A stretch of DNA of 64,000 nt from Labrenzia sp. THAF82 (GTDB lineage: Bacteria; Pseudomonadota; Alphaproteobacteria; Rhizobiales; Stappiaceae). The notes beneath the pieces were generated by a model. The model was given only the letters and a program-made list of their open reading frames with translations. It did no database searches and was not told the DNA's origin. The DNA is taken from the NCBI RefSeq assembly GCF_009363435.1, contig NZ_CP045354.1, forward strand, positions 62,001 to 126,000, given 5' to 3'. This document shows positions 1 through 64,000 of this stretch, piece after piece (the first letter of the stretch is position 1; every line of letters starts with the position of its first letter). Position numbers and translations under genes: made by a program.

Positions 1-39
1 GACGGTGGCACTTTCGCGGAGATGAACGGCAAGGCCTGA
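1..39 (+). CDS. C-terminal end of an upstream gene, possibly SDR
   Basis: Only the last twelve codons and a TGA stop fall inside the window, reading DGGTFAEMNGKA. A DGG triplet followed by a short tail is the usual end of short-chain dehydrogenases, so that is my best guess, but twelve residues cannot establish a family. The gene converges on the acyl-CoA operon that ends at 60. Confidence 0.4.
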   Translation, partial: DGGTFAEMNGKA

Positions 40-59
40 GGAGGCGGGCTCCCCCTCCC

Positions 60-1091
60 TCAGACAGTCCGAGCAGCTGCAAGACCACCAGACGCATAAT
101 CCGGGACACTGGCCCCGAGTTTCAGTCCAAGTGCCGGGTTGGAGGCGTTGCCGTCCAACGCCCGTTTCTTGACACCTTGCAAGATGGCCCCCATCCGGAA
201 AAAGCAGAAGGCAAGGTAGAAGCCAAAACCGGGGATGCCAGGCAATCCCATGCGTTCGCAATACCTGTCGATGAAGGCCTGATCCTCCGGCAGGCCCAAT
301 GCTGACCTGTCAACGCCTTCAAGACCGCGCCCTTCCACACCGGGCGGACGCTGCCATTGCATGATCAATGCCGCCAGATCGGCAAACGGGTGCCCGATCG
401 TCGAGAGCTCCCAATCAAGAACTGCAACACAGGCAGAACCATTTTCATCAAACAACAGATTGTCGATGCGATAGTCGCCATGGACCAGCGTCCGGATTCC
501 ATCGTCGTCCGGAACGTTGTTGTCCAACCAGCTCATCAACGCGTCCATCGCGGCAATGGGTTCTGTCTCGCTGGCACGATACTGCTTGCTCCACCGGTCG
601 ATCTGCCGACGGTAATAGTTTCCTTCAGGGCCGAAGTCCGAAAGGCCGCGCGCCGACAAATCAATTGTGTGTATGGCGGCCAGAACCCGATTCATCTCAC
701 CATAAATACCAGCCCGGGTTTCACGATCCAGCTCCGGCAAACGCGGATCGTCGAAATTTCGCCCCCTGACACATTCCATCACGTAGAAAGCTGAGCCGAT
801 AATGTCGCGATCCTCGCACAGAATATGCATGTTCGCGACCGGCACATCCGATCCGGCAAGCGCTCTTTGGACCCTGAATTCACGATCAACAGCATGGGCC
901 GACTTGAGCAGCTCACCTGGAGGTTTTCGGCGCAAGACATAGTGTCCAGACGACGCTTTGAGGTGAAACGTCGGATTGGATTGCCCGCGATTGAACTTTT
1001 CTGCCTGGACCGGACCCGCAAAGCCTGGCAAATGCTGCTCCAGCCAGAGGGCAGCTGCATCGATATCCAGGTCACTTTCCATGCCTGACAC
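60..1091 (-). CDS. APH-family phosphotransferase, ACAD10/11 N-domain type
   Basis: A 343-residue kinase of the aminoglycoside-phosphotransferase fold. Visible motifs are the ATP-binding strand YVLRRKPPG near residue 55, the catalytic loop HGDYRIDN near 203, and LDWELSTIGHP near 228. That last block is typical of the kinase half of human ACAD10/ACAD11 and of bacterial LvaA-type kinases, which phosphorylate the 4-hydroxyl of hydroxyacyl-CoAs. True drug resistance is unlikely in this context. A GTG start at 1091 is preferred over the ATG at 1082 because AAGG lies 8 bases before it. It is the last gene of the operon, 3 bases after the acyl-CoA dehydrogenase. The substrate is inferred. Confidence 0.85.
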   Translation of the reverse strand: MSGMESDLDIDAAALWLEQHLPGFAGPVQAEKFNRGQSNPTFHLKASSGHYVLRRKPPGELLKSAHAVDREFRVQRALAGSDVPVANMHILCEDRDIIGSAFYVMECVRGRNFDDPRLPELDRETRAGIYGEMNRVLAAIHTIDLSARGLSDFGPEGNYYRRQIDRWSKQYRASETEPIAAMDALMSWLDNNVPDDDGIRTLVHGDYRIDNLLFDENGSACVAVLDWELSTIGHPFADLAALIMQWQRPPGVEGRGLEGVDRSALGLPEDQAFIDRYCERMGLPGIPGFGFYLAFCFFRMGAILQGVKKRALDGNASNPALGLKLGASVPDYASGGLAAARTV

Positions 1092-1094
1092 CGG

Positions 1095-2339
1095 TCACAC
1101 CTTGCTGTTGGTGTGTTTCTTCAATTCCGCTCGGGCAACCTGACGGCGATGAACAGCATCCGGACCGTCGGCAAATCGCAATGTCCTCAGATTGGTCCAC
1201 ATGCCGGCGAGCGGAAAATCCTGGCTGATGCCGGCAGCGCCGTGCATCTGCATGGCTTCATCGACAACTTTGAGCGCCATCAAGGGCGCGACAACCTTGA
1301 TCTGACTGATCCAGGGTTGGGCCGCACGGGTGCCTTCCGTATCCATCTTCCAGGCCGCCTTCAGGCACAATAGCCTGGCCATTTCGATTTCCATGCGCGC
1401 ATTGGCGATGATGTCGTAATTCGCGCCCAGATCAACCAGTTTCTTGCCAAAGGCTTCGCGTCCCAAGGCACGTTTGCACAAAAGTTCCAGAGCCTTTTCT
1501 GCTTGACCAATCGCCCGCATGCAATGATGAATTCGGCCCGGACCTAGACGCCCCTGCGCCACTTCAAAGCCGCGCCCCTGTCCCAGGACCAGATCGGTTT
1601 CAGGCACCCGCACATCGGTAAAACGAATATGCATATGGCCGTGAGGGGCGTCGTCCGCCCCAAAGACCCGCATGGGGCGCAGGATTTCAATGCCCGCTGC
1701 ATCAGCGGGCACAAGAAACATGGAATGACGGGAGTGCTTTTGTGCTTCCGGATCGGTTTTGGCCATTACGATATAGAGGCTGCATCGCGGGTCGCCTGCG
1801 CCCGTCGCCCACCATTTTTCGCCATTGAGCACCCACGCTTCACCGTCGTGCACCGCCTCAAGCGCCACATTGACGGCGTCGGAGGAAGCGACGTTTGGTT
1901 CTGTCATCAGATAAGCCGACCGTATCTCCCCTTCCAGCAGCGGCTTCAGCCAACGCAGTTTGTGAGCGTCGGAACCATATCGTTCCAGAACCTCCATGTT
2001 GCCGGTATCGGGTGCGTTGCAGTTGAATACTTCTGCCGCGATTCCGGCTTTTCCCATCTCTTCTGCCAGATAAGCATATTCCACCGTCGTCAGCCCGAAA
2101 CCTCGCTCGCTGTCGGTGAGCCAGAAATTCCAAAGTCCACGTTGTTTCGCCAAAGCTTTCAGATGGTCGAGGATTTCCAGTTGCCGCTCTGTCATCAAAA
2201 AACGGTTGCCGCTCGGATGGCGACCGACCTCTTCATGATATTCCTGATCGAGTGGCGCAATTTCGGTTTCAACCATTAGCCGAACGTTTTCGATCAACGG
2301 GCGCACCCGGTCAGAGATACCCAGATCCATGTTGGTCAA
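1095..2339 (-). CDS. Acyl-CoA dehydrogenase, ACAD10/11-like
   Basis: A 414-residue FAD acyl-CoA dehydrogenase. The flavin segment YLMTEPNVASSDA lies near residue 145, LNGEKWWATGAG near 175, and the C-terminal helix MHGAAGISQDFPLAG near 367. The usual YEGT catalytic motif is replaced by ADGPDAVH, the form found in ACAD10/11 and LvaC-like enzymes. The neighbouring kinase supports a role in converting a 4-phosphoacyl-CoA to an enoyl-CoA or 3-hydroxyacyl-CoA. The TTG at 2339 has GGGAG 7 bases upstream, inside the end of the preceding gene; an ATG at 2330 is the alternative. Family assignment is firm, substrate is inference. Confidence 0.9.
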   Translation of the reverse strand: MTNMDLGISDRVRPLIENVRLMVETEIAPLDQEYHEEVGRHPSGNRFLMTERQLEILDHLKALAKQRGLWNFWLTDSERGFGLTTVEYAYLAEEMGKAGIAAEVFNCNAPDTGNMEVLERYGSDAHKLRWLKPLLEGEIRSAYLMTEPNVASSDAVNVALEAVHDGEAWVLNGEKWWATGAGDPRCSLYIVMAKTDPEAQKHSRHSMFLVPADAAGIEILRPMRVFGADDAPHGHMHIRFTDVRVPETDLVLGQGRGFEVAQGRLGPGRIHHCMRAIGQAEKALELLCKRALGREAFGKKLVDLGANYDIIANARMEIEMARLLCLKAAWKMDTEGTRAAQPWISQIKVVAPLMALKVVDEAMQMHGAAGISQDFPLAGMWTNLRTLRFADGPDAVHRRQVARAELKKHTNSKV

Positions 2340-2351
2340 TATCTCTCTCCC

Positions 2352-3338
2352 TCACATCAAATCTGCACGCAACCGGGCCAGGGCGGCGAGAAACTCCGTC
2401 TCCAGCCTGTCGACCACTTCAGACGCAGGACCGACGGACTTTATCGAGCCGATGCCCTGTCCCGCACCCCAGATCTCGCGCCAGGCTTTGGGCAGCTCGC
2501 TGTCATCGGGCATCACGCTGACTTCCCAGGATCCGGGAAGCGCTTCCGGATCGAGCCCCACTTTCCGAATGGACTCTTTCAGGTAGTTTGCAGGATGCCC
2601 GGTGAAGAGCTTTGACGTCATTACGTCTTCTGCGCCGCCGGACACCATCATGTCCTTGTAGTCCTGTTCGGCATTGGCTTCGTCTGTCGCCACAAACGGC
2701 GATCCGACGTAACCCAAATCAGCACCCAGGACCTTTGCCGCCAAAAGCGCTTCGCCGGTCGAGACAGCGCCGCCCAAGAGCAACGGGCCGTCGAACCACT
2801 CTCGAATTTCCCGCACGAGCGCAAATGGCGATTGAGGCCCGCCATGACCGCCGGCACCCGCGCAAACCGCGATCAGACCATCGGCTCCCTTGTCGACTGC
2901 CTTGCGCGCGTAGGTGTTGTTGATAACGTCGTGCAAGGCAATGCCACCACAAGAATGGGCGGCGTCGTTAACCTCCACACGCGCGCCCATGGAGGTGATC
3001 CAGATCGGCACCTTCCAGCGCGCACAGATTTCAACATCTCTTGCCAATCGTTCATTGGACCGGTGAACAATCTGGTTGACTGCAAATGGCGCTGCGGGAC
3101 GGTCGGGGTTCGCCTGATTGTGTCGGTCCAGTGCTTCGGTGATCTTTTGAAGCCAGACCTCGAGCATCACCGGCCCTCCCGGCTCATCCCGTGCATTCAA
3201 AGCCGGGAAGCTACCGACAATGCCCGATGTGCATTGTGCAACAACCAACTCGGGACAGGACACAATGAAAAGAGGGGCTGCCACTGCAGGCAATCGCAAG
3301 TTTTGCAGCACAGCTGGCAATCGCCGGTCCTTCAGCAT
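2352..3338 (-). CDS. Nitronate monooxygenase-family FMN protein
   Basis: A 328-residue TIM-barrel flavoprotein of the nitronate monooxygenase / 2-nitropropane dioxygenase family. It begins MLKDRRLPAVLQNLRLP and carries the phosphate-binding AGAGGHGG near residue 180 and GGAVSTGEALLAAKVLGAD near 217. The ATG at 3338 overlaps the MaoC stop by 7 bases, so translation is probably coupled; a longer reading upstream would lie inside that gene. Members in fatty-acid operons are often annotated as nitronate monooxygenase without proof. Its job here could be an enoyl-CoA or nitro-compound flavin reaction; the sequence does not decide. Confidence 0.85.
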   Translation of the reverse strand: MLKDRRLPAVLQNLRLPAVAAPLFIVSCPELVVAQCTSGIVGSFPALNARDEPGGPVMLEVWLQKITEALDRHNQANPDRPAAPFAVNQIVHRSNERLARDVEICARWKVPIWITSMGARVEVNDAAHSCGGIALHDVINNTYARKAVDKGADGLIAVCAGAGGHGGPQSPFALVREIREWFDGPLLLGGAVSTGEALLAAKVLGADLGYVGSPFVATDEANAEQDYKDMMVSGGAEDVMTSKLFTGHPANYLKESIRKVGLDPEALPGSWEVSVMPDDSELPKAWREIWGAGQGIGSIKSVGPASEVVDRLETEFLAALARLRADLM

Positions 3339-3832
3339 GCTGCGACCTCCGGATCCTTCGTGAGGTAGAACCGATTGAGCCAACTCGCGACCAGCGCCGG
3401 GCGCCGGGCGTTTGCAATCTCCACTGTGGCATCCCAAACAACATCGATTTCGCCGGTCTTTGACCGTGACAATCCGGCAAGCACAAACCGTCCGCGCACG
3501 CTGTCTCCACTACGAACTGGTGTCAGAAAGCGGACCTTGTCGAATCCGTAGTTAATGCCGATCTGCGAACCGATGATTTTCGGTTGCGCTTCCTGCGCCA
3601 TTGAGGAGAGCAGCGAGAGCGTGAGAAAGCCATGCGCAATTGTTCCACCAAAGGGTGTTTTCTCCGCTCTTTCCGGATCGACATGGATGAACTGGTGATC
3701 GTTCGTGAAACTTGCGAAAGCATCAATCGTCGCTTGATCGATCTGCTGCCAGTTGGAAACACCGACTTCCTGACCGATCTTTTCTTCCAGTTCCTCGATC
3801 GTGAGTGCCTGAGCGGACAACATTCCAGTCAC
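3332..3832 (-). CDS. MaoC-like (R)-enoyl-CoA hydratase
   Basis: A 166-residue hot-dog-fold protein. The hydratase-2 motif is seen as FASFTNDHQFIHVDPERA at about 39-56, with catalytic Asp and His, followed by PFGGTIAHGFLTLSL. Family members hydrate trans-2-enoyl-CoA to (R)-3-hydroxyacyl-CoA. It overlaps the upstream SDR gene by 4 bases (ATGA) and the downstream flavoprotein by 7, which places it firmly in the operon. Several ATGs lie close together at the N-terminus (residues 1 and 4), so the exact start is uncertain by three codons. Confidence 0.9.
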   Translation of the reverse strand: MTGMLSAQALTIEELEEKIGQEVGVSNWQQIDQATIDAFASFTNDHQFIHVDPERAEKTPFGGTIAHGFLTLSLLSSMAQEAQPKIIGSQIGINYGFDKVRFLTPVRSGDSVRGRFVLAGLSRSKTGEIDVVWDATVEIANARRPALVASWLNRFYLTKDPEVAAC

Positions 3833-4650
3833 TCATACGCCTCCTGGAAAAGGTCCGGGCCCGTTTCGACATTGATGCCGCCGCTGATCGGCAGAATAGC
3901 CCCGGTCACGTAAGAGCCGCCTGGCCCGCACAGATACTGCAATGCCGCGGCAATATCCTCCGGCCGCCCGACACGGCCCAGCGGGACCTGCGCCCCGACC
4001 CGGTTGCGGATTTCCTCGTCCGCAGTGGCGAATGCCGTCATGTTGCTGATGAAAGGACCGGGCGCCAGCGCATTCACCGTGATGCGCTTTTCGGCAAGTT
4101 CCTTGGCCAGGATACGCGTCAAATGATGTACAGCCGCCTTGGAAGCCGCATAGCTGTAGGCCCTGTCACCGTGCGCCGTTTCGCCCATCACGGAACCCAC
4201 ATTGACAACGCGCGCAGGATCGTCGTCGTTTGCAGAGGCTTCCAGCAGCGGAAGCAGCGATTGCGTTAGATGGAAAAGGCCGGTGACATTGACCCGCATC
4301 ACCCGGTCCCAGGCGTGATAGGGGAACGCTCCCAGCGGCGTGCCCCAACTGGTGCCCGCATTATTCATCAAAATGTTCAGCCTGTCCGTTCTGTCGCCGA
4401 GCAGTTTTACAAGTGCGTCAATGCCTTCTTCGCTCGAGACATCTCCACCAAATCCGATTGCCTTTCCTGAATACCCCAGCGCATTCAAAGCATCGGCTTC
4501 CGCCGTGCACGCTTCTTCCTTGCGGCTGGCGATAAAAACCTTTGCACCGGCGGCTATCAGTCCTTCGGCAGCCATTCTGCCGATGCCTGTTGCCCCGCCG
4601 GTAACAAGAGCAATCCGTCCTTCCAGGCCGAACACGCTGTCAGGCCTCAT
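3829..4650 (-). CDS. Short-chain dehydrogenase/reductase
   Basis: A 273-residue classical SDR. The nucleotide-binding glycine motif TGGATGIG is at about 17-24, NNAG near 97, the catalytic Ser in NVGSVMG, and the YAASKAA active-site Tyr/Lys near 163-167. In this operon it probably oxidises or reduces a hydroxyacyl-CoA or ketoacyl-CoA. If the pathway is like levulinate catabolism it would interconvert 4-keto and 4-hydroxy groups, the LvaD role. The gene overlaps the stop of the CoA ligase and the start of MaoC by 4 bases each. Cofactor and substrate cannot be read from the sequence. Confidence 0.92.
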   Translation of the reverse strand: MRPDSVFGLEGRIALVTGGATGIGRMAAEGLIAAGAKVFIASRKEEACTAEADALNALGYSGKAIGFGGDVSSEEGIDALVKLLGDRTDRLNILMNNAGTSWGTPLGAFPYHAWDRVMRVNVTGLFHLTQSLLPLLEASANDDDPARVVNVGSVMGETAHGDRAYSYAASKAAVHHLTRILAKELAEKRITVNALAPGPFISNMTAFATADEEIRNRVGAQVPLGRVGRPEDIAAALQYLCGPGGSYVTGAILPISGGINVETGPDLFQEAYE

Positions 4651-6269
4651 GACGTCTCCTCAGAATAGTGTTTTCTCAACGTGAGTTTTGAGACCTTGCC
4701 TGTTGCGGTTAGCGGAAGTGCATCCACAAATACGACATCGTCCGGCAGCTGCCATTTGGCGACACGTTCGGCGAGCCGGTCCAAGATATCCTGTTTTTGA
4801 GGCTGCGCGTCCTCACGGGCTTGCACAATAAGCATCGGGCGCTCATCCCATTTCGGGTCGGGCACAGCAATAACGGCACAGTTGGCGATGCCAGGATGCG
4901 ACATGACGATGTTTTCAAGATCCAGCGAACTGATCCATTCACCGCCCGACTTGATCAAATCCTTGGAACGATCGGTAATCTGCAAGAAACCATCGGGATC
5001 AATGGATGCAATGTCGCCAGTGCAAAACCAGCCTTCGGCGTCAAAAACAGGTTTGGACGCTTCTTCGTTTTCAAAATATCCGGAGGTGATCGTGTTGCCC
5101 CTCACATAAAGATGGCCGGGAGTTGAGCCGTCATGCGGCAGACGATTGCCATTGTCGTCAACGATTTTGAGATCAACCCCGAATACACGCCTGCCCTGAG
5201 ACTGTTTTCGGTCGACGCGCCGATCAAGCGGCATTTCATCCATGGACGGCGGCAGATTGCACTGCGTGCCCAGCGGACTCATCTCCGTCATTCCCCAGGC
5301 ATGACAGACGTTGACGTTTTTTTGTTCAAAGGCCTCAATCAAGGACCGGGAGGCGGCGGACCCGCCCACCACAATATCCGAGAATCTGTCCGGTAAGTGA
5401 CCGCGCTGGTTGATCTCGTTCAAGAGCCCGAGCCAAACCGTCGGCACACCCCAGGCCGACACAACCTTTTCACCATCCATCAGATCGAACAGGCTTTTGC
5501 CATCGAGCGCCCCACCTGGAAAAATAAGGCTGGCGCCTGCCAGAGGCGCTGCATAGGGAAGCCCCCAGGCATTGACATGAAACAGGGGAACGACAGGCAG
5601 AATACGAACGCCTTCGCGCAAGACCTTGGGGATCGTCACGCACAGACTTAACGCATGCAAGACCGTTGAACGGTGCGAAAACAGCGTGCCTTTTGGATTT
5701 CCCGTTGTGCCGGAGGTATAACAAAGACCGGCAGCTTGATCTTCTGGAAAGTCCGGCCAGTCGATTTCCTGCGGTTGTCCGTCCAGAAGCTCTTCATAGC
5801 AAAGCGCGCCTTGAAGTGTTGTCTCAGGCATGTGCGCCCGGTCTGTCATCACGACGATTTGCAGATTGTCCGGCAGATGCGCGCGCAGCTTTTCAACAAT
5901 CGGCACAAAGGTCAGGTCCACAAAGAGAACCCGATCCTGGGCATGACCGACAATGTAGGTCATCTGTTCGGCCGACAGCCTCGGATTTATGGTGTGGCAA
6001 ACAGCACCTGATCCGGATATGGCGTAGTAAAGCTCAAAATGCCGATAACCGTTCCAGGCGAGCGTTGCCACCCGGTCTCCTTCTGTCACACCAAGCGCTT
6101 TCAAAGCATGCGCAAGCTGTGCAATCCGGCCGGCAGTTTCCCGGTAGGTCGTCCGATGGATATCACCTTCGGTCCGCACGGAAACGAGCTCTGCAGACGG
6201 GTGATTTTCCGCTGCGAACGTGATGAGGTCCGCGATTTTCAGCGGACGGTGCATCATCATGCCCTTCAT
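4647..6269 (-). CDS. AMP-forming acyl-CoA ligase (long/medium chain)
   Basis: A 540-residue ANL-superfamily ligase. The P-loop-like motif [16 protein letters not shown] lies near residue 178, the A5 segment [12 protein letters not shown] near 325, [22 protein letters not shown] near 407, and the C-terminal lysine [13 protein letters not shown] near 525. It activates a carboxylic acid as acyl-AMP, then acyl-CoA, and is the probable first step of the pathway encoded downstream. The ATG at 6269 is chosen because GGAGG sits 6 bases upstream; a longer reading to 6392 has no such site. First gene of the six-gene operon. It also resembles DmdB-type ligases, so chain length is open. Confidence 0.9.
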
Positions 6270-6452
6270 GTGTTTCCTCCCAGAACACGCCCACGATTTT
6301 CGCGGTGCTTTTAAAGGGTTAAACATGAAACCTAGCGCGGCTTGGAGCACATAGAAAGGGGCGAAGACCGGAAACCCTTTGACAGCGGTCACCAGTTACG
6401 CCAAACCCTGCCCGAACACATCCAACCCTGATGGAATGATCGCGCTTTTCTC

Positions 6453-7400
6453 ATGACCCAGAAACTGGTCATTGCCGTTTGCACCGCGCAGCGGCCCAAG
6501 ATGCTGATGTCCTGCCTTGAAAGCCTTGAAAGGCTGGTCAGGCCGGCGGGGACCGAATTGTCGGTGGTTGTCGTTGAAAACGAAACCAAGCCGCATTTTA
6601 CCGGCAACACGGCAGAAGAAGTGCGGGAAAAACTTAGCGTGCCTGTCCATTTTTCTGCCGAGAAACGCAAAGGCATTCCGTTCGCGCGCAACAGCGCCCT
6701 GGAAGCTGCACTTGAGCAGGAACCAGACTGGATTGCCCTCATCGATGACGATGAACGTGCCGAACCGGACTGGATCGAAAAACTGCTATCCGCTTGCACG
6801 GCGTTTGATGCTGAGGTCGCCAATGGTCCGGTTCGCCGGATCTACGAAAAACCTGCGCCGCACTGGTGGAAGTCGCAGCTGCTCAAGCCACGGCCGACCG
6901 GTACGGAAATAACAGAGGCACCGACCAACAACATATTGATGAGCGCTCGCATTGTCGCCAACAGCGGCCTTGGCCTTCGCTTTGACGAACGCCTGACATT
7001 CGGCAGCGAGGACATCGACTTTTTTCGCCGCACACACGCAGCCGGTGTCAAAATGATCTGGGTGGACGATGCCTTTGTGGAAGAAGACATTCCAGCTTCA
7101 CGTGTCACCACCGGGCGGCTTCTCAGCCGCATGCACATGGCTGCAACCTCCGGCGCATTCAACATAGTATTGCGCGAAGGACGGCCGAAAGCAGCGCTGC
7201 ATTTCATCCCCAAAAGCTTCAGACGCATGTTCCTTGGGTCGCTGGCAACACTTGTTGGCTTCTTATTGAAACCCTTTGCCAAGAAGCGTGGTGAAAAACT
7301 TTACTATTATGGCCTGATCCGGTTGATGAAAGGGTCCGGCAATTTGCGTGGCCTGCTTGGCCGTGCCCACAACTATTATGATGTGATCGATGGCCACTGA
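6453..7400 (+). CDS. Glycosyltransferase family 2 (ExoM-like)
   Basis: A 315-residue GT-A enzyme. The N-terminal strand KLVIAVCTAQRP and the metal-binding ALIDDDE near residue 90 are clear, and the acceptor-side segment ending FGSEDIDFFRR sits near 190. The layout is like ExoM-type succinoglycan transferases. A hydrophobic stretch near 250 may be a membrane contact. It transfers a sugar from a nucleotide donor during surface-glycan assembly; donor and acceptor are unknown. It diverges from the CoA ligase operon and overlaps the following GT4 gene by 11 bases. Confidence 0.88.
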   Translation: MTQKLVIAVCTAQRPKMLMSCLESLERLVRPAGTELSVVVVENETKPHFTGNTAEEVREKLSVPVHFSAEKRKGIPFARNSALEAALEQEPDWIALIDDDERAEPDWIEKLLSACTAFDAEVANGPVRRIYEKPAPHWWKSQLLKPRPTGTEITEAPTNNILMSARIVANSGLGLRFDERLTFGSEDIDFFRRTHAAGVKMIWVDDAFVEEDIPASRVTTGRLLSRMHMAATSGAFNIVLREGRPKAALHFIPKSFRRMFLGSLATLVGFLLKPFAKKRGEKLYYYGLIRLMKGSGNLRGLLGRAHNYYDVIDGH

Positions 7401-8454
7401 TGCGCCGCTGCAACTGAAGAAGCTTGCCCATATTCACCTTGGCGTTGACGGCGGTGCGGAGAGGTTCTTCGTGCGCCTCACGCGGGCATTTGCCAAACGG
7501 GGCGTCGAACAGATCGCCTTCGTTCGCAAGGATCGGCCCTGGCGGGACGAACTCGCAGAACACTGCCAGGTGCGCGAGCTGACGTTCAGCCGATCACACA
7601 TCAAGCGCCATGTCATTCGCTGGAACATCGCGCGTCAGATCAAAGGCTTCGGAGCGCGCGTGACCATGGGCTGGATGAGCCCCGCAAGCAAATGGCTGCC
7701 GAAGCCCGGCCCAGACATGCGCACGTTCCTGCGTCTTGGCGACTGGCCGGACGGCTTTCACACATACGGCAATGTGGAGCAACTCATTGGCAACACGCCT
7801 GAGATCATCCGTCAGGCTGTAGAAATGGGCTGGCCCGAGGAACGGGCACACGTGATCAGCAACTTTGTCGACCCGCTGCCGGAAAACCTCCAGCCCGTGA
7901 ACCGAGCGGATTACAACACGCCGAACAATGCGACCGTGCTGATCCATTTGGGCCGCTTCGTGCAACGCAAGCGGTTCGACCTTGCCATTGAAGCTGTCGC
8001 GAGACTTCCAGAGACTGTCCACGCCTGGCTGATCGGCGATGGTGAGCTTTTGGACGACATGAAGGAACTCGCCAAAAAGCGCGGCGTCACAGACCGGGTC
8101 CATTTCCTTGGTTGGCAGCGCGATCCGGCCTCTTTCTTGAAGGCCGCCGATATTCTTCTCTGTCCCACGGACGAAGAACCCCTCGGCAACGTCGTCCTGG
8201 AAGGCTGGAACGCCGGCTTACCCGTCGTTGCCACCGCTTCACCCGGCCCGAGCTGGTTGATCGAACATGGGAAGACGGGACTGCTCAGTCCCTGTGGGGA
8301 TGTGGATGGACTGGTTGAGTCCATAGAACGCATGCTTTGCGAAAAACACCTAGCTCAAAACGTGAAGGAAGCAGGCGCAGCTTGGCTTGAGCGTGAGTAC
8401 TCAGAAACTGGCATAGTCGCCAAGTATGATGAACGGCTAAATTCGGAAATTTAG
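7390..8454 (+). CDS. Glycosyltransferase family 4
   Basis: A 354-residue GT-B enzyme. The N-terminal GVDGGAERFF loop (about 17-26) and the C-terminal donor site LCPTDEEPLGNVVLEGWNAGLPVVA near 257-281 with the E-x7-E signature are visible, as is the strand ILIHLGRFVQRKRFDLAIEA-like block near 180. GT4 enzymes are retaining transferases common in lipopolysaccharide core assembly. The start overlaps the end of the GT2 gene by 11 bases, so both are probably co-translated. GC content is normal here, unlike the genes after 9500. Confidence 0.9.
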   Translation: MATDAPLQLKKLAHIHLGVDGGAERFFVRLTRAFAKRGVEQIAFVRKDRPWRDELAEHCQVRELTFSRSHIKRHVIRWNIARQIKGFGARVTMGWMSPASKWLPKPGPDMRTFLRLGDWPDGFHTYGNVEQLIGNTPEIIRQAVEMGWPEERAHVISNFVDPLPENLQPVNRADYNTPNNATVLIHLGRFVQRKRFDLAIEAVARLPETVHAWLIGDGELLDDMKELAKKRGVTDRVHFLGWQRDPASFLKAADILLCPTDEEPLGNVVLEGWNAGLPVVATASPGPSWLIEHGKTGLLSPCGDVDGLVESIERMLCEKHLAQNVKEAGAAWLEREYSETGIVAKYDERLNSEI

Positions 8455-8474
8455 CGACTTTCATAGCCTGAAAA

Positions 8475-9179
8475 TCAGGTCAACCTATCATAATAATAGC
8501 ATTTCCGCAGAGCCTTGATCTCCGAAAAGCCTTTGTCGGAAAGATACTTGCGCAGTGCGTCGATTTTCTCTGCCCCGACGATATGTGGATGCATCTCGAT
8601 GATGATTTTTTTGACCTCATCTAGATTGCATGTCCGGAGAAGATCGATTTCAGCGCCTTCAGCATCCATCACAATCACCGATGGTGCATATTCCTCGATC
8701 ACTGTGGAAATGGCATCTGCCTGAACGCGCGTGGCACCGCCATGTTGTCGGTCGATCAATGATGAGGACAAGACGCTTTCATCAAAAAAGAACTCAATCT
8801 CGCCCGCCTCAACAGCCAGAACTTTGCAGCGCAAATTCGGCTCCAGCCCATTCAGCGCATAGTTCTTCTCAATGACACGTTTCATCGCTGGGTTCGGTTC
8901 GTAAGACAAAATACTGTCGGCACCGCAGATTTGTGCGCAGGCGATTCCGATAAACCCGATCCCGGCACCAACTTCCAGCACGCGATCGGAAGGCTCCAAC
9001 GCCATGCGAACCAGCTCCAATTCTTCGCTTTCATATCTTTTTTGAAAAAGCTGCTTCCGCACGCCCTTGGGCACATCCTGCAAATCGGTCGTGAGTTGAA
9101 TGCCACTTAGACTGATTAGTTTGAGATCCAACTTCCGCCGGATTTTATAGGCCAGACTGGCCAACGTTTTTTCGAACAT
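8475..9179 (-). CDS. FkbM-family methyltransferase
   Basis: A 234-residue SAM-dependent methyltransferase. Motif I is VLEVGAGIGFIGIA near residue 76, the acidic loop LSYEPNPAMKR follows near 101, and VIVMDAEGAEIDLLR near 168 is the FkbM hallmark. FkbM proteins O-methylate sugars, polyketides and other hydroxyls; in a glycan cluster a sugar hydroxyl is most likely. It converges on the GT4 gene with 20 bases between, a gap that holds a small CCTGA-AAA-TCAGG stem. Start is ATG at 9179. Confidence 0.85.
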   Translation of the reverse strand: MFEKTLASLAYKIRRKLDLKLISLSGIQLTTDLQDVPKGVRKQLFQKRYESEELELVRMALEPSDRVLEVGAGIGFIGIACAQICGADSILSYEPNPAMKRVIEKNYALNGLEPNLRCKVLAVEAGEIEFFFDESVLSSSLIDRQHGGATRVQADAISTVIEEYAPSVIVMDAEGAEIDLLRTCNLDEVKKIIIEMHPHIVGAEKIDALRKYLSDKGFSEIKALRKCYYYDRLT

Positions 9180-9506
9180 CTATTATGCTACCCGTTAGCA
9201 ACAACCGACGCAGCTTGCTCATACTCAAAAGGACCACTTACGATCAAATCGCGCTTCTCCTTTCGGATGAGGACGGCAAATACGCAAACGCTGCTGCAAA
9301 GTCCAGCTCAAGGATAAAAACCCTATTGGGGCCTCATTATGCGGGATCTCAAAAATCAGCGGCAATTCCAACAAATTTCTTTCCTGTCAACACTTATGAT
9401 TGGAGCACAAAGAAAAATGCAATAAAGCGCTTTTCTCCGGACTTGTTATAAAGCGAAGATCACCACCGCAAGAATTGATTCATCATTCCCTCAGACAAAA
9501 GACGAA
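9180..9506. other. AT-rich gap without a convincing gene
   Basis: This 327-base stretch lies between the FkbM gene and the next methyltransferase and marks the point where base composition turns AT-rich. An 88-codon reading at 9185-9451 has no recognisable family, no good ribosome site and no membrane or signal features. It probably contains promoters for the genes on both sides. Confidence 0.5.
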
Positions 9507-10244
9507 ATGCCCAACAAATTGAAGACGTATCGTAGAAAAATCAAAAAAACTATTCGAGAGATAGTTAGACTTATTTTTTACACCCCAGAAATGAACAAAA
9601 TTTCTGAAAATAGCGATACTTATTGGGAAATTCGAAAGGGTGGACAATTCGACCATTCGCTCAATTCGTTTCAGTCTTTTCGCGCCGAATGGATGACCGA
9701 ACGTATCGAAGATGGTTCAACGCTCCTTGATATCGCTAGCGGCGAAGGGAAGATTCTTAAATACATCCAAGACAACAAAAATGTTCAAGCTACTCCAACG
9801 GAAAACTCTGAGATTTGCCTTAACTACTTGAAAAAAAATGGGTTTAAACCAATAAAAATGGATCTATCTGATCCTAACTTTTTTGGAGAGCTTTCACGAT
9901 ATGACCACGTACTTCTTTGCGAGATTCTAGAACATCTTCCTAATCCTGAAAAAATACTCAAACTGACAATCTCAAAGACAAATAAGTCAGTTTTTTTTAG
10001 CGTCCCAAACACTGGTTATTTCCCCTATCGAATAAGACTTTTGTTCGGTCGCTTTCCAATGCAATGGCGAGCACATCCAGGAGAACATCTCCGCTTCTGG
10101 ACTCTCAGTGACATGAAGTGGTGGCTTCGTCAGCTCGACTTGGAAGAACGATCAACGATCTGCTGTTATGAAGGTATTCCATTCTTCAAAACGGTTTGGC
10201 CTTCAGTTTTTTCTGCAGCAATGATCATCGAAGTTAAGGTTTGA
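9507..10244 (+). CDS. Class I SAM-dependent methyltransferase
   Basis: A 245-residue Rossmann methyltransferase. SAM motif I reads TLLDIASGEGKIL near residue 72, followed by an acidic TPTENSE and the post-motif LLCEILEHLPNPEKIL near 136. This pattern fits the Methyltransf_11/23 group that modifies sugars or lipids. The coding sequence is notably AT-rich, with AAA, ATA, AGA and TTT codons far commoner than in flanking genes, which is a sign of transfer. It shares a 4-base overlap with the following GT4 gene. Substrate unknown. Confidence 0.82.
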   Translation: MPNKLKTYRRKIKKTIREIVRLIFYTPEMNKISENSDTYWEIRKGGQFDHSLNSFQSFRAEWMTERIEDGSTLLDIASGEGKILKYIQDNKNVQATPTENSEICLNYLKKNGFKPIKMDLSDPNFFGELSRYDHVLLCEILEHLPNPEKILKLTISKTNKSVFFSVPNTGYFPYRIRLLFGRFPMQWRAHPGEHLRFWTLSDMKWWLRQLDLEERSTICCYEGIPFFKTVWPSVFSAAMIIEVKV

Positions 10245-11353
10245 GTGTGAATATCCTGATCGTAGGAACACGTGCAGATCAAAGAGACGGTTGGGGCAAA
10301 TACTGCTCGATGCTCCGCATGGCACTTTCACAACGAGCGAATATCGAAACTAAGCTAGCGATTAGCAATCTGAGTTCTAAAACAGACCTCGAAAATAGTG
10401 ATTTTCAAATCAGATCCAATAGACGCCTCAATGTACGTAGGCGCGACTTGATAGTTGATCTGCTCAGAAATTGGCACCGGTGGCGTGCAGCCGATATAAT
10501 TGTTGCCGCCGATGAGCTTTCCGCTCCAGTTTGTGCTTTCGCATCAATCCTCTTCAAAAAACGATTGATGCTAGTAATCCACGGGACCTATGCAATCCGA
10601 TGCTTGGATTGCAAAAAATCAAAACTTTACCGGCAAGCATACAGCGCTGCGGCCTCGATCATATCCGTCAGCAACTATACAAAGGCAAGACTGTCGGCGC
10701 GACTACCTCAGATTTCTGAGAAAGTTCATGTTGTGCCACTTGCAGCTCTGCCCAGTCCTATATCTCGACCCACCCAGCAACTGGCTGAAAACCACTTCTG
10801 CGTCGTCGGCGGCCTGAAACCTCGCAAAGGCGTAATGAGTGCCATAAAGTCATTAGAGATACTGATAAGGAAGGGGCAAGATGTTCGCCTAGTAGTGGTG
10901 GGTGAGCAGTCGCACAATGATAGCTATGTCAAGAAAGTAATGGATTATGTTGCCAATGCGGATATTAGCGATCACATCACATTCTCTGGCTTTGTGTCAG
11001 AGGACGAAAAAAATCATATCGTAGCGACATCCATTGCTAATCTGCTGCCCTCAGAGAATGTTGGCGATGCATTCGAAGGTTTTGGTTTTGTTCACTTGGA
11101 AGCGGGTTTGTTGGCTGTGCCGACAATCGGCAGTCTGAACTGCGGTAACGAAGATGCCATCCGCAACGGCAAAACTGGTTTTCTGCTAGAGCAAGGTGAC
11201 GTTCAAGGTTTGGCGAAACGCATGGACGATTTTGTCACAGACAATGAACTTCGTAACAGGATCGGTCTGCTCGCTCAGGACTTCGTTTTCGGTTGGACCT
11301 GGCAGGACATCGCATCCGAGTTCGAGAGACTGGCAACCATCGATGGAAAATGA
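10241..11353 (+). CDS. Glycosyltransferase family 4
   Basis: A 370-residue GT-B transferase. The start is unusual: a TTG overlapping the previous stop as TTGA at 10241, with a GTG two codons further as alternative. It has an N-terminal loop TRADQRDGWGKY near residue 9, KPRKGVMSAIKSLEIL near 193, and the donor-site block LLPSENVGDAFEGFGFVHLEAGLLAVP near 268-294. The protein is AT-rich like its partner methyltransferase. Its role in surface-glycan assembly is inferred from family and neighbours. Confidence 0.88.
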   Translation: MSVNILIVGTRADQRDGWGKYCSMLRMALSQRANIETKLAISNLSSKTDLENSDFQIRSNRRLNVRRRDLIVDLLRNWHRWRAADIIVAADELSAPVCAFASILFKKRLMLVIHGTYAIRCLDCKKSKLYRQAYSAAASIISVSNYTKARLSARLPQISEKVHVVPLAALPSPISRPTQQLAENHFCVVGGLKPRKGVMSAIKSLEILIRKGQDVRLVVVGEQSHNDSYVKKVMDYVANADISDHITFSGFVSEDEKNHIVATSIANLLPSENVGDAFEGFGFVHLEAGLLAVPTIGSLNCGNEDAIRNGKTGFLLEQGDVQGLAKRMDDFVTDNELRNRIGLLAQDFVFGWTWQDIASEFERLATIDGK

Positions 11354-11411
11354 GGTTTTTCTGAAGTATGTGGATGCGCTCAATACAAACCGCTGACTTG
11401 GCTGGTCGATG

Positions 11412-13094
11412 TCATGGCAGCCAAACGTATCGCTCCAATTCTTTATCCACCAATGGTCGCCCTTTATGCTTGCGATGTATCGTTTCGATCACTTTACGCA
11501 AGGGGTCGTCGAGGCTAGCGGCATAAACCGCCGCACGCCCATCGCTTTCCAGCAGATCTTTGATCGACCAGGCAGGCATCGAGGGCACGACAAGAGCTGA
11601 ACGGTTAAGCAGAAGGACGGGTTTGCGGCCTTCAAGAGCGTCAAACATAACAGATGTTAGCCCCTCAGTCACAACCAAATCCGCATTTTCCAAATACGTT
11701 TTGTGCGAACCGAAAGACGCATCAATGATGCCATTGGAAGGGTCCAGGACATGCTGGACATCTTGCGGGTAGAGTCCCCTATTTTCGAAAAATCGACCCT
11801 TTTGTGCTGTGTCTCTGGTGGTTGTTTTAATCCGCAAAAATAACTCGATTTGAGATATGTCGGCAACGACTGCACAGAACTTTTCGATGCACCGGACCGT
11901 GTCGAAACAACTTGGCGATATACCCCAAAGGTTCTGCGGCCAGGGAAGGAAGTTTGGCGCATAGTACAATTTGAAGGTGGATCCATTTTCAGTCGGCACG
12001 TTCGCAAGCACGGTGACATGTGGAAGTTTCTCAACCATTTGCCGGTTGTCGGATTTTTGAACCTGAAGCGGTGAACGCGGCACCAAGTGAGACATAGAAG
12101 GAGCGCTGTTAAAGTGGCCTGCGCCAATCGTATCGACAATCTTGTGCCGAGGCGTATTCCCATAGGACATTAGCGCGCCGTGACTGTACAAACGGCATTC
12201 GACATTTGTTTCGTGTAAGGCAGACGCAAAGCCTGCCAACCCTTCGTCGCGAACGTGGTTTAGAATGGCGCTCCTTGGCAAACCGTTCCTTTTCAGAAAT
12301 CCCGCCATTGCAGCACGATACGATGAAAAACCCGTCGCCGCTTGCTGGATAGTCTGCAGCACATAATCATACTCTGTTGCGGAAAGACCAACGTTCGACA
12401 AGTCGAGTCGCTCCACACAGTCGGGCACAAGGGCTTTCGGCACGTCCAGCGCCACTTCAAAGCTAGGTCGAAACGTTCTTTGTTTCCAAGCGCTCCGAAG
12501 CGCTATGCGATGCAAGGACACCGATTTCTTGCCAGGTGATGGTTTGATGGCAATGTTTATCAGCCCCTCCTCAGAAAGGGGTAACTGTTTGCCACTCAGC
12601 GAGCGAAAGTCCAGCCTGTATTCCCGGCCCCAGATCACTCCAGGCCCTTCGATAGCACTCAGATTATATTCTGGTGCTGCTGGAGCTGCAGAGAGAGGTA
12701 CAGGCTTTTCAATTGGTAGATACCTATCGAGCGCATCGCCTGCTGTGTAATAGATTTCGGTTTCAAGACGATTCCTGAGACGCTCCCTGAAATAGAACGC
12801 AAGCAAAGCCTTCGCTACCTTTGTCAGCACTGCCGATCTGAGATCTGCTGGCCAAGACCCTTCGGTCTTGCCGCAGACGGCTTCCAGCACACGCCATGCC
12901 TGATCGAGGTTTTCAGAGAGAAGATCATCGGACACGAAGTTACTCAAACAAAGATAGTCAACTCGTCGGATTCGCAACTCGTGTGCAATATGCGCAGTGC
13001 CGGCAGCGATCCGATAGCCGTCGCGTAGAAAGTCCTGCACGCAGTCCAAGTCGCGCACATGGCAAAGCACTACAGTCTTGTCGTAATGTGTCAT
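11412..13094 (-). CDS. Unrecognised GT-B-like surface-glycan protein
   Basis: A 560-residue protein that I cannot assign to a named family. The C-terminal part has a fold pattern of CDP-glycerol/capsule-type GT-B transferases: an RLYSHGALMSYGN histidine loop near 305, and near 480 the block ADLVVTEGLTSVMFDALEGR followed by KPVLLLNR, which looks like a nucleotide-sugar site. The N-terminal 270 residues show no recognised motif. The ATG at 13094 is preferred to a TTG three codons earlier. It is the only minus-strand gene between two plus-strand blocks of the glycan island. Likely function is transfer of a sugar or polyol phosphate, with modest certainty. Confidence 0.65.
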   Translation of the reverse strand: MTHYDKTVVLCHVRDLDCVQDFLRDGYRIAAGTAHIAHELRIRRVDYLCLSNFVSDDLLSENLDQAWRVLEAVCGKTEGSWPADLRSAVLTKVAKALLAFYFRERLRNRLETEIYYTAGDALDRYLPIEKPVPLSAAPAAPEYNLSAIEGPGVIWGREYRLDFRSLSGKQLPLSEEGLINIAIKPSPGKKSVSLHRIALRSAWKQRTFRPSFEVALDVPKALVPDCVERLDLSNVGLSATEYDYVLQTIQQAATGFSSYRAAMAGFLKRNGLPRSAILNHVRDEGLAGFASALHETNVECRLYSHGALMSYGNTPRHKIVDTIGAGHFNSAPSMSHLVPRSPLQVQKSDNRQMVEKLPHVTVLANVPTENGSTFKLYYAPNFLPWPQNLWGISPSCFDTVRCIEKFCAVVADISQIELFLRIKTTTRDTAQKGRFFENRGLYPQDVQHVLDPSNGIIDASFGSHKTYLENADLVVTEGLTSVMFDALEGRKPVLLLNRSALVVPSMPAWSIKDLLESDGRAAVYAASLDDPLRKVIETIHRKHKGRPLVDKELERYVWLP

Positions 13095-13281
13095 TTGGTC
13101 CAAGTATTGTGCCGTGTCAGCCGTGGATTACCCTGACCTTCATTCGCAATAACGCTGCGAAAAAACCAAGCTTGGATCGGCTTTACACGCCCCCACTCAC
13201 AAACACCAGACTTCACCCAGGATTGTGTGCTTGCTTCGGAATTGCAGCTGTGCAAATTATGAGCCAGAGGCGCAATTGCGG

Positions 13282-13313
13282 ATACCCCTAAGATCTGTGA
13301 TTTGTCGGGGTAT
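13282..13313. other. Inverted repeat ATACCCC / GGGGTAT
   Basis: ATACCCC at 13282-13288 and GGGGTAT at 13307-13313 form a perfect 7-base inverted repeat with an 18-base spacer. It lies in the 291-base divergent gap (13095-13385) between the GT-B-like gene and the amidotransferase. It could be an operator or a 5' leader hairpin; nothing else was recognised in that gap. Confidence 0.35.
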
Positions 13314-13385
13314 ATTCAACTCGACTAATAGATTCCGACTTCACACAACCAGTTCACACTGCGCAAAGGTAAAAATCAGCCCCAG

Positions 13386-14792
13386 ATGTGCAGCTTTATT
13401 TTCTCAACAATCGCCCCAACTTCGTCCGACTTCAATCGGATTATGACTTTGCGCGGCCCGGACTATACCCAAAGTAACACAATTGGCGGCATGTTCTTTT
13501 GCCACAACCTGCTCTCAATGCGGGGAAACTATGTTCCCCAGCCGTATATATCCGAAGACGAAACCATAATCGTAATGTTCAATGGAGAAATATACAATTG
13601 TCCGGAAGAATACGCCAGTGAAGCTCACTACCTTTTTGATCTATACTTAGAGTTTGGCTCGGAATGCTTCGCCAAATTAGATGGCGAATTTGCGATAATT
13701 ATCGCTGACTTTAAAGATAAATTGGTGTCCGTTGCAAGAGACTGTTTTGGAACGAAACCCTTGTTTTTTGGCGCTCATGGTGATGAATTTGGATTCGCTA
13801 GCTATCGAGACCCCCTGGAAGTTCTGGGTTTTGATGAGATTAGACAGCTTAAACCCAACCACCTTATCGAAATGAGCCTCGACGGCTCGAGAATTGTTGA
13901 ACGCCAAATCTATACCTTCAACATCGCCCAATACAAATCAGACTCAAGCGACTGGATGGCAGCCTTCGATCAGGCTGTCGCAAAACGCGTCAAACACATG
14001 CGTGGAAAAGCTTTTGTTGGCATGTCTAGCGGTTACGATAGTGGGGCGATCACTGCATCCCTGATCGCTCAAAAGAAAAGCTTTATGACTGTCACTGTTG
14101 AAGGGCGCGAAGATCCCGACATTGTCAATTGGCGGATCGAGGCGGTGGAACGTTCAGGAAATCAAGCGATTAGAATCCATGAAACTGAACTAAAACTAGA
14201 AGAACTCCGTGAATGGATTGAAAACTACGTCGAAGATCAGCCATACAACATAGTCAACGATTCTGGCGAAAGCTTCAGTTCGGGCAAAAGTATCCACAGA
14301 GACAACGCGGCACTCATACTCGCAGGCGTCTGCATGAGGGCAAAAAATGACGGCGCGCTAGTTTATCTTTCTGGGAGCGGGGCCGACGAAATCTATTCCG
14401 ACTACGGCCACGGTGGACGAAAATACTTTGCGCACAGCAACTTTGGCGGCATGTTCCCTAACAGTCTGCTCGGACGTTTTCCCTGGTCCTCCTTCTACGG
14501 AAGCACTCAGGCCGCTTATCTTGCGAAGGAAGAAATGGTCGCAGGTTCCTTCGGCATGGAAGCGCGCTACCCATTTCTTGACCTAGCAGTCGTACAGGAG
14601 TTTCTAAACCTGAAGGCAGATATCAAAAACAACCAATACAAATCTGTTATTCGGGAGTACTTGGATGCACAGGAATTTCAAGTAAAAGAAAACCAAAAGA
14701 TTGGCTTCGGATTTACCCGCTCAAATTCTGCACAATCTACAAATACTAGAGCGGTTCGAAAGAAGAAGAAATCCATTTTTAAAATTTGGTGA
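13386..14792 (+). CDS. Asparagine-synthetase-like amidotransferase
   Basis: A 468-residue class II glutamine amidotransferase of the AsnB family. Cys2 (MCSF) becomes the nucleophile after Met removal and fixes the start. RGPD near residue 25, FNGEIYN near 63, LDGEFAI near 97 and CFGTKPLFF near 117 complete the glutaminase half. The synthetase half has the ATP loop SSGYDSG near 216 and SGSGADEIYSDYG near 330, then ARYPFLD. The family makes asparagine, but in glycan loci relatives such as WbpS amidate uronic acid sugars; that is the favoured role. At 468 residues it is shorter than AsnB (about 550-650). The gene is AT-rich. Confidence 0.85.
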   Translation: MCSFIFSTIAPTSSDFNRIMTLRGPDYTQSNTIGGMFFCHNLLSMRGNYVPQPYISEDETIIVMFNGEIYNCPEEYASEAHYLFDLYLEFGSECFAKLDGEFAIIIADFKDKLVSVARDCFGTKPLFFGAHGDEFGFASYRDPLEVLGFDEIRQLKPNHLIEMSLDGSRIVERQIYTFNIAQYKSDSSDWMAAFDQAVAKRVKHMRGKAFVGMSSGYDSGAITASLIAQKKSFMTVTVEGREDPDIVNWRIEAVERSGNQAIRIHETELKLEELREWIENYVEDQPYNIVNDSGESFSSGKSIHRDNAALILAGVCMRAKNDGALVYLSGSGADEIYSDYGHGGRKYFAHSNFGGMFPNSLLGRFPWSSFYGSTQAAYLAKEEMVAGSFGMEARYPFLDLAVVQEFLNLKADIKNNQYKSVIREYLDAQEFQVKENQKIGFGFTRSNSAQSTNTRAVRKKKKSIFKIW

Positions 14793-14865
14793 TCGGACAG
14801 TTTTCATGAAAGACGCCGCTTCTTCCTAACAGAGCGAAGCTGGTGAACGGTCAGAGGATACCGAT

Positions 14866-16023
14866 TTGACAAAGATTTGCATTTTTACCGCGGCCTATAG
14901 AGAAGCCCATCATACCTTTGTGAACTTTCATATTGAAAACCTTTTCGAAGGTAGCGCAAGTGTCTGCTGTACTGAAGAGATAGGCAATCAGGGCTCCACT
15001 CGCAATCTGCTTGTTAGAACCAATGTCGCAAGATCTCCATGGCACAAGCTTCAAGTGAAGCTGGGGACGTTCGTCAGAAAACGCCGAAAACTACCAATCC
15101 GGGGCATCTATGGTTCGGAACGCTCTGCTATAATCAACTTTCTTCAGGCTGAAAAGATCGATGTCGTGCTCTGCGAATTCGGTTGTATCGGCTCGGAAGT
15201 GGCTGAAAGCATTAGCGGCACGGGAATACCGATCTATTCTTATTTCCGCGGCTATGATGCAACAGCGCGCCTCAGCTCAGCAAAAGAACGCCGGTTCTTG
15301 GCGCGTACAGTCCCAAAGCTAAAAGGAGCATTCTTCGTTTCTCGCTACCTTCTTAACAACCTCGCCCAGTACGGGATCAGAAACCCTAACAGTCACGTCA
15401 TTCCAAGCGGAGTCAACACTGACGAATTTGTTCCCGGCCAAAAGAACAAGGGCACATTTTTAGCGGTAGGAAGCCTCATCGAGAAAAAACGGCCAGACAT
15501 CACCGTTGGGGCTTTTTGCCGCGAAGCAAAAACACACCCGAGAGCGAGGCTAACAATAATTGGTGGTGGTCGGATGCTTACACAGTGTCTAGCGATTGTC
15601 AAAGAGCATGACATGGAAGATCAGGTTCAATTTCTGGGCGAACAACCGCATGACATAGTGATGAATTACCTACGAAAGTCCGAATTCTTTCTGCAACACT
15701 CGGTAACTGGCTCCAATGGCGACGGCGAAGGAGCTCCTACGGCAATTCAAGAGGCCTTGGCGTGCGGTTGCGTGGTGCTTTCAACGCGGCACGCCGGAAT
15801 TCCAGAATTGGTGACCGATGGAGAAACTGGCTTTTTAGTCGACGAGTTGGATCAAGCCGGTTTCCAGGGATTGATCAAATCCGCACTACAGGATGAAATC
15901 GATGTTTGCCGGATCGCCAAGCAGTCTAGGGAGCACTCAGTCCAGTACCTTGATAATAGAGCCCTGATCAAAAAACTTGAAGGCGTTCTAAGCCGCGCTA
16001 CAGCCGTGGAAGCTCTTTCGTGA
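14866..16023 (+). CDS. Glycosyltransferase family 4
   Basis: A 385-residue GT-B transferase with a TTG start at 14866, preceded by AGAGG. The donor-site block GDGEGAPTAIQEALACGCVVL near 284-304 carries the E-x7-E-type acidic pair, and VGSLIEKKRPDITVGAF near 201 is the second Rossmann entry. The presence of EFGCIGSEVA and YFRGYDATAR resembles colanic-acid-type transferases (WcaL/AmsK). It overlaps the next gene by 4 bases (GTGA), so the two are coupled. Donor sugar unknown. Confidence 0.9.
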   Translation: MTKICIFTAAYREAHHTFVNFHIENLFEGSASVCCTEEIGNQGSTRNLLVRTNVARSPWHKLQVKLGTFVRKRRKLPIRGIYGSERSAIINFLQAEKIDVVLCEFGCIGSEVAESISGTGIPIYSYFRGYDATARLSSAKERRFLARTVPKLKGAFFVSRYLLNNLAQYGIRNPNSHVIPSGVNTDEFVPGQKNKGTFLAVGSLIEKKRPDITVGAFCREAKTHPRARLTIIGGGRMLTQCLAIVKEHDMEDQVQFLGEQPHDIVMNYLRKSEFFLQHSVTGSNGDGEGAPTAIQEALACGCVVLSTRHAGIPELVTDGETGFLVDELDQAGFQGLIKSALQDEIDVCRIAKQSREHSVQYLDNRALIKKLEGVLSRATAVEALS

Positions 16024-16847
16024 AAATTATCCAAAAATTCAAAAATCGTCGCCTTAGGCACCTAACAAAAAGTATTCTGAAGGCTCGTGGAGAAGCGTAT
16101 GCTGTTCAGTTCAACAAAAAGGCCCGTCAACTGAACCTGACAGTTCGCGTAGAGTGGAATGGATGTTTTTATACGGTTCGCGATGAAACTCTACCCGACT
16201 TCTCGTACAACTTTTGTCATGAACGACAAGGGCATCTTGCCTACGCAAACGGACTTATAACACGTGCGAACAACTTGGGAGCCGCCTACTTTCTTTCGAA
16301 AATTGATTTCAAAGATGGAGACTGCGTTTTTGATTGCGGTGCGAATGTTGGTGATTTTAAGCTCTGGTTCGAGATCAATAAACTCAAAGTCGATTATTTC
16401 GGTTTTGAGCCAAGTCCGAACGAATTTGCGTGTCTCCAGGTAAATGTAAAACCGGGCGTCGCCCACAATGTCGGACTTTGGGATCGCGACGGGGAGATGA
16501 CATTCTATGTCAGTTCCCAAGGTGCCGATTCAAGCCTGATAGAGCCACCGGATTATGATGAGATGGTTGTCGTACAGAGCCGGCGCCTAGAACAATACAT
16601 AGATAGAAAAATCAAACTCCTCAAACTTGAAGCCGAAGGTGCCGAGCCCGAAATATTGAATGGAATAGGGGAAAATTTAGACAAAATCGAGTATATTACT
16701 GCCGATCTTGGATTTGAACGAGGCGTTAGACAGGAAAGCACACTTGTTCCAGTAATCAACTATTTACTAGCTCGAGATTTCGAACTGATCGAGGTCGGCC
16801 ATCGACGAATTTGCGCACTGTTCAGGAACAAATCATTTAACAGTTAA
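16020..16847 (+). CDS. FkbM-family methyltransferase
   Basis: A 275-residue methyltransferase starting with GTG within the stop of the preceding GT4. SAM motif I is CVFDCGANVGDF near residue 102, with FGFEPSPNEF near 122 and the FkbM signature LLKLEAEGAEPEILNG near 199. It probably O-methylates a sugar made or placed by the neighbouring transferase. Codon use is AT-rich. The gene ends the AT-rich part of the island and converges on the minus-strand transferase that ends at 16875. Confidence 0.87.
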   Translation: MKIIQKFKNRRLRHLTKSILKARGEAYAVQFNKKARQLNLTVRVEWNGCFYTVRDETLPDFSYNFCHERQGHLAYANGLITRANNLGAAYFLSKIDFKDGDCVFDCGANVGDFKLWFEINKLKVDYFGFEPSPNEFACLQVNVKPGVAHNVGLWDRDGEMTFYVSSQGADSSLIEPPDYDEMVVVQSRRLEQYIDRKIKLLKLEAEGAEPEILNGIGENLDKIEYITADLGFERGVRQESTLVPVINYLLARDFELIEVGHRRICALFRNKSFNS

Positions 16848-16874
16848 TACGATGATCGAAAGTGATGGCGATAA

Positions 16875-17981
16875 TTAACCACCGATATCGCGCATGAGCC
16901 CGCATTCAATGAGCGAGTCTACTCCAGTGAATTTCTTACTTCCGCTGATAAACAATCCTTCATTCATAAGCCTGTTCAGTTGGGTTTTGTAGTCCCGATA
17001 GTGACCCGCATTGTCAGTATGTTGCTTTCTCTCCAGTGCTTCTGTAACCTTACTCTGGAAATCGTCCAAATACTTGAAATGCAGAAGAACACCCCACTCA
17101 GGTGCAATGCTGATCTTCTTGTCAATTCCATGAACCCCGCCGGAGAACATGTAGCCATGATCCCATTTCAGAAGTGGGACTTTGCTCTGTACCGCAGCCG
17201 TATCCGGTACGGCGCTCTTCACCAACTTGAACAGAAATTGATCGCACCTTCGTCCTAGATCGCTTTCTGGAGCCCGTGTGCGGATCGAAAAAATGAGGGA
17301 AAGGAGTCCCTTGTCCAGCCAAGTCTTTCGCCGTTTCGCATTCTGGTGAAACAGCCTTTCACGAGTTCCTCCAAAAATATGCCGCGCGGGCGTCTTGTAA
17401 CGCTTACCGTGGCTTCCTTTAAGTGGATTGTATCGATATCCCTTGGGGTCAAAATATGAGCACCCGTCAAGAAAGCTATCACCGGCTTTATAGCTAAATT
17501 GCTTCAGCGGGCCCTTGGGATACATGTCGACCATTGGACAAAAAAGTGCTTGAAATTGCCGATTGTCCAATGAGCTGACCAGATCATCAATCTTCCGCCC
17601 GGGCCAACCAGGATAGACCAAAAGTTCATCAACGTCTGGGAACAGCGTCCAACGCCCAAGCAAATACCGTTCACATAGCAACTGCCGCCAAACCGATTTG
17701 TATTCGCTGTAGGGTTTTTCAGTTCGAATAACACTCACATCTGATTGGGCCGCAAGGAAGTCTGACGTGCCGTCATTCGACATGTTATCGACTACAACGA
17801 AGTGACGAATGCCGAGTTCGCGATAGTGTTTTAGAAAAAATGGGAAACGGAGAGCTTCATTGAACGCTAGTATCACTGCAACGACACCGTCGGCCGGAAT
17901 GATAAGCGCGTCGGCATCGAGCGCTCCGAATGCTTCCATAATACGATGCTGGATCAACGTTCCGGTTGACTGATCGATCAT
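16875..17981 (-). CDS. Glycosyltransferase family 2-like (Glyco_tranf_2_4)
   Basis: A 368-residue protein of the group with the block VILAFNEALRFPFFLKHYRELGI near residue 36, then VVDNMSNDGTSDFL and the metal-site-like LFPDVDELLVYP near 115. Such proteins are usually GT-A transferases of surface polysaccharides. A GTG at 17990 is possible, but AGGTG located 6 bases before the ATG at 17981 favours the shorter form. It directly follows the sulfotransferase gene, so both likely act on the same glycan. Confidence 0.8.
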   Translation of the reverse strand: MIDQSTGTLIQHRIMEAFGALDADALIIPADGVVAVILAFNEALRFPFFLKHYRELGIRHFVVVDNMSNDGTSDFLAAQSDVSVIRTEKPYSEYKSVWRQLLCERYLLGRWTLFPDVDELLVYPGWPGRKIDDLVSSLDNRQFQALFCPMVDMYPKGPLKQFSYKAGDSFLDGCSYFDPKGYRYNPLKGSHGKRYKTPARHIFGGTRERLFHQNAKRRKTWLDKGLLSLIFSIRTRAPESDLGRRCDQFLFKLVKSAVPDTAAVQSKVPLLKWDHGYMFSGGVHGIDKKISIAPEWGVLLHFKYLDDFQSKVTEALERKQHTDNAGHYRDYKTQLNRLMNEGLFISGSKKFTGVDSLIECGLMRDIGG

Positions 17982-17990
17982 TGATCGCAC

Positions 17991-18788
17991 CTAGCCGGCA
18001 AAAAAGAGGTTTCTGGTCGCTGGTGTATCGAAATCGAATCCGAACAATTCAATGTCGACGGCGTACCAGTCTGCAACAATTTGCAGCGTTTCGCGTGTAT
18101 AGATTTCACGATAATCGGTCTGCGCACCTGTGCTGATGTTTCTGCGTTTCAGACTAGATTTCAGGCCTAAATAACGCCCAAGTTCGTCACCCAAATATTC
18201 TTGGCGAAGGATGTCAGGCACAATTCTTTCATTTTCATCGACGACATAGTCTCGTTGTGGATACCAACTTCGGATTGCTCTGTGCCAATAATATGGCTCC
18301 GTACCAAAAGAGTAGCGCTCCGCTAAGAACCTCTCAAAAGTGGATTTGTTGTAGTCTGCCTTTCCGGCACCATTATTGCGCGTCTGTAGCGCAAACTTAA
18401 AACGAGATACCGTTCTGGACCACGGGTTTCGGACAATGGCAAATGCGCGGCACGCTTGTCTGACACAAACATCAATATCGCGATAGCGGGCGTGTTCATA
18501 GGCTGGCGTCGCGCCCTTTTTCGACATGTGTTCCTTGAGGCCATCTGCATAGTTCTTGCTAACCAATCTTCTTCGGTTGGCTATGATCAAACATCTTTGC
18601 AGTTCTGCGGCGTGCCTGATCGCCATTCCACCATTTTTGGGAATATGAACAAACAGTCGTTTTCTTGGAACAAGGCCCAACCTAACTGGCACGAATTTCA
18701 AGAAATTCTTAAGTTGATACTCGTCCATACCGCCGGTTTCTTCTTCTTTTTCATTGTTCAATCGGACCGTATAGAACCGATTCTTCAT
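17991..18788 (-). CDS. Sulfotransferase family 2 protein
   Basis: A 265-residue protein with the PAPS 5'-phosphosulfate loop LFVHIPKNGGMAIRHA near residue 44 and the 3'-phosphate motif AFAIVRNPWSRTVSRFKFA near 116. This matches the Sulfotransfer_2 group, which sulfates carbohydrates. A sulfated surface glycan is therefore plausible. An ATG twenty codons downstream (18728) is an alternative start; neither has a strong ribosome site. It is followed without a gap by the GT2-like gene. Confidence 0.82.
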   Translation of the reverse strand: MKNRFYTVRLNNEKEEETGGMDEYQLKNFLKFVPVRLGLVPRKRLFVHIPKNGGMAIRHAAELQRCLIIANRRRLVSKNYADGLKEHMSKKGATPAYEHARYRDIDVCVRQACRAFAIVRNPWSRTVSRFKFALQTRNNGAGKADYNKSTFERFLAERYSFGTEPYYWHRAIRSWYPQRDYVVDENERIVPDILRQEYLGDELGRYLGLKSSLKRRNISTGAQTDYREIYTRETLQIVADWYAVDIELFGFDFDTPATRNLFFAG

Positions 18789-18840
18789 TCTGCATTAGTT
18801 GCTCAAACCCTCCAACACGGGTTGCAACGATGAGAGAACC

Positions 18841-19749
18841 TCACCGCCTCATGTCGATGCAGTGATGCCTTATCGCAATCTGCCAGGACTGTCCATTTCT
18901 GGGTTCGCCGTCGAGATTGAACTGGACTGATTTTTCGGTTTCGATCTGAACATGGCGAACTCTTCGCATGATTAGACCATGCGTCAGATCGTCAGCTCCT
19001 CTGTCGAGGAGAGTTTGGAGGAGGTCGATGGCCTTTCCCGATTTTGGGAAAGGCAGGATTGTCAGGTCGAGGAAACCGTCATCCAGTTTGGCACGGGGGC
19101 AGAGGCGAATGCCGCCTCCGGCGCGGCGGCCGTTGCCGATGGCAAGCGCAAGAAAAGCGCCTTCCCACTCAAACCCTTCTGCCTCGATCCGTGCCTGGCA
19201 GGCTGCTAGCTCGGAAAAGCGGTTGAGACCGGTAAATAGATAGGCAGCCCCGCCCAGCACGCGCTTCAGGTTGGGATCGGTCTGTGCCGTGACCTGCGTG
19301 CCGAACCCTCCAGTTGCCATATTGACGAAGGAACAACCGTTGACCTCTCCGATATCCATCGGTTTGGCGCTGGCCCTGGCGGCAAATCGCAAACAGGAAG
19401 TGATGTCTGAAGGGTCAAGGCGAATGTGCCGTGCAAAATCATTGGCGGTACCAAGTGGCAAAACGGCAAAGGCGAAAGGGGGGCTTTCACCCTCCGGCAC
19501 GCTGTGCAGAACGGCATCCACTACCTCGTGAAGCGTTCCATCGCCGCCACCACTGACCAGCGTGTCGATCTTTTGATCTTCATGATCCCTGAGGGCTTCC
19601 TGAGCCAACCGGGTGAAATCTCCGGCTTCGAAGGTGACCCGAACGGATACCTCGTGTCCCATGGCCCGCACCGCCTCAACAGCAGAACGTACGTCGCTCC
19701 GGCCAGCAGATTTACCGTTTAGGATCAGACGCAGATGCTGTTTGTCCAA
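18841..19749 (-). CDS. YegS-type lipid kinase (DAGK catalytic domain)
   Basis: A 302-residue diacylglycerol-kinase-fold protein. The GGGDGTLHEV nucleotide loop is near residue 67, followed by LPLGTANDFAR near 96, both diagnostic of YegS and related lipid kinases. These enzymes phosphorylate phosphatidylglycerol, diacylglycerol or sphingoid lipids. The start is TTG at 19749, set by AAGGA about 7 bases before it and by alignment of the first strand LRLILNGKSAG. Regulation is not visible. Confidence 0.9.
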   Translation of the reverse strand: MDKQHLRLILNGKSAGRSDVRSAVEAVRAMGHEVSVRVTFEAGDFTRLAQEALRDHEDQKIDTLVSGGGDGTLHEVVDAVLHSVPEGESPPFAFAVLPLGTANDFARHIRLDPSDITSCLRFAARASAKPMDIGEVNGCSFVNMATGGFGTQVTAQTDPNLKRVLGGAAYLFTGLNRFSELAACQARIEAEGFEWEGAFLALAIGNGRRAGGGIRLCPRAKLDDGFLDLTILPFPKSGKAIDLLQTLLDRGADDLTHGLIMRRVRHVQIETEKSVQFNLDGEPRNGQSWQIAIRHHCIDMRR

Positions 19750-19944
19750 GGTTCTGTCCTTTCTGCCCGGGTGTTCGCGGTGATGTCTTCAGATCCGGTT
19801 CAGATAACCGATTGCACGGCGCATGTGGAGATGTTTCGAGCCAGATCAAGCGGCAGTCCAGTTTCAAGGTGCAGCACTCCGACCGTTGAGACGCGGCGGC
19901 AACGTCGTGCCCGGAACATTCGCAAGCATAGCCGTCTTTGAAGG

Positions 19945-20868
19945 TCAGCCAGGGAGCATGGTGTCCCGTGCGGTACGCGCAGCACGGGCTTCTTCCATCA
20001 ACCATTGGCGAAATGCGGAAACAACCGGTCGCATGGTGCGCCCTTCCGGATAGACAAAATAATAAGCACTTTGTTGCTGCACAGAAAGGTCGAACAGGCG
20101 CACCAGACGGCCGGAAGAGAGTTCCGCCTCGACGAAAAAGCGGGGAATGAGCGCAGCACCCGCATGATGGATGGCGGCCTCCGAGATCATGACAAACTGT
20201 TCGAAACGCGCGCCTTGGAACGCTGCATCGGTTTCCACACCGGCAAGTTCGAACCATTGCCTCCAGGCAAACGGTCTCGTCGCCAGTTGCAGTCGCGGCA
20301 CGCGGACAAGGTCCATGGGCGACCGAATCTCGTGCCTGTCCCGAAATGCCCGGGACGCAACCGGAATAACCTCTTCGTCGAACAAGTGTTCGGCGATCGC
20401 TCCGGCCCAGACCGGATCTCCATGATGAATTGCTCCATCGAACGGTTCTTCACTAAAATCGAAAGGCTGCAGGCGAACACTCAAGTTCAATCCGGCATCC
20501 GGATAACGGCGCGCAAAGCCTGCGAGCCGGGGAGCAAGCCATCGTGTGCCGAAGGTCGGCAGAACGGCAAGGTTCAGGACGTCTGCGCTACCGGCATAGG
20601 ACATGACCTGGCGCGTGGCAGCAGTCATCTGCTCCAGGGCGCCGCGGATGTCGTGCAGATAAAGCCGGCCGGCGTCAGTCAGCACTATGCGCTGCCGCAC
20701 ACGGCGAAACAGCTCCACGCCAAGTCTGTCTTCCAGTTGGCGCACCTGTTTTGAGATCGCGCCCTGTGTCAGGTGCAGCTCTTCTGCGGCACGCGTGAAA
20801 CTCAAATGTCGAGCTGCGCATTCAAAGGCGATCAGCGTATCGGCAGTCGGGACGAATGCACGGCGCAT
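19945..20868 (-). CDS. LysR-family regulator, GcvA-like
   Basis: A 307-residue regulator with an N-terminal winged helix (FECAARHLSFTRAAEELHLTQGAISKQVR, about 14-42) and an effector domain from about residue 95. The start is placed at 20868 because AAGG precedes it and GcvA-type proteins begin MRR-x-P; an ATG at 20901 would add eleven residues and has no ribosome site. It diverges from gcdH, with a dyad in the gap, and probably controls it in response to a glutaryl- or lysine-derived effector. Effector is inference. Confidence 0.9.
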   Translation of the reverse strand: MRRAFVPTADTLIAFECAARHLSFTRAAEELHLTQGAISKQVRQLEDRLGVELFRRVRQRIVLTDAGRLYLHDIRGALEQMTAATRQVMSYAGSADVLNLAVLPTFGTRWLAPRLAGFARRYPDAGLNLSVRLQPFDFSEEPFDGAIHHGDPVWAGAIAEHLFDEEVIPVASRAFRDRHEIRSPMDLVRVPRLQLATRPFAWRQWFELAGVETDAAFQGARFEQFVMISEAAIHHAGAALIPRFFVEAELSSGRLVRLFDLSVQQQSAYYFVYPEGRTMRPVVSAFRQWLMEEARAARTARDTMLPG

Positions 20869-20915
20869 AGCAATTGCCTTCAGATCATTCCATTTTGTCA
20901 TGAATGATGGAGCAG

Positions 20916-20939
20916 GTTTCGCTTTTCTGCAAACGAAAC
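20916..20939. promoter_or_regulatory. Candidate LysR-type operator
   Basis: GTTTCG (20916-20921) and CGAAAC (20934-20939) form a perfect 6-base inverted repeat with a 12-base spacer, in the gap between the LysR gene and gcdH. LysR-type sites are usually dyads of this spacing. The flanks extend the symmetry with one bulge (GCAG on the left, CTGC on the right). Confidence 0.55.
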
Positions 20940-21025
20940 TGCACTAAAACCAGAGGAAACAGAATGAACACCGGTACGAGACACCGAATTCAGAAGCCTC
21001 GACAGCCCCGCGGGAGAACACAGTC

Positions 21026-22243
21026 ATGAATGCACCGGCTCAAATTAAATCCTCGCCAGCAGGCGGCGGCACATTCGATTGGCAGGATCCGTTCCAGCTG
21101 AGAAGCCAGCTAAACGAAGATGAACAGCTGATCCAGGACACGGCGCGCGCCTTTGCGCAAGACAAACTTCAGCCGCGCATCATTGAGGCCTACCGGGAAG
21201 AAAAGACCGACCGGGAAATCTTCAATGAAATGGGTGAACTTGGCCTGCTCGGCGTAACGTTACCGGAAGACTACGGTTGCGCGGGGGCATCTTACGTTTC
21301 TTATGGTGTTGTCGCGCGGGAAATTGAACGTGTCGACAGCGGTTACCGATCCATGATGAGCGTTCAATCATCGTTGGTCATGTATCCAATCTACGCTTAT
21401 GGTTCGGAAGAACAGCGGCAGAAATACCTGCCAAAGCTTGCCACCGGCGAATATGTTGGATGTTTCGGCCTAACCGAACCTGACGCCGGTTCAGACCCTG
21501 CCGGTATGCGCACGCGTGCGGAAAAGACAGATGGCGGTTACCGGTTGACTGGCACCAAAATGTGGATCTCCAACGCTCCGATCGCCGATGTCTTTGTTGT
21601 GTGGGCAAAGTCTGAAGCACATGACGGCGCCATCCGCGGATTTGTGCTCGACAAGGGCACGAAAGGCCTCAGCGCTCCGAAAGTCGGCGGCAAACTCTCC
21701 CTGCGCGCTTCGATCACGGGCGAAATCGTCATGGACGGCGTAGACGTTGGCGAAGATGCCCTGTTGCCGAATGTTTCGGGTCTGAAAGGGCCGTTTGGTT
21801 GCTTGAATCGGGCTCGCTACGGCATTGCGTGGGGTTCCATGGGCGCAGCTGAAGACTGTTGGACCCGTGCCTTGCAATATGGCCTCGATAGGGAACAGTT
21901 TGGCAGACCGCTGGCCCAGACACAGCTTTTTCAGAAAAAACTAGCGGATATGCAGACCGAGATAACGCTCGGCCTTCAGGCAGCGCTCCGCGTCGGTCGT
22001 CTGTTCGACGCTGGCAATGTTGCTCCGGAGATGATCTCGCTCATCAAGCGCAACAATTGCGGCAAGGCGCTGGATATTGCCCGTCAGGCTCGCGACATGC
22101 ACGGCGGCAACGGTATCCAGGAAGAGTATCATGTCATGCGCCATGCACAGAACCTGGAAACGGTGAACACCTATGAAGGAACGCATGACATCCATGCGCT
22201 GATCCTCGGTCGGGCACAGACCGGCCTGCAGGCTTTCTTCTAA
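21026..22243 (+). CDS. gcdH: Glutaryl-CoA dehydrogenase
   Basis: A 405-residue acyl-CoA dehydrogenase. The N-terminal [23 protein letters not shown], the flavin segments [16 protein letters not shown] near 152 and [15 protein letters not shown] near 180, and the catalytic base in [25 protein letters not shown] at the end closely fit GcdH. It oxidises and decarboxylates glutaryl-CoA to crotonyl-CoA in lysine, tryptophan and dicarboxylate breakdown. A GGGAG-like ribosome site precedes the ATG. The divergent LysR gene is the probable regulator. Confidence 0.95.
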
Positions 22244-22356
22244 CGACGTCGAACATCTAAACTTTGCCATCGGCGTCTTGCCGGATGCTCCGATACGCAG
22301 ATTGCTTCGAGGAATGCTTCATTCCCCTTCACTCAAGGATGCGAGCTGAAGCATGC

Positions 22357-22424
22357 AACGATTGAGAGCCGGAAAGGCGCTGATCAGTGCAACGGCGATG
22401 GTTCGTTGGTCTGCCTCAATCGTT
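22357..22424. repeat. 10-base inverted repeat pair
   Basis: AACGATTGAG at 22357-22366 has its exact reverse complement CTCAATCGTT at 22415-22424. It lies in the 197-base convergent gap after gcdH. The arms could form a long hairpin in a read-through transcript; no T-run follows. A shorter GGAATG-CTT-CATTCC stem lies near 22314. Confidence 0.4.
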
Positions 22425-22440
22425 TGGCGGAGTGACGGTG

Positions 22441-23457
22441 CTATTCAGCAACCAGAAGCGGTTTTTCCGGCAGTTCGTCGGATACGCCGCTTTCCGGTTC
22501 GTCACTGTCATTTGAAGTCGACTGCGAGGCATCTACCGGATCCACCTCGATTTCTGCTTCCTGACGATGCTCCGTCTCTTCAGCATTTGGTGCAACGACC
22601 TCATCGTCAGACATCTCGCCAGATGGATCGCTGTCAGCCTCCGGTTCTTGGCTGACTTCGCCGGAACTTGCCTCATTCCCATTTTTGTCCGGAAGTGCAG
22701 TCCAGTCGATCAGTCTGGTCAACATGTCCTGGAGTACTTCACGCAAACGTTCAACGCGGGTCTTGTCAGGTTCAAATGGCGGGGATTCATGTCGCAGGTA
22801 GGCCCGTTGAGCCAGAAGGAGCGACATGGCGTGCACACCATGATCCGGCTGCCCTAAAGTGCGCGTTATCAAGCCACCTTTTGCGTGTTCGTCAACGCTG
22901 ATTGTGAAGCCTGGAAGCCCTTGAAACGACCCCACCAGAAGATTGCGCAGGTCGGGGTCGGTCGATTTGCCGTCCATGCTGCCGACGCTGACCAGCGGCA
23001 GACCTTTGCCGGTAACGCCCTTGATATGGGAGCGCATGGATTGGCAATCCAGAAGAATGACCTTGCCATGCTTCTTCATCAACCGATCCAGTTGGTGTCT
23101 CAAAGCCTTGTGGAACGGCTCATAAAACAACAGTTCACGTTGCTCGATCTCGGTTGGACCAGGTTCCTCACCTTCCTGATAAATCCGTTTTCCATCAAGT
23201 GTCGTGACGGGACAATGTTCGCCGTCACCATTTTCAACGGCCTTGTCCAGATCGATCACATATCGAGACACAGTCGAACGGATCACCGTTACGTTCAAGA
23301 TATGGTGAAAGTCAAAAACGCGGTCCAGCTGCCAGGACAAATCGGCCTGCAGACGTCCAGTTGCATTCAGCCGTTTTGACACAGCTTCGGGCATGTCCGT
23401 ACCGCTGTGAGGCAGGCACAGAATAACAGGGCTTTCACCTTCATTCACCAGGATCAT
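22441..23457 (-). CDS. N-formylglutamate amidohydrolase-family protein
   Basis: A 338-residue protein. The first 250 residues fit the N-formylglutamate amidohydrolase (HutG-like) family: LPHSGTDMP near 15, LDRVFDF near 44, a VILLDCQSMRSH zinc-type motif near 133 and VDEHAKGG near 189. The last 85 residues are an acidic, low-complexity tail rich in Glu, Asp and Ser, which is unusual for the family (about 260-300 residues). It hydrolyses N-formyl amino acids in histidine catabolism or related reactions. No hut genes are adjacent, so a specific role is not assigned. Confidence 0.82.
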   Translation of the reverse strand: MILVNEGESPVILCLPHSGTDMPEAVSKRLNATGRLQADLSWQLDRVFDFHHILNVTVIRSTVSRYVIDLDKAVENGDGEHCPVTTLDGKRIYQEGEEPGPTEIEQRELLFYEPFHKALRHQLDRLMKKHGKVILLDCQSMRSHIKGVTGKGLPLVSVGSMDGKSTDPDLRNLLVGSFQGLPGFTISVDEHAKGGLITRTLGQPDHGVHAMSLLLAQRAYLRHESPPFEPDKTRVERLREVLQDMLTRLIDWTALPDKNGNEASSGEVSQEPEADSDPSGEMSDDEVVAPNAEETEHRQEAEIEVDPVDASQSTSNDSDEPESGVSDELPEKPLLVAE

Positions 23458-23840
23458 GCTGCAACGCCTAACTGACGATACCGACCGGTTGTAACTTGAA
23501 GAAATTGCTTTACGGAGACAAGGTGTTTTCTGTTCAACCGCAGGGCGCAGCCTCCTTCATTATTTCAACCAGCTATCTAATCAATTGTTTTTTCAGTGTG
23601 TTAAACCCTGACGGGGCTCGCGGACGCAATTTGCTCCGTCGAGATGCTCCTATCACAATTGCTCCATCCACTTGTTCGCAATTGCAGCAAGGTAGCGATT
23701 GAGCCGACATTCGACGTTCAGTCCCAGAGGTGTTGCAGTCTTGACGGATCGGTCCGTAGCGACAATTTTGGCATCCGGCTACATACCAATCCCTACGACA
23801 AGTCCGTTCTGATCTCCACTGGAAAAACAAGGATCTCCCC
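23458..23840. other. Divergent gap without a recognised gene
   Basis: This 383-base region separates the formylglutamate hydrolase and the aminotransferase, which are transcribed away from each other. Short readings exist, but none has a family signature. A loose direct repeat (AATTTGCTCCGTC near 23630 and AATTGCTCCATC near 23660) is present. Promoters for both genes are expected here. Confidence 0.5.
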
Positions 23841-25019
23841 GTGACGCTGCGCAATGGCAAAGAGTTTTTGATGATCCCCGGTCCAACGAATGTGCCCGAC
23901 GAGGTGCTGCGCGCCATGCACCGCCCCGCCGTGGACATTTACGAAGGTCCTCTGTTGGAAACCACAGATTATTGCCTTGCCAAGCTCAAGGAAACATTCC
24001 GAACCAAAGGCAAGACCTACATTTACGCTTCCAACGGCCATGGAGCCTGGGATGCTGCCCTGTGCAACACACTTCGTCGGGGCGACAAGGTATTGGTTCT
24101 GGAGTCCGGTCGTTTTGCACTCGGCTGGGGCGAGGCCGGGCAGATCAATGGGCTGAATGTCGAAGTCCTGCCGGGGTCTTGGGAGAAGAGCGTCGATCCC
24201 AAACTCCTTGAGAACCGTCTTGCCATGGACAAGTCGCACGAAATTCGGGCCGTACTGGTGGTGCAAGTCGACACGGCGTCTGGTGTCTGGAATGACATCG
24301 CGGCACTGAGGCAAGCAATTGATGCCGCCGGACACCCCGCTCTTTTCATGGTCGATACCATTGCATCGCTTGGCTGCATGCCGTTTGAAATGGATGCCTG
24401 GGGCGTCGATGTGGCACTCACCGGATCCCAAAAAGGTCTGATGTGCCCTCCCGGGCTGTCCTTTGTTGCCGCTGGTTCGAAAGCAGACGAGGCGCACAAG
24501 ACCGCGGACCTCAGGACAAACTACACTGACTGGACATTCCGTCAGGGAGCAGAACACTACCAGAAATACTGCGGCACCCCACCAGAGCACCTCCTGTTCG
24601 GATTCCGAAAGGCTCTGGAGCTCCTTTTTGAAGAAGGTCTGGAAAAAGCCTGGCGCAGGCATGCACTTCTAGGTGAAGCGACGCGCCGAGCGATTGAGGT
24701 GTGGTCGGAAGGTGGCGCCGTCAGCTTCAACGTCAGCGAGTCGAATGCCCGCTCCAACAGCGTCACGGTGCTGAAGATTGGTGAAGGAAATGCAGCCGCG
24801 TTGCGCGATTTCACCAAGGAGGTCTGCGGTGTGACTGTTGGCGGCACCATAGGAGACTTGTCCGGGAAAGGTATCCGGATCGCGCATATGGGTCATGTCA
24901 ATGCGGTCATGCTGCTTGGCACGCTTTCGGCCGTGGAACTCGGTTTCCAAAGACTTGGAATTCCGCACGGCAAAGGTGGTGCACAGGCAGCCATGGACTA
25001 TCTGGCGCAGTCGCTTTGA
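23841..25019 (+). CDS. Class V aminotransferase (glyoxylate type)
   Basis: A 392-residue PLP enzyme of the alanine/serine/aspartate-glyoxylate aminotransferase group. Motifs are IPGPTNVPDEVLRAMHRP near residue 12, YIYASNGHGAWDAAL near 59, FMVDTIASLGC near 172 with the PLP Asp, and the Schiff-base lysine in ALTGSQKGLMCPPG near 198. Relatives serve the serine cycle, photorespiration or the beta-hydroxyaspartate cycle (BhcA); no partner genes are adjacent to choose. The start is GTG at 23841 with AAGGA upstream. Confidence 0.9.
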   Translation: MTLRNGKEFLMIPGPTNVPDEVLRAMHRPAVDIYEGPLLETTDYCLAKLKETFRTKGKTYIYASNGHGAWDAALCNTLRRGDKVLVLESGRFALGWGEAGQINGLNVEVLPGSWEKSVDPKLLENRLAMDKSHEIRAVLVVQVDTASGVWNDIAALRQAIDAAGHPALFMVDTIASLGCMPFEMDAWGVDVALTGSQKGLMCPPGLSFVAAGSKADEAHKTADLRTNYTDWTFRQGAEHYQKYCGTPPEHLLFGFRKALELLFEEGLEKAWRRHALLGEATRRAIEVWSEGGAVSFNVSESNARSNSVTVLKIGEGNAAALRDFTKEVCGVTVGGTIGDLSGKGIRIAHMGHVNAVMLLGTLSAVELGFQRLGIPHGKGGAQAAMDYLAQSL

Positions 25020-25091
25020 CCCTATTCGTGCAGTTCGATCGTTCCCTTGCTGGTCTCCGAAAATTCCCAAATGCAACGCACGCCCAACTGG

Positions 25092-26564
25092 TCAGGCCTC
25101 AAGCCGGTCTTCCAGCCGTTCACAAATTGTCTTGAGAACTTTGACCCGGGCGTGGCGCTTGTCTTCTGATGAGACAAGTGTCCAAGGGGCATAGTGCGTG
25201 GACGTCCGGTCGACCATATCACCTGCCGCAATCGCATATTGATCCCATTTCAATCTGTTGCGCCAATCCTCGTCGGTGATCTTGTGCTGCTTGTAGGCCG
25301 TATCTTCCCGCGCCTTGAAACGGCGCAACTGCTCATCCTCAGAGATCGCCAGCCAGAATTTGCAGACGATAAACCCGAAATCCGTCAGCTCCTGTTCGAA
25401 TTCATTGATTTCATTGTAGGCCCGCAACCAGTCTTCATGACCGGCAAATCCCTCGACACGTTCAACCAGAACGCGCTCGTACCAGGACCGGTCAAAGATT
25501 GCGAAATGACCCTTGCGCGGCAAGCGACGCCAGAACCGCCAAAGATAAGGACGCGCCTTTTCCTCATCGGTGGGAGCCGAAATAGGATGGACTTTGTAGA
25601 TACGCGGGTCCAGCGGACGGATCACACGACGGATGGCCCCGCCCTTGCCGGCTGCATCGTTGCCTTGAAAGACAAGAACCACGCCCGTTTTAGTCATCGC
25701 CTTGCGGTCCGAAAGTTCCGACAGGATCTTCTGGTAGCGTTCCCGGTGTTCTACATATTCGGCCTTTTCGAGCGATTCGGTCAGGTCAATTGTGTCGACT
25801 GCTGTTTCGCGTGTCAGGCCGCCAACGACCGGCGGAGCTGCCACAGATCGGGGCTCACCGTCTTCGATTTTCAGCTTCATTGACCGGGCAACGGTTTGAG
25901 CCAAGGCGACATCCCGATATTCGGGATCTTGGGAGGGGATCACGAACCAGGGTGCATATCCCTTGGAGGTTTCAAGGATGATCTTTTCACCTGCTTCACT
26001 GGCTTTCTTGTGGTGCTTGAGCGCTGCCCAATCAGCGAGAACATGACGGGCGGCATGCTTCTTCGGAATCGAAGAGAGACGTTTTTCCTGCTCTTTTTTC
26101 GGCAGGTAGAACCAGAATTTGAGGATGAGCACATCTTCGTTTGACAGCATCTCTTCAAAGCGGCGGATTCGCACCAGCGCCTTTTCGAAAGCGTCTTCGT
26201 CGATCTTCTTGTAAATCAGATCGCGCAGGATCGACTGGTACCAGCTGCCGAAGACGATGGCTGTTTCACCCTTGGCCGGAAGATCGCGCCAGTAACGCCA
26301 AAGAGGCGGACGCAATCGCGCTTCGTCCATCGGCTCACCGTAAGCATTGCAAACAAGGTGACGTGCGTCCATCCAACCATAGAGCCTGGCGACCGCCTCA
26401 CCCTTACCTGCGCCGTCCAGACCATCGACCAGAATCAGCGTGGAAAAAGACTGCTTTTCAACAACCGGCAGCTGAGCTGACAGCAAGGCCTCGCGAATCT
26501 CCGGCTCCATTTTCTTGAAAGTCTTCTTTGTCATTTTCTGCGGTAAACGTGCCGATTCAAACAT
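25092..26564 (-). CDS. Polyphosphate:AMP phosphotransferase, tandem PPK2
   Basis: A 490-residue protein with two PPK2 domains. The first has a Walker A loop DGLDGAGKGE (about 44-53) and FGSWY where active enzymes carry an FDRSWY-type motif. The second (from about 270) has QGNDAAGKGGAIRR and the complete AIFDRSWYERVLVERVEG. This double arrangement is known for class II PPK2 enzymes that phosphorylate AMP with polyphosphate, the C-terminal half being catalytic. The ATG at 26564 is chosen for GGAGG 5 bases upstream. Single gene, converging on the aminotransferase. Confidence 0.9.
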   Translation of the reverse strand: MFESARLPQKMTKKTFKKMEPEIREALLSAQLPVVEKQSFSTLILVDGLDGAGKGEAVARLYGWMDARHLVCNAYGEPMDEARLRPPLWRYWRDLPAKGETAIVFGSWYQSILRDLIYKKIDEDAFEKALVRIRRFEEMLSNEDVLILKFWFYLPKKEQEKRLSSIPKKHAARHVLADWAALKHHKKASEAGEKIILETSKGYAPWFVIPSQDPEYRDVALAQTVARSMKLKIEDGEPRSVAAPPVVGGLTRETAVDTIDLTESLEKAEYVEHRERYQKILSELSDRKAMTKTGVVLVFQGNDAAGKGGAIRRVIRPLDPRIYKVHPISAPTDEEKARPYLWRFWRRLPRKGHFAIFDRSWYERVLVERVEGFAGHEDWLRAYNEINEFEQELTDFGFIVCKFWLAISEDEQLRRFKAREDTAYKQHKITDEDWRNRLKWDQYAIAAGDMVDRTSTHYAPWTLVSSEDKRHARVKVLKTICERLEDRLEA

Positions 26565-26782
26565 CAAAGCCTCCAGAAAAAGCATGGCGCACGCATCGTT
26601 GAGCACCTGAAAGTATATAACTTTGTTTCATGTCAGAGCGCCGCGCGACATGACAAACCGATTTTTCGCTATTGGATGAACGCATGTGCGCTTATATGAA
26701 GCAACAGTTGATGCTGCCTGAAAAGCAAGGTCGGGCAGTTTCTGCAATTGATTTTGATACCTGATCCAACAGACAGATTTCT

Positions 26783-28819
26783 GTGACCGAATTTCTTGAT
26801 CCAGTTCTGACGTTCATAGCTGAAAACCCATCTCTGGCCGGCATAATCTGTTTTCTGGCCGCCATGGGTGAAGCGCTGTTCATCATCGGTTTGTTCGTGC
26901 CGACGACTGTCGTTCTTGTGGGAGCAGGAACTCTGATAGGGCTCGGCAACCTGGATCCGGTGCCGATCTTCATATGGACAACACTCGGCGCGACGGCAGG
27001 CGATGCCATTTCATATTGGATTGGCTGGAAGTTCAAAGACAAGATCAGAAGCATGTGGCCGCTTCGAAATTATACCCACATGCTCGACAGCGGTGAGGCG
27101 TTCTTCAAACAGCATGGCGGCAAAAGTGTCTTCATCGGCCGCTTCGTGCCGGGCGTAAAATCGGTGGTTCCCGGCATTGCCGGAATGGCAGGCATGAATT
27201 TCTCCCGCTTTACCGTCGTGAACGTCACGTCTGCATTTGCCTGGGCAGCGGCGCATCTGGGGCCCGGTATCATTGCAGGGTCCGCTCTGAGTGCGATCGG
27301 TGAAATCAGCGGTCGTCTTGCGCTCGTGCTCGGTGTCCTGCTGGTGATCATTTTCCTGGCCGTCATGCTGGGCCGTTGGCTGATCCTGATTATCCTGCCC
27401 CTTTTTCCCAATGCCCATGCGGCAATCGTCAACTGGTTCGCAAGGCACGGGAACCCGGCGTCACAATGGATCGCACGAAACTTTGACCCAGCGCACCCAC
27501 GGTCAAGCGGCATGCTTGCCTCGGCCTTGTTGCTGCTGATCAGCATGCCGGCATTTTTCTGGGTCGTGAGCGAAGTTGCTCCAGGCGAGCCGTTGGTGCG
27601 CGCAGACCTGGCGATTTTGAACCTATTCGACAGCCTACGCACGCCTGCCGGCGACAAGATCATGGTGTTCATGACGACGCTCGGCGACGGGATCGTGGTG
27701 ACAGCTGTCGCGGTTGTCGTCGCAGGATATCTCTTTGTTCGAAAAGCCTGGCGGCGCGGCATCGGTTTTGTCATCGCAATGGCGGGCACCGCGATGTTCG
27801 TGCCTTTGTTCAAACTGCTTTTGCACCGTTCAAGACCGATCGAACTCTACAGTGGGGCCGACGCCTACAGCTTTCCAAGCGGCCATGCCACGCTCAACGC
27901 CGTTCTATTCGGCATTTGCGCCGTCCTGGCCGCTCATGACCTCAATCGATGGGCAAAAGCCGCCATATTCACCATTACCGCCGCCTTCGTCATCACGATC
28001 GGCTTTTCACGCGTCTATCTCGGCGCGCATTGGATGTCCGATGTGTTGGCGGGCCTGCTGTTCGGAACAGCCATGGTGTCTGCGTTCGCGTTTGTATTCG
28101 GACCAATTCACAATGAGAAAATCGGCCAGTTGACGATAGGCTCCCTCGTGGTTCTCACACTGACGGTTTTTGGCGGTTGGCATCTGTCGACAAGCTTCGA
28201 TCAGGCGCTTGTGACCTATCAACCGCGCGACCACAAGGAAATCATGACCGCCACCAGTTGGCGTGAGGGCGGCTGGATGGCCCTGCCAGCCAATCGGATC
28301 GAATTGAACGGCGACAGGGAAGAGCCCTTGGTCATCCAGTATTCGGGTCCGCTGGGATCCTTCGCAACTGCTGCGGAAAAGCATGGCTGGCAGCAACCGC
28401 CGAAATGGTCCCTGACAACCGCAGGCGGTTTCGTTGAAGGCAAGACGCCACCCGACTCACTCCCTATTCTGCCGCGGACCCAAAATGGGCGCCAGCCTGA
28501 TCTTGTTCTGATACGCAATGACGACACGGGAACAGAAAGCGGCCGGTGGGTGCTTCGCCTCTGGCCAAGCCGCTACGAAATCCTTGATGCAGGCCAGATC
28601 AGCCCGTTGTTCGTCGGCAGTGTCGTGCATGAAGACATTTTGCGGCCGATGGGTGAGTTTTCAGGCCCTAGGACCGATCTACATATCCCGGACCCTGCCG
28701 ACAATCCCGCGCTCCTGGTGTCGGGCGCAATGACCCGCAAACGTGTGGACGGAACCGAAGTCGTGCTGGCTGAACAACCAGCCGGTTCGGCCAAGCGTGT
28801 CAGTACGCCTGAAAAATAA
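26783..28819 (+). CDS. DedA-PAP2-LssY three-part membrane phosphatase
   Basis: A 678-residue fusion starting with GTG. Residues 1-210 are a DedA/SNARE-associated domain (GRFVPGVKSVVPGIAG near 118). About 235-430 is a PAP2 phosphatase with all three motifs: KLLLHRSRP near 344, YSFPSGHATLNA near 360, and SRVYLGAHWMSDVLAG near 410. Residues 470-660 resemble the C-terminal LssY domain. DedA proteins flip lipids such as undecaprenyl phosphate and PAP2 dephosphorylates lipid phosphates, so it may recycle a lipid carrier. Its last 20 bases overlap the convergent DUF1176 gene. Confidence 0.9.
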   Translation: MTEFLDPVLTFIAENPSLAGIICFLAAMGEALFIIGLFVPTTVVLVGAGTLIGLGNLDPVPIFIWTTLGATAGDAISYWIGWKFKDKIRSMWPLRNYTHMLDSGEAFFKQHGGKSVFIGRFVPGVKSVVPGIAGMAGMNFSRFTVVNVTSAFAWAAAHLGPGIIAGSALSAIGEISGRLALVLGVLLVIIFLAVMLGRWLILIILPLFPNAHAAIVNWFARHGNPASQWIARNFDPAHPRSSGMLASALLLLISMPAFFWVVSEVAPGEPLVRADLAILNLFDSLRTPAGDKIMVFMTTLGDGIVVTAVAVVVAGYLFVRKAWRRGIGFVIAMAGTAMFVPLFKLLLHRSRPIELYSGADAYSFPSGHATLNAVLFGICAVLAAHDLNRWAKAAIFTITAAFVITIGFSRVYLGAHWMSDVLAGLLFGTAMVSAFAFVFGPIHNEKIGQLTIGSLVVLTLTVFGGWHLSTSFDQALVTYQPRDHKEIMTATSWREGGWMALPANRIELNGDREEPLVIQYSGPLGSFATAAEKHGWQQPPKWSLTTAGGFVEGKTPPDSLPILPRTQNGRQPDLVLIRNDDTGTESGRWVLRLWPSRYEILDAGQISPLFVGSVVHEDILRPMGEFSGPRTDLHIPDPADNPALLVSGAMTRKRVDGTEVVLAEQPAGSAKRVSTPEK

Positions 28820-29866
28820 GCGGCCAGTCCTTCGGAGCCATTTCTATACCGTCGCAGTCGGACTTCTCTCTGAATTCCAAAAGCTCGAGCTCCAGAACCT
28901 CACCCGGTGCATCTATCAACCGGTGGACACGATAGCTGCCGCAATCGCCAACACCACGATTGAGGCTGGTCGTGCGGATGAACCCCTTCGGACCGAGAAT
29001 ATCCGCATTCATGGCCTGATAGATTTCGCCGTTTTCACCAGGCGGATTGGGCAGGGTCAGAAGATTGCCCCAGCCTTGTGGCGGGTTTTGCGTGATCACG
29101 AGCGCTGTCGCGGCTTGATAGGCAGCCGAGATGCAGGGCACTTCCCAGAGTAGATAGTAATCATTGATGACATACCGTGCTCCACCCAGGCGTGAAACCC
29201 GTCGACATCGCATTCATCACCGGCATTTTCACGCACAAGCTGAACAGCTTCCGGTGGCAATTGAGACATGTCATCCAGAATTGTCTGACGCCCGATCGGA
29301 ATGCCATTCGGCGGTCCCGGCACGCGCGTTTCAGGTTCGCGAACCGGCGCTGCCTTGGCCGATTGCGTGCGCGGCTGCAAACACCCCAGATGACCTTTTG
29401 CGCTGGCAACAAACGGGACCTTGCCTTTCTGAATGACGGTCATATCGGCATCTTTGATTCGATAAAGTTCGCCAGAAAGTCCCGCGTCACCAATCTCGAC
29501 ATGCACGCGGATTTCCCGGTCTTCGGTGGCATAGAGGTAGTGCGAAGAAAGACCGTTGATGCTCTCACCACCCTCCGCCAGCTGGTAGAGCGCGTGAACA
29601 GTTTCTCCTGCCTTGATACGGGCCGGGCCCTGATATCCATCATTTATCGCGTTGGCATGAAACAGAAATGCGTATCGGTCAGTTTCCGGGTCCCTGTCAT
29701 CTTGCCAAAGCGAAAAACGGCAAGGATCAATTCCCTGTTCGATATCTTCCTTGCCGAAGAGTTTCAAAGAGACCTTGATGTCATCATCCGCGGCCAAGGC
29801 CATGTTGCCACCGGCCAAGCTCAAGACAAGAATATATGCGGCCGACAAAGCCAGATTGATCTTCAT
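28800..29866 (-). pseudogene. DUF1176 exported protein, split by a frameshift
   Basis: The first reading frame starts at 29866 with MKINLALSAAYILVLSLAGGNMALA, a clear signal peptide, and shows the DUF1176 segment CRFSLWQDDRDPETDRYAFLF. It runs into a stop at 29096 as unrelated sequence. The second frame, one base off, continues from roughly 29180 with NDYYLLWEVPCISAAYQAA, RGVGDCGSYRVHR and DCDGIEMAPKDWPLI, the DUF1176 C-terminus. Together they would give about 350 residues, the family's usual size. A single missing base near 29165-29185 explains the split. It is either a recent pseudogene or a sequencing error. Function of the family is unknown. Confidence 0.7.
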
Positions 29867-30013
29867 TTGCGCCCCTTCCCCAGGTCGTCCATCAGCCGTT
29901 AAACAGCATTCACGGCAGGTTGCCGCAAAATCCTGCATCTCGCCAGATTGTTCTTTTTCGCCAGGTCCGCAGTTGGTTGATACCGAAGGCCCTTGCTACT
30001 TTCTTATTATATT

Positions 30014-30031
30014 CATATATTCGAACATATG
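30014..30031. promoter_or_regulatory. Near-palindrome, candidate BigR/SqrR-type operator
   Basis: CATATATTCGAACATATG is an 18-base dyad with 16 symmetric positions, 17 bases before the ATG of the first YeeE-like gene. AT-rich dyads of this kind are bound by ArsR-type sulfide/persulfide sensors (BigR, SqrR) that repress identical gene sets. The position just ahead of the ribosome site suits repression. No ArsR gene is in the window. Confidence 0.55.
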
Positions 30032-30048
30032 GTAACAAAAGGCTCATC

Positions 30049-30477
30049 ATGACCGAATTCACACCCTTACTCAGCTTCGGCGGCGGCGTCCTGATTGGTC
30101 TTGCCGCTGTTGCTCTTATGGCAGTTCACGGCCGAATTGCCGGCATCAATGGCATCGTCAGCGGTTTCCTGACAACGCAGCTCAACAAGGATTGGGCGTG
30201 GCGAGCGGCCTTTCTGGCGGGCATGGTTGCAAGCCCTCTGATCTTTCTTGGTCTCAGCGGTCAGCTTCCGGAAATCTCAATACCGTCCTCTCCACTGCTT
30301 TTGGTCGTCGGCGGCTTTCTGACAGGTGTCGGCACAACATTCGGTTCCGGGTGCACCAGCGGGCACGGTGTGTGCGGAATGTCCAGGCTGTCCGGCCGTT
30401 CAATCGTTGCGACCATGACCTTCATGATGACAGCAGCAATCACCGTTTATCTGACCAGACACGTTTTCGGAGGCTGA
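30049..30477 (+). CDS. YeeE/YedE-type sulfur transport protein, first part
   Basis: A 142-residue membrane protein with about four hydrophobic segments. The Sulf_transp (DUF395) signatures are [13 protein letters not shown] near 25 and [19 protein letters not shown] near 92, the latter holding two cysteines used in thiosulfate or sulfur transfer. The start at 30049 is the first Met after the operator; upstream residues in the same frame are not conserved in kind. It is half of a two-gene set with the next gene. It opens the sulfide-response operon. Confidence 0.9.
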
Positions 30478-30481
30478 CGAA

Positions 30482-30919
30482 ATGAGACTTCTCTTTGCAT
30501 TCGCTTTCGGCCTCCTCTTTGGATGCGGCATTCTGATTTCCGGGATGGGCAACCCGGCCAAGGTTCTGAACTTCTTCGATGTCGCCGGAACCTGGGATCC
30601 GAGCCTTGCCTTCGTGATGGGGGGCGCCCTGCTTGTGACAGCTATCGGCTATCGGCTGATTTTCCGCATGCAACAACCGCTTCTGGCCCAGGCATTCGCG
30701 CTTCCAACAAAGCAGGATCTGGACACCAGACTTGTCGGCGGCTCGGCAATTTTCGGAATTGGCTGGGGATTGAGCGGCTTCTGCCCCGGCGGTCTGGTGC
30801 CGGTCCTGGGAATTGGACTGATGGAACCCTTGCTGACATTCGCTGCGATCATCGCAGGCATGCTGGCAGCAAGATGGGCAATCTCAACACGTTATCGATC
30901 AGACACGGCGCAAGCCTGA
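30482..30919 (+). CDS. YeeE/YedE-type sulfur transport protein, second part
   Basis: A 145-residue membrane protein with a hydrophobic start and the conserved segments ISGMGNPAKVLNFFDVAG near 19 and GWGLSGFCPGGLVPVLG near 94, where one Cys is in the family-conserved place. It is the usual partner of the preceding gene (DUF6691 group), and pairs of these occur next to persulfide dioxygenase genes. CGGAGG lies 8 bases before the ATG. Probable role: movement of reduced sulfur across the inner membrane. Confidence 0.9.
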   Translation: MRLLFAFAFGLLFGCGILISGMGNPAKVLNFFDVAGTWDPSLAFVMGGALLVTAIGYRLIFRMQQPLLAQAFALPTKQDLDTRLVGGSAIFGIGWGLSGFCPGGLVPVLGIGLMEPLLTFAAIIAGMLAARWAISTRYRSDTAQA

Positions 30920-30951
30920 TCCAGGCAGCACCAAGATATAGGGAGATGAAG

Positions 30952-31845
30952 ATGAGCACATCGAATTACCCGGTCGACATGACCAGCAAACCGGAAGTCA
31001 AAGCTTTCTTTGACCCGGCCACAAATACGATCAGCTATGTGGTCAAGGACCCGGCCACCAATGCCTGCGCCGTTGTCGACAGCGTTATGGATATCGACTA
31101 CGCGGCGGGGCGGATCACATACGATCATGCCGACGAGATCATCGCCTATATCCAGGAAAAAGACCTGAAACTGGAATGGTTGATCGAGACGCACGTACAC
31201 GCGGATCATCTTTCAGCCGCTCCCTACATTCAGCAAAAGCTCGGCGGAAAATTGGGTATCGGTGAAAAAATCACGGTGGTTCAGGAAACCTTCGGAAAGG
31301 TGTTCAACGAAGGCACCGAGTTCCAGCGTGACGGAAGCCAGTTCGACAAGCTGTTCAAGGACGGCGATACCTATCAGATCGGTGAACTTACTGCGTTCGT
31401 GATTTACACGCCCGGCCATACGCCCGCCTGCATGGTTCACGTCATGGGCGACGCGGCCTTTGTTGGCGACACGCTGTTCATGCCGGATGGCGGATCCGCT
31501 CGCGCTGACTTTCCCGGTGGCGATGCCGCAATGCTTTACGATTCCATTCAAAAGCTGCTGGCTCTGCCGGACGCGATGCGTTTGTTCATGTGCCACGACT
31601 ACGGCCCGAATGGCCGGGACATCCAGTGGGAAACGACCGTTGGAGACGAAAAAGAACACAACATTCATGTCGGTGGCGGCAAGTCGAAATCCGAATTCGT
31701 CAAGTTCCGGACGGAACGCGACGCCGTATTGGACATGCCGAAGCTCATTATTCCCTCACTTCAGGTGAATATGCGTGCCGGACAGCTTCCCCCGTCGGAA
31801 GACAATGGCAAAACCTTCCTGAAGGTGCCGGTAAACGGTCTTTGA
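30952..31845 (+). CDS. MBL-fold persulfide dioxygenase (ETHE1/Blh type)
   Basis: A 297-residue metallo-beta-lactamase-fold enzyme. The metal motif THVHADHLS near 81, PGHTPACM near 156 and VGDTLFMPDGGSARADFP near 174 match ETHE1/Blh persulfide dioxygenases, which use non-heme iron to oxidise glutathione persulfide to sulfite. The ATG at 30952 is preferred because GGGAG is 6 bases ahead; the ATG at 30946 is too close. It sits third in the operon, before the sulfide:quinone reductase fusion that would supply persulfide. Confidence 0.92.
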   Translation: MSTSNYPVDMTSKPEVKAFFDPATNTISYVVKDPATNACAVVDSVMDIDYAAGRITYDHADEIIAYIQEKDLKLEWLIETHVHADHLSAAPYIQQKLGGKLGIGEKITVVQETFGKVFNEGTEFQRDGSQFDKLFKDGDTYQIGELTAFVIYTPGHTPACMVHVMGDAAFVGDTLFMPDGGSARADFPGGDAAMLYDSIQKLLALPDAMRLFMCHDYGPNGRDIQWETTVGDEKEHNIHVGGGKSKSEFVKFRTERDAVLDMPKLIIPSLQVNMRAGQLPPSEDNGKTFLKVPVNGL

Positions 31846-31868
31846 AACCCGGAAAAGAACAAAGTGCC

Positions 31869-31901
31869 AGCCTGCTTCCCCGGAACGTGGGGATGCGGGC
31901 T
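31869..31901 (+). other. Intercistronic stem-loop
   Basis: Arms AGCCTGC and GCGGGCT (one G-U pair), then CCCC and GGGG around a 7-base loop. A run of five T begins 15 bases later. It lies between the dioxygenase and the SQR fusion and may slow or end part of transcription, or protect the upstream messenger. Confidence 0.4.
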
Positions 31902-31949
31902 GATGTGAGCTGACGATTTTTGGTCGGTGCCGGCAGGAGGCGGCAATCC

Positions 31950-33620
31950 ATGAACCCCATCAATGAACGTATTTCGGTAGCACCGCAAATCCGCCCGCAA
32001 GACCTGGCAGAAATCGCACAGCAGGGATTTCGATCCGTTATCTGTAACAGACCCGACGGGGAAGGCGCGGATCAACCGGTCTTTGAGGAAATCGAGGCCG
32101 CCGCGATGAAGCTCGGTCTCGAGGCACGTTATCTGCCTATTGTTGCGGGCAAGGTGCGAGACGAGGATGCGGACGACTTCGGCAAATTGATGGAGGAATT
32201 GCCAAAGCCGATTCTGGCCTATTGCCGCACAGGCACCCGCTCGGCAACACTTTGGTCCTTGTCGCAGGCTGAAACGCTGCCATTGGCCGATATTCTGGCC
32301 CAGACAAAGGCTGCCGGTTACGACATGGCAGGTGTTGTGCGTCGGATCGCCAATGGCGGACGGACGCCGACGGATGCAGTGGAAGATGCCAGGTTCGATG
32401 TCGTGGTTGTCGGCGGCGGAGCGGCGGGCATTTCGGTTGCTTCCAGCCTCCTCTCCAGAAAATCCGATCTGGACATCGCCATAATTGATCCGGCTGATGT
32501 GCACTACTACCAGCCCGGATGGACCATGGTCGGTGGCGGTATTTTCCAAGCTTCCGATACGGCCCGGACCATGGGCTCACTCATTCCGAAAGGCGTGCAC
32601 TGGATCAAGTCGGCGGTTGCAGCTTTCGAACCGAAAGACAATGCCATCCTACTCGATGGTTGCCGCGTTGTGAAATACAGCCGCCTCGTAGTTTGCCCAG
32701 GCCTCAAACTCGATTGGCACAAGGTCGAAGGGCTGGTCGACACGCTCGGCAAGAACGGTGTCACATCGAATTATCGCTACGACATGGCCCCTTACACCTG
32801 GCAGCTGGTTCAAAAAATGCAGGAAGGCCGTGCCGTCTTCACGCAGCCACCCATGCCGATCAAATGTGCCGGTGCGCCGCAAAAGGCGATGTATCTGTCA
32901 GCAGATCACTGGAACAAGTCAGGACGGCTCGGCAAGATCGATATTCAGTTCATGAATGCCGGTGGTGCACTGTTCGGGGTCAAGGACTACGTTCCCGCCT
33001 TGATGGAATACATAGAGCTTTACGGCGCTGACCTGAATTTCTTTCACAACCTGATTGCCATCGACGGGCCCTCCAAGAAAGCTGTTTTCGAGGTCAAGGT
33101 CCCCGATGCGGTGCCCAGGCAGATTGATGTCGAGTTTGACATGATCCATGTGACCCCACCCCAAGTCGCACCGGATTTTGTCCGGGTATCACCTCTCGCC
33201 GACGCGGCAGGCTGGATCGACGTCGACCAGTCGACACTCAGGCACAAGACGTTCGAGAATATCTGGTCTCTGGGTGATGTCATGAATGCACCAAATGCCA
33301 AAACCGCTGCAGCTGCGCGCAAGCAGGCACCCGTTGTGGCAGAGAACATCGTTTCCGACATACAAGGACACAGCGCCACGGCACAGTATGACGGTTATGG
33401 ATCCTGTCCGCTAACGGTTGAGCGCGGCAAGATTGTACTTGCCGAGTTCGGTTATGGCGGAACGCTGTTGCCGAGCTTTCCGCGTTGGCTGGTGGACGGG
33501 ACCAGGCCAACGCGGACTGCATGGCTCTTGAAAGAACGCATTTTGCCACCCGTCTATTGGCGCGCCATGTTGCGTGGCAAGGAATGGATGGCAAAACCTG
33601 AAAAGGTCAGTGCTGCCTGA
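31950..33620 (+). CDS. DSP/rhodanese-like domain fused to sulfide:quinone reductase
   Basis: A 556-residue fusion. Residues 1-140 are the TIGR01244-type phosphatase-like domain found at the front of Blh proteins, with the active-site loop AYCRTGTRSAT near 96. The rest is an FAD oxidoreductase of the SQR group: FDVVVVGGGAAGISVASSL near 150, cysteines in VVCPGLKL and PMPIKCAGAPQKAMYLS near 308, and a late GSCPLTVERG. SQR oxidises sulfide to protein-bound sulfane sulfur and passes electrons to quinone. The ATG at 31950 has GGAGG 9 bases upstream. The fused domain may hand the sulfur to thiols. Confidence 0.9.
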   Translation: MNPINERISVAPQIRPQDLAEIAQQGFRSVICNRPDGEGADQPVFEEIEAAAMKLGLEARYLPIVAGKVRDEDADDFGKLMEELPKPILAYCRTGTRSATLWSLSQAETLPLADILAQTKAAGYDMAGVVRRIANGGRTPTDAVEDARFDVVVVGGGAAGISVASSLLSRKSDLDIAIIDPADVHYYQPGWTMVGGGIFQASDTARTMGSLIPKGVHWIKSAVAAFEPKDNAILLDGCRVVKYSRLVVCPGLKLDWHKVEGLVDTLGKNGVTSNYRYDMAPYTWQLVQKMQEGRAVFTQPPMPIKCAGAPQKAMYLSADHWNKSGRLGKIDIQFMNAGGALFGVKDYVPALMEYIELYGADLNFFHNLIAIDGPSKKAVFEVKVPDAVPRQIDVEFDMIHVTPPQVAPDFVRVSPLADAAGWIDVDQSTLRHKTFENIWSLGDVMNAPNAKTAAAARKQAPVVAENIVSDIQGHSATAQYDGYGSCPLTVERGKIVLAEFGYGGTLLPSFPRWLVDGTRPTRTAWLLKERILPPVYWRAMLRGKEWMAKPEKVSAA

Positions 33621-33652
33621 CCGCAGTCGAAGAGTTCTTTCCCAACCTCCTT

Positions 33653-33676
33653 CGGGCCGGATTTCCGGCTCGTTTT
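33653..33676 (+). terminator. Probable intrinsic terminator
   Basis: Arms GCCGGA (33656-33661) and TCCGGC (33664-33669), lengthened by three outer pairs including one G-U, then TTTT. It follows the SQR fusion by about 30 bases and would separate it from the SulP gene, at least in part. Confidence 0.5.
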
Positions 33677-33695
33677 GCTCTCGAAAAGGCACAAG

Positions 33696-35480
33696 ATGAT
33701 CCGGTTTCAGCGTTATTTGCCCATACTTGACTGGGGCAGCCGCTACGACAGGGAGACGGCGACCAGCGACCTGGTTGCCGCGGTGATCGTGACGATCATG
33801 CTGATCCCGCAGTCGTTGGCCTATGCGCTGCTCGCGGGACTTCCCCCGGAGGTCGGGCTCTACGCTTCCATTCTTCCTTTGGTCGCCTATGCAATTTTCG
33901 GCACCAGCCGGGCATTGGCCGTCGGCCCCGTTGCCGTCGTGTCGCTCATGACTGCTTCCGCGGTGGGTGAATTTGCTCAGCAGGGTACGCCGGAATATCT
34001 GGGCGCGGCTATCGTGCTGGCGTTTGTCTCGGGTCTGATGCTTGTGCTCATGGGGCTGTTTCGCCTCGGATTTCTGGCCAACCTCCTCAGTCACCCGGTC
34101 ATCTCGGGCTTCATAACCGCCTCAGGCCTTCTGATTGCTTCCAGCCAGCTGAAACATCTTCTCGGTGTTCAAGCACATGGCCACACGTTATACGACATTG
34201 TTCTGTCGATTGTGTCTCACCTCAATGAGGTCAACTGGATCACTTTCGCTATCGGGTTCAGCGCGACAGGGTTTCTGTTCTGGGTCAGGAAAAGCCTGAA
34301 AAAGATGTTGCTCGGTATTGGGCTGAAGCCTTTTCTGGCCGACATCCTAACCAAGGCCGGGCCAGTGGCAGCGGTCGCTGCAACGACGATCCTTTCTGCG
34401 GCATTTGAATTGGGTGAGCGCGGTGTCAGGATTGTTGGCGATATTCCCTCCGGTTTGCCGGTACCGCAACTGCCATCCTTTGACAGTGACCTTTGGCTGG
34501 CCATGGCCGGGCCTGCGCTCCTGATTTCGGTCATCGGTTTCGTGGAGTCGGTTTCTGTCGCACAGACCCTTGCGGCCAAGAAACGCCAACGTATCGAACC
34601 GGATCAGGAACTGATCGGCCTTGGTGCGTCCAACATTGCTTCAGCGGTCTCCGGCGGCTACCCGGTCACCGGCGGTTTCGCGCGCTCGGTGGTCAATTTC
34701 GATGCTGGTGCCGCAACACCTGCAGCCGGCGCATTCACGGCCGTCGGCATCGCGCTTGCGACGCTGTTTCTGACGCCGCTTTTGACCTTTCTGCCACAGG
34801 CCACACTTGCAGCCACAATCATCGTCGCCGTTCTATCGCTTGTTGATTTTGGTGCCATTCGACGCACCTACGCCTATTCCAAGAGCGACTTCGCAGCCAT
34901 GGCGGCCACCATCCTTGTCACTCTGTTTTTTGGTGTCGAACAGGGCGTGGTGACAGGCGTCGGCCTGTCGATAGCGCTTTATCTTTATCGTTCCAGCCGG
35001 CCCCACACCGCGATTGTCGGAATCGTTCCTGGCACCGAACACTTTCGTAATATCGACAGACACAAGGTGATTACCGGAGACAGTGTTCTGACATTGCGGG
35101 TCGATGAAAGCCTCTTTTTCGCCAATTCACGGTATCTGGAAGATCGGGCCTATGCCCTTGTGGCAGAAAATCCGGATATCGATCATGTGGTTCTGATGTG
35201 TCCCGCAGTGAATGCCGTTGATGCCAGTGCGCTTGAAAGCCTTGAAGAAATCAATCTCAGGCTCTGGGATTCGGACGTCACGTTTCATCTGTCGGAAGTC
35301 AAAGGTCCGGTCATGGATCGATTGAAGCGCACCGATTTTCTGGATCACCTGACTGGTCAGGTGTTCTTGAGCCAATACGACGCCCTGTGCGCGCTCGATC
35401 CTTTGACGGCTCATATCGCGGAATCGCGCACGCCCAAGAAACCGGCTCGATCAGCCGTCTGGTCGGGACCCGAGATCTAG
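33696..35480 (+). CDS. SulP-family anion permease with STAS domain
   Basis: A 594-residue carrier. The N-terminal LVAAVIVTIMLIPQSLAYALLAGLPP near 26 is the SulP signature, with about ten to twelve membrane segments to residue 430. The C-terminal STAS domain is seen from about 450 (SVLTLRVDESLFFANS and the NAVDASALESL loop). Family members import sulfate, bicarbonate or other anions. Placement after sulfur oxidation genes suggests sulfate or sulfite handling. The ATG at 33696 with AAAAGG upstream is preferred over the TTG at 33675. Confidence 0.9.
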   Translation: MIRFQRYLPILDWGSRYDRETATSDLVAAVIVTIMLIPQSLAYALLAGLPPEVGLYASILPLVAYAIFGTSRALAVGPVAVVSLMTASAVGEFAQQGTPEYLGAAIVLAFVSGLMLVLMGLFRLGFLANLLSHPVISGFITASGLLIASSQLKHLLGVQAHGHTLYDIVLSIVSHLNEVNWITFAIGFSATGFLFWVRKSLKKMLLGIGLKPFLADILTKAGPVAAVAATTILSAAFELGERGVRIVGDIPSGLPVPQLPSFDSDLWLAMAGPALLISVIGFVESVSVAQTLAAKKRQRIEPDQELIGLGASNIASAVSGGYPVTGGFARSVVNFDAGAATPAAGAFTAVGIALATLFLTPLLTFLPQATLAATIIVAVLSLVDFGAIRRTYAYSKSDFAAMAATILVTLFFGVEQGVVTGVGLSIALYLYRSSRPHTAIVGIVPGTEHFRNIDRHKVITGDSVLTLRVDESLFFANSRYLEDRAYALVAENPDIDHVVLMCPAVNAVDASALESLEEINLRLWDSDVTFHLSEVKGPVMDRLKRTDFLDHLTGQVFLSQYDALCALDPLTAHIAESRTPKKPARSAVWSGPEI

Positions 35481-35488
35481 TTTCAGGG

Positions 35489-35971
35489 TCAGTTGCTTTT
35501 TTGAGACTGCAGGATCGGGATGATCTTACGGCAAAATCTGAAGTGAACAGGCACTTTTTCGCCTTCCTGTACGAGCAACCCATCCGTGCCACGTGGCTGG
35601 ACGGTCACCAGCTCGATGGATTCACCACCATCGTTCAAAAGGCAGTTGATTGCGGCACGTTGTGTCATGCGACCGGCGCGCTCGGCCCCATAGACCTGGC
35701 AAATCCTGCCCGGCGTTTCCAGCAATCCCCGATAGATCACCAGGGCGGATCCCGGTTCGCTTCGGTCAACACGCGGCACAGGGCAATTTTCCAGTTCACG
35801 AACCCAGATCCCCTGGGCAAATTCAGCAAATCTCAAATCAAGCGTCTTGCCCTGCAAAAGCGGGGCGGATTTGGGCACCTGGAAAAGACGATCTCCCTTG
35901 CCTGCATGCGCTGCAGACGAGAGGGCAGCAAACAGGCTCGCCAGAAAGACAACATTCAATAGTTTTCGCAA
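35489..35971 (-). CDS. Small exported protein, unknown
   Basis: A 160-residue protein beginning MRKLLNVVFLASLFAALSSAAHA, a signal peptide with an AHA cleavage site. The mature part has four cysteines (ENCP, RICQVYG, INCLLND, FRFCRKI) that could form disulfides in the periplasm. No family is recognised. It converges on the SulP gene with 8 bases between and is a single gene. Confidence 0.7.
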   Translation of the reverse strand: MRKLLNVVFLASLFAALSSAAHAGKGDRLFQVPKSAPLLQGKTLDLRFAEFAQGIWVRELENCPVPRVDRSEPGSALVIYRGLLETPGRICQVYGAERAGRMTQRAAINCLLNDGGESIELVTVQPRGTDGLLVQEGEKVPVHFRFCRKIIPILQSQKSN

Positions 35972-36116
35972 GCGCCAGTTCCCTCCCGGTTTGGCATATC
36001 CAATCGGTCGACACCTCCGTGTGTGTGCCGCCCGAAACGACTTCTAGGACACGCAATTTCTCACGTCAGGTCAACTCCATCGTTTGTGCAACTTCTCAAT
36101 GACCCTTGAAAAAATC

Positions 36117-36131
36117 GAACAAACATGGAAC
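36117..36131. promoter_or_regulatory. LexA (SOS) box, alphaproteobacterial type
   Basis: GAAC AAACATG GAAC is an exact match to the GAAC-N7-GAAC (GTTC-N7-GTTC on the other strand) direct repeat bound by LexA in Alphaproteobacteria. It ends 9 bases before the ATG at 36141. It argues that the repair operon downstream is SOS induced and that translation starts after the box. Confidence 0.75.
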
Positions 36132-36140
36132 AAAATTAGA

Positions 36141-36650
36141 ATGAATAACGATATTGGGCAATCCCCAGGCAGGCTACAACTCGACGATCCATTGAAAGAC
36201 GGGCGTCAGTCCGACACAGCGCTCAAGGTTTGGCGCGGGACGGCGCGTTTGCTCCGGCAGCTCAACTTCGCTTCGCTTGCAGAAGTCACGCTTGCCTCTT
36301 CCCGTCGCGCTGATCTGATTGCGCTCGGACCAAAACACGAAATATGGATTGTCGAAGTCAAATCCTCGATCGCCGACTTCCGAGCAGACAGCAAATGGCC
36401 AGACTATCGGGAGCACTGCGACCGTCTTTTTTTTGCAACTCATCCTGACGTCCCGCTGGACATTTTTCCGGATGAAGCGGGGCTGATTGTTTCCGACGGC
36501 TATGGCGCCGAAATCCTGCGCAATGCGCCTGAACACAAACTCGCTGCCGCGACGCGCAAATCAGTCACTCACAGATTTGCACGCCATGCTGCCAATCGCC
36601 TGCATTCCCTGTCGGACCCCGACGGCACTCAGATGCTCGACTGGATGTAA
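36141..36650 (+). CDS. mmcB: MmcB-family DNA repair protein
   Basis: A 169-residue protein with the MmcB core: DGRQSDTALKVWRGTARLLRQL near 21, then the nuclease-like ADLIALGPKHEIWIVEVKSSIADFRADSKWPDYREHCDRLFFATH (PD-(D/E)XK pattern D...E-V-K). MmcB is named for mitomycin C induction in Caulobacter and is predicted to cut DNA or help repair. The LexA box lies over any earlier start (36084, 36099), so 36141 is chosen although its ribosome site is weak. First gene of a three-gene repair operon. Confidence 0.88.
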   Translation: MNNDIGQSPGRLQLDDPLKDGRQSDTALKVWRGTARLLRQLNFASLAEVTLASSRRADLIALGPKHEIWIVEVKSSIADFRADSKWPDYREHCDRLFFATHPDVPLDIFPDEAGLIVSDGYGAEILRNAPEHKLAAATRKSVTHRFARHAANRLHSLSDPDGTQMLDWM

Positions 36651-36723
36651 GGACGCGCTCCGCAAATCCGAATGCAGTGCGCGGCGTAAAGATAACAAGG
36701 TCAATCGTCGGGTCTGCTCAACA

Positions 36724-38277
36724 GTGTCACCTTCAGTTCAAGTTGTCTGGTTCAAAAGAGATCTGCGAATACAGGATCATGAACCACTAAAACGTGCTGT
36801 GCTGAGAGGCCAGGTCCTGCCGCTATATGTCGTTGAGCCTTCACTTTGGACCCAGCCGGATTTTTCCGCACGGCAGTATTCATTTCTACAGGAATGCCTT
36901 GAAGGCCTTAAGGAAGATCTTGCGTTGCAAGGCCAGCCGTTGATCGTTCGCGTTGGCGCTGTGACTGATGTTTTGACCCGACTTTTGCAACAGACATCAA
37001 TCGCGGGTCTTTGGTCTCACGAGGAGACGGGAAACGGCTGGACCTATCAGAGGGACAAACAGGTTGCTGACTGGTGCCGCACAAACGGGATCGTCTGGAC
37101 TGAATGTCGACAAACCGGTGTCATTCGCCGCCTTGAGTCCAGAGACGGATGGGCAAATCGCTGGGACACTTTCATGGCCGTCGAGCCTATTGAAACGCCC
37201 TGTCTCAAAACCTTGTCCGGCATTGATCCCGGACATGTGCCGACAGCAAGTGAGATTGGCCTTTCGCCAGACCCGTGCAAAGGACGACAAATTGGCGGTA
37301 GAAAGGCTGCTCTGGACACACTGGAGAGCTTCCTTTTCAAGCGCGGAAAACCCTATCGCGCTGCAATGGCGACACCGGTCAAGGCCTTTGATGCTTGCTC
37401 CCGCCTGTCCCCGCACCTTGCGTTCGGAACGCTTTCCATGCGTGAAGTCGCACAGGCAACATGGGACCGACAGCGCAACCTGAAGCACTCAAACGAACCT
37501 GGCAAAAGCACGTGGCAGGGTGCCATGCGCTCCTTTTCCGGACGCCTCCACTGGCATTGCCACTTCATGCAGAAACTGGAAGACGAGCCACGTCTGGAAT
37601 TTGACAACCTGCATCGCGCCTATGACGGACTGAGATCAAGGGAGCCGGACCAGACACGTCTGAGGGCCTGGCAAACCGGTGAATCCGGCCTACCTTTTGT
37701 CGACGCATGCATGCGTGCGCTTCATCAAACCGGCTGGATGAATTTCCGCATGCGAGCCATGCTGATGGCAGTTGCCAGTTATCACCTTTGGCTTGACTGG
37801 AGAGCTCCGGGGCTCCATCTCGCCAGACTGTTTACAGACTACGAGCCGGGTATCCACTGGCCGCAAGTGCAGATGCAATCCGGGACGACCGGCATCAATA
37901 CGATCAGGATCTACAATCCGGTGAAACAGGGACAAGATCAGGATCCCACCGGCGACTTTGTTCGACGCTGGGTGCCTGAACTGGCCCAAATTGATCCAGC
38001 CTTTGTTCATGAGCCCTGGAAAGCGGACAACGCATCCAAAGTGCTCGACAAAACATATCCGTTTCCTGTGGTTGATCACCTGAGCGCAGCAAAGGAAGCA
38101 CGGGAAAAAGTCTGGGCCGTTCGCAAGGGCTATGCCTTTCGAGGAAAGGCCGCCGATATCCAATCGAAACATGGCAGTCGAAAAAGCGGGATTCCAATGC
38201 GCGGACAGAGTGCGCGCCGCCGCAACACCCGCCGGAAGGATCCGAGGCAATCGGACCTCTTTGGAGACGGCGTATGA
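36724..38277 (+). CDS. Photolyase/cryptochrome-family flavoprotein
   Basis: A 517-residue protein starting with GTG. VQVVWFKRDLRIQDHEPL at the front is the photolyase N-terminal domain, and WQGAMRSFSGRLHWH near 340 and GWMNFRMRAMLMAVASYHLW near 403 belong to the FAD domain. Where E. coli photolyase has NNGGWQW, this one has EPGIHWPQVQMQSG, a divergent FAD loop. It probably repairs UV-damaged DNA or senses light; the type cannot be decided. It overlaps the DUF2256 gene by 4 bases. The start is uncertain since upstream frame runs into mmcB. Confidence 0.85.
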   Translation: MSPSVQVVWFKRDLRIQDHEPLKRAVLRGQVLPLYVVEPSLWTQPDFSARQYSFLQECLEGLKEDLALQGQPLIVRVGAVTDVLTRLLQQTSIAGLWSHEETGNGWTYQRDKQVADWCRTNGIVWTECRQTGVIRRLESRDGWANRWDTFMAVEPIETPCLKTLSGIDPGHVPTASEIGLSPDPCKGRQIGGRKAALDTLESFLFKRGKPYRAAMATPVKAFDACSRLSPHLAFGTLSMREVAQATWDRQRNLKHSNEPGKSTWQGAMRSFSGRLHWHCHFMQKLEDEPRLEFDNLHRAYDGLRSREPDQTRLRAWQTGESGLPFVDACMRALHQTGWMNFRMRAMLMAVASYHLWLDWRAPGLHLARLFTDYEPGIHWPQVQMQSGTTGINTIRIYNPVKQGQDQDPTGDFVRRWVPELAQIDPAFVHEPWKADNASKVLDKTYPFPVVDHLSAAKEAREKVWAVRKGYAFRGKAADIQSKHGSRKSGIPMRGQSARRRNTRRKDPRQSDLFGDGV

Positions 38278-38444
38278 AGATGCGCAAGAAAGGCGACCTG
38301 CCCGAAAAGCTATGCGCTTTCTGCGGTCGCCCGTTCTCGTGGCGCAGAAAATGGGTGAAGACGTGGGAAAGCGTTCGATATTGTTCCGAACGTTGCCGCC
38401 GTCAGCGGTCGCCTGTTGAAGACTGCGCTGGCCGGACCGACTGA
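38274..38444 (+). CDS. DUF2256 zinc-finger-like small protein
   Basis: A 56-residue protein whose ATG overlaps the photolyase stop (ATGA). It carries CAFCGRPFSWRRKW and RYCSERCRRQR, two CxxC-type pairs (C-x2-C and C-x3-C) that match DUF2256 and suggest a metal site. DUF2256 genes are often found beside photolyase-like genes. The role is unknown; coupling points to a shared function or regulation. Confidence 0.85.
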   Translation: MKMRKKGDLPEKLCAFCGRPFSWRRKWVKTWESVRYCSERCRRQRSPVEDCAGRTD

Positions 38445-38468
38445 CCAGCGCAGAAATGTGCCGTTCTC

Positions 38469-39788
38469 TTAGACAAACAGATTGGCGAGGCTTTCCAGAT
38501 ATTCCTGCTTGCCGGATTTCGGCTGAGGCTCCAGATCGCTGGTGTGCACCCTTTCAGCCAGAGCTTCAAGAGAAGAACCGCCCTTAAGTATTTCGGCGTT
38601 TTCCGGCTTTTGCCAACCGGCATAGCGGTCATCGACGAAGCCTTTCATCCGACCGTCCTCGATCATTTCGGCTGCCGCCTTCAAGCCACGCGCAATTGCG
38701 TCTGCAGAGCCGACATGCGCCTGGATCAGATCAACTGGATCAAGCGACTGACGTCGCAGTTTGGCATCGAAATTCGTACCGCCGCTGGTAAACCCGCCAG
38801 CCAACAGGATTTCATAATAGGCCAGTGCCAGCTCAGGAACGTTCATGCCGAAATGATCGGTGTCCCAGCCACACTGATAATCGTTCCGGTTCATATCCAC
38901 GGATCCGAAAATGCCGAGTGAACGCGCCATATGCAGTTCGTGTTCGAAGGAATGACCGGCCAGGATCGCATGGCCCTGTTCGATGTTCATCTTGACTTCG
39001 TTTTCCAGCCCATAGGCCTTCAGGAAGCCATAGACGGTCGCGACATCATAGTCGTACTGGTGTTTGGACGGTTCCTGAGGTTTTGGTTCAATCAGGATAG
39101 CGCCTTTGAAGCCGATCTTGTGTTTGTACTCGACCACCATGTTGAGGAACCGGCCGAGCTGATCAAGCTCTTGCTTGATGTTGGTGTTGAGCAGGGTTTC
39201 ATAGCCCTCGCGCCCACCCCAAAGGACATAGTTGGCACCGTTGAGGCGTTGGGTTACGTCCATGGCGTTCTTCACCTGCGCCGCCGCGTAAGCGAAGACA
39301 TCCGGGTCCGGGTTCGTGGCAGCGCCGCTCATGAACCTGCGGTTGGAGAACATGTTCGCCGTTCCCCACAACAGGCCGATGCCGGTATCGGCCATTTTCT
39401 TTTCAAAGATATCGGCAATCGCGTTTACGTTGGCATTGCTCTCGGCGAGCGTCTTGCCTTCAGGAGCGATATCCCGGTCATGGAATGTGAAGAACGGCAT
39501 GCCCAGGATCTGGAACATCTCAAACGCAACATCAGCCTTCAGCCGGGCCTGATCCATCGGGTCGCCGCCGGCAGTCATCCAGGCTCTCATGAAGGTTTCG
39601 CCGCCGAATGGATCGGACCCGGGCCAACAGAAATTGTGCCAGTAGCAAACCGCGAGGCGCAAATGGTCTTCCATGCGCTTGCCCAGAACGATTTCGTCCT
39701 TGTTGTAATGGCGGTATGTCAGCGGATCGCTGCTCGACGAACCGGCATATTGAATCGGCTGCAAATCGCCAAAAAACCCAGTGCTCAT
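38469..39788 (-). CDS. xylA: Xylose isomerase
   Basis: A 439-residue class II xylose isomerase converting D-xylose to D-xylulose. Visible marks are [16 protein letters not shown] near 48, [13 protein letters not shown] near 97, [18 protein letters not shown] near 230 with metal ligands, and [13 protein letters not shown] near 338. A TTG two codons upstream is possible, but GGAG lies 8 bases before the ATG at 39788. It is 20 bases after the xylulokinase gene and ends the xylose operon. Confidence 0.96.
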
Positions 39789-39808
39789 AATCAAATCTCC
39801 TTGGAATT

Positions 39809-41260
39809 TCAGAAACCGGACTGCTTCAGAGCCGGATAAAGCTTGCGCCAGCGCCCATAGGCCTCAGCGTATGATTCTGTCAGTGCGGGACGGGGCTCTA
39901 TGCTGGCCTTGATGGATGGCTTTGAAAAAATACCCTCCGTCGTCCCAAGAGCAGCTGCTTGGCCAAGGCGTGCAGCCCCGAGCGATCCGCCAAAATCTCC
40001 GTCGACCGGAACGTCCACGGTCACGTTCAACAGGCTGGCAATGATTTCCAGCCAGGTATCGGAGCGCGATCCACCGCCCACCGCCAGCAGCCGGTCGACA
40101 CGCGTGCCTGCGACACTCAAGGCCTCAAGGCAATCCTTCAAAGCGAAGGCAACACCATCGAGCACTGCATGGGTCAGTTCTGCATCGCCGGTGTCATGCG
40201 AGATCCCGAAAAACCCCGCACGGATGTCGACGTCATTATGCGGCGTCCGCTCACCGCCCAGATAGGGCAGGAATGAAACCGCCGAAGGCGCCGACACTTT
40301 CGAAAGTTCACCGGTCAGTGCCGCTGGTGTCTTTTTCAAGACACCCGCCAGCCAATTCAGACTGTCGGTTGCCGACAGGATCACTCCCATCTGGTGCCAC
40401 GTGTCCGGTACGGCATGGCAAAATGCGTGAACTGCGCCTGCAACATTTGGTGAAAACCGGTCATTTGTAACGAAGAGAACGCCCGACGTCCCCAGCGATA
40501 CAAAGGCCGACCCTGGTTCGACGGCCCCTACTCCACATGCGGAGGCTGCGTTGTCGCCACCACCGCCCGCAACGACAGGAGCTTTTTCAATACCCCAGCG
40601 GGCGCAAAGATCCGGCTTCAGCACGCCGGATGGTGATGAGCCTTCCACAAGCCGTGGCATGTGAGCGCGTGTCAGACCTGTTGCTGCAAGAAGGTCGTCG
40701 CTCCAATCCCGCTTTGCAACATCCAGCCAAAGCGTCCCTGCGCTGTCCGACATGTCCCCCGCGTATTCACCGGTCAGTCTGAACCGGACATAGTCTTTCG
40801 GCAGCAGCACTTTGGCGGTTCGTGCAAAGATCTCAGTTTCGTTTTCACGCACCCATTGAAGTTTCGGTGCGGTAAAGCCCGGCATGACCAGGTTGCCGCC
40901 AAGCGACAAGAATTTCGGCTCAGCGTCCTGCAGTTCTGCACACTGCTTGCTTGAACGGCCATCGTTCCAGAGGATGCAGGGCCTGAGCGGTTTGCCGGCG
41001 TCATCCAGCAAAGTTGCCCCGTGCATATGACCGGAAAGGCCGATGCCCTTCACTGCAGCCAGCGCCTCTGGAGCTTCAGCCTTCAAGGCATCAAGAACGT
41101 TTTCACACGCTGTCCACCAGCTGTCCGGGTCCTGCTCCGACCAACCGGGATGCGGACGCTCAACGGTCAGGTCCGACGTTGCCGAGGCAACCAGAGACTG
41201 GTCCTCATCAAGAAGAATGGCTTTGACCGAGCTTGTGCCGATATCGAGACCGATATACAT
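39809..41260 (-). CDS. xylB: Xylulokinase
   Basis: A 483-residue FGGY-family kinase that phosphorylates D-xylulose. It begins [19 protein letters not shown], has [16 protein letters not shown] near 73 and [16 protein letters not shown] near 95, and the ATP-site block [20 protein letters not shown] near 390. It lies between xylG and xylA on the same strand; the 149-base gap to xylG holds a strong stem-loop that may set expression ratio. Confidence 0.96.
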
Positions 41261-41374
41261 GAGGTGCGTTCCTCAAACTGCATCAAAAAGAAGGCCGAAT
41301 CCCCGGACCGGGTATCGGCACGACGTATCTCGCGCCTGGCCGACCGGAGTGACCGGCGCATGCGCGAAGACCAT

Positions 41375-41402
41375 GGACCCGCGACACCATGATCGCGGGT
41401 CC
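41375..41402 (-). other. Stem-loop between xylG and xylB
   Basis: GGACCCGCGA and TCGCGGGTCC form a perfect 10-base stem with an 8-base loop. No T-run follows in the direction of transcription, so it is more likely an RNA-stabilising or processing hairpin than a terminator. Confidence 0.6.
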
Positions 41403-41409
41403 TGTTGGT

Positions 41410-42198
41410 TTATCCGACCACCGTGTCATCGACAAGGGCACCAGGGCCCGGTGTCGCGCCGGAGGGGCATTTGCCGAGGATGATCATGCCAAGCACGTCG
41501 TCATCGGTGACATCCGTCGTTTTGGCTGTCCCGACCAGTTGGCCGTTTTTCATGACGGCAATCCGGTCACACAGCTGAAAGACATCATGAATGTCGTGGC
41601 TGATCAGGAAGATGCCCAGACCCTGCTTCTTCAGTTCCTGGATCAACTCCGCAACCATTTGCGTTTCATGAACCCCGAGCGCTGCCGTCGGTTCGTCCAT
41701 GATCAGGATCTTGGCGTTGAAGTAGACCGCACGGGCAATTGCCACAGACTGACGCTGACCGCCAGAAAGAGCCTTCACCGGCGCATGGAACTTTTTGAAA
41801 TTCGGATTGAGACGCCCCATGATCTTGCGGGTTTCGGCTTCCATCGCATCGTCATCGACAAAGCCGAGCGGCGATGTCAGTTCGCGGCCGAGGAACATGT
41901 TCGACGCTGCATCGAGATTGTCCGCCAAAGCCAGCGTCTGGTAGATGGTCTCGATGTTTTGCGCGCGCGCGTCCCGCGGCGAATGAATATGAACTTCCTT
42001 GCCATTGATGCGGATCTCGCCGCTGTCGGACTTGTAAGCACCCGACAGCATCTTGATCAGTGTGGACTTGCCGGCGCCGTTGTGGCCCAGAAGACCAACG
42101 ACTTCGCCCGGGTAAAGATCGACAGACACATGGTCCACCGCGCGCACACCGCCAAAGGAGATGCACATGTCTTTCAGTTCTACGAGAGGTGCGTCCAT
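41410..42198 (-). CDS. xylG: Xylose ABC transporter ATPase, single domain
   Basis: A 262-residue ATPase with Walker [16 protein letters not shown] near 36, the signature [16 protein letters not shown] near 144 and Walker [13 protein letters not shown] near 169. XylG of E. coli has two such domains (about 510 residues); this one has a single domain, as in FrcA-type sugar systems of rhizobia. It powers xylose uptake with XylF and XylH. It follows xylH by 3 bases. Confidence 0.93.
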
Positions 42199-42201
42199 TG
42201 A

Positions 42202-43491
42202 TCAGTCCCCCGTGCGCTTGCGATAGATGATGTCGACCAGAACCGCGAGAACCAGGACGGTTCCGACCACGATGTTCTGAAGCGGTGCATCGACGCCGAC
42301 CATGGCCATTCCCGATTGCAATGATTGCATGATCAATGCCCCCAGGATCGCGCCGTAGATCGTCCCGACACCACCCGCCAGCGCGGTTCCACCAATTACG
42401 GCTGCTGCAATGACACGAAGCTCATCGAGCGTGCCGATATCGTTGGTCGAAAAGCCGAGGCGTGCTGCTGCAACCGCACCCGCCAGAGCGGCGAGACCGC
42501 CCATAAGCGCGAAGACCTTGACTGTCAGGAACCGGGTGTTGATGCCCGACAACTCGGCTGCATCCGGGTTTCCACCCGTTGCAAAGATATAGCGTCCGAG
42601 CCGGGTTCGACGCGCAACGATGGTCATCACCACCGCAACCACGATCAAAAGCAGCACCGAATAGGGGATGCCGTAGCCCATTGTGAGCCCTTCAGGGAGG
42701 GTCTCGCCATTGGCTTCGAAGATCCGCTTCAGGCGCGCCTTTGGAATGTCGTAGGAATTCAGGATCCAGACGAAACCGAGGATCGCAATCGTTGTGATCG
42801 CCCCCATCGTGGCTTCGGCCCATGCGGGTTTCACCGGAAATCCGTGCGCGGACTTGCGGCGCCTGGATGCCACCTGCAGCCAAATTGCAGCAGCAACGGC
42901 CAACAGTCCGAAGATCCACGATGCGGTTTCGCCCATCGTGCCGCCGATGCCGCCGATCATCGTGAAGGTTTCATCGAGCGGACCGATTGTCTGGCCGGAG
43001 GTGATGAACCATGCCACATTTCGCCAGACCAGAAGGCCGCCGAGCGTGACGATGAAAGCCGGGATGCCCAGATAACCGATCATCCATCCCTGAAAGGCAC
43101 CGATGGTGGCACCGACGACCACGCCGATCACGATCGCCAGGATCCAGATACCTGGATGACCCAGCCCGAGGATTGGCGGCAGGATGTCTGTCTGCACGAC
43201 CGCCATGACCGCCGCGACGGTTGCAAGCAGGGAGCCGACGGACAAATCGATGTGTCGGGTGACGATGACGAACACCATGCCGGTCGCCATGATGGCCACG
43301 GATACGGTCTGGATCGTCAGGTTGAAGATGTTACGCGGTGTAAGAAACCGGCCGTCCGTGAACACATTGAACGCAAGACAAAGGACAATGAACGCGCCGA
43401 TCATGCCAAGCAGCCGAGTATCGAGCTGCAACGCGGCAAAGATGTTTCGTGCTGTCGGGCCTTTGGACCCCGACAGTGCAGTGTCGGACAT
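42202..43491 (-). CDS. xylH: Xylose ABC transporter permease
   Basis: A 429-residue membrane protein of the BPD_transp_2 family with about ten or more hydrophobic segments and a long cytoplasmic insert near 190-260. The motif IATGGNPDAAELSGINTRFLTVKVFALMG near 300 is the usual permease EAA-like region in sugar transporters. The ATG at 43491 is preceded by GGAG; a longer reading to 43542 is less likely. It lies between xylF and xylG. Confidence 0.93.
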   Translation of the reverse strand: MSDTALSGSKGPTARNIFAALQLDTRLLGMIGAFIVLCLAFNVFTDGRFLTPRNIFNLTIQTVSVAIMATGMVFVIVTRHIDLSVGSLLATVAAVMAVVQTDILPPILGLGHPGIWILAIVIGVVVGATIGAFQGWMIGYLGIPAFIVTLGGLLVWRNVAWFITSGQTIGPLDETFTMIGGIGGTMGETASWIFGLLAVAAAIWLQVASRRRKSAHGFPVKPAWAEATMGAITTIAILGFVWILNSYDIPKARLKRIFEANGETLPEGLTMGYGIPYSVLLLIVVAVVMTIVARRTRLGRYIFATGGNPDAAELSGINTRFLTVKVFALMGGLAALAGAVAAARLGFSTNDIGTLDELRVIAAAVIGGTALAGGVGTIYGAILGALIMQSLQSGMAMVGVDAPLQNIVVGTVLVLAVLVDIIYRKRTGD

Positions 43492-43580
43492 AGAGGTTAC
43501 TCCTGCTTGGAGCCCATTACGCTTTCGCATCGGGTGGCCCATCCCGTGGAATGCTCTGTTTCAAGCGATCCCTGTGAAGA

Positions 43581-43605
43581 GGCCCCGGTTAGTTTAACCG
43601 GGGCC
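43581..43605 (-). other. Stem-loop after xylF
   Basis: GGCCCCGGTTA and TAACCGGGGCC form a perfect 11-base stem with a 3-base loop. No T-run follows. Hairpins after binding-protein genes commonly protect that part of the messenger and give more binding protein than permease. Confidence 0.65.
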
Positions 43606-43625
43606 GCGCGTTTGGCGTACTGTTA

Positions 43626-44657
43626 TTAGTTACAAGGTGCCGGGCCACCGGAAACGCCCTGGCAGAGGTCGTCCTTGGTGATCCAGCCTGCATCTACAAC
43701 AGCGCTCAAGTTGTCCTTGGTGATCGGCAGCGGAGCCAGGAATTTGGCTGTCAGCTCGGAACCGGACGGAGACGACCATGCGGCTGCACCGTCAACACCG
43801 CTCATTTCGGTGCCGTTAGCGAGCGACACTGCGATTTCACCGGCAGCCTTGCCGAGCTCACGAGCGTCTTTCCAAACGGAAACCGTTTGAGTGCCCTTGG
43901 CAACACGGTTCAGTGCGGCGTGGTCGCCGTCCTGACCGGAGACCGGGATGCCTTCCATGCCCTGAGCTGTCAGAGCTGCGACAACACCACCTGCGGTGCC
44001 GTCATTGGAAGCAACAACGGCGTCAACCTTGTTGTCGTTTGCCGTCAGGATCTGTTCCATGTTCCGCTGAGCATTCGCCGGAAGCCAACCGTCGGTGTAG
44101 GCCTCGCCAACGATCTTCACGTCGCCGGAGTCGATAGCTGCCTGCAGAACTTCCTGCTGACCACCGCGGAGGAAGTCCGCATTCGGGTCAGTCGGGGAGC
44201 CCTTGATCATGACGTAGTTGCCTTTCGGCGCAGCAGCCAGAACTTCAGCAGCCTGCATACGGCCAACTTCGACGTTGTCGAAAGTCAGATAAAAAGCGCG
44301 CGGGTCGTCGATCAGGCGGTCATAGCCCACGACCGGGATACCTTCGTCAGCTGCAGCCTGAACAGCCGGGCCGATCGCCTGCGCATCCTGAGCCAGGATG
44401 ATCAGTGCGGTCGCGCCCTGAGCAATCAGGGCTTCAACGTCAGACAGCTGCTTTGCGGAAGAGCTCTGCGCATCGGCGGAGATGTATTTCGCGCCAGCAG
44501 CATCCAAAGCGCCCTTGATGGCTGCTTCGTCTGTTTTCCAGCGCTCTTCCTGGAAGTTGGACCAGCTCACGCCGACAACAACGTCGTCTGCATTGGCGGC
44601 AGTCAGAGCGGTCGCGGACAGCAGAGCGCCCGCCAGCAAAGTGGTGATTTTACGCAT
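43626..44657 (-). CDS. xylF: D-xylose-binding periplasmic protein
   Basis: A 343-residue periplasmic binding protein beginning MRKITTLLAGALLSATALTAANA, a signal peptide. The mature protein has VVVGVSWSNFQEERWKTDEAAI, the sugar-contact DRLIDD near 120 and ASNDGTAGGVV near 215, typical of XylF. It catches D-xylose for XylGH. The ATG at 44657 has GGAGG about 10 bases upstream. First gene of xylFHGBA. Confidence 0.93.
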   Translation of the reverse strand: MRKITTLLAGALLSATALTAANADDVVVGVSWSNFQEERWKTDEAAIKGALDAAGAKYISADAQSSSAKQLSDVEALIAQGATALIILAQDAQAIGPAVQAAADEGIPVVGYDRLIDDPRAFYLTFDNVEVGRMQAAEVLAAAPKGNYVMIKGSPTDPNADFLRGGQQEVLQAAIDSGDVKIVGEAYTDGWLPANAQRNMEQILTANDNKVDAVVASNDGTAGGVVAALTAQGMEGIPVSGQDGDHAALNRVAKGTQTVSVWKDARELGKAAGEIAVSLANGTEMSGVDGAAAWSSPSGSELTAKFLAPLPITKDNLSAVVDAGWITKDDLCQGVSGGPAPCN

Positions 44658-44746
44658 CGCGATGTTTCCTCCAGTTGGCACGGCCCACGTCGGTCGGCCA
44701 CGCCTAAAATGCGTCAATGTCGCTAACGCCGATTGTGGCGTCTTCA

Positions 44747-44786
44747 TTTAGGACAACCTTGTTGTTATTTTTTTTGGTGTCCGAAA
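44747..44786. promoter_or_regulatory. Candidate ROK/XylR operator
   Basis: TTTAGGACA (44747-44755) and TGTCCGAAA (44778-44786) are inverted repeats matching at 8 of 9 positions, 22 bases apart, in the 268-base divergent gap between xylF and the ROK gene. The T-rich spacer may bend. It is the natural site for the ROK regulator. Confidence 0.5.
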
Positions 44787-44925
44787 AAAAGTTGCAGTAA
44801 AGCGCCGCTCCTGTCAACATGGTTTTGCAAAACTCTGCTCCGAGAGATCAAAAAATGACGCATGAGGGCAGAAAAACCGGGAGAAACCCGGGCAGAGGAA
44901 ACACCTTGGGAAGAGCTGAGCGAGC

Positions 44926-46188
44926 ATGACACGCAAGGCGGACCGGGATCAGATCCGGCGGCAAAATCGTAGTATTGTACTTCAGGCCCTGCGCCGGAAC
45001 GGTCCCATGGCACGGATCGATCTCGGCCATATGACACGCCTCAGTCCGGCGACTGTCACGGCCATTACCTCTGACTTGCTGGACCAGGGATTGATCCTCA
45101 GTCTGGAAAGTGAGGAGCCCAAAACACATCAGGCGCGTGGCCGTCCACGCACCTTGCTGAAACTCAATCCCGATGCGGTTTACACCGTAGGCGTGCGCTT
45201 GTCGGTGAACCATATCGACATGTCTCTGGTCAATTTTGCCGGAGAAGTCACGCAAGACAAACGTGCCTATTTCGACAGTGCGACCGCAGACGCGCAGAGT
45301 TTCCCCAAGACGCTTGTGGATGCCATCAGAGATTTTCTGCAGGAGGCCGGTGTCGGCCCGTCGCGTGTCAGGGAAATCGGAGTTGCCGCCCAAGGGGTTG
45401 TGGAAACAGAAAGCGGAATTGTGTCGTGGAGCCCTGCATTCGCGGGTAGAAAAATCCCCGTGGTCGACCCCCTGCGCACAGCCTTTGGTGCCGACTGCTA
45501 CATCTCCAACGACACCAACATGATCACCGAAGCGCTCCACTGGTCCGATCCCAACCGCTATAGCGGCACATTTGCGGTGATCATGCTGGACTACGGTGTC
45601 GGAATGGGGCTCTACCTCAACAATCAGCTGTTTTCCGGCGCAAGCGGCACCGCGGCCGAATTCGGCCACGCCAACCACATTCCGGGCGGTGCTCTTTGCC
45701 GGTGCGGCAAAAGGGGATGCCTTGAGGCCTACCTTTCCGACTATGCGCTGGTTCGCGCAGCGTCCCACATGCCGGAAACCACCGATCCGATCACCATTGA
45801 TGCAGGCGTCAGTGGTCTTGCAAGGCTGATAGAGCTCGCAAGTTCTGGAGACGACGACGCCCGCACAGCCTTTCATGAGGCTGGCCGCGTTCTGGGTTAC
45901 GGTCTTGCCCGGGTGATTGCCATGATCGATCCGAAACGGGTGGTTCTGACCGGTGCGGCAATGCGTGCGTTTTCATTCATGGAAAAGGGCATGTGGGAAG
46001 GGCTCGAGGAAGCACTTGTGGCCGATCTGAGGAACAACTTTTCGCTCGACGTCATGCCCTGGAATGAAGATTTTATCCGCAGTGGCCTTATCGCTCAGTC
46101 CATGGAACGGCTCGACAAGGACTTTCTGGGGACAGATTCGCTGCCAGGAGAGCGTGCGGCAAGTTCTGGGAAGAAGGTGTCCGCATGA
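44926..46188 (+). CDS. ROK-family transcriptional regulator (XylR-like)
   Basis: A 420-residue regulator: winged-helix DNA-binding domain at about 15-70 (NRSIVLQALRRNGPMARIDLGHMTRLSPATVT), then a ROK sugar-kinase-like domain with the zinc motif LCRCGKRGCLEAYLSD near 258. Divergent from xylF, it probably represses xylFHGBA and is released by xylose. Unusually its stop overlaps the start of a cytochrome gene by 4 bases, so it heads a three-gene operon. Whether the operon is co-regulated by xylose is unknown. Confidence 0.9.
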   Translation: MTRKADRDQIRRQNRSIVLQALRRNGPMARIDLGHMTRLSPATVTAITSDLLDQGLILSLESEEPKTHQARGRPRTLLKLNPDAVYTVGVRLSVNHIDMSLVNFAGEVTQDKRAYFDSATADAQSFPKTLVDAIRDFLQEAGVGPSRVREIGVAAQGVVETESGIVSWSPAFAGRKIPVVDPLRTAFGADCYISNDTNMITEALHWSDPNRYSGTFAVIMLDYGVGMGLYLNNQLFSGASGTAAEFGHANHIPGGALCRCGKRGCLEAYLSDYALVRAASHMPETTDPITIDAGVSGLARLIELASSGDDDARTAFHEAGRVLGYGLARVIAMIDPKRVVLTGAAMRAFSFMEKGMWEGLEEALVADLRNNFSLDVMPWNEDFIRSGLIAQSMERLDKDFLGTDSLPGERAASSGKKVSA

Positions 46189-47612
46189 CGTACGCCAAAA
46201 AGCTCACACTACCGGCAACCGTTCTGACGACCATGATGGCCAGCACTGCGGTCGCGGACCCCGATGTTCTGCCGTGGAGCGAAAGGGCAATTCAGGAGGA
46301 TGTCGATATCGATGCACTGGCCGCATCCGGTCAGGATCCTCTTGAGATACTGCTGCCCCTGGGTGAAAGCCTGTTTTCCGCCAAATTCACCACGCTTGAC
46401 GGCGCAGGACGCCCGGACGCCACCGGCGCGATTGTTCCAACCAAGGTGCGCAGGCGCTCGCATTTGGCGTTTCAGCGTTTGGCTGGGCCCGACGCCAATG
46501 CCTGTGCCTCCTGCCACAATGAGCCGGTGACGGGCGGTGCCGGGTCATTTACCGCAAATGTCTTTGTATCGGAGGGCTTTGAAAGCGCTGACTTCGATAC
46601 GATCGACCCGCAGTTTTCCAACGAACGCAACACCAATGCGTTGCAGGGTGCGGGACTGATTGAGCTGCTTGCGCGTGAAATGACCGCAGAATTGCGGGCT
46701 CAAAGAAAGTCTGTTCTGGCAGAGGCCCGCAAAAGCGGGCAAGCCGAGGAGATCGACCTTGTATCCAAGGGCGTCACCTTCGGCACGTTGACCGCATTTC
46801 CTGACGGCACACTGGATGTTTCCGGCCTTGAAGGCATCGACGATGATCTGACCCTTCGGCCCTTCAGCCAGAAGGGGGTATTCTCGTCTCTCCGGCAGTT
46901 TACGGTGAACGCCATGAACGCTCACCACGGGATACAGCCAAGTGAGCGTTTCGGTAGCACCTGGACGGGCACGGACGATCACGACCTGGACGGCTTTGCT
47001 GACGAAATGTCGCCTGGACAGATATCAGCCCTGGTTGCTTTCCAGGCAACGCTGCCAGCACCAACTCGCAAGGAAAACCTGCCGGATGTCTGGCAAGAGG
47101 CAGCCGACAAAGGTGAAAAGGTCTTTGCAGATATCGGATGTGCCTCCTGCCATATTCCCGCTTTACCGCTCGATAGCCTTGTATTTCATGATCCGGGACC
47201 AATCGATACTGCCGGGACACTGAGACAAAGCGATATGGCGACGCCGCTTGCGCTTGATCTGGCCACTCTGGACTGGGTTCAGGCGTTGCCAAGGGATGAA
47301 AACGGTCGTGTTCTGGTGCCACTTTACGGCGATTTGAAACGTCATAAGATCGCGGACGCGGCCAACGACACGTTTGGCAACGAACTTCTTGCGCAGCGTT
47401 TCGTCGCGCGGGATGTCTTCATTACCGCCGAACTTTGGGGCATAGGCAGCACGGCACCATATGGACACCGCGGTGATCTGACGACGCTGAACGAAGTGAT
47501 CCGCGCCCATGGCGGCGAGGCCACAGAAAGCCGGAAGAGCTATGAGACCCTTGAGGAGGCCGAGCGGCAGGCTGTAATTGCATTCCTGCGCAGTCTGGAG
47601 ATCGCCGAATGA
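46185..47612 (+). CDS. Di-heme cytochrome oxidoreductase (DHOR/DUF1111-like)
   Basis: A 475-residue protein with a likely signal sequence (LPATVLTTMMASTAVADPD) and two CxxCH heme sites, CASCH near 107 and CASCH near 322. Spacing and the block STAPYGHRGDLTTLNEVIRAHGGEA near 424 resemble the di-heme oxidoreductase family. Export to the periplasm is implied. It shares 4-base overlaps with the ROK gene before and the CRTAC1-like gene after. Substrate unknown; a redox role with the next gene's product is plausible. Confidence 0.85.
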   Translation: MTYAKKLTLPATVLTTMMASTAVADPDVLPWSERAIQEDVDIDALAASGQDPLEILLPLGESLFSAKFTTLDGAGRPDATGAIVPTKVRRRSHLAFQRLAGPDANACASCHNEPVTGGAGSFTANVFVSEGFESADFDTIDPQFSNERNTNALQGAGLIELLAREMTAELRAQRKSVLAEARKSGQAEEIDLVSKGVTFGTLTAFPDGTLDVSGLEGIDDDLTLRPFSQKGVFSSLRQFTVNAMNAHHGIQPSERFGSTWTGTDDHDLDGFADEMSPGQISALVAFQATLPAPTRKENLPDVWQEAADKGEKVFADIGCASCHIPALPLDSLVFHDPGPIDTAGTLRQSDMATPLALDLATLDWVQALPRDENGRVLVPLYGDLKRHKIADAANDTFGNELLAQRFVARDVFITAELWGIGSTAPYGHRGDLTTLNEVIRAHGGEATESRKSYETLEEAERQAVIAFLRSLEIAE

Positions 47613-49273
47613 CCCGATTGAGCCTTTCTCTTGCGCTCTGCGCTCTGGCAAACGCGGCTTCCGGATCATTCATCGGAGCTGGCGCAGAAGAACGCCCATC
47701 ATCTCTTGCGCCCGTTCCAGTCTTTTCAGAAGAAGCACAGTCGGCCGGTATCGACCACACTTATGACGGCGCGTGGGAGTTTTTTGTCGGTGGCGGCACG
47801 GCCATTTTCGACTGCAACGGTGACCGTAGCCCTGATCTATTTATCGCCGGGGGCAAAAATCCAGCTGCACTGTTTCGAAATGAAAGTCAGACCGCCGGAG
47901 CCTTGAAGTTTGTTCCGGTTAAAAGCGGCTTGACCGCCAAGCAGGCGAGCAAAGTGCTCGGTGCCTATCCGCTCGATTTCAACAATGACGACACTTTGGA
48001 CCTTGTCCTGCTTCGACTTGGTGAAAACCTGCTCCTGGAGGGCAAGGGCGACTGCCGGTTCGAGGTTGCAAACAGGGCCCTTGGTTTTGACGGTGGGCGC
48101 GAATGGACAACTGCCTTCTCGGCCACCTACGAAGCAGAACAGGATTTTCCAACTCTTGCTTTTGGCAACTATGTGGATCGGTCCGCTCCGGGTTCACCCT
48201 GGGGAACCTGCCATGACAACTTTCTCTTTCGACCGGAAAGCGCAGCTGATGGCAGCGTGAAATACTCTGAGGCCAATCGCCTTTCGCCCGGCTTCTGCAC
48301 ACTTTCAATTCTCTTTACCGACTGGAACCGATCCGGCGAAACCGCGTTGAGAATATCGAATGACCGACACTATTACCGAGGCGGTGAAGAGCAGCTCTGG
48401 TCGGTGCCTCCCGGACGGCCTCCACGGCCGTTCCGGCGGGCAGACGGATGGCAGCATCTGAAAATCTGGGGCATGGGCATTGCGTCCATCGACCTGGACG
48501 TAGACGGGTTCCCGGAATATGCCCTGACAAGCATGGGTGACACCAAGCTGCAGAAGCTCGATGGTGAAGACGACGAAACCGTTCCCGTTTACCAGGATAT
48601 CGCCTTCGACCTCGGCGTGACTGCCCACAGGCCCTATGCCGGAGACGACCTGAAACCATCTACCGGTTGGCATTCGGAGTTTCAGGACGTCAACAATGAC
48701 GGGCTCTGGGATCTTTACATTGCCAAGGGCAACGTCGAGGCCATGCCTGACTTCGCTGCCTATGACCCGGACAATCTGCTGATTGGCCAATGGAACGGCA
48801 AATTTACCGAGGTCGGCGATCAGGCGGGCATCGGCCTTGACCGAAGGGGCCGCGGGGCAGGCCTGGCCGATTTCAATTCCGACGGTTTGCTCGACCTGAT
48901 TGTCGTGAACCGTGCCGCACCCGTTAGCTTGTTCCGCAATCTGGGTCAGGGCTCAGTCGACACTCCCAAGCCGCTTGGAAACTGGCTCGCCGTCGACATT
49001 CGGCAGCCCGGGCAGCCGAACGCAAGGGCCGTTGGTGCCAAGATCAGTGTCAAGACCGGCAACCGGACTGTGGTCAAGGACATACAAATCGGGGCAGGTC
49101 ATGCATCTGGCCAGATGGGCTTTGTACATTTTGGTCTCGGTGTTGCAGAACGCGCCAATGTCCGGGTCAAATGGCCGGATGGTGATTGGAGCCACGGTTA
49201 TCGGGTGTTCGCCAACGGGCACGTCATCATCGAGCGTGGTGCCGAGAAGGCCAAGTTATGGTATCCGGAATAG
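47609..49273 (+). CDS. CRTAC1-like FG-GAP/VCBS and ASPIC/UnbV protein
   Basis: A 554-residue exported protein (signal-like start, TRLSLSLALCALANAASG). It has calcium-binding FG-GAP/VCBS-type loops: FDCNGDRSPDLFIAGG near 67, DFNNDDTLDLVLL near 120, DVNNDGLWDLYIAKG near 360 and DFNSDGLLDLIVV near 420. The ASPIC/UnbV end (GAKISVKTGNRTVVKDIQIG ... QMGFVHFGLG) lies near 480-515. Such proteins are propeller-shaped and extracytoplasmic; their enzyme role is not settled. It is coupled to the di-heme cytochrome, suggesting a pair. Confidence 0.87.
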   Translation: MTRLSLSLALCALANAASGSFIGAGAEERPSSLAPVPVFSEEAQSAGIDHTYDGAWEFFVGGGTAIFDCNGDRSPDLFIAGGKNPAALFRNESQTAGALKFVPVKSGLTAKQASKVLGAYPLDFNNDDTLDLVLLRLGENLLLEGKGDCRFEVANRALGFDGGREWTTAFSATYEAEQDFPTLAFGNYVDRSAPGSPWGTCHDNFLFRPESAADGSVKYSEANRLSPGFCTLSILFTDWNRSGETALRISNDRHYYRGGEEQLWSVPPGRPPRPFRRADGWQHLKIWGMGIASIDLDVDGFPEYALTSMGDTKLQKLDGEDDETVPVYQDIAFDLGVTAHRPYAGDDLKPSTGWHSEFQDVNNDGLWDLYIAKGNVEAMPDFAAYDPDNLLIGQWNGKFTEVGDQAGIGLDRRGRGAGLADFNSDGLLDLIVVNRAAPVSLFRNLGQGSVDTPKPLGNWLAVDIRQPGQPNARAVGAKISVKTGNRTVVKDIQIGAGHASGQMGFVHFGLGVAERANVRVKWPDGDWSHGYRVFANGHVIIERGAEKAKLWYPE

Positions 49274-49503
49274 ACCCGTTGACGTGCTTTGAGATCTTCC
49301 GCTTTCCCGTTTGGCTTTGGCGCTAGCGTCATCTGGGGGCAGTTATCCCCGCAATCCAGAGCGAACAAAAGGTATTCGACTTATCCAACCTTTAGGCGAG
49401 ACTGCCACATTTACACCAAATATTGCGCGTGTGATGAGTTTGGGTAGGATATCGCGACAGGGCATGGGACGCGGTATTGCATAGCTAAAGGTGGGACTTG
49501 CAA

Positions 49504-49758
49504 ATGATGGTCGGGTTTTTCGCCGGAACCATTTTATATGGTGCCGTCACACTGCTGTTTCTGATTGTTTCTTCAGCTGAGCTTCTGGGCAATAGACTGA
49601 GCACTCCCAGTCGCCTTCTCGGCGTTCTGGTGACTTCCGTGTTCTGGCCAATCACACTGGTCGTCCTCGGCTTCACCAGTCTGGCCACGACGCTGAACAA
49701 GCAGCTCAAAAGTATCGAATGGCAAGGACCGTTCGGTGCTTCCCAAGAGCTGAACTGA
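49504..49758 (+). CDS. Small two-helix membrane protein, unknown
   Basis: An 84-residue protein with two hydrophobic helices (about 3-25 and 36-58) and a short polar end. No family recognised. An AAAGG-like site lies upstream of the ATG pair at 49504/49507. It stands alone between the CRTAC1-like gene and preT. Confidence 0.5.
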   Translation: MMVGFFAGTILYGAVTLLFLIVSSAELLGNRLSTPSRLLGVLVTSVFWPITLVVLGFTSLATTLNKQLKSIEWQGPFGASQELN

Positions 49759-50138
49759 AGCGATAGCGAAATTCGACTTGTCCGATTGAGGCAGCAGCGC
49801 TTTGCAGCCTGGATCTTGTCCTTTGAAAATTGACGCCTTTGCTGCAGACAAATCTGTTGTGCCGTGCGGTTTTGGGCACGCTTTTTCCAAAATCCCTAAA
49901 CAATAAACGTGCATCTTGGCACCTAGAGACCAAATGACGCATTTTTAGTCATGCCCTGAATTTGATCTAAGATACTGTAATTTCGGCAACTTTATTGCTG
50001 AATTTTATCTTCAAGTTTTTAATCGTTCTAAAAATATTTGACTAATTGTTCAAATTTTTTTCCAATGGAGTTCTAAGCCTTCTCAAACAACGAAGAAGGC
50101 CCCTTTGAAATTTGATCGCCAACCTTCCGGAGATCTCC
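49759..50138. other. Leader region of preT
   Basis: This 380-base gap has no recognised gene. The last 150 bases are AT-rich and hold a RutR-like dyad (50038-50053) and a GCCTTCT / AGAAGGC stem (50077-50100) in the likely leader. A promoter for preTA is expected here. Confidence 0.6.
50038..50053. promoter_or_regulatory. RutR-like palindrome upstream of preT
   Basis: TTGACTAATTGTTCAA matches the RutR consensus TTGACCA-NN-TGGTCAA at 12 of 14 defined positions. It lies 85 bases before the preT start. RutR senses uracil or thymine, which fits pyrimidine breakdown genes. Confidence 0.5.
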
Positions 50139-51485
50139 ATGACCCAGACCAAAGCCGGCCCGGACATCACCACCGGGCGCTTGCCTGAGGACGTTTACGC
50201 AGAAAACTTCAGCGACCTGCATCCGCTGCTGGAACCGCATGAAGCCCAGGTCGAAGCCGATCGCTGCTATTTTTGCTACGATGCCCCCTGCATGCAGGCC
50301 TGTCCGACAAGCATCGACATTCCGCAATTCATTCGACAGATTTCCACCGGAAATCCGACGGGTTCGGCGAAAACCATTTTCGACCAGAATATCCTTGGTG
50401 GCATGTGCGCGCGCGTTTGTCCGACTGAAACGCTGTGTGAACAGGTTTGTGTGCGCGAAGTGGCAGAAGGTAAGCCGGTCAAGATCGGCCAGCTTCAGCG
50501 CTACGCAACCGACCACTACATGGCTGAAAATGACACAACGCCATTTACCCGCGGCGCTGCCACCGGAAAAAAAGTCGCCGTCGTGGGTGCTGGTCCAGCC
50601 GGACTTTCTTGTGCCCACAGGCTTGCGGTTCACGGTCACGATGTGACCCTTTTCGACGCGCGAGAAAAGGCAGGCGGCCTGAACGAATTCGGCATTGCGT
50701 CCTATAAGTCGGTCGATAACTTTGCCGCGCGGGAGGTCGAATTCATTCTGTCGATCGGCGGTATCGAGCTAAAGACCGGGATGCGCCTCGGCGAGAACCT
50801 CGAGCTTTCGGAACTACGCGCCTCCTATGATGCCGTGTTCCTGGGCATCGGCCTTGGCGGCGTTAATTCTCTTGGTCTTGAAGGTGAAGACAAATCCGGG
50901 TCGATGGACGCGGTCAGCTACATTGCGGACCTTCGTCAGGCCAAGGATCTCTCCAAACTACCCGTTGGACGCCGGGTCGTTGTCATTGGCGGCGGAATGA
51001 CAGCTGTCGATATCGCGGTGCAGACCAAGCTGCTTGGCGCTGAGGACGTGACCATCGCCTATCGCCGTGGTCAGGACCGGATGAACGCTTCTGAATATGA
51101 GCAACATCTTGCGCAGACAAGCGGCGTCAAGATCATGACCTGGGCCCAACCCAAGGCACTAGTCGGTGCCAATGGTGCGATCACGGCTATTGAACTGGAG
51201 CGGACCCAGGACCAGAACGGTTCCTTCGGTGGCACCGGCGAAACAATCACGTTGCCCGCCGACATGGTTTTCAAGGCCGTCGGACAGACATTGGTTCAAA
51301 CGGATCTGGGCGGATCAATAACCCTTGAGAAGGGCCGGATCGTTGTCGGTGACGACCGACAGACGAGTCTGGCGGATGTGTGGGCAGGGGGTGACTGCAT
51401 CTCTGGCGGCGAAGACCTCACGGTCACGGCTGTTGAAGACGGCAAAATCGCTGCTGAAAGCATCAACGCTGCCCTGAGCGCCTGA
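50139..51485 (+). CDS. preT: NAD-dependent dihydropyrimidine dehydrogenase, PreT subunit
   Basis: A 448-residue flavoprotein. N-terminal Fe-S cysteines are in RCYFCYDAPCMQACPTSIDIPQFIR near 41 and GGMCARVCPTETLCEQVCVRE near 88. The FAD site VAVVGAGPAGLSCAHRLAVHGH is near 148 and the NAD site RRVVVIGGGMTAVDIAVQTKLLG near 283. With PreA it reduces uracil or thymine using NADH, the first step of reductive pyrimidine breakdown. The ATG at 50139 has CGGAG upstream. Same operon as preA, 37 bases apart. Confidence 0.93.
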   Translation: MTQTKAGPDITTGRLPEDVYAENFSDLHPLLEPHEAQVEADRCYFCYDAPCMQACPTSIDIPQFIRQISTGNPTGSAKTIFDQNILGGMCARVCPTETLCEQVCVREVAEGKPVKIGQLQRYATDHYMAENDTTPFTRGAATGKKVAVVGAGPAGLSCAHRLAVHGHDVTLFDAREKAGGLNEFGIASYKSVDNFAAREVEFILSIGGIELKTGMRLGENLELSELRASYDAVFLGIGLGGVNSLGLEGEDKSGSMDAVSYIADLRQAKDLSKLPVGRRVVVIGGGMTAVDIAVQTKLLGAEDVTIAYRRGQDRMNASEYEQHLAQTSGVKIMTWAQPKALVGANGAITAIELERTQDQNGSFGGTGETITLPADMVFKAVGQTLVQTDLGGSITLEKGRIVVGDDRQTSLADVWAGGDCISGGEDLTVTAVEDGKIAAESINAALSA

Positions 51486-51522
51486 ACGGCGCCGGCATTC
51501 GTATATTTGAGGGAGAGCCATT

Positions 51523-52836
51523 ATGGCTGACTTGCGTACAGACTTTATCGGTATCAAATCGCCGAACCCGTTCTGGCTGGCATCAGCGCCACCAACCGAC
51601 AAGGAATACAACGTTGTCCGGGCTTTCAAGGCCGGATGGGGTGGCGTTGTCTGGAAAACGCTCGGCGAAGACCCTGCCGTCGTCAATGTCAACGGCCCAC
51701 GCTACGGTGCCATTCACGGCAAGGACAGGCAGCTCATCGGATTGAACAACATCGAGCTGATCACCGACCGACCGCTGGAGGTCAACCTGCGGGAAATCAA
51801 GCAGGTAAAGCGTGACTGGCCCGACAGGGCTCTTGTCGTGTCGTTGATGGTTCCTTGTGAAGAGCAGAACTGGGTCAGCATCCTGAAGCAGGTCGAGGAC
51901 ACCGGCGCGGATGGTGTGGAGCTCAACTTCGGCTGTCCGCACGGCATGAGCGAGCGTGGTATGGGCTCGGCGGTTGGCCAGGTGCCTGAGTATATCGAGA
52001 TGGTAACCCGGTGGGTGAAGCAGCATTCCAGAATGCCCTGCATCGTCAAGCTGACGCCCAACATCACCGATATCCGCAAACCTGCGCAGGCGGCCAAGGC
52101 CGGGGGCGCAGATGCCGTCTCGCTGATCAACACCATCAATTCGATCATGGGTGTGGACCTTGATGTGATGTCGCCAGCGCCGACTGTCGACGGCAAAGGC
52201 GCACATGGCGGCTATTGCGGCCCGGCGGTCAAACCCATTGCTCTGAACATGGTTGCCGAAATCGCGCGAGACCCGTCCACACATGGCCTGCCGATTTCCG
52301 GGATCGGCGGTGTCACGACCTGGCGTGACGCTGCTGAATTTATGGCGCTTGGAGCTGGATCGGTTCAAGTTTGCACAGCGGCCATGACCTACGGCTTCAA
52401 AGTCGTAGAAGACATGATTGACGGTTTGAGCGACTGGATGGACCAAAAGGGATATACATCCGTCGATCAGTTTATCGGCAGCGCGGTGCCGAATGTTTCC
52501 GACTGGCAGTATCTCAACCTCAACTACATTGCCAAGGCCAAGATCGATCAGGATCTGTGTATCCAATGCGGTCGTTGTCACATTGCCTGCGAGGACACCT
52601 CCCACCAGGCGATTACAAACATGGTCAATGGTGAGCGCAGGTTTGAAGTGATCGACGAGGAATGCGTCGGATGTAATCTGTGCGTCAGTGTGTGCCCCGT
52701 GGAGGACTGCATCACCATGGAAGCGATGAAACCCGGCAGCATCGATCCGCGCACAAAGAAAATGGTCGAAAAGGACTACGCCAACTGGACCACCCATCCG
52801 AACAATCCGATGGCGGTCACAGAAGCCGCCGAATAG
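51523..52836 (+). CDS. preA: NAD-dependent dihydropyrimidine dehydrogenase, PreA subunit
   Basis: A 437-residue protein: a DHODH-like TIM barrel with FMN (KLTPNITDI near 183 and GIGGVTTWRDAAEFMALGAGSVQV near 263) and two C-terminal 4Fe-4S motifs, CIQCGRCHIACED near 346 and CVGCNLCVSVCPVEDC near 384. The loop NFGCPHGMSERGMGSAVGQ has Val where mammalian DPD carries its catalytic Cys (ACGQ). It reduces pyrimidines with electrons passed from PreT. A perfect terminator follows. Confidence 0.93.
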   Translation: MADLRTDFIGIKSPNPFWLASAPPTDKEYNVVRAFKAGWGGVVWKTLGEDPAVVNVNGPRYGAIHGKDRQLIGLNNIELITDRPLEVNLREIKQVKRDWPDRALVVSLMVPCEEQNWVSILKQVEDTGADGVELNFGCPHGMSERGMGSAVGQVPEYIEMVTRWVKQHSRMPCIVKLTPNITDIRKPAQAAKAGGADAVSLINTINSIMGVDLDVMSPAPTVDGKGAHGGYCGPAVKPIALNMVAEIARDPSTHGLPISGIGGVTTWRDAAEFMALGAGSVQVCTAAMTYGFKVVEDMIDGLSDWMDQKGYTSVDQFIGSAVPNVSDWQYLNLNYIAKAKIDQDLCIQCGRCHIACEDTSHQAITNMVNGERRFEVIDEECVGCNLCVSVCPVEDCITMEAMKPGSIDPRTKKMVEKDYANWTTHPNNPMAVTEAAE

Positions 52837-52860
52837 GACATCGTCCCAGGCGGCAAATCG

Positions 52861-52893
52861 AAGCGCAGGCAGGCTCCTCCCTTGCCTGCGCTT
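52861..52893 (+). terminator. Intrinsic terminator after preA
   Basis: AAGCGCAGGCA and TGCCTGCGCTT form a perfect 11-base stem with an 11-base loop, followed by TGCTTTTGC. It lies 25 bases after the preA stop and ends the preTA operon. Confidence 0.8.
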
Positions 52894-52969
52894 TGCTTTT
52901 GCCGATTCGCTTTTGCGTTCCGGGTGTTAGCCGTTTAGCTTGCAGGTTAGTGCAAGGCGAGGAATCGGC

Positions 52970-54481
52970 ATGAAAAACTCCCGCATATTACTGGCAACTT
53001 CCATCAGCCTTTGTGCATTCGTCGGAATATGGGGCGTTATCTCACCCGACAGCCTGTTGGTCTTCGCCGAAAGCATCGTCAATCAGTATTTCATCAGCCG
53101 TGGCTGGTTTGTCATGCTGTCAGTGACGATCATGCTGCTGTTCTGCCTGGCGCTTACGCTGACGAAATTCGGTGACATCCGGTTGGGGGCCGACACCGAC
53201 CGGCCGGAATACTCAACACCCACATGGATCGCCATGCTGTTTGCAGCCGGAATGGGTGTCGGGCTTCTATTTTGGGCCGTGGCTGAGCCGCTGACCCACT
53301 TCTATTTCGTGAAAGACGTCTTACCCCAACCGATAGCCGCCGAGCAGGCGCTCCTTGCCGCCAATTTCAACTGGGGAATTCACGCCTGGGCCATCTACGG
53401 CACGACTGCCCTTGCCATTGCCTATTTCAGCTATCGGCGCGGAACGCCAATGATGGTCAGTGCCCCGCTGAAAAACCTGTTCCCGGGCGAATTCTGGGCG
53501 AGTGCACTTGGCTGGTTTTCCGACTTCATGGCCATTGCGGCGATCGCCATAGGTGTCGCGGGATCGGTTGCTATGGGCGTTTTTCAGGTTGCCGACGGCG
53601 CAACCGTGCTCATGGGAAATGATACGGCTACACCGCTGATGATCGGCACGGTGTTTGTTCTGATGATCGCTGCTTACATACCGCCCCTACTCGTTGATCT
53701 TGGGGCCGGCATGGCGAGGCTTTCCAACATTGCCATGGCGCTTGCGATCGGGTTGGTGGTCTACACCATTGTTCTGGGTCCCTCGGAATTCCTGCTCAAT
53801 TCGATTGTCAGCGGGATCGGCAGCTATGTCGCCGTCGTAATCCCCCGTGGCCTGGAAACCTTCACGTTCTACGGGGACGAAGCCAGTAAATGGTTCCGGG
53901 ACTGGACACTGACCTACATGGTCTGGTGGATTGCCTGGGGCCCGTTTGTCGGCGTCTTTGTCGCGAGAATTTCCAAGGGTCGCACCATAAGGGAATTCGT
54001 GCTCGGTGTTCTGATCGGCCCAACACTCTTTTCCACCATATGGTTCGGAGCTTTTGGAGGCATCGGTATTTACGATGCGCTCAATGGACAGGGCGACTTG
54101 CTGGCGCTCACTCAGACCAACGTTGAGCGCATGACTTTCGCACTGCTTGACCGCTTGCCTTTTTCCACGCTGACAACGCTTGCGACAGTCCTGGCGGCGT
54201 TCCTGTTCATCGTTACGAGTGTGGTCAGCGCAGCCTTTGTCCTGGGCACGTTCTCGACCGGTGGAAACCCGAATCCGAGTGCAAAGGTTCGGGTTATCTG
54301 GGGCCTGCTTCTGGGCGTTCTCGGAGCAGCCATGATCCTTTCAGGTTCGATGGCGGCGGTCAGGACCCTGATTGCACTTGGCGCACTGCCTTTTGTCTTC
54401 ATCACTGTCATTCTGCTTGCCTGCCTGATCCGGGCGCTGTTGCAGGACAGCCGAAAGGAACAGACACATGCTGACAGGTGA
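52970..54481 (+). CDS. BCCT-family transporter
   Basis: A 503-residue carrier with about twelve membrane segments. The signature WWIAWGPFVGVFVARISKGRTIREFV near 321-346 and AGMGVGLLFWAVAEP near 91 place it in the betaine/choline/carnitine family. The substrate could be glycine betaine, DMSP, choline or similar; it cannot be told from sequence. GAGGA precedes the ATG. Two short arms, CTTGCA and TGCAAG (52939-52956), lie just before the ribosome site. Its end overlaps a small membrane gene. Confidence 0.9.
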   Translation: MKNSRILLATSISLCAFVGIWGVISPDSLLVFAESIVNQYFISRGWFVMLSVTIMLLFCLALTLTKFGDIRLGADTDRPEYSTPTWIAMLFAAGMGVGLLFWAVAEPLTHFYFVKDVLPQPIAAEQALLAANFNWGIHAWAIYGTTALAIAYFSYRRGTPMMVSAPLKNLFPGEFWASALGWFSDFMAIAAIAIGVAGSVAMGVFQVADGATVLMGNDTATPLMIGTVFVLMIAAYIPPLLVDLGAGMARLSNIAMALAIGLVVYTIVLGPSEFLLNSIVSGIGSYVAVVIPRGLETFTFYGDEASKWFRDWTLTYMVWWIAWGPFVGVFVARISKGRTIREFVLGVLIGPTLFSTIWFGAFGGIGIYDALNGQGDLLALTQTNVERMTFALLDRLPFSTLTTLATVLAAFLFIVTSVVSAAFVLGTFSTGGNPNPSAKVRVIWGLLLGVLGAAMILSGSMAAVRTLIALGALPFVFITVILLACLIRALLQDSRKEQTHADR

Positions 54482-54578
54482 TCCTCTCGATACCGTTCTG
54501 AATCTCGGCACATTTGCGTTTATCGGCTTCATCGTCTGGTTGATGATGCGGAAAAGCCCTGACGACACCGAAAAATAG
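54468..54578 (+). CDS. 36-residue single-helix membrane peptide
   Basis: The reading is MLTGDPLDTVLNLGTFAFIG followed by FIVWLMMRKSPDDTEK, one hydrophobic helix and a charged end. It starts 14 bases inside the end of the BCCT gene, with AAGGA 8 bases upstream. The good ribosome site and coupling suggest it is translated. It may be an accessory peptide of the transporter; this is a guess. Confidence 0.6.
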   Translation: MLTGDPLDTVLNLGTFAFIGFIVWLMMRKSPDDTEK

Positions 54579-54591
54579 ACTTCGGCCTGCG

Positions 54592-55065
54592 CTACAGCGA
54601 AAAGTCAGGCCTGGTGAGCATGAGCCACACGATTGCCATTACTGCGAAGAAGGCCGGAAACCCAAATGCAAACCAGACCCGGTAGAGCCGGTGATACCTC
54701 TCAGGCAATTTCGTGCCGGCTTCAGCGGCGGCAACTGCAAGTCTGTGCATTCTGATCTGGATCCAGACCACCGGCAACCAGAACAGGCCGACAAAAACAT
54801 AAAGACAGAGTGAAACCAGCACCCAGCCTTCAAGCAGAGACCAGCCGACCTCGCGCGTCAGCAGATATCCGGTAATCGGCTGCGCCACGGCAGCTGTCGC
54901 CGTAAATACCGTATCTGCCAGCACAACGATGCCGGAAACGTGGGCAATCAGGCGAGGGTCTCGCGACCGGTTGGAAATGACCATGAAAAACGCAATGCCG
55001 GCACCAGTGCCAAGTAGCACGCAAGCTCCGATCACATGCGCGTATCGCAGCAGTTCGTACCACAT
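54592..55065 (-). CDS. DUF2269-family membrane protein
   Basis: A 157-residue protein with four hydrophobic helices, starting MWYELLRYAHVIGACVLLGTGAG. The arrangement YxxLRxxHVxGA and the RVWFAFGFPAFFAV end fit DUF2269 (COG5528), an integral membrane group of unknown function. The start at 55065 overlaps the stop of the upstream epimerase-like gene and is preceded by GGAGG. Together these two genes form an operon. Confidence 0.8.
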   Translation of the reverse strand: MWYELLRYAHVIGACVLLGTGAGIAFFMVISNRSRDPRLIAHVSGIVVLADTVFTATAAVAQPITGYLLTREVGWSLLEGWVLVSLCLYVFVGLFWLPVVWIQIRMHRLAVAAAEAGTKLPERYHRLYRVWFAFGFPAFFAVMAIVWLMLTRPDFSL

Positions 55066-56360
55066 CAGCGGTCCTCCAGAAGGAACGCAACGAACACTGC
55101 CAGCAAAATTGCCGGAAGTACTTTGACAAAGGGGCCAAGAGGGTCTGACCATAAATCGGCGGCAAGCCATGACCCGAATAAGAGATAAGCACCTGATACC
55201 AGTATCATGCCAGCACATGCCTTCCGGCTCCAACGCCTGACAAGAACAGCCGCGCCAAGCACCAGATCCGCAACAATGCCGCCGATCACAGCAACCGCGG
55301 CGATGCCGGATGACACATTGCGCTCTGTCAGGACGGACTTCGCATTTTCGAAAGACAAGATCCCGATCAGTCCGGACAACAACCAGAAAACGGACAAACA
55401 GCCAATCGCCAGAGGCAACAGGAGATACATCCGCGAAAAGGTTCTTTCCTGCGCCGTTGCGGGTATTGCTGCAAGTGTCTCTTCAAGGCTTCTAACTGCC
55501 AACCCACCTCGTTCATGCCAATGCGACGGATCTCCGGTGATGCCTGATTTCAAGGAACGGAGGGCGTTGGTTCTTAGCGGCGAACGCCAGCCCAACCAGC
55601 CAAGCAGGTCGGCACCTGTTCCAACCAGCCTGAGCAGCCATTCAGGTATTTCGATTTCCGCTGACCACTTTGGGTAGCCAAGCCAGGACCTGATCCTGCG
55701 TGTCAGTTCCGCAAATGTGTGGGTTTCTGTTTCGCCAAGATCCGCAACAAAATGGGTTCCCAGTTTACCACCGGCAGCGTGAGCAACCGCGGCCGCCAAA
55801 TCGTCGACATGAATGGTCTGGATAGGCGCATCGGCAAAGACCCGGCCACCGATGCAAGGTGTTGCTGCTGATGCGCGCAGCAAAGCGGACCCGCCATACG
55901 CTTCAGAACCGAGCACCAGAACGGGCCGCAAAATGATCCAGTTTGTTGCAGAGGCCATGACAACTGCATCACCGCGGGCTTTGGTTCGGAAAAACGCCGT
56001 CGGCGCGTCTTCAGAAACGCCCGCAGCGGAAATCTGGACAAATGTCGCATGCGTTCCTGAGAGCGCTGAAACGATCCGTTCCACTGCGCCTACGTGGATT
56101 GCATTTAGATTGTCACGTGTTCCATCCTGCAGTGCACCGGAGGCGTTCACGACGACATCGGCATCACCCAGCAATTCTTTCCAATCGGATTCCAGCGTTT
56201 GGGAAATATCTCGAATTATCCAGACGAGGTCAGGAAAGACCTTTTTTGCGCTTTCCAAAGAACGCCCGACACCACAGACCGCATAACCGTCTGCCTGCAA
56301 GGCCCTGACGCAAGCCGCACCGATAAAGCCGTAAGCGCCGAGGACGACCGCCTTTTTCAT
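55065..56360 (-). CDS. NAD(P)-binding epimerase-like domain with DoxX-like membrane end
   Basis: A 431-residue protein. Residues 1-290 are an atypical SDR (KKAVVLGAYGFIGAACVRAL, VVNASGALQDG near 73, then WIILRPVLVLGSEAYGG). Residues 305-430 hold four hydrophobic helices like DoxX. The fusion occurs in several bacteria with DUF2269 neighbours. The ATG at 56360 is preferred since AAAGG lies 7 bases ahead; the GTG at 56366 is too close. Function unknown, perhaps a membrane-bound oxidoreductase. Confidence 0.8.
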   Translation of the reverse strand: MKKAVVLGAYGFIGAACVRALQADGYAVCGVGRSLESAKKVFPDLVWIIRDISQTLESDWKELLGDADVVVNASGALQDGTRDNLNAIHVGAVERIVSALSGTHATFVQISAAGVSEDAPTAFFRTKARGDAVVMASATNWIILRPVLVLGSEAYGGSALLRASAATPCIGGRVFADAPIQTIHVDDLAAAVAHAAGGKLGTHFVADLGETETHTFAELTRRIRSWLGYPKWSAEIEIPEWLLRLVGTGADLLGWLGWRSPLRTNALRSLKSGITGDPSHWHERGGLAVRSLEETLAAIPATAQERTFSRMYLLLPLAIGCLSVFWLLSGLIGILSFENAKSVLTERNVSSGIAAVAVIGGIVADLVLGAAVLVRRWSRKACAGMILVSGAYLLFGSWLAADLWSDPLGPFVKVLPAILLAVFVAFLLEDR

Positions 56361-56433
56361 CAGCACACCTTTCCCGAACCGCGGTTTAGCGTTTTAGGCC
56401 GGTGCAACGGGCAAGTAAAACCGAAAAGGCGCT

Positions 56434-57309
56434 TTAGCGCTGGCTGTAGTAAAGGCCAACCACGTGTTCAGCCTCGGCAAAGAACAGCCAACGGGATGCG
56501 AACGTTCCTGCAAGATAGGCAAGGGCCGCCAGCCCGGCGCTGAAAACTCCGGCAGGCAAAAGAGCAATGATCACAATCGGTAAAAGGCAATTCAGAAGAA
56601 ATGCGATTGCGCGCAGCTTCTGGGCATGCTTTCGACCGACCACATAGACCATTTCTTTCAGGAGGTAGTTGGTGCCGGTATGGGGTGGTTCGAAGAGGCG
56701 AACCTTGCCACGGTCGCCTAGACCCGTTGCGGTTTCAGTCGTGTGTCCACGTTCTGCAAAACGGCGATCTCCAAGCACCCAATATAAAAACTGCACGCCG
56801 CCCGCAACGGCGAGCAGAACCAGTGCTGCCATCGACTGGGCGGCCAGAACGGCCCCTCCTGCCAATGAGAGAGTTACCATGTGAAGAGGTGTCAGCCAGT
56901 GGTTCCAGCGCGGCACTGTGGCCAGCTGAGCGTAGATCATGCTGGTCGCATAGACAGTTGCTAAGCTCAAAGCAGCTCCAAGAATCCCGACCGGGACAAG
57001 CAATCGGTCGAAAAAGACCGCGGCAAACCCATAAAGACCCATCACCAGAAGTGCAGAAACAGAGAGCCAGGCTTCACGCGACAGCCAACTGCTGCGCCAC
57101 TGCGAAAACGCTTTCAGCGCCCGCTGCGGATTGCCGAGGTGAAAGGTCGACGCGACCAATCCACCAACAGCAAGCGCATACGCAATGGCAAAACAAAAGA
57201 ACGCGGTCCATCCCGTTACGGCGGGTTGACCGATCCCGAGCCAGGCAAGATACCCAAAACCAAGGCCCGACAATACGGTAAAAACGATAACTGAGGGTGC
57301 CGGATGCAT
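56434..57309 (-). CDS. soeC: Sulfite dehydrogenase membrane anchor SoeC-like
   Basis: A 291-residue DmsC/NrfD-type anchor with about eight membrane helices, starting MHPAPSVIVFTVLSGLGFGYLAWLG and including a STFHLGNPQRALKAFSQWRSSWLSREA block near 55. Such proteins bind quinone and anchor the catalytic subunits. It shares 1 base with the SoeB stop, so is coupled. In SoeABC it would pass electrons from sulfite to the quinone pool. Confidence 0.82.
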   Translation of the reverse strand: MHPAPSVIVFTVLSGLGFGYLAWLGIGQPAVTGWTAFFCFAIAYALAVGGLVASTFHLGNPQRALKAFSQWRSSWLSREAWLSVSALLVMGLYGFAAVFFDRLLVPVGILGAALSLATVYATSMIYAQLATVPRWNHWLTPLHMVTLSLAGGAVLAAQSMAALVLLAVAGGVQFLYWVLGDRRFAERGHTTETATGLGDRGKVRLFEPPHTGTNYLLKEMVYVVGRKHAQKLRAIAFLLNCLLPIVIIALLPAGVFSAGLAALAYLAGTFASRWLFFAEAEHVVGLYYSQR

Positions 57310-58052
57310 CAGAACGCCTCCAGTGTCTTGTCGAGCCAGGCCAAAAACCCTTTGGGCGAGTCGGCAACTGGTTTCAATTGTTGAGCTGTCGTGTCGGCGG
57401 TCAGGCGGTCTTTTGCCCGAGGCGGCAAGTACTTGTTGACCGGCTTGGTGCCCTGCTCCGGCATCAGATCCATTCCCCCGCGTTCTGCTGTAAGGCGGGA
57501 TACATTGCTCTCAGGATCGCTGAAGTCTCCGAAATGGCGTGCCCCGGCCGGACAGGTTCTGACACACGCAGGCACCCGATCTTCCTCGGGCAAGTTCTCA
57601 TTGTAGATCCGGTCGACACACAGGGTGCATTTTTTCATTACACCAGCGGACTGGTCCAGCTCTCGAGCGCCATAGGGACAAGCCCAAGCACACAACCCGC
57701 AGCCAATACAGGCATCTTCGTCAACAAGGACGATCCCGTCTTCCACCCGCTTGTAACTGGCACCTGTCGGACAGACCGTGACGCAAGGCGCATCGTCGCA
57801 ATGAAGGCAGGATTTCGGAAAATGAATGGTCTGCGCAGCACCGTTTGACGGTTGAACCTCAAAGGCGTGCACACGGTTCAGAAAAGTTCCGACGGGATCG
57901 CCGCCATAAGCATCGTTGTCACTCAACGCGACGCCATAGTTTTCTGTGTTCCAGCCTTTGCAGGCCGTTACGCAAGCATGGCAGCCGACGCATGTGTCGA
58001 GATCGATGACAAGGCCGAGTTTCTTTTCCGTGTGATCAGGCAACGTGGTCAT
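57309..58052 (-). CDS. soeB: Four-cluster ferredoxin subunit SoeB-like
   Basis: A 247-residue iron-sulfur protein with four 4Fe-4S sets: CVGCHACVTACKGW near 21, CLHCDDAPCVTVCP near 83, CIGCGLCAWACPYG near 115 and CTLCVDRIYN with CVRTCPAGA near 142-165. It is the electron-transfer subunit of a DmsB/SoeB-type complex on the cytoplasmic face. It overlaps SoeA by 4 bases and SoeC by 1. Confidence 0.87.
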   Translation of the reverse strand: MTTLPDHTEKKLGLVIDLDTCVGCHACVTACKGWNTENYGVALSDNDAYGGDPVGTFLNRVHAFEVQPSNGAAQTIHFPKSCLHCDDAPCVTVCPTGASYKRVEDGIVLVDEDACIGCGLCAWACPYGARELDQSAGVMKKCTLCVDRIYNENLPEEDRVPACVRTCPAGARHFGDFSDPESNVSRLTAERGGMDLMPEQGTKPVNKYLPPRAKDRLTADTTAQQLKPVADSPKGFLAWLDKTLEAF

Positions 58053-60874
58053 GGGCGCACCTTCTGACGAACGGTTTTCGGGCCTTTTCCAACCGGCGAC
58101 CGTAGTTCAGGGAACGCCGGGCTGCATTCGTCCGGTGGGCCTGTTTTTTCAATTCGGACCCGCAGGTCAAACCAGGCGGCCTGTCCCGTGATGGGATCCG
58201 AATTGGACCACCTCAGTCCGTCACCCTTTGGCGGCAGCAGCTCATTGATGAGATGATTGAGCAAGAAACCCTTGGTGGCCTCAGGCGCATCGCCATCCAG
58301 CGCCCATGCGCCTTTGCGTTTGCCAATGGCGTTCCATGTCCAGACGGTGTTTTCGTTTAGAGCCGCCATCAAGGCGACTGGAACCACTATCTCGCCGTGG
58401 AGCGAGGTGACCCGCGCCCAGTCGCCATCCTGAAAGCCATGCTGTTCCCAGATTTTCGTTGGCACATACAACGGATTGTGACCATGGATCTGTCTCAGCC
58501 AAGCATTTTGGCTGCCCCAGGAGTGGTACATGGCCATTGGCCGTTGCGTGAGCGCATGGACCGGGTAATCAGCTTCATCCACGTGGGCATCTTCCAGCGG
58601 CGGATACCACACAGGCAACGGCTCGAACGTTTCCTTGATGCGCTCGCGCAGGTGATCGGGCGGTTGACGGTCACCGTGCCCCTCCGCTGCCAGCTGAAAG
58701 CGGCGCATGGGCTCGGAGTAGAGTTCAAAAAGATAGGGCTGAGGCTTGTCGTAAAAACCAAGTTCGACTGCCCAATCCTGATATGCCGCGTTCCAGGGTT
58801 TGTAGAAGGCTGCTTCGTCTGGAACATGCTCGACAAAAAAACCACCGTTTTCGATGTATCGGTCGAGTTGTTCCGGATTGACGTCGCCTCTGCCTTTGTC
58901 AGATCCATCACCCCGGAATCCCGCCAATGGACCAATGCCCGGCCGGCGTTGGTGATTGACCATATAGTCGGCATAGTCGCGATATTTGGCACTGCCATCT
59001 TCTTCGACAAAGCCGGGAAGTTTCAGCCGCACACCGAGGTCGACCAGCACAGACTGGAAACCTCTGACATCCCTGTCCGGCTCAATCACCGGCCAGCGGA
59101 TGGCGTCAGCAGCCGCGTCGGCTTCACAAATCGGTCGATCCAGCAGGCTGATGCAGTCGTGGCGTTCCAGATAGGTCGTGTCCGGGAGAATGAGATCCGC
59201 ATAGGCAACCATTTCCGATGAATAGGCATCGGAATAGATTATCCGCGGGATAACGTAGTTGCCGTCCTCATCCTTGTCGGTCAGCATCTCCATGACACCC
59301 TTGGTGTTCATGGAGGAATTCCAGGACATGTTCGCCATATAAAGAAACAGGGTATCGATCCTATAAGGATCTCCCGCATGGGCGTTGGAAATCACCATGT
59401 GCATCAGCCCGTGGGCCGACATCGGGTTCTCCCAGGAAAAAGCCTTGTCGATGCGCGCAGGCGTGCCGTCTTCCTTCAGCGCCAGATCATCCGGTCCCCG
59501 AACAAAACCCAGATGCGGCCCGTCCAGCGGACAATCCGGTTTGGAATGGCAATGAGGCGTCGGGTGTGCCGTAACCTGCTTCGGGTAAGGCGGCTTGAAC
59601 CGGAAACCACCGGGCACTTCCACAGTCCCGAGCAGGATCTGTAGGAAATGCAGCGACCGACAAGTCTGGAAACCGTTCGAATGAGCGGAGATCCCCCGCA
59701 TGGCATGAAAACTGACCGGACGGCCGGGCATCTTTTCGTGACGGTCTCCACGAAAGTCTGTCCACGGCTGGTCCAACTCAAACGCCTCTTCAAAGGCAAC
59801 GCGGGCCAATTCGGCAGCAATCGCGCGGATGCGCTGTGCCGACACACCACATTTTTCGGCCACAGCTTCAGGGCTGTAGGCATCATCCAGATATTTCTCA
59901 GCAAGTAGCTGGAACACTGTCCTGTGTGTCAGACCATCCTTTTCATACTGGGCCGCAAGATCCGGTTTGACGCCTCTTTGGTCGAATGCCGTCGGCTGGC
60001 CGCTGTTGCGGTCAATGACAAGTGTTTTGCCGGCCTCATCCCGCAACAGCAGCCCGAATTCAGGTGAGGCCGGGTCGTTGTTCACCAGGCATGGCGCATT
60101 GGTGAAGCGGGACAGGTATGCCAGATCGATCTTGCCGCTTTGAAGAAGCGTGTGGACCAACGACAGGATGAACAGACCATCGGTGCCCGGGGTTATCCCG
60201 ACCCATTCGTCGGCGATCGCATTGTAGCCGGACCGAACCGGATTGATGCCGATGACTTTGCCGCCATGTGCCTTGAGCTTGCCAAGCCCCATTTTGATGG
60301 GATTGGAATCATGGTCTTCGGCAACACCGAACAACAGAAACAGTTTTGTCCTGTCCCAATCGGGTTGGCCGAATTCCCAAAAGGCACCACCCATTGTGTA
60401 AATGCCACCTGCGGCCATGTTCACCGAACAGAAACCGCCATGCGCCGCATAGTTGGGAGTGCCGAAATTTTGCGCCCAGAAACTGGTAAAGCTCTGGGAC
60501 TGGTCCCGCCCGGTGAAAAAGGCAAGTTTTTCAGGTGCGGACTTGCGGATGGGCGCCAGCCAGCCAGTGGCAATTTCCAGTGCCTCATCCCAGCTGATTT
60601 CCTCAAATTCACCCGACCCTCTTGGCCCCTTACGCTTGAGGGGTGCACGCAGGCGCGACGGCGCATTCACCTGCATGATGCCGGACGAACCCTTGGCGCA
60701 CAGCACGCCCTTGTTGACCGGGTGATCTCTGTTGCCCTCGATATAGGCAACCTTGCCGTCTTTCATGTGGACGTTGATGCCGCACCTGCAGGCGCACATG
60801 TAGCAGGTGGTCTGACGAATTTCGTCAGATACAAGTGGAGATGTCTCCACAGATGGCTGCTGGTGTCTGCCCAA
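58049..60874 (-). CDS. soeA: Molybdopterin oxidoreductase, SoeA-like sulfite dehydrogenase
   Basis: A 941-residue molybdenum enzyme. The N-terminal 4Fe-4S set is CYMCACRCGINVH near 24 with CAKG near 58, followed by MGD-binding segments (FFTGRDQSQSF near 115, GKVIGINPVRSGYNAIADEW near 207). There is no Tat signal, so it acts in the cytoplasm, as known for SoeA. Length and neighbours fit SoeABC, which oxidises sulfite to sulfate. A DMSO-reductase-type enzyme is the alternative. The start is TTG at 60874 because AGGAGG lies just upstream. Confidence 0.8.
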   Translation of the reverse strand: MGRHQQPSVETSPLVSDEIRQTTCYMCACRCGINVHMKDGKVAYIEGNRDHPVNKGVLCAKGSSGIMQVNAPSRLRAPLKRKGPRGSGEFEEISWDEALEIATGWLAPIRKSAPEKLAFFTGRDQSQSFTSFWAQNFGTPNYAAHGGFCSVNMAAGGIYTMGGAFWEFGQPDWDRTKLFLLFGVAEDHDSNPIKMGLGKLKAHGGKVIGINPVRSGYNAIADEWVGITPGTDGLFILSLVHTLLQSGKIDLAYLSRFTNAPCLVNNDPASPEFGLLLRDEAGKTLVIDRNSGQPTAFDQRGVKPDLAAQYEKDGLTHRTVFQLLAEKYLDDAYSPEAVAEKCGVSAQRIRAIAAELARVAFEEAFELDQPWTDFRGDRHEKMPGRPVSFHAMRGISAHSNGFQTCRSLHFLQILLGTVEVPGGFRFKPPYPKQVTAHPTPHCHSKPDCPLDGPHLGFVRGPDDLALKEDGTPARIDKAFSWENPMSAHGLMHMVISNAHAGDPYRIDTLFLYMANMSWNSSMNTKGVMEMLTDKDEDGNYVIPRIIYSDAYSSEMVAYADLILPDTTYLERHDCISLLDRPICEADAAADAIRWPVIEPDRDVRGFQSVLVDLGVRLKLPGFVEEDGSAKYRDYADYMVNHQRRPGIGPLAGFRGDGSDKGRGDVNPEQLDRYIENGGFFVEHVPDEAAFYKPWNAAYQDWAVELGFYDKPQPYLFELYSEPMRRFQLAAEGHGDRQPPDHLRERIKETFEPLPVWYPPLEDAHVDEADYPVHALTQRPMAMYHSWGSQNAWLRQIHGHNPLYVPTKIWEQHGFQDGDWARVTSLHGEIVVPVALMAALNENTVWTWNAIGKRKGAWALDGDAPEATKGFLLNHLINELLPPKGDGLRWSNSDPITGQAAWFDLRVRIEKTGPPDECSPAFPELRSPVGKGPKTVRQKVRP

Positions 60875-61205
60875 GTCCCCTCCTCTGGCCTTTAGAAATT
60901 TTTTCTAAAAACCGCTCCTGTGCAGCAAGTCTTATGTGCTTAAGTATGTATTTGTAGGATGCGTTGGCGTCAATCAACGTCTTCGGTGCGGCGGCATATG
61001 TCGGGATTCTACCGAAAAGAACGTTTTTCGTGGCGCAAAACGACAAAAATTCCCTCTCCAGCGGCGACCCGGAAAGTGTCTGGAAAAAGTCAGGTTTCAG
61101 CTTCACATCTCAGACCACAGAAATCTGTGGGGAGGTCTTGGCTGACTAAAAAAGGCCGCCCGATGGGCGGCCTTTCCGTATGCCAATTTAAGAGCAGTTG
61201 AAGCT
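60875..61205. other. Upstream region of soeA with dyads
   Basis: This 331-base gap carries TTTAGAAATTTTTTCTAAA (60891-60909), an inverted repeat just ahead of the soeA ribosome site, and CCACAGAAATCTGTGG (61115-61130), a second dyad. Both may be operators. The other end holds the terminator of the following gene. A 93-codon reading on the minus strand near 60825-61106 has no family and overlaps soeA. Confidence 0.5.
61151..61175 (-). terminator. Strong intrinsic terminator
   Basis: AAAGGCCGCCC and GGGCGGCCTTT form a perfect 11-base stem with a 3-base loop, followed on the minus strand by T-rich sequence. It ends the binding-protein gene 61206-62195, 30 bases after its stop. Confidence 0.9.
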
Positions 61206-62195
61206 CTAGAGCTTGTCTGTTACCGCAGTTGAAGTGGCACCTTCCGGTTCTTTCGTGATAACCGGGTCTGAACCACCTGAAAGCAGCGACTTGACCGTAC
61301 GATTGTAAGCTTCCATGTCGAGCTTGCCATCGGCTCCATCAACCAGCTTGTTGATCTCGCCAACCATGCGGATCTGGTGCTTTTCCGTCTGTGCGCCCGT
61401 GGCGTCGTTTTCAAGCACGATTTCAGCAGCTTCTTCCGGGTTTGCTGCGGAATACTCCCAGCCTTTCATGGTTGCTTTGACGAACCGTGCCAGTTTGTCG
61501 ACCATGGCCGGATCATCCAGGCTGGACTCCAGTACGTAGAGACCGTCCTCGAGGGTTGCGACACCCTGGTCTTCATATTTGAAGACAATCAGTTCATCTT
61601 CCGGAATGCCTGCGTCTATGACCTGCCAATATTCATTGTAAGTCATGGTGGAGATGCAATCGGCCTGCTTCTGGAGCAGCGGATCAACGTTGAAGCCCTG
61701 CTTGAGAACCGTCACTCCGCCGTCGCTACCATCCGTTGGAATGCCCAACTGGCTCATCCAGGACAGAAACGGGTATTCGTTGCCGAAGAACCATACGCCC
61801 AGTGTCTTGCCCTTGAAGTCTTCCGGCGAAGTGATGCCGGTGTCCTTGCGGCAAGTCAGCATCATTCCGGACTTCTTGAAAGGCTGTGCAATGTTGACCA
61901 GCGGCACACCTTTTTCGCGGGACGCCAAAGCGGACGGCATCCAGTCGATGATCACGTCAGCACCACCACCGGCAATAACCTGAGGCGGTGCGATGTCTGG
62001 ACCACCCGGCTTGATCGTTACATCCAGGCCTTCTTCTTCATAAAAGCCCTTGTCCTTGGCGACGTAGTAGCCGGCGAATTGTCCCTGTGTGACCCATTTC
62101 AGCTGCAACGTCAGTTCGTCCGCGGCATGTGCCGCGCCCGAAACCAGGCTCGCGCCCAAGACGGACACAAGCGCCAGATTCTTCAATGCCTTCAT
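61206..62195 (-). CDS. NMT1/ThiY-type ABC substrate-binding protein
   Basis: A 329-residue exported protein: MKALKNLALVSVLGASLVSGAAHA signal, then LTLQLKWVTQGQFAGYYVAKDKGFYEEEGLDV, the NMT1 (thiamine-precursor or pyrimidine) binding family start. AGGGG lies 7 bases before the ATG at 62195. Relatives bind thiamine pyrimidines, pyrimidines or sulfonates. The RutR-like dyad upstream favours a pyrimidine. No permease or ATPase gene is adjacent in the window. Ends with a strong terminator. Confidence 0.88.
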   Translation of the reverse strand: MKALKNLALVSVLGASLVSGAAHAADELTLQLKWVTQGQFAGYYVAKDKGFYEEEGLDVTIKPGGPDIAPPQVIAGGGADVIIDWMPSALASREKGVPLVNIAQPFKKSGMMLTCRKDTGITSPEDFKGKTLGVWFFGNEYPFLSWMSQLGIPTDGSDGGVTVLKQGFNVDPLLQKQADCISTMTYNEYWQVIDAGIPEDELIVFKYEDQGVATLEDGLYVLESSLDDPAMVDKLARFVKATMKGWEYSAANPEEAAEIVLENDATGAQTEKHQIRMVGEINKLVDGADGKLDMEAYNRTVKSLLSGGSDPVITKEPEGATSTAVTDKL

Positions 62196-62601
62196 TGCCA
62201 TTCCCCTACTGGTTACGGGCCTCGTCACATGGACGGGTCCCTTCTCTGGAATTCACCACTCTATGCTGAACCAACCGGCGAGTGTTTTAAAGCCGCCTAA
62301 TTGGGTGCCAGCAATCTGGCCGTGTTGTCTGCGACGGGGCGCTTACCTTCTCGTACACAGGTCACTGACCATTTGGTCAAGAAAATCTAGAAAGCTGCCC
62401 CGTCTCTGGTCAAGGTTATTTTTTAATCAAGCAGACATAAGCGCCAATTTGAGCGCGTATTCAGGTTGCGGAGCCGAAAAATGGGATTTTTGGTTGCCTA
62501 ACGCACCGGAAGACGATCCATTGTTCGCTTTTGACAGGACCGACTGCCGGAAACAAACGCAAATCAGCGTAGTCTCGGCGGCGAAACCGGATAGACGCTA
62601 C
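62196..62601. other. Divergent control region
   Basis: This 406-base gap separates the binding-protein gene from the nitroreductase gene. It contains a RutR-like dyad at 62365-62380 and an additional half-site TGGTCAA at 62407-62413. No other gene was seen. Confidence 0.6.
62365..62380. promoter_or_regulatory. RutR-like palindrome
   Basis: CTGACCATTTGGTCAA matches TTGACCA-NN-TGGTCAA at 13 of 14 defined positions. TGACCATTTGGTCA is a perfect 14-base palindrome apart from its central TT. It is about 170 bases before the binding-protein start and 220 before the nitroreductase start. Confidence 0.65.
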
Positions 62602-63297
62602 ATGATTGCCAAATCTGCACTTAATTATCGACCGCTTCCCTTGCCTGACCGGCGGCAGTTTACCGATGCAGAAATGCAGGCAAGAGCTGATGCGTTTCTT
62701 GAAGATGTGCGCACGCGTCACACGATCCGGCATTTTTCCGACCGTCCGGTCGAACGAGCCGTCATTGAAACCTGCATCCGCGCTGCCGGAACCGCGCCAA
62801 GTGGTGCGAACCATCAACCCTGGCATTTCGTTGCAATTGCCAATCCTGCCTTGAAGCGCACGATCCGCGAAGCTGCCGAAGAAGAAGAGAAGAAGTTTTA
62901 TGCCGGCGGTGCCGGGGATGAATGGATCAAGGCGCTTGAGCCGATCGGAACCAATGCTGACAAACCTCACCTGGAGATTGCTCCCTGGCTGATTGTTGTT
63001 TTTGCACAGCGTTGGGGAACCTATGACGATGGCACCCGGTACAAGCACTACTACGTGCCAGAAAGCGTCGGCATTGCGACCGGCGTTCTGATCACGGCGC
63101 TTCATCATGCCGGATTGTCGACATTGACCCACACGCCCAACCCAATGAAGTTCCTGAACGAAATTCTCCAACGACCCGAGGCTGAAAAACCGGTCATGAT
63201 CCTTGCGGCCGGACATCCTGCAGAAGATGCGACCGTGCCCGCTGCGGCAAAACTGAAGAAACCCTTGGACCAGATCCTCAGCGTCTTTGACGACTAG
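62602..63297 (+). CDS. Nitroreductase-family flavoprotein, iodotyrosine-deiodinase-like
   Basis: A 231-residue FMN protein. RTRHTIRHFSDRPV near 38 binds FMN, APSGANHQPWHFVAIANP near 65, YYVPESVGIATGVLITALHHAGL near 153 and THTPNPMKFLNEILQRP near 178 match the iodotyrosine deiodinase/BluB-like branch. The EEEEKKFY segment near 96 is where lid residues fall in that branch. Reaction is unknown. The ATG at 62602 is chosen by homology; a longer open frame upstream has no family support. Confidence 0.85.
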   Translation: MIAKSALNYRPLPLPDRRQFTDAEMQARADAFLEDVRTRHTIRHFSDRPVERAVIETCIRAAGTAPSGANHQPWHFVAIANPALKRTIREAAEEEEKKFYAGGAGDEWIKALEPIGTNADKPHLEIAPWLIVVFAQRWGTYDDGTRYKHYYVPESVGIATGVLITALHHAGLSTLTHTPNPMKFLNEILQRPEAEKPVMILAAGHPAEDATVPAAAKLKKPLDQILSVFDD

Positions 63298-63304
63298 GAA
63301 TGGC

Positions 63305-64000
63305 TTAACCGGTCATATGGCTCGGCGCAGCGGCGACATTGTTTTTTATCTTCTCAACGAGTTCCTTACGTTCCTGACTGCCATCGGCCGAATAGTTGAG
63401 GTTCTTGAAGAGGGACGTCTGCTCGGTGAAGAATTTGCGCACCGTGTCCTTGTCCTCGAAGGCAAAATCCGTGTTGGCGATCTTGTAGACCAGTTCGAAA
63501 GTCTCCTGCTGGCGGTCAAGCGGGGCGGACACATCGACATCATCGAAAGCATCTTGCTGCAAATAGACCATGTCGAGAAAGAGCGCCTTTTGCTGAAGGA
63601 TAAAATCCTCGGTGGAGACGCCTTCTTCACCGGTTACCTGCATCATACGCGTGATTTCATCACCTTTGCGCAGCAGGTCGATCATCTCTTCGACGCGCGG
63701 CACCCAGTTCGGACCGATATTGGTCTGGTACCAGTCGCCCAGCTGCACGTGATAGCGAGACCATGACAGAAGCGGATCGACAGCCGGATAGAACCGTTTG
63801 TAGGCGCGCTCGGAAGACAATCCGAGGAAGGTTTTTACCGTTCCGAGCGTCGACTGGGTCACCGGTTCTTCAAAGTTGCCGCCGGCAGGCGAAACCGTGC
63901 CGATCATGGTGAGACTGCCCGTTTCGCCAGCGGCTGTTTTCAAAACGCCTGCGCGCTCATAGACGCCCTTGATCGAAGAATCCAGGTAAGCTGGAAAGGC
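63305..64000 (-). CDS. V-type ATPase subunit A, C-terminal part (cut at edge)
   Basis: The frame is open to the window edge and gives 231 residues. PAGGNFEEPVTQSTLGTVKTF, ERAYKRFYPAVDPLLSWSRY and the helical C-terminal domain match the catalytic A subunit of V/A-type ATPases rather than F1 alpha or beta. The protein starts outside the window. It converges on the nitroreductase gene with 7 bases between. Confidence 0.88.
   Translation of the reverse strand, partial: AFPAYLDSSIKGVYERAGVLKTAAGETGSLTMIGTVSPAGGNFEEPVTQSTLGTVKTFLGLSSERAYKRFYPAVDPLLSWSRYHVQLGDWYQTNIGPNWVPRVEEMIDLLRKGDEITRMMQVTGEEGVSTEDFILQQKALFLDMVYLQQDAFDDVDVSAPLDRQQETFELVYKIANTDFAFEDKDTVRKFFTEQTSLFKNLNYSADGSQERKELVEKIKNNVAAAPSHMTG

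Follow-up and report, generated by a model that had tools for sequence, protein, structure and literature searches.

A replacement-type surface-glycan island in Labrenzia sp. THAF82 that carries a mobile pair of AsnB-like and glycosyltransferase genes

The DNA analysed here, hereafter the window, is a stretch of 64,000 nucleotides from Labrenzia sp. THAF82. At positions 6453-18788 it carries eleven genes (g01-g11), among which a preliminary description had recognised five glycosyltransferases, three methyltransferases, an AsnB-like protein, a sulfotransferase and one orphan; all eleven open reading frames were found in place, and the families were borne out by Pfam and NCBIfam. The constant left end of the island is g01 (6453..7400, plus strand), a predicted GT2 glycosyltransferase (Glycos_transf_2), followed by g02 (7390..8454, plus), a GT4 enzyme (Glycos_transf_1). 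Two FkbM-type methyltransferases, g03 (8475..9179, minus) and g09 (16020..16847, plus), score above the TIGR01444 cut-off, and g04 (9507..10244, plus) resembles MetW/Methyltransf_23 methyltransferases in family searches. Next to g05 (10241..11353, plus), a GT4 enzyme by Pfam, lies the orphan g06 (11412..13103, minus), a 563-residue possible GT-B transferase with no Pfam, NCBIfam or PDB sequence match. The predicted product of g07 (13386..14792, plus) is a compact, divergent AsnB-like enzyme of 468 residues with GATase_7 and Asn_synthase domains (Pfam) and a basic C-terminal tail; its partner by co-occurrence, the GT4 gene g08 (14866..16023, plus), stands between it and g09. The glycosyltransferase gene g10 (16875..17990, minus; Glyco_tranf_2_4) and the sulfotransferase gene g11 (17991..18788, minus; Sulfotransfer_2) complete the island, g11 being its near-constant right part. 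To the left is an AMP-binding, acyl-CoA synthetase-like gene (4647..6392, minus), which was named by eye, as were other genes without a family scan, and which adjoins g01 in filled islands; to the right is a YegS-type lipid kinase gene (18841..19749, minus) scoring above the PRK13054 YegS cut-off.

Judged by these matches, the family assignments are beyond chance, the exception being the "GT-B-like" label of g06. The g11 protein scores 26.5 bits against a Sulfotransfer_2 cut-off of 22, with nothing significant among PDB sequences (best E 0.29) and no NCBIfam match at E <= 1e-10. As the preliminary description had noted, flippase, polymerase and sugar-nucleotide families have zero Pfam or NCBIfam matches among the eleven proteins, which leads us to reject a Wzx/Wzy O-antigen cluster of the standard kind for the window. 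GC content is 55-59% in g01, g02 and those flanking genes for which it was determined, and drops to 39-52% in g03-g11, with g04 at 39%. All eleven frames are open, and their orientations are mixed. Scans returned 9 promoter-like sites where 11.5 were expected and 21 terminator-like sites where 15.0 were expected (sd 4.1).

We compared this locus across 45 genomes of Roseibium, a marine genus that is often associated with algae and corals. At E <= 1e-150 the left-flank gene is matched in 36 of the 45, and at E <= 1e-30 the YegS gene in 42; in 30 genomes both lie on a single contig, 0.3-37 kb apart, with 25 sites filled and 5 empty. Excluded from the 30 are the nine genomes lacking a left-flank match at that threshold, four with the flanks on separate contigs (G019, G058, G017, G024) and two in which the right flank was not found (G013 and G022, the pieces of the latter being read separately). 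Island counts, for which cluster membership meant linkage at 40% identity or more, depend on a home-made gene caller that shortened some starts (for example of g05 and g07) and left gaps. On this basis g01 is present in 25/25 filled islands, g02 in 24/25, g11 in 22/25, g10 in 15/25 (tblastn adds one) and g03 in 11/25, whereas g04-g06 occur in the window's island alone. No relative of g04 was found in the other 24 filled islands or in the wider set of loci compared, and no close relative of g05 in that wider set. The ends of these islands are thus constant and the middle is variable. In the genus as a whole, g01 has matches at E <= 1e-40 in 38 of 45 genomes, 28 of them at 75% identity or more and ten at 37-42%. 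The five genomes with an empty site have no match to g01 anywhere, and the product is therefore dispensable in the genus.

Such differences in occurrence rule out a single co-inherited unit of eleven genes. The preliminary description had treated the genes as one set, and had named as evidence against its reading the finding that they do not travel together in close relatives. When the comparison was run, this was borne out in part: g01, g02 and g11 are present almost throughout, g10 and g03 are common, g07 and g08 move as a separate pair, and g04-g06 are confined to the window's island. The proposal was therefore half right: a surface-glycan island stands, with an existing acceptor as its probable starting point, but the genes as one unit do not.

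How the middle varies is clearest in a genome of the same species, G048, which matches the window at 98.85% identity over 1-8310 and at 98.9% over 18835-37117. Another segment takes the place of 8311-18834, with only two patches at about 74% between the break points, one of which lies inside g02 (8310) and the other beside the stop codon of the YegS gene (18835). In this one same-species comparison, both versions hold glycosyltransferase, methyltransferase and sulfotransferase genes, and the G048 slot carries a different version of the g07-g08 pair. A second genome, G009, matches at 89.9% up to 9179 and at 89.7% from 18836, with no match between. No clear SNP peak stands beside the G048 borders. 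Left of the segment the count rises slightly at most, with 9 and 12 SNPs in the two full 500-bp windows nearest the border (mean 5.6, 16 full windows), and the first full window on the right holds 8 (mean 5.3, 35 full windows). Cargo of a mobile element was considered and rejected; a family search of 12 window proteins (g01-g12) found no integrase, the window holds no tRNA gene, and flanking repeats are short and imperfect only.

The locus is thus a replacement-type surface-glycan island, a kind already known. Replacement flexible islands and O-chain clusters of aquatic bacteria, as portrayed in the portions of the reports available (PMC4033161, PMC11898729), keep place and function, hold different genes within a species and determine an exposed structure. 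The Roseibium islands share these features: they occupy the same location between conserved core genes in different genomes, and within one species (G048 and the window) they hold different genes of similar function. Unlike the islands in those portions, they have no identified Wzx or Wzy (gaps in the gene calls remain), the site is empty in five relatives, the g07-g08 pair also resides at other chromosomal places, and the borders lack the clear SNP peaks that one of the reports places beside exchanged islands (PMC4033161).

The new part of our finding is that g07 and g08 form a mobile pair. Each is confined to eight of the 45 genomes, and the eight are the same for both (Fisher 4.6e-9, without correction for relatedness). 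The pair occupies at least three chromosomal places, and in seven of the eight genomes an FkbM-type gene adjoins it. Divergence of g07 follows that of g08 with r 0.91, as against 0.43 and 0.40 for the two against g01, although a weak correlation of g07 and g08 divergence with g01 is also seen (p 0.04). Since g07 was seen only with g08 in the 45 genomes, its chemistry is predicted to be tied to the residue that g08 adds.

The missing sugar-nucleotide genes are a trait of the window's allele, because 18 of the 25 filled islands carry CDP-glucose (15) or GDP-fucose (7) pathway genes in the slot, the families having been verified on representatives. Among the seven islands without either pathway, two (G042, G012) hold other sugar genes, named by eye, and one (G002) includes 6 kb in which no gene was called. 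Outside the island, the THAF82 genome has a dTDP-rhamnose gene set. Membrane proteins are scarce: across 31 islands (the window's included, five empty and one truncated by the end of its contig), at least three membrane spans are predicted for only 5 of 367 called proteins, and no Wzx or Wzy was identified, although one type with 9-11 spans, in two islands, lacks an assignment in its membrane part. Seven of the 31 contain stretches of more than 700 bp without a called gene, and a membrane protein could therefore be missed. This scarcity upholds the earlier suggestion that the product is probably built on an existing acceptor. Two 37-kb islands, out of the 25, hold an exporter that scores best with the family MsbA_lipidA, at 482 bits and under the cut-off of 602.

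Building on the observed gene families, fixed flanks, replaced segment and g07-g08 linkage, our preferred reading, to which we give a probability of about 55%, is that the glycosyltransferases of the island extend an existing acceptor with a short oligosaccharide. In the order of steps that seems most natural to us, g01 and g02, then g05, g08, g10 and perhaps g06, would lengthen the acceptor in the cytoplasm without polymerisation. The acceptor would most likely be lipid A-core, a guess because no surface-glycan structure of Roseibium, Labrenzia or Stappia was recognised in the literature searched. An amide might be placed by g07 on the residue added by g08, most likely a uronic acid; an FkbM enzyme would methylate the same residue, and g11 is predicted to add the sulfate. 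The finished molecule would leave with lipid A-core through MsbA, and the stretch from g02 to YegS would be swapped among strains by homologous recombination in the conserved flanks. The product is thus most likely a short sulfated, methylated and probably amidated oligosaccharide on lipid A-core.

Alternatively, the cytoplasmic glycosyltransferases could act before export on a protein, such as flagellin or a surface protein. This would require neither polymerase nor flippase, and genes of the Neu/Pse type, which are common in flagellin glycosylation, occur in the island of G023 and beside remote relatives of g06 (in G059 the homologous NeuB-like gene went unrecognised). We consider it unlikely, as inspection by eye of the open reading frames of 1-26000 showed no gene for a flagellar or other acceptor protein and the MsbA-type exporter in two islands favours a lipid-linked product. 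Still less probable is that the island supplies side branches or decorations to a Wzy-dependent exopolysaccharide encoded at 4.31 Mb, where the only Wzy_C match of the genome is accompanied by Wzz-like (under the cut-off), Poly_export and priming (Bac_transf) proteins. With one GT4 among the five proteins scanned there, glycosyltransferases may indeed act from elsewhere; nevertheless, the island is not physically linked to that locus, has constant ends of its own and is exchanged as a block. Least probable of all is that the low-GC middle is a mixture of foreign genes in decay that share no common product. The low and uneven GC content, the mixed orientations and the three genes missing from the other 24 filled islands would fit such decay, but all eleven frames are open, g07 and g08 retain motifs and partnership across a large divergence, and at this position G048 has a different version of the pair.

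Within the preferred reading of a decorated oligosaccharide on an existing acceptor, the step that remains uncertain is amide formation, since Leu occupies the position in the g07 subfamily where a glutamine-binding Arg is expected. The structural model of g07 aligns with AsnB 1ct9, also its best PDB sequence match (E 1.3e-8, 20% identity), over 415 residues (Z 34.2, rmsd 5.2), and predicts both domains of the AsnB type, an Ntn glutaminase and an ATP-pyrophosphatase, in the same order and overall fold. Cys2, NGE, the P-loop and the invariant Lys are shared with 1ct9, from which g07 differs in an extra segment near residues 280-300, the basic tail and SGSGADE in place of SGEGSDE. In the available part of a published account the glutamine pocket comprises Arg49, Asn74, Glu76 and Asp98 (PMC11296641); g07 has Leu at the first position and, beside an alignment gap, Glu at the last, and would be classed as AsnB-like only. 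That AsnB-like enzymes can amidate surface sugars has a precedent in WbpS (PMC7468200, PMC6025236), which this literature assigns to eps_aminotran_1. Like the uronic acid amidotransferases WbpS, WbqG and PGN_1234, g07 is of AsnB type and sits among surface-glycan glycosyltransferases; unlike the WbpS type, as represented there, it is compact and has its own motifs, the extra segment and the Leu substitution. It reaches 58.3 bits against the eps_aminotran_1 cut-off of 816.9, and 106 against the 267 of the asparagine synthase family. Of the best 80 of 170 relatives examined, two (L034, L035) belong to the g07 subfamily and the others are at most 40% identical; 215 plasmid records match, every one below 60% identity.

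It is therefore possible, though doubtful, that g07 does something other than plain amidation of a glycan: it may use another nitrogen donor, join an amine or amino acid to the glycan, or have a dead glutaminase half. The Leu (HNLLSM) is found in 10/10 subfamily loci and Arg in 9/9 AsnB-like comparators, and LSGSGADE has Ser in 10/10 loci where Glu (4), Asp (3) or Gln (2) stands in the comparators. By fold, g07 is also related to beta-lactam and carbapenam synthetases, enzymes that work without glutamine. However, the second motif position varies among the comparators too, the subfamily keeps Cys2, RGPD, NGEIY, the P-loop and the invariant Lys, and the invariant Arg of SMRG, four residues past the Ser-Met of the motif region, could substitute for the missing one. 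Given the Leu at this position, amide chemistry is inferred for the subfamily. More speculatively, and with less confidence still, g07-g08, usually with the FkbM gene, might be a mobile decorating module of a new AsnB subfamily with a rebuilt glutamine pocket, held to the membrane by the lysine-rich tail and joining an amine or amino acid, not forming a plain uronamide, at the carboxyl of the sugar added by g08.

These results define for Roseibium a surface-glycan locus that varies between strains and whose borders are mapped, usable for typing and for work on phage and host interactions, and g07-g08 is a testable enzyme pair. The orphan g06 matches nothing among plasmids, phages, viral contigs or PDB sequences, and only itself in 397 order-level genomes. 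Two weak matches in a phylum sample of 398 lie in frames with stops, and a single-sequence structure prediction reached a pLDDT of 33. In a class sample of 385, 6 of the 384 other genomes match at E <= 0.01, four on the C-terminal part, and the last ~110 residues align with proteins from four other alphaproteobacterial genomes. One of these C-terminal relatives has a weak score to DUF6716, a putative glycosyltransferase family (E 0.014, under the cut-off), and it is these remote relatives alone that make the GT-B-like label possible. Among eight proteins scanned from the neighbourhoods of three of these four relatives, KdsB and NeuC (above the cut-off) and PseF-like and PseG (below it) turn up, one or two per neighbourhood; this suggests that g06 may use a CMP-sugar donor, although the sample is small, was picked after looking and comes from loci rich in such genes.

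The eleven ORFs that the preliminary description placed at 6453-18788 are present, and family searches agree with the families it assigned to them. Its interpretation as a single surface-glycan island, however, is replaced here: the locus is a replacement island whose ends are constant and whose sugar modules are swapped, and it includes a mobile pair formed by the AsnB-like gene g07 and the GT4 glycosyltransferase gene g08. By eye, the left neighbour of the island is an AMP-binding acyl-CoA synthetase-like gene (4647..6392), and a family search identifies the right neighbour as a YegS-type lipid kinase gene (18841..19749). Matches to the former occur in 36 of 45 genomes of the genus sample (E ≤ 1e-150) and to the latter in 42 of 45 (E ≤ 1e-30), with both flanks on one contig in 30 of the 45. 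We read and gene-mapped all 30 flank-to-flank stretches, which span about 0.3 kb in five genomes (G001, G003, G004, G006 and G007), 2-8 kb in three and roughly 10-37 kb in 22; 25 count as filled islands. The five empty-site genomes gave no match to the GT2 gene g01 at E ≤ 1e-40. The site between the AMP-binding and YegS genes is a hot spot with fixed flanks.

Among the 25 filled islands, g01 is present in all (one copy at 39% identity), the GT4 gene g02 in 24, the sulfotransferase gene g11 in 22, the glycosyltransferase gene g10 in 15 (tblastn adds one more) and the FkbM methyltransferase gene g03 in 11. The cluster of the second FkbM gene, g09, is found in six, three of its members being 35-40% identical to g09; g07 and g08 occur in four, and the MetW-like methyltransferase gene g04, the GT4 gene g05 and the orphan g06 in the window's island only. 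In the window, GC is 39-52% in g03-g11, against 55-59% for g01, g02 and those flanking genes that were measured.

Comparison with G048, the sole genome of the same species compared, gives 98.85% identity over 1-8310 and 98.9% over 18835-37117; alignment between 8310 and 18835 is confined to 14232-14602 and 17330-17534, with about 74% identity. With G009, whose flanks are about 90% identical, the alignment stops at 9179, where g03 starts, and picks up again at 18836. The left border thus differs, lying inside g02 (G048) or after g03 (G009), and the right border is constant, next to the stop codon of the YegS gene with either genome. PMC4033161 gives such a pattern in aquatic bacteria the name replacement flexible genomic island, and the window's island, which has the same exchange pattern, belongs to this already known kind. 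The same paper reports SNP peaks beside exchanged islands, but beside the window's island such peaks are not clear, with no more than a small increase on the left side, which counts against a very recent event or a simple homologous exchange in the immediate flanks.

Homologues of RfbF and RfbG are carried by 15 of the 25 filled islands and homologues of Gmd and Fcl by seven, with at least one of these sets in 18; the scanned representatives of RfbF, RfbG and Gmd exceed their family cut-offs, and Fcl falls below (493 of 500 bits). Neither set is present in seven islands, the window's included; inspection by eye shows other sugar genes in two of the seven, and a third contains a 6-kb gap in the gene calls. 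The window's own genome (6.4 Mb, a single contig) has an rmlABCD set at 1.78 Mb, and a family search found in it no CDP-glucose dehydratase above cut-off. Two proteins of the G043 island (L116:7074-8348 and 10827-11570) represent clusters C21 and C20, present in 5/25 and 6/25 filled islands, respectively; they recur with the GDP-fucose genes, and neither protein matches a Pfam family at E ≤ 0.001. A 600-aa protein of G023 (L031:6452-8251), present in two islands, has two nucleotidyltransferase-like halves by eye; its best Pfam stretch covers the first half only, and no NCBIfam family matches at E ≤ 1e-20.

The g07-g08 enzyme pair is the part deserving specialist attention. Across the genus sample, g07 (E ≤ 1e-40) and g08 (E ≤ 1e-25) occur in the identical 8 of 45 genomes (Fisher exact 4.6e-9, uncorrected for shared ancestry). 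In seven genomes the distance between the two genes ranges from 75 to about 1,070 bases; in G022, g07 is split across two contig ends and g08 adjoins one piece. The pair sits in the hot spot in four genomes (the window's own, G048, G023 and G059), lies in G016 and G050 next to genes that by eye are cytochrome-like and flavoprotein-like, and occupies a third chromosomal place in G041. Pairwise identities of g07 and g08 are correlated with r 0.91 (permutation p 0.0002, 28 pairs); against those of the chromosomal g01, r is 0.43 for g07 and 0.40 for g08 (p about 0.04 each), so some descent shared with the chromosome remains in the pair. Between the window's genome and G048, g01 differs by 1%, g07 and g08 share 68% and 53% identity, and the gene order differs: two separate versions of the pair occupy this one slot. 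An FkbM-type methyltransferase gene, of one of three subtypes, adjoins the pair in seven of the eight genomes, G050 being the exception. The pair is thus what travels as a unit, and methylation usually accompanies it. A g07 homologue that is 71% identical (L034:677-2053) lies on a contig labelled as a Desulfobacterales MAG, where its neighbours are a GT4 gene other than g08 and, by eye, housekeeping-like genes; this represents either horizontal transfer or mis-binning.

An AlphaFold2 model of g07 (12 sequences, pLDDT 75.6, pTM 0.81) matches both domains of asparagine synthetase B (1ct9; Z 34.2, rmsd 5.2, 415 aligned), and Cys2, RGPD, NGEIY, the P-loop (SSGYDS) and the invariant Lys are retained. 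The protein is built on the AsnB plan, but its membership in the glutamine-dependent group is putative rather than established. According to PMC11296641, Arg49 of AsnB binds glutamine; the g07 subfamily has Leu there, whereas all nine other AsnB-like proteins of the alignment have Arg. The motifs FCHNLLSMRG and LSGSGADE are found in 10/10 g07-subfamily loci read (two probably from the same genome), and the Ser of LSGSGADE varies in the nine comparators (Glu in four, Asp in three, Gln in two). An invariant Arg, that of SMRG, might take over the role of the missing glutamine-binding residue. An additional segment lies around residues 280-300, and 9/9 loci read to the gene end have a lysine-rich tail. 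g07 falls far short of the curated cut-offs of both the asparagine synthase and the eps_aminotran_1 family; WbpS is assigned to the latter in PMC7468200.

No close relative of the 563-aa orphan g06 emerged in the order, phylum and class samples: its one match among 397 order genomes was itself, the phylum sample gave only two weak matches in frames with stops, and 6 of 384 other genomes of the class sample gave weak matches, with four of the six lying in the last 110 residues. Aligned with these relatives, the C-terminal part has an invariant ADL.V....T pattern, in a region that we take to resemble the donor half of GT-B enzymes. Of three neighbourhoods of remote relatives, one has KdsB, another NeuC together with a PseF-like gene and the third a PseG-like gene; a CMP-linked keto-sugar donor for g06 is a lead only.

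No flippase or polymerase was identified among the 367 called proteins of 31 islands. At least three predicted spans occur in five of these proteins: a membrane protein with a PRK-type kinase domain fused to it, present twice, whose membrane-spanning part has no assigned family; a pair of MsbA-like exporters; and a single small protein. A Wzy_C protein, the control for span prediction, gave 8 spans. The simplest reading would be cytoplasmic, stepwise assembly of the glycan on lipid A-core, after which MsbA would export the finished product. It is also possible that the island glycan goes on protein, yielding a glycoprotein, or that the island supplies branches of an exopolysaccharide. The window's genome has a single Wzy_C match, located in a separate Wzy-type exopolysaccharide locus around 4.31 Mb (4.30-4.32 Mb, L159) that also encodes Wzz-like (under cut-off), Poly_export, GT4 and Bac_transf proteins.

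One of the MsbA-like exporters is encoded inside the glycan island of G023 (L032:7581-9389; best family MsbA_lipidA, 482 of 602 bits), near NeuB-like (371 of 400 bits) and PseF-like genes, and has a homologue in the G059 island. The membrane-kinase fusion, likewise encoded in G023 (L031:1959-4001), is a 681-aa protein combining 9-11 predicted spans with a phosphoribulokinase/uridine-kinase domain (residues 390-568); the G059 island carries a homologue from its cluster, and both islands are 37 kb. Such a fusion is unusual in a glycan locus.
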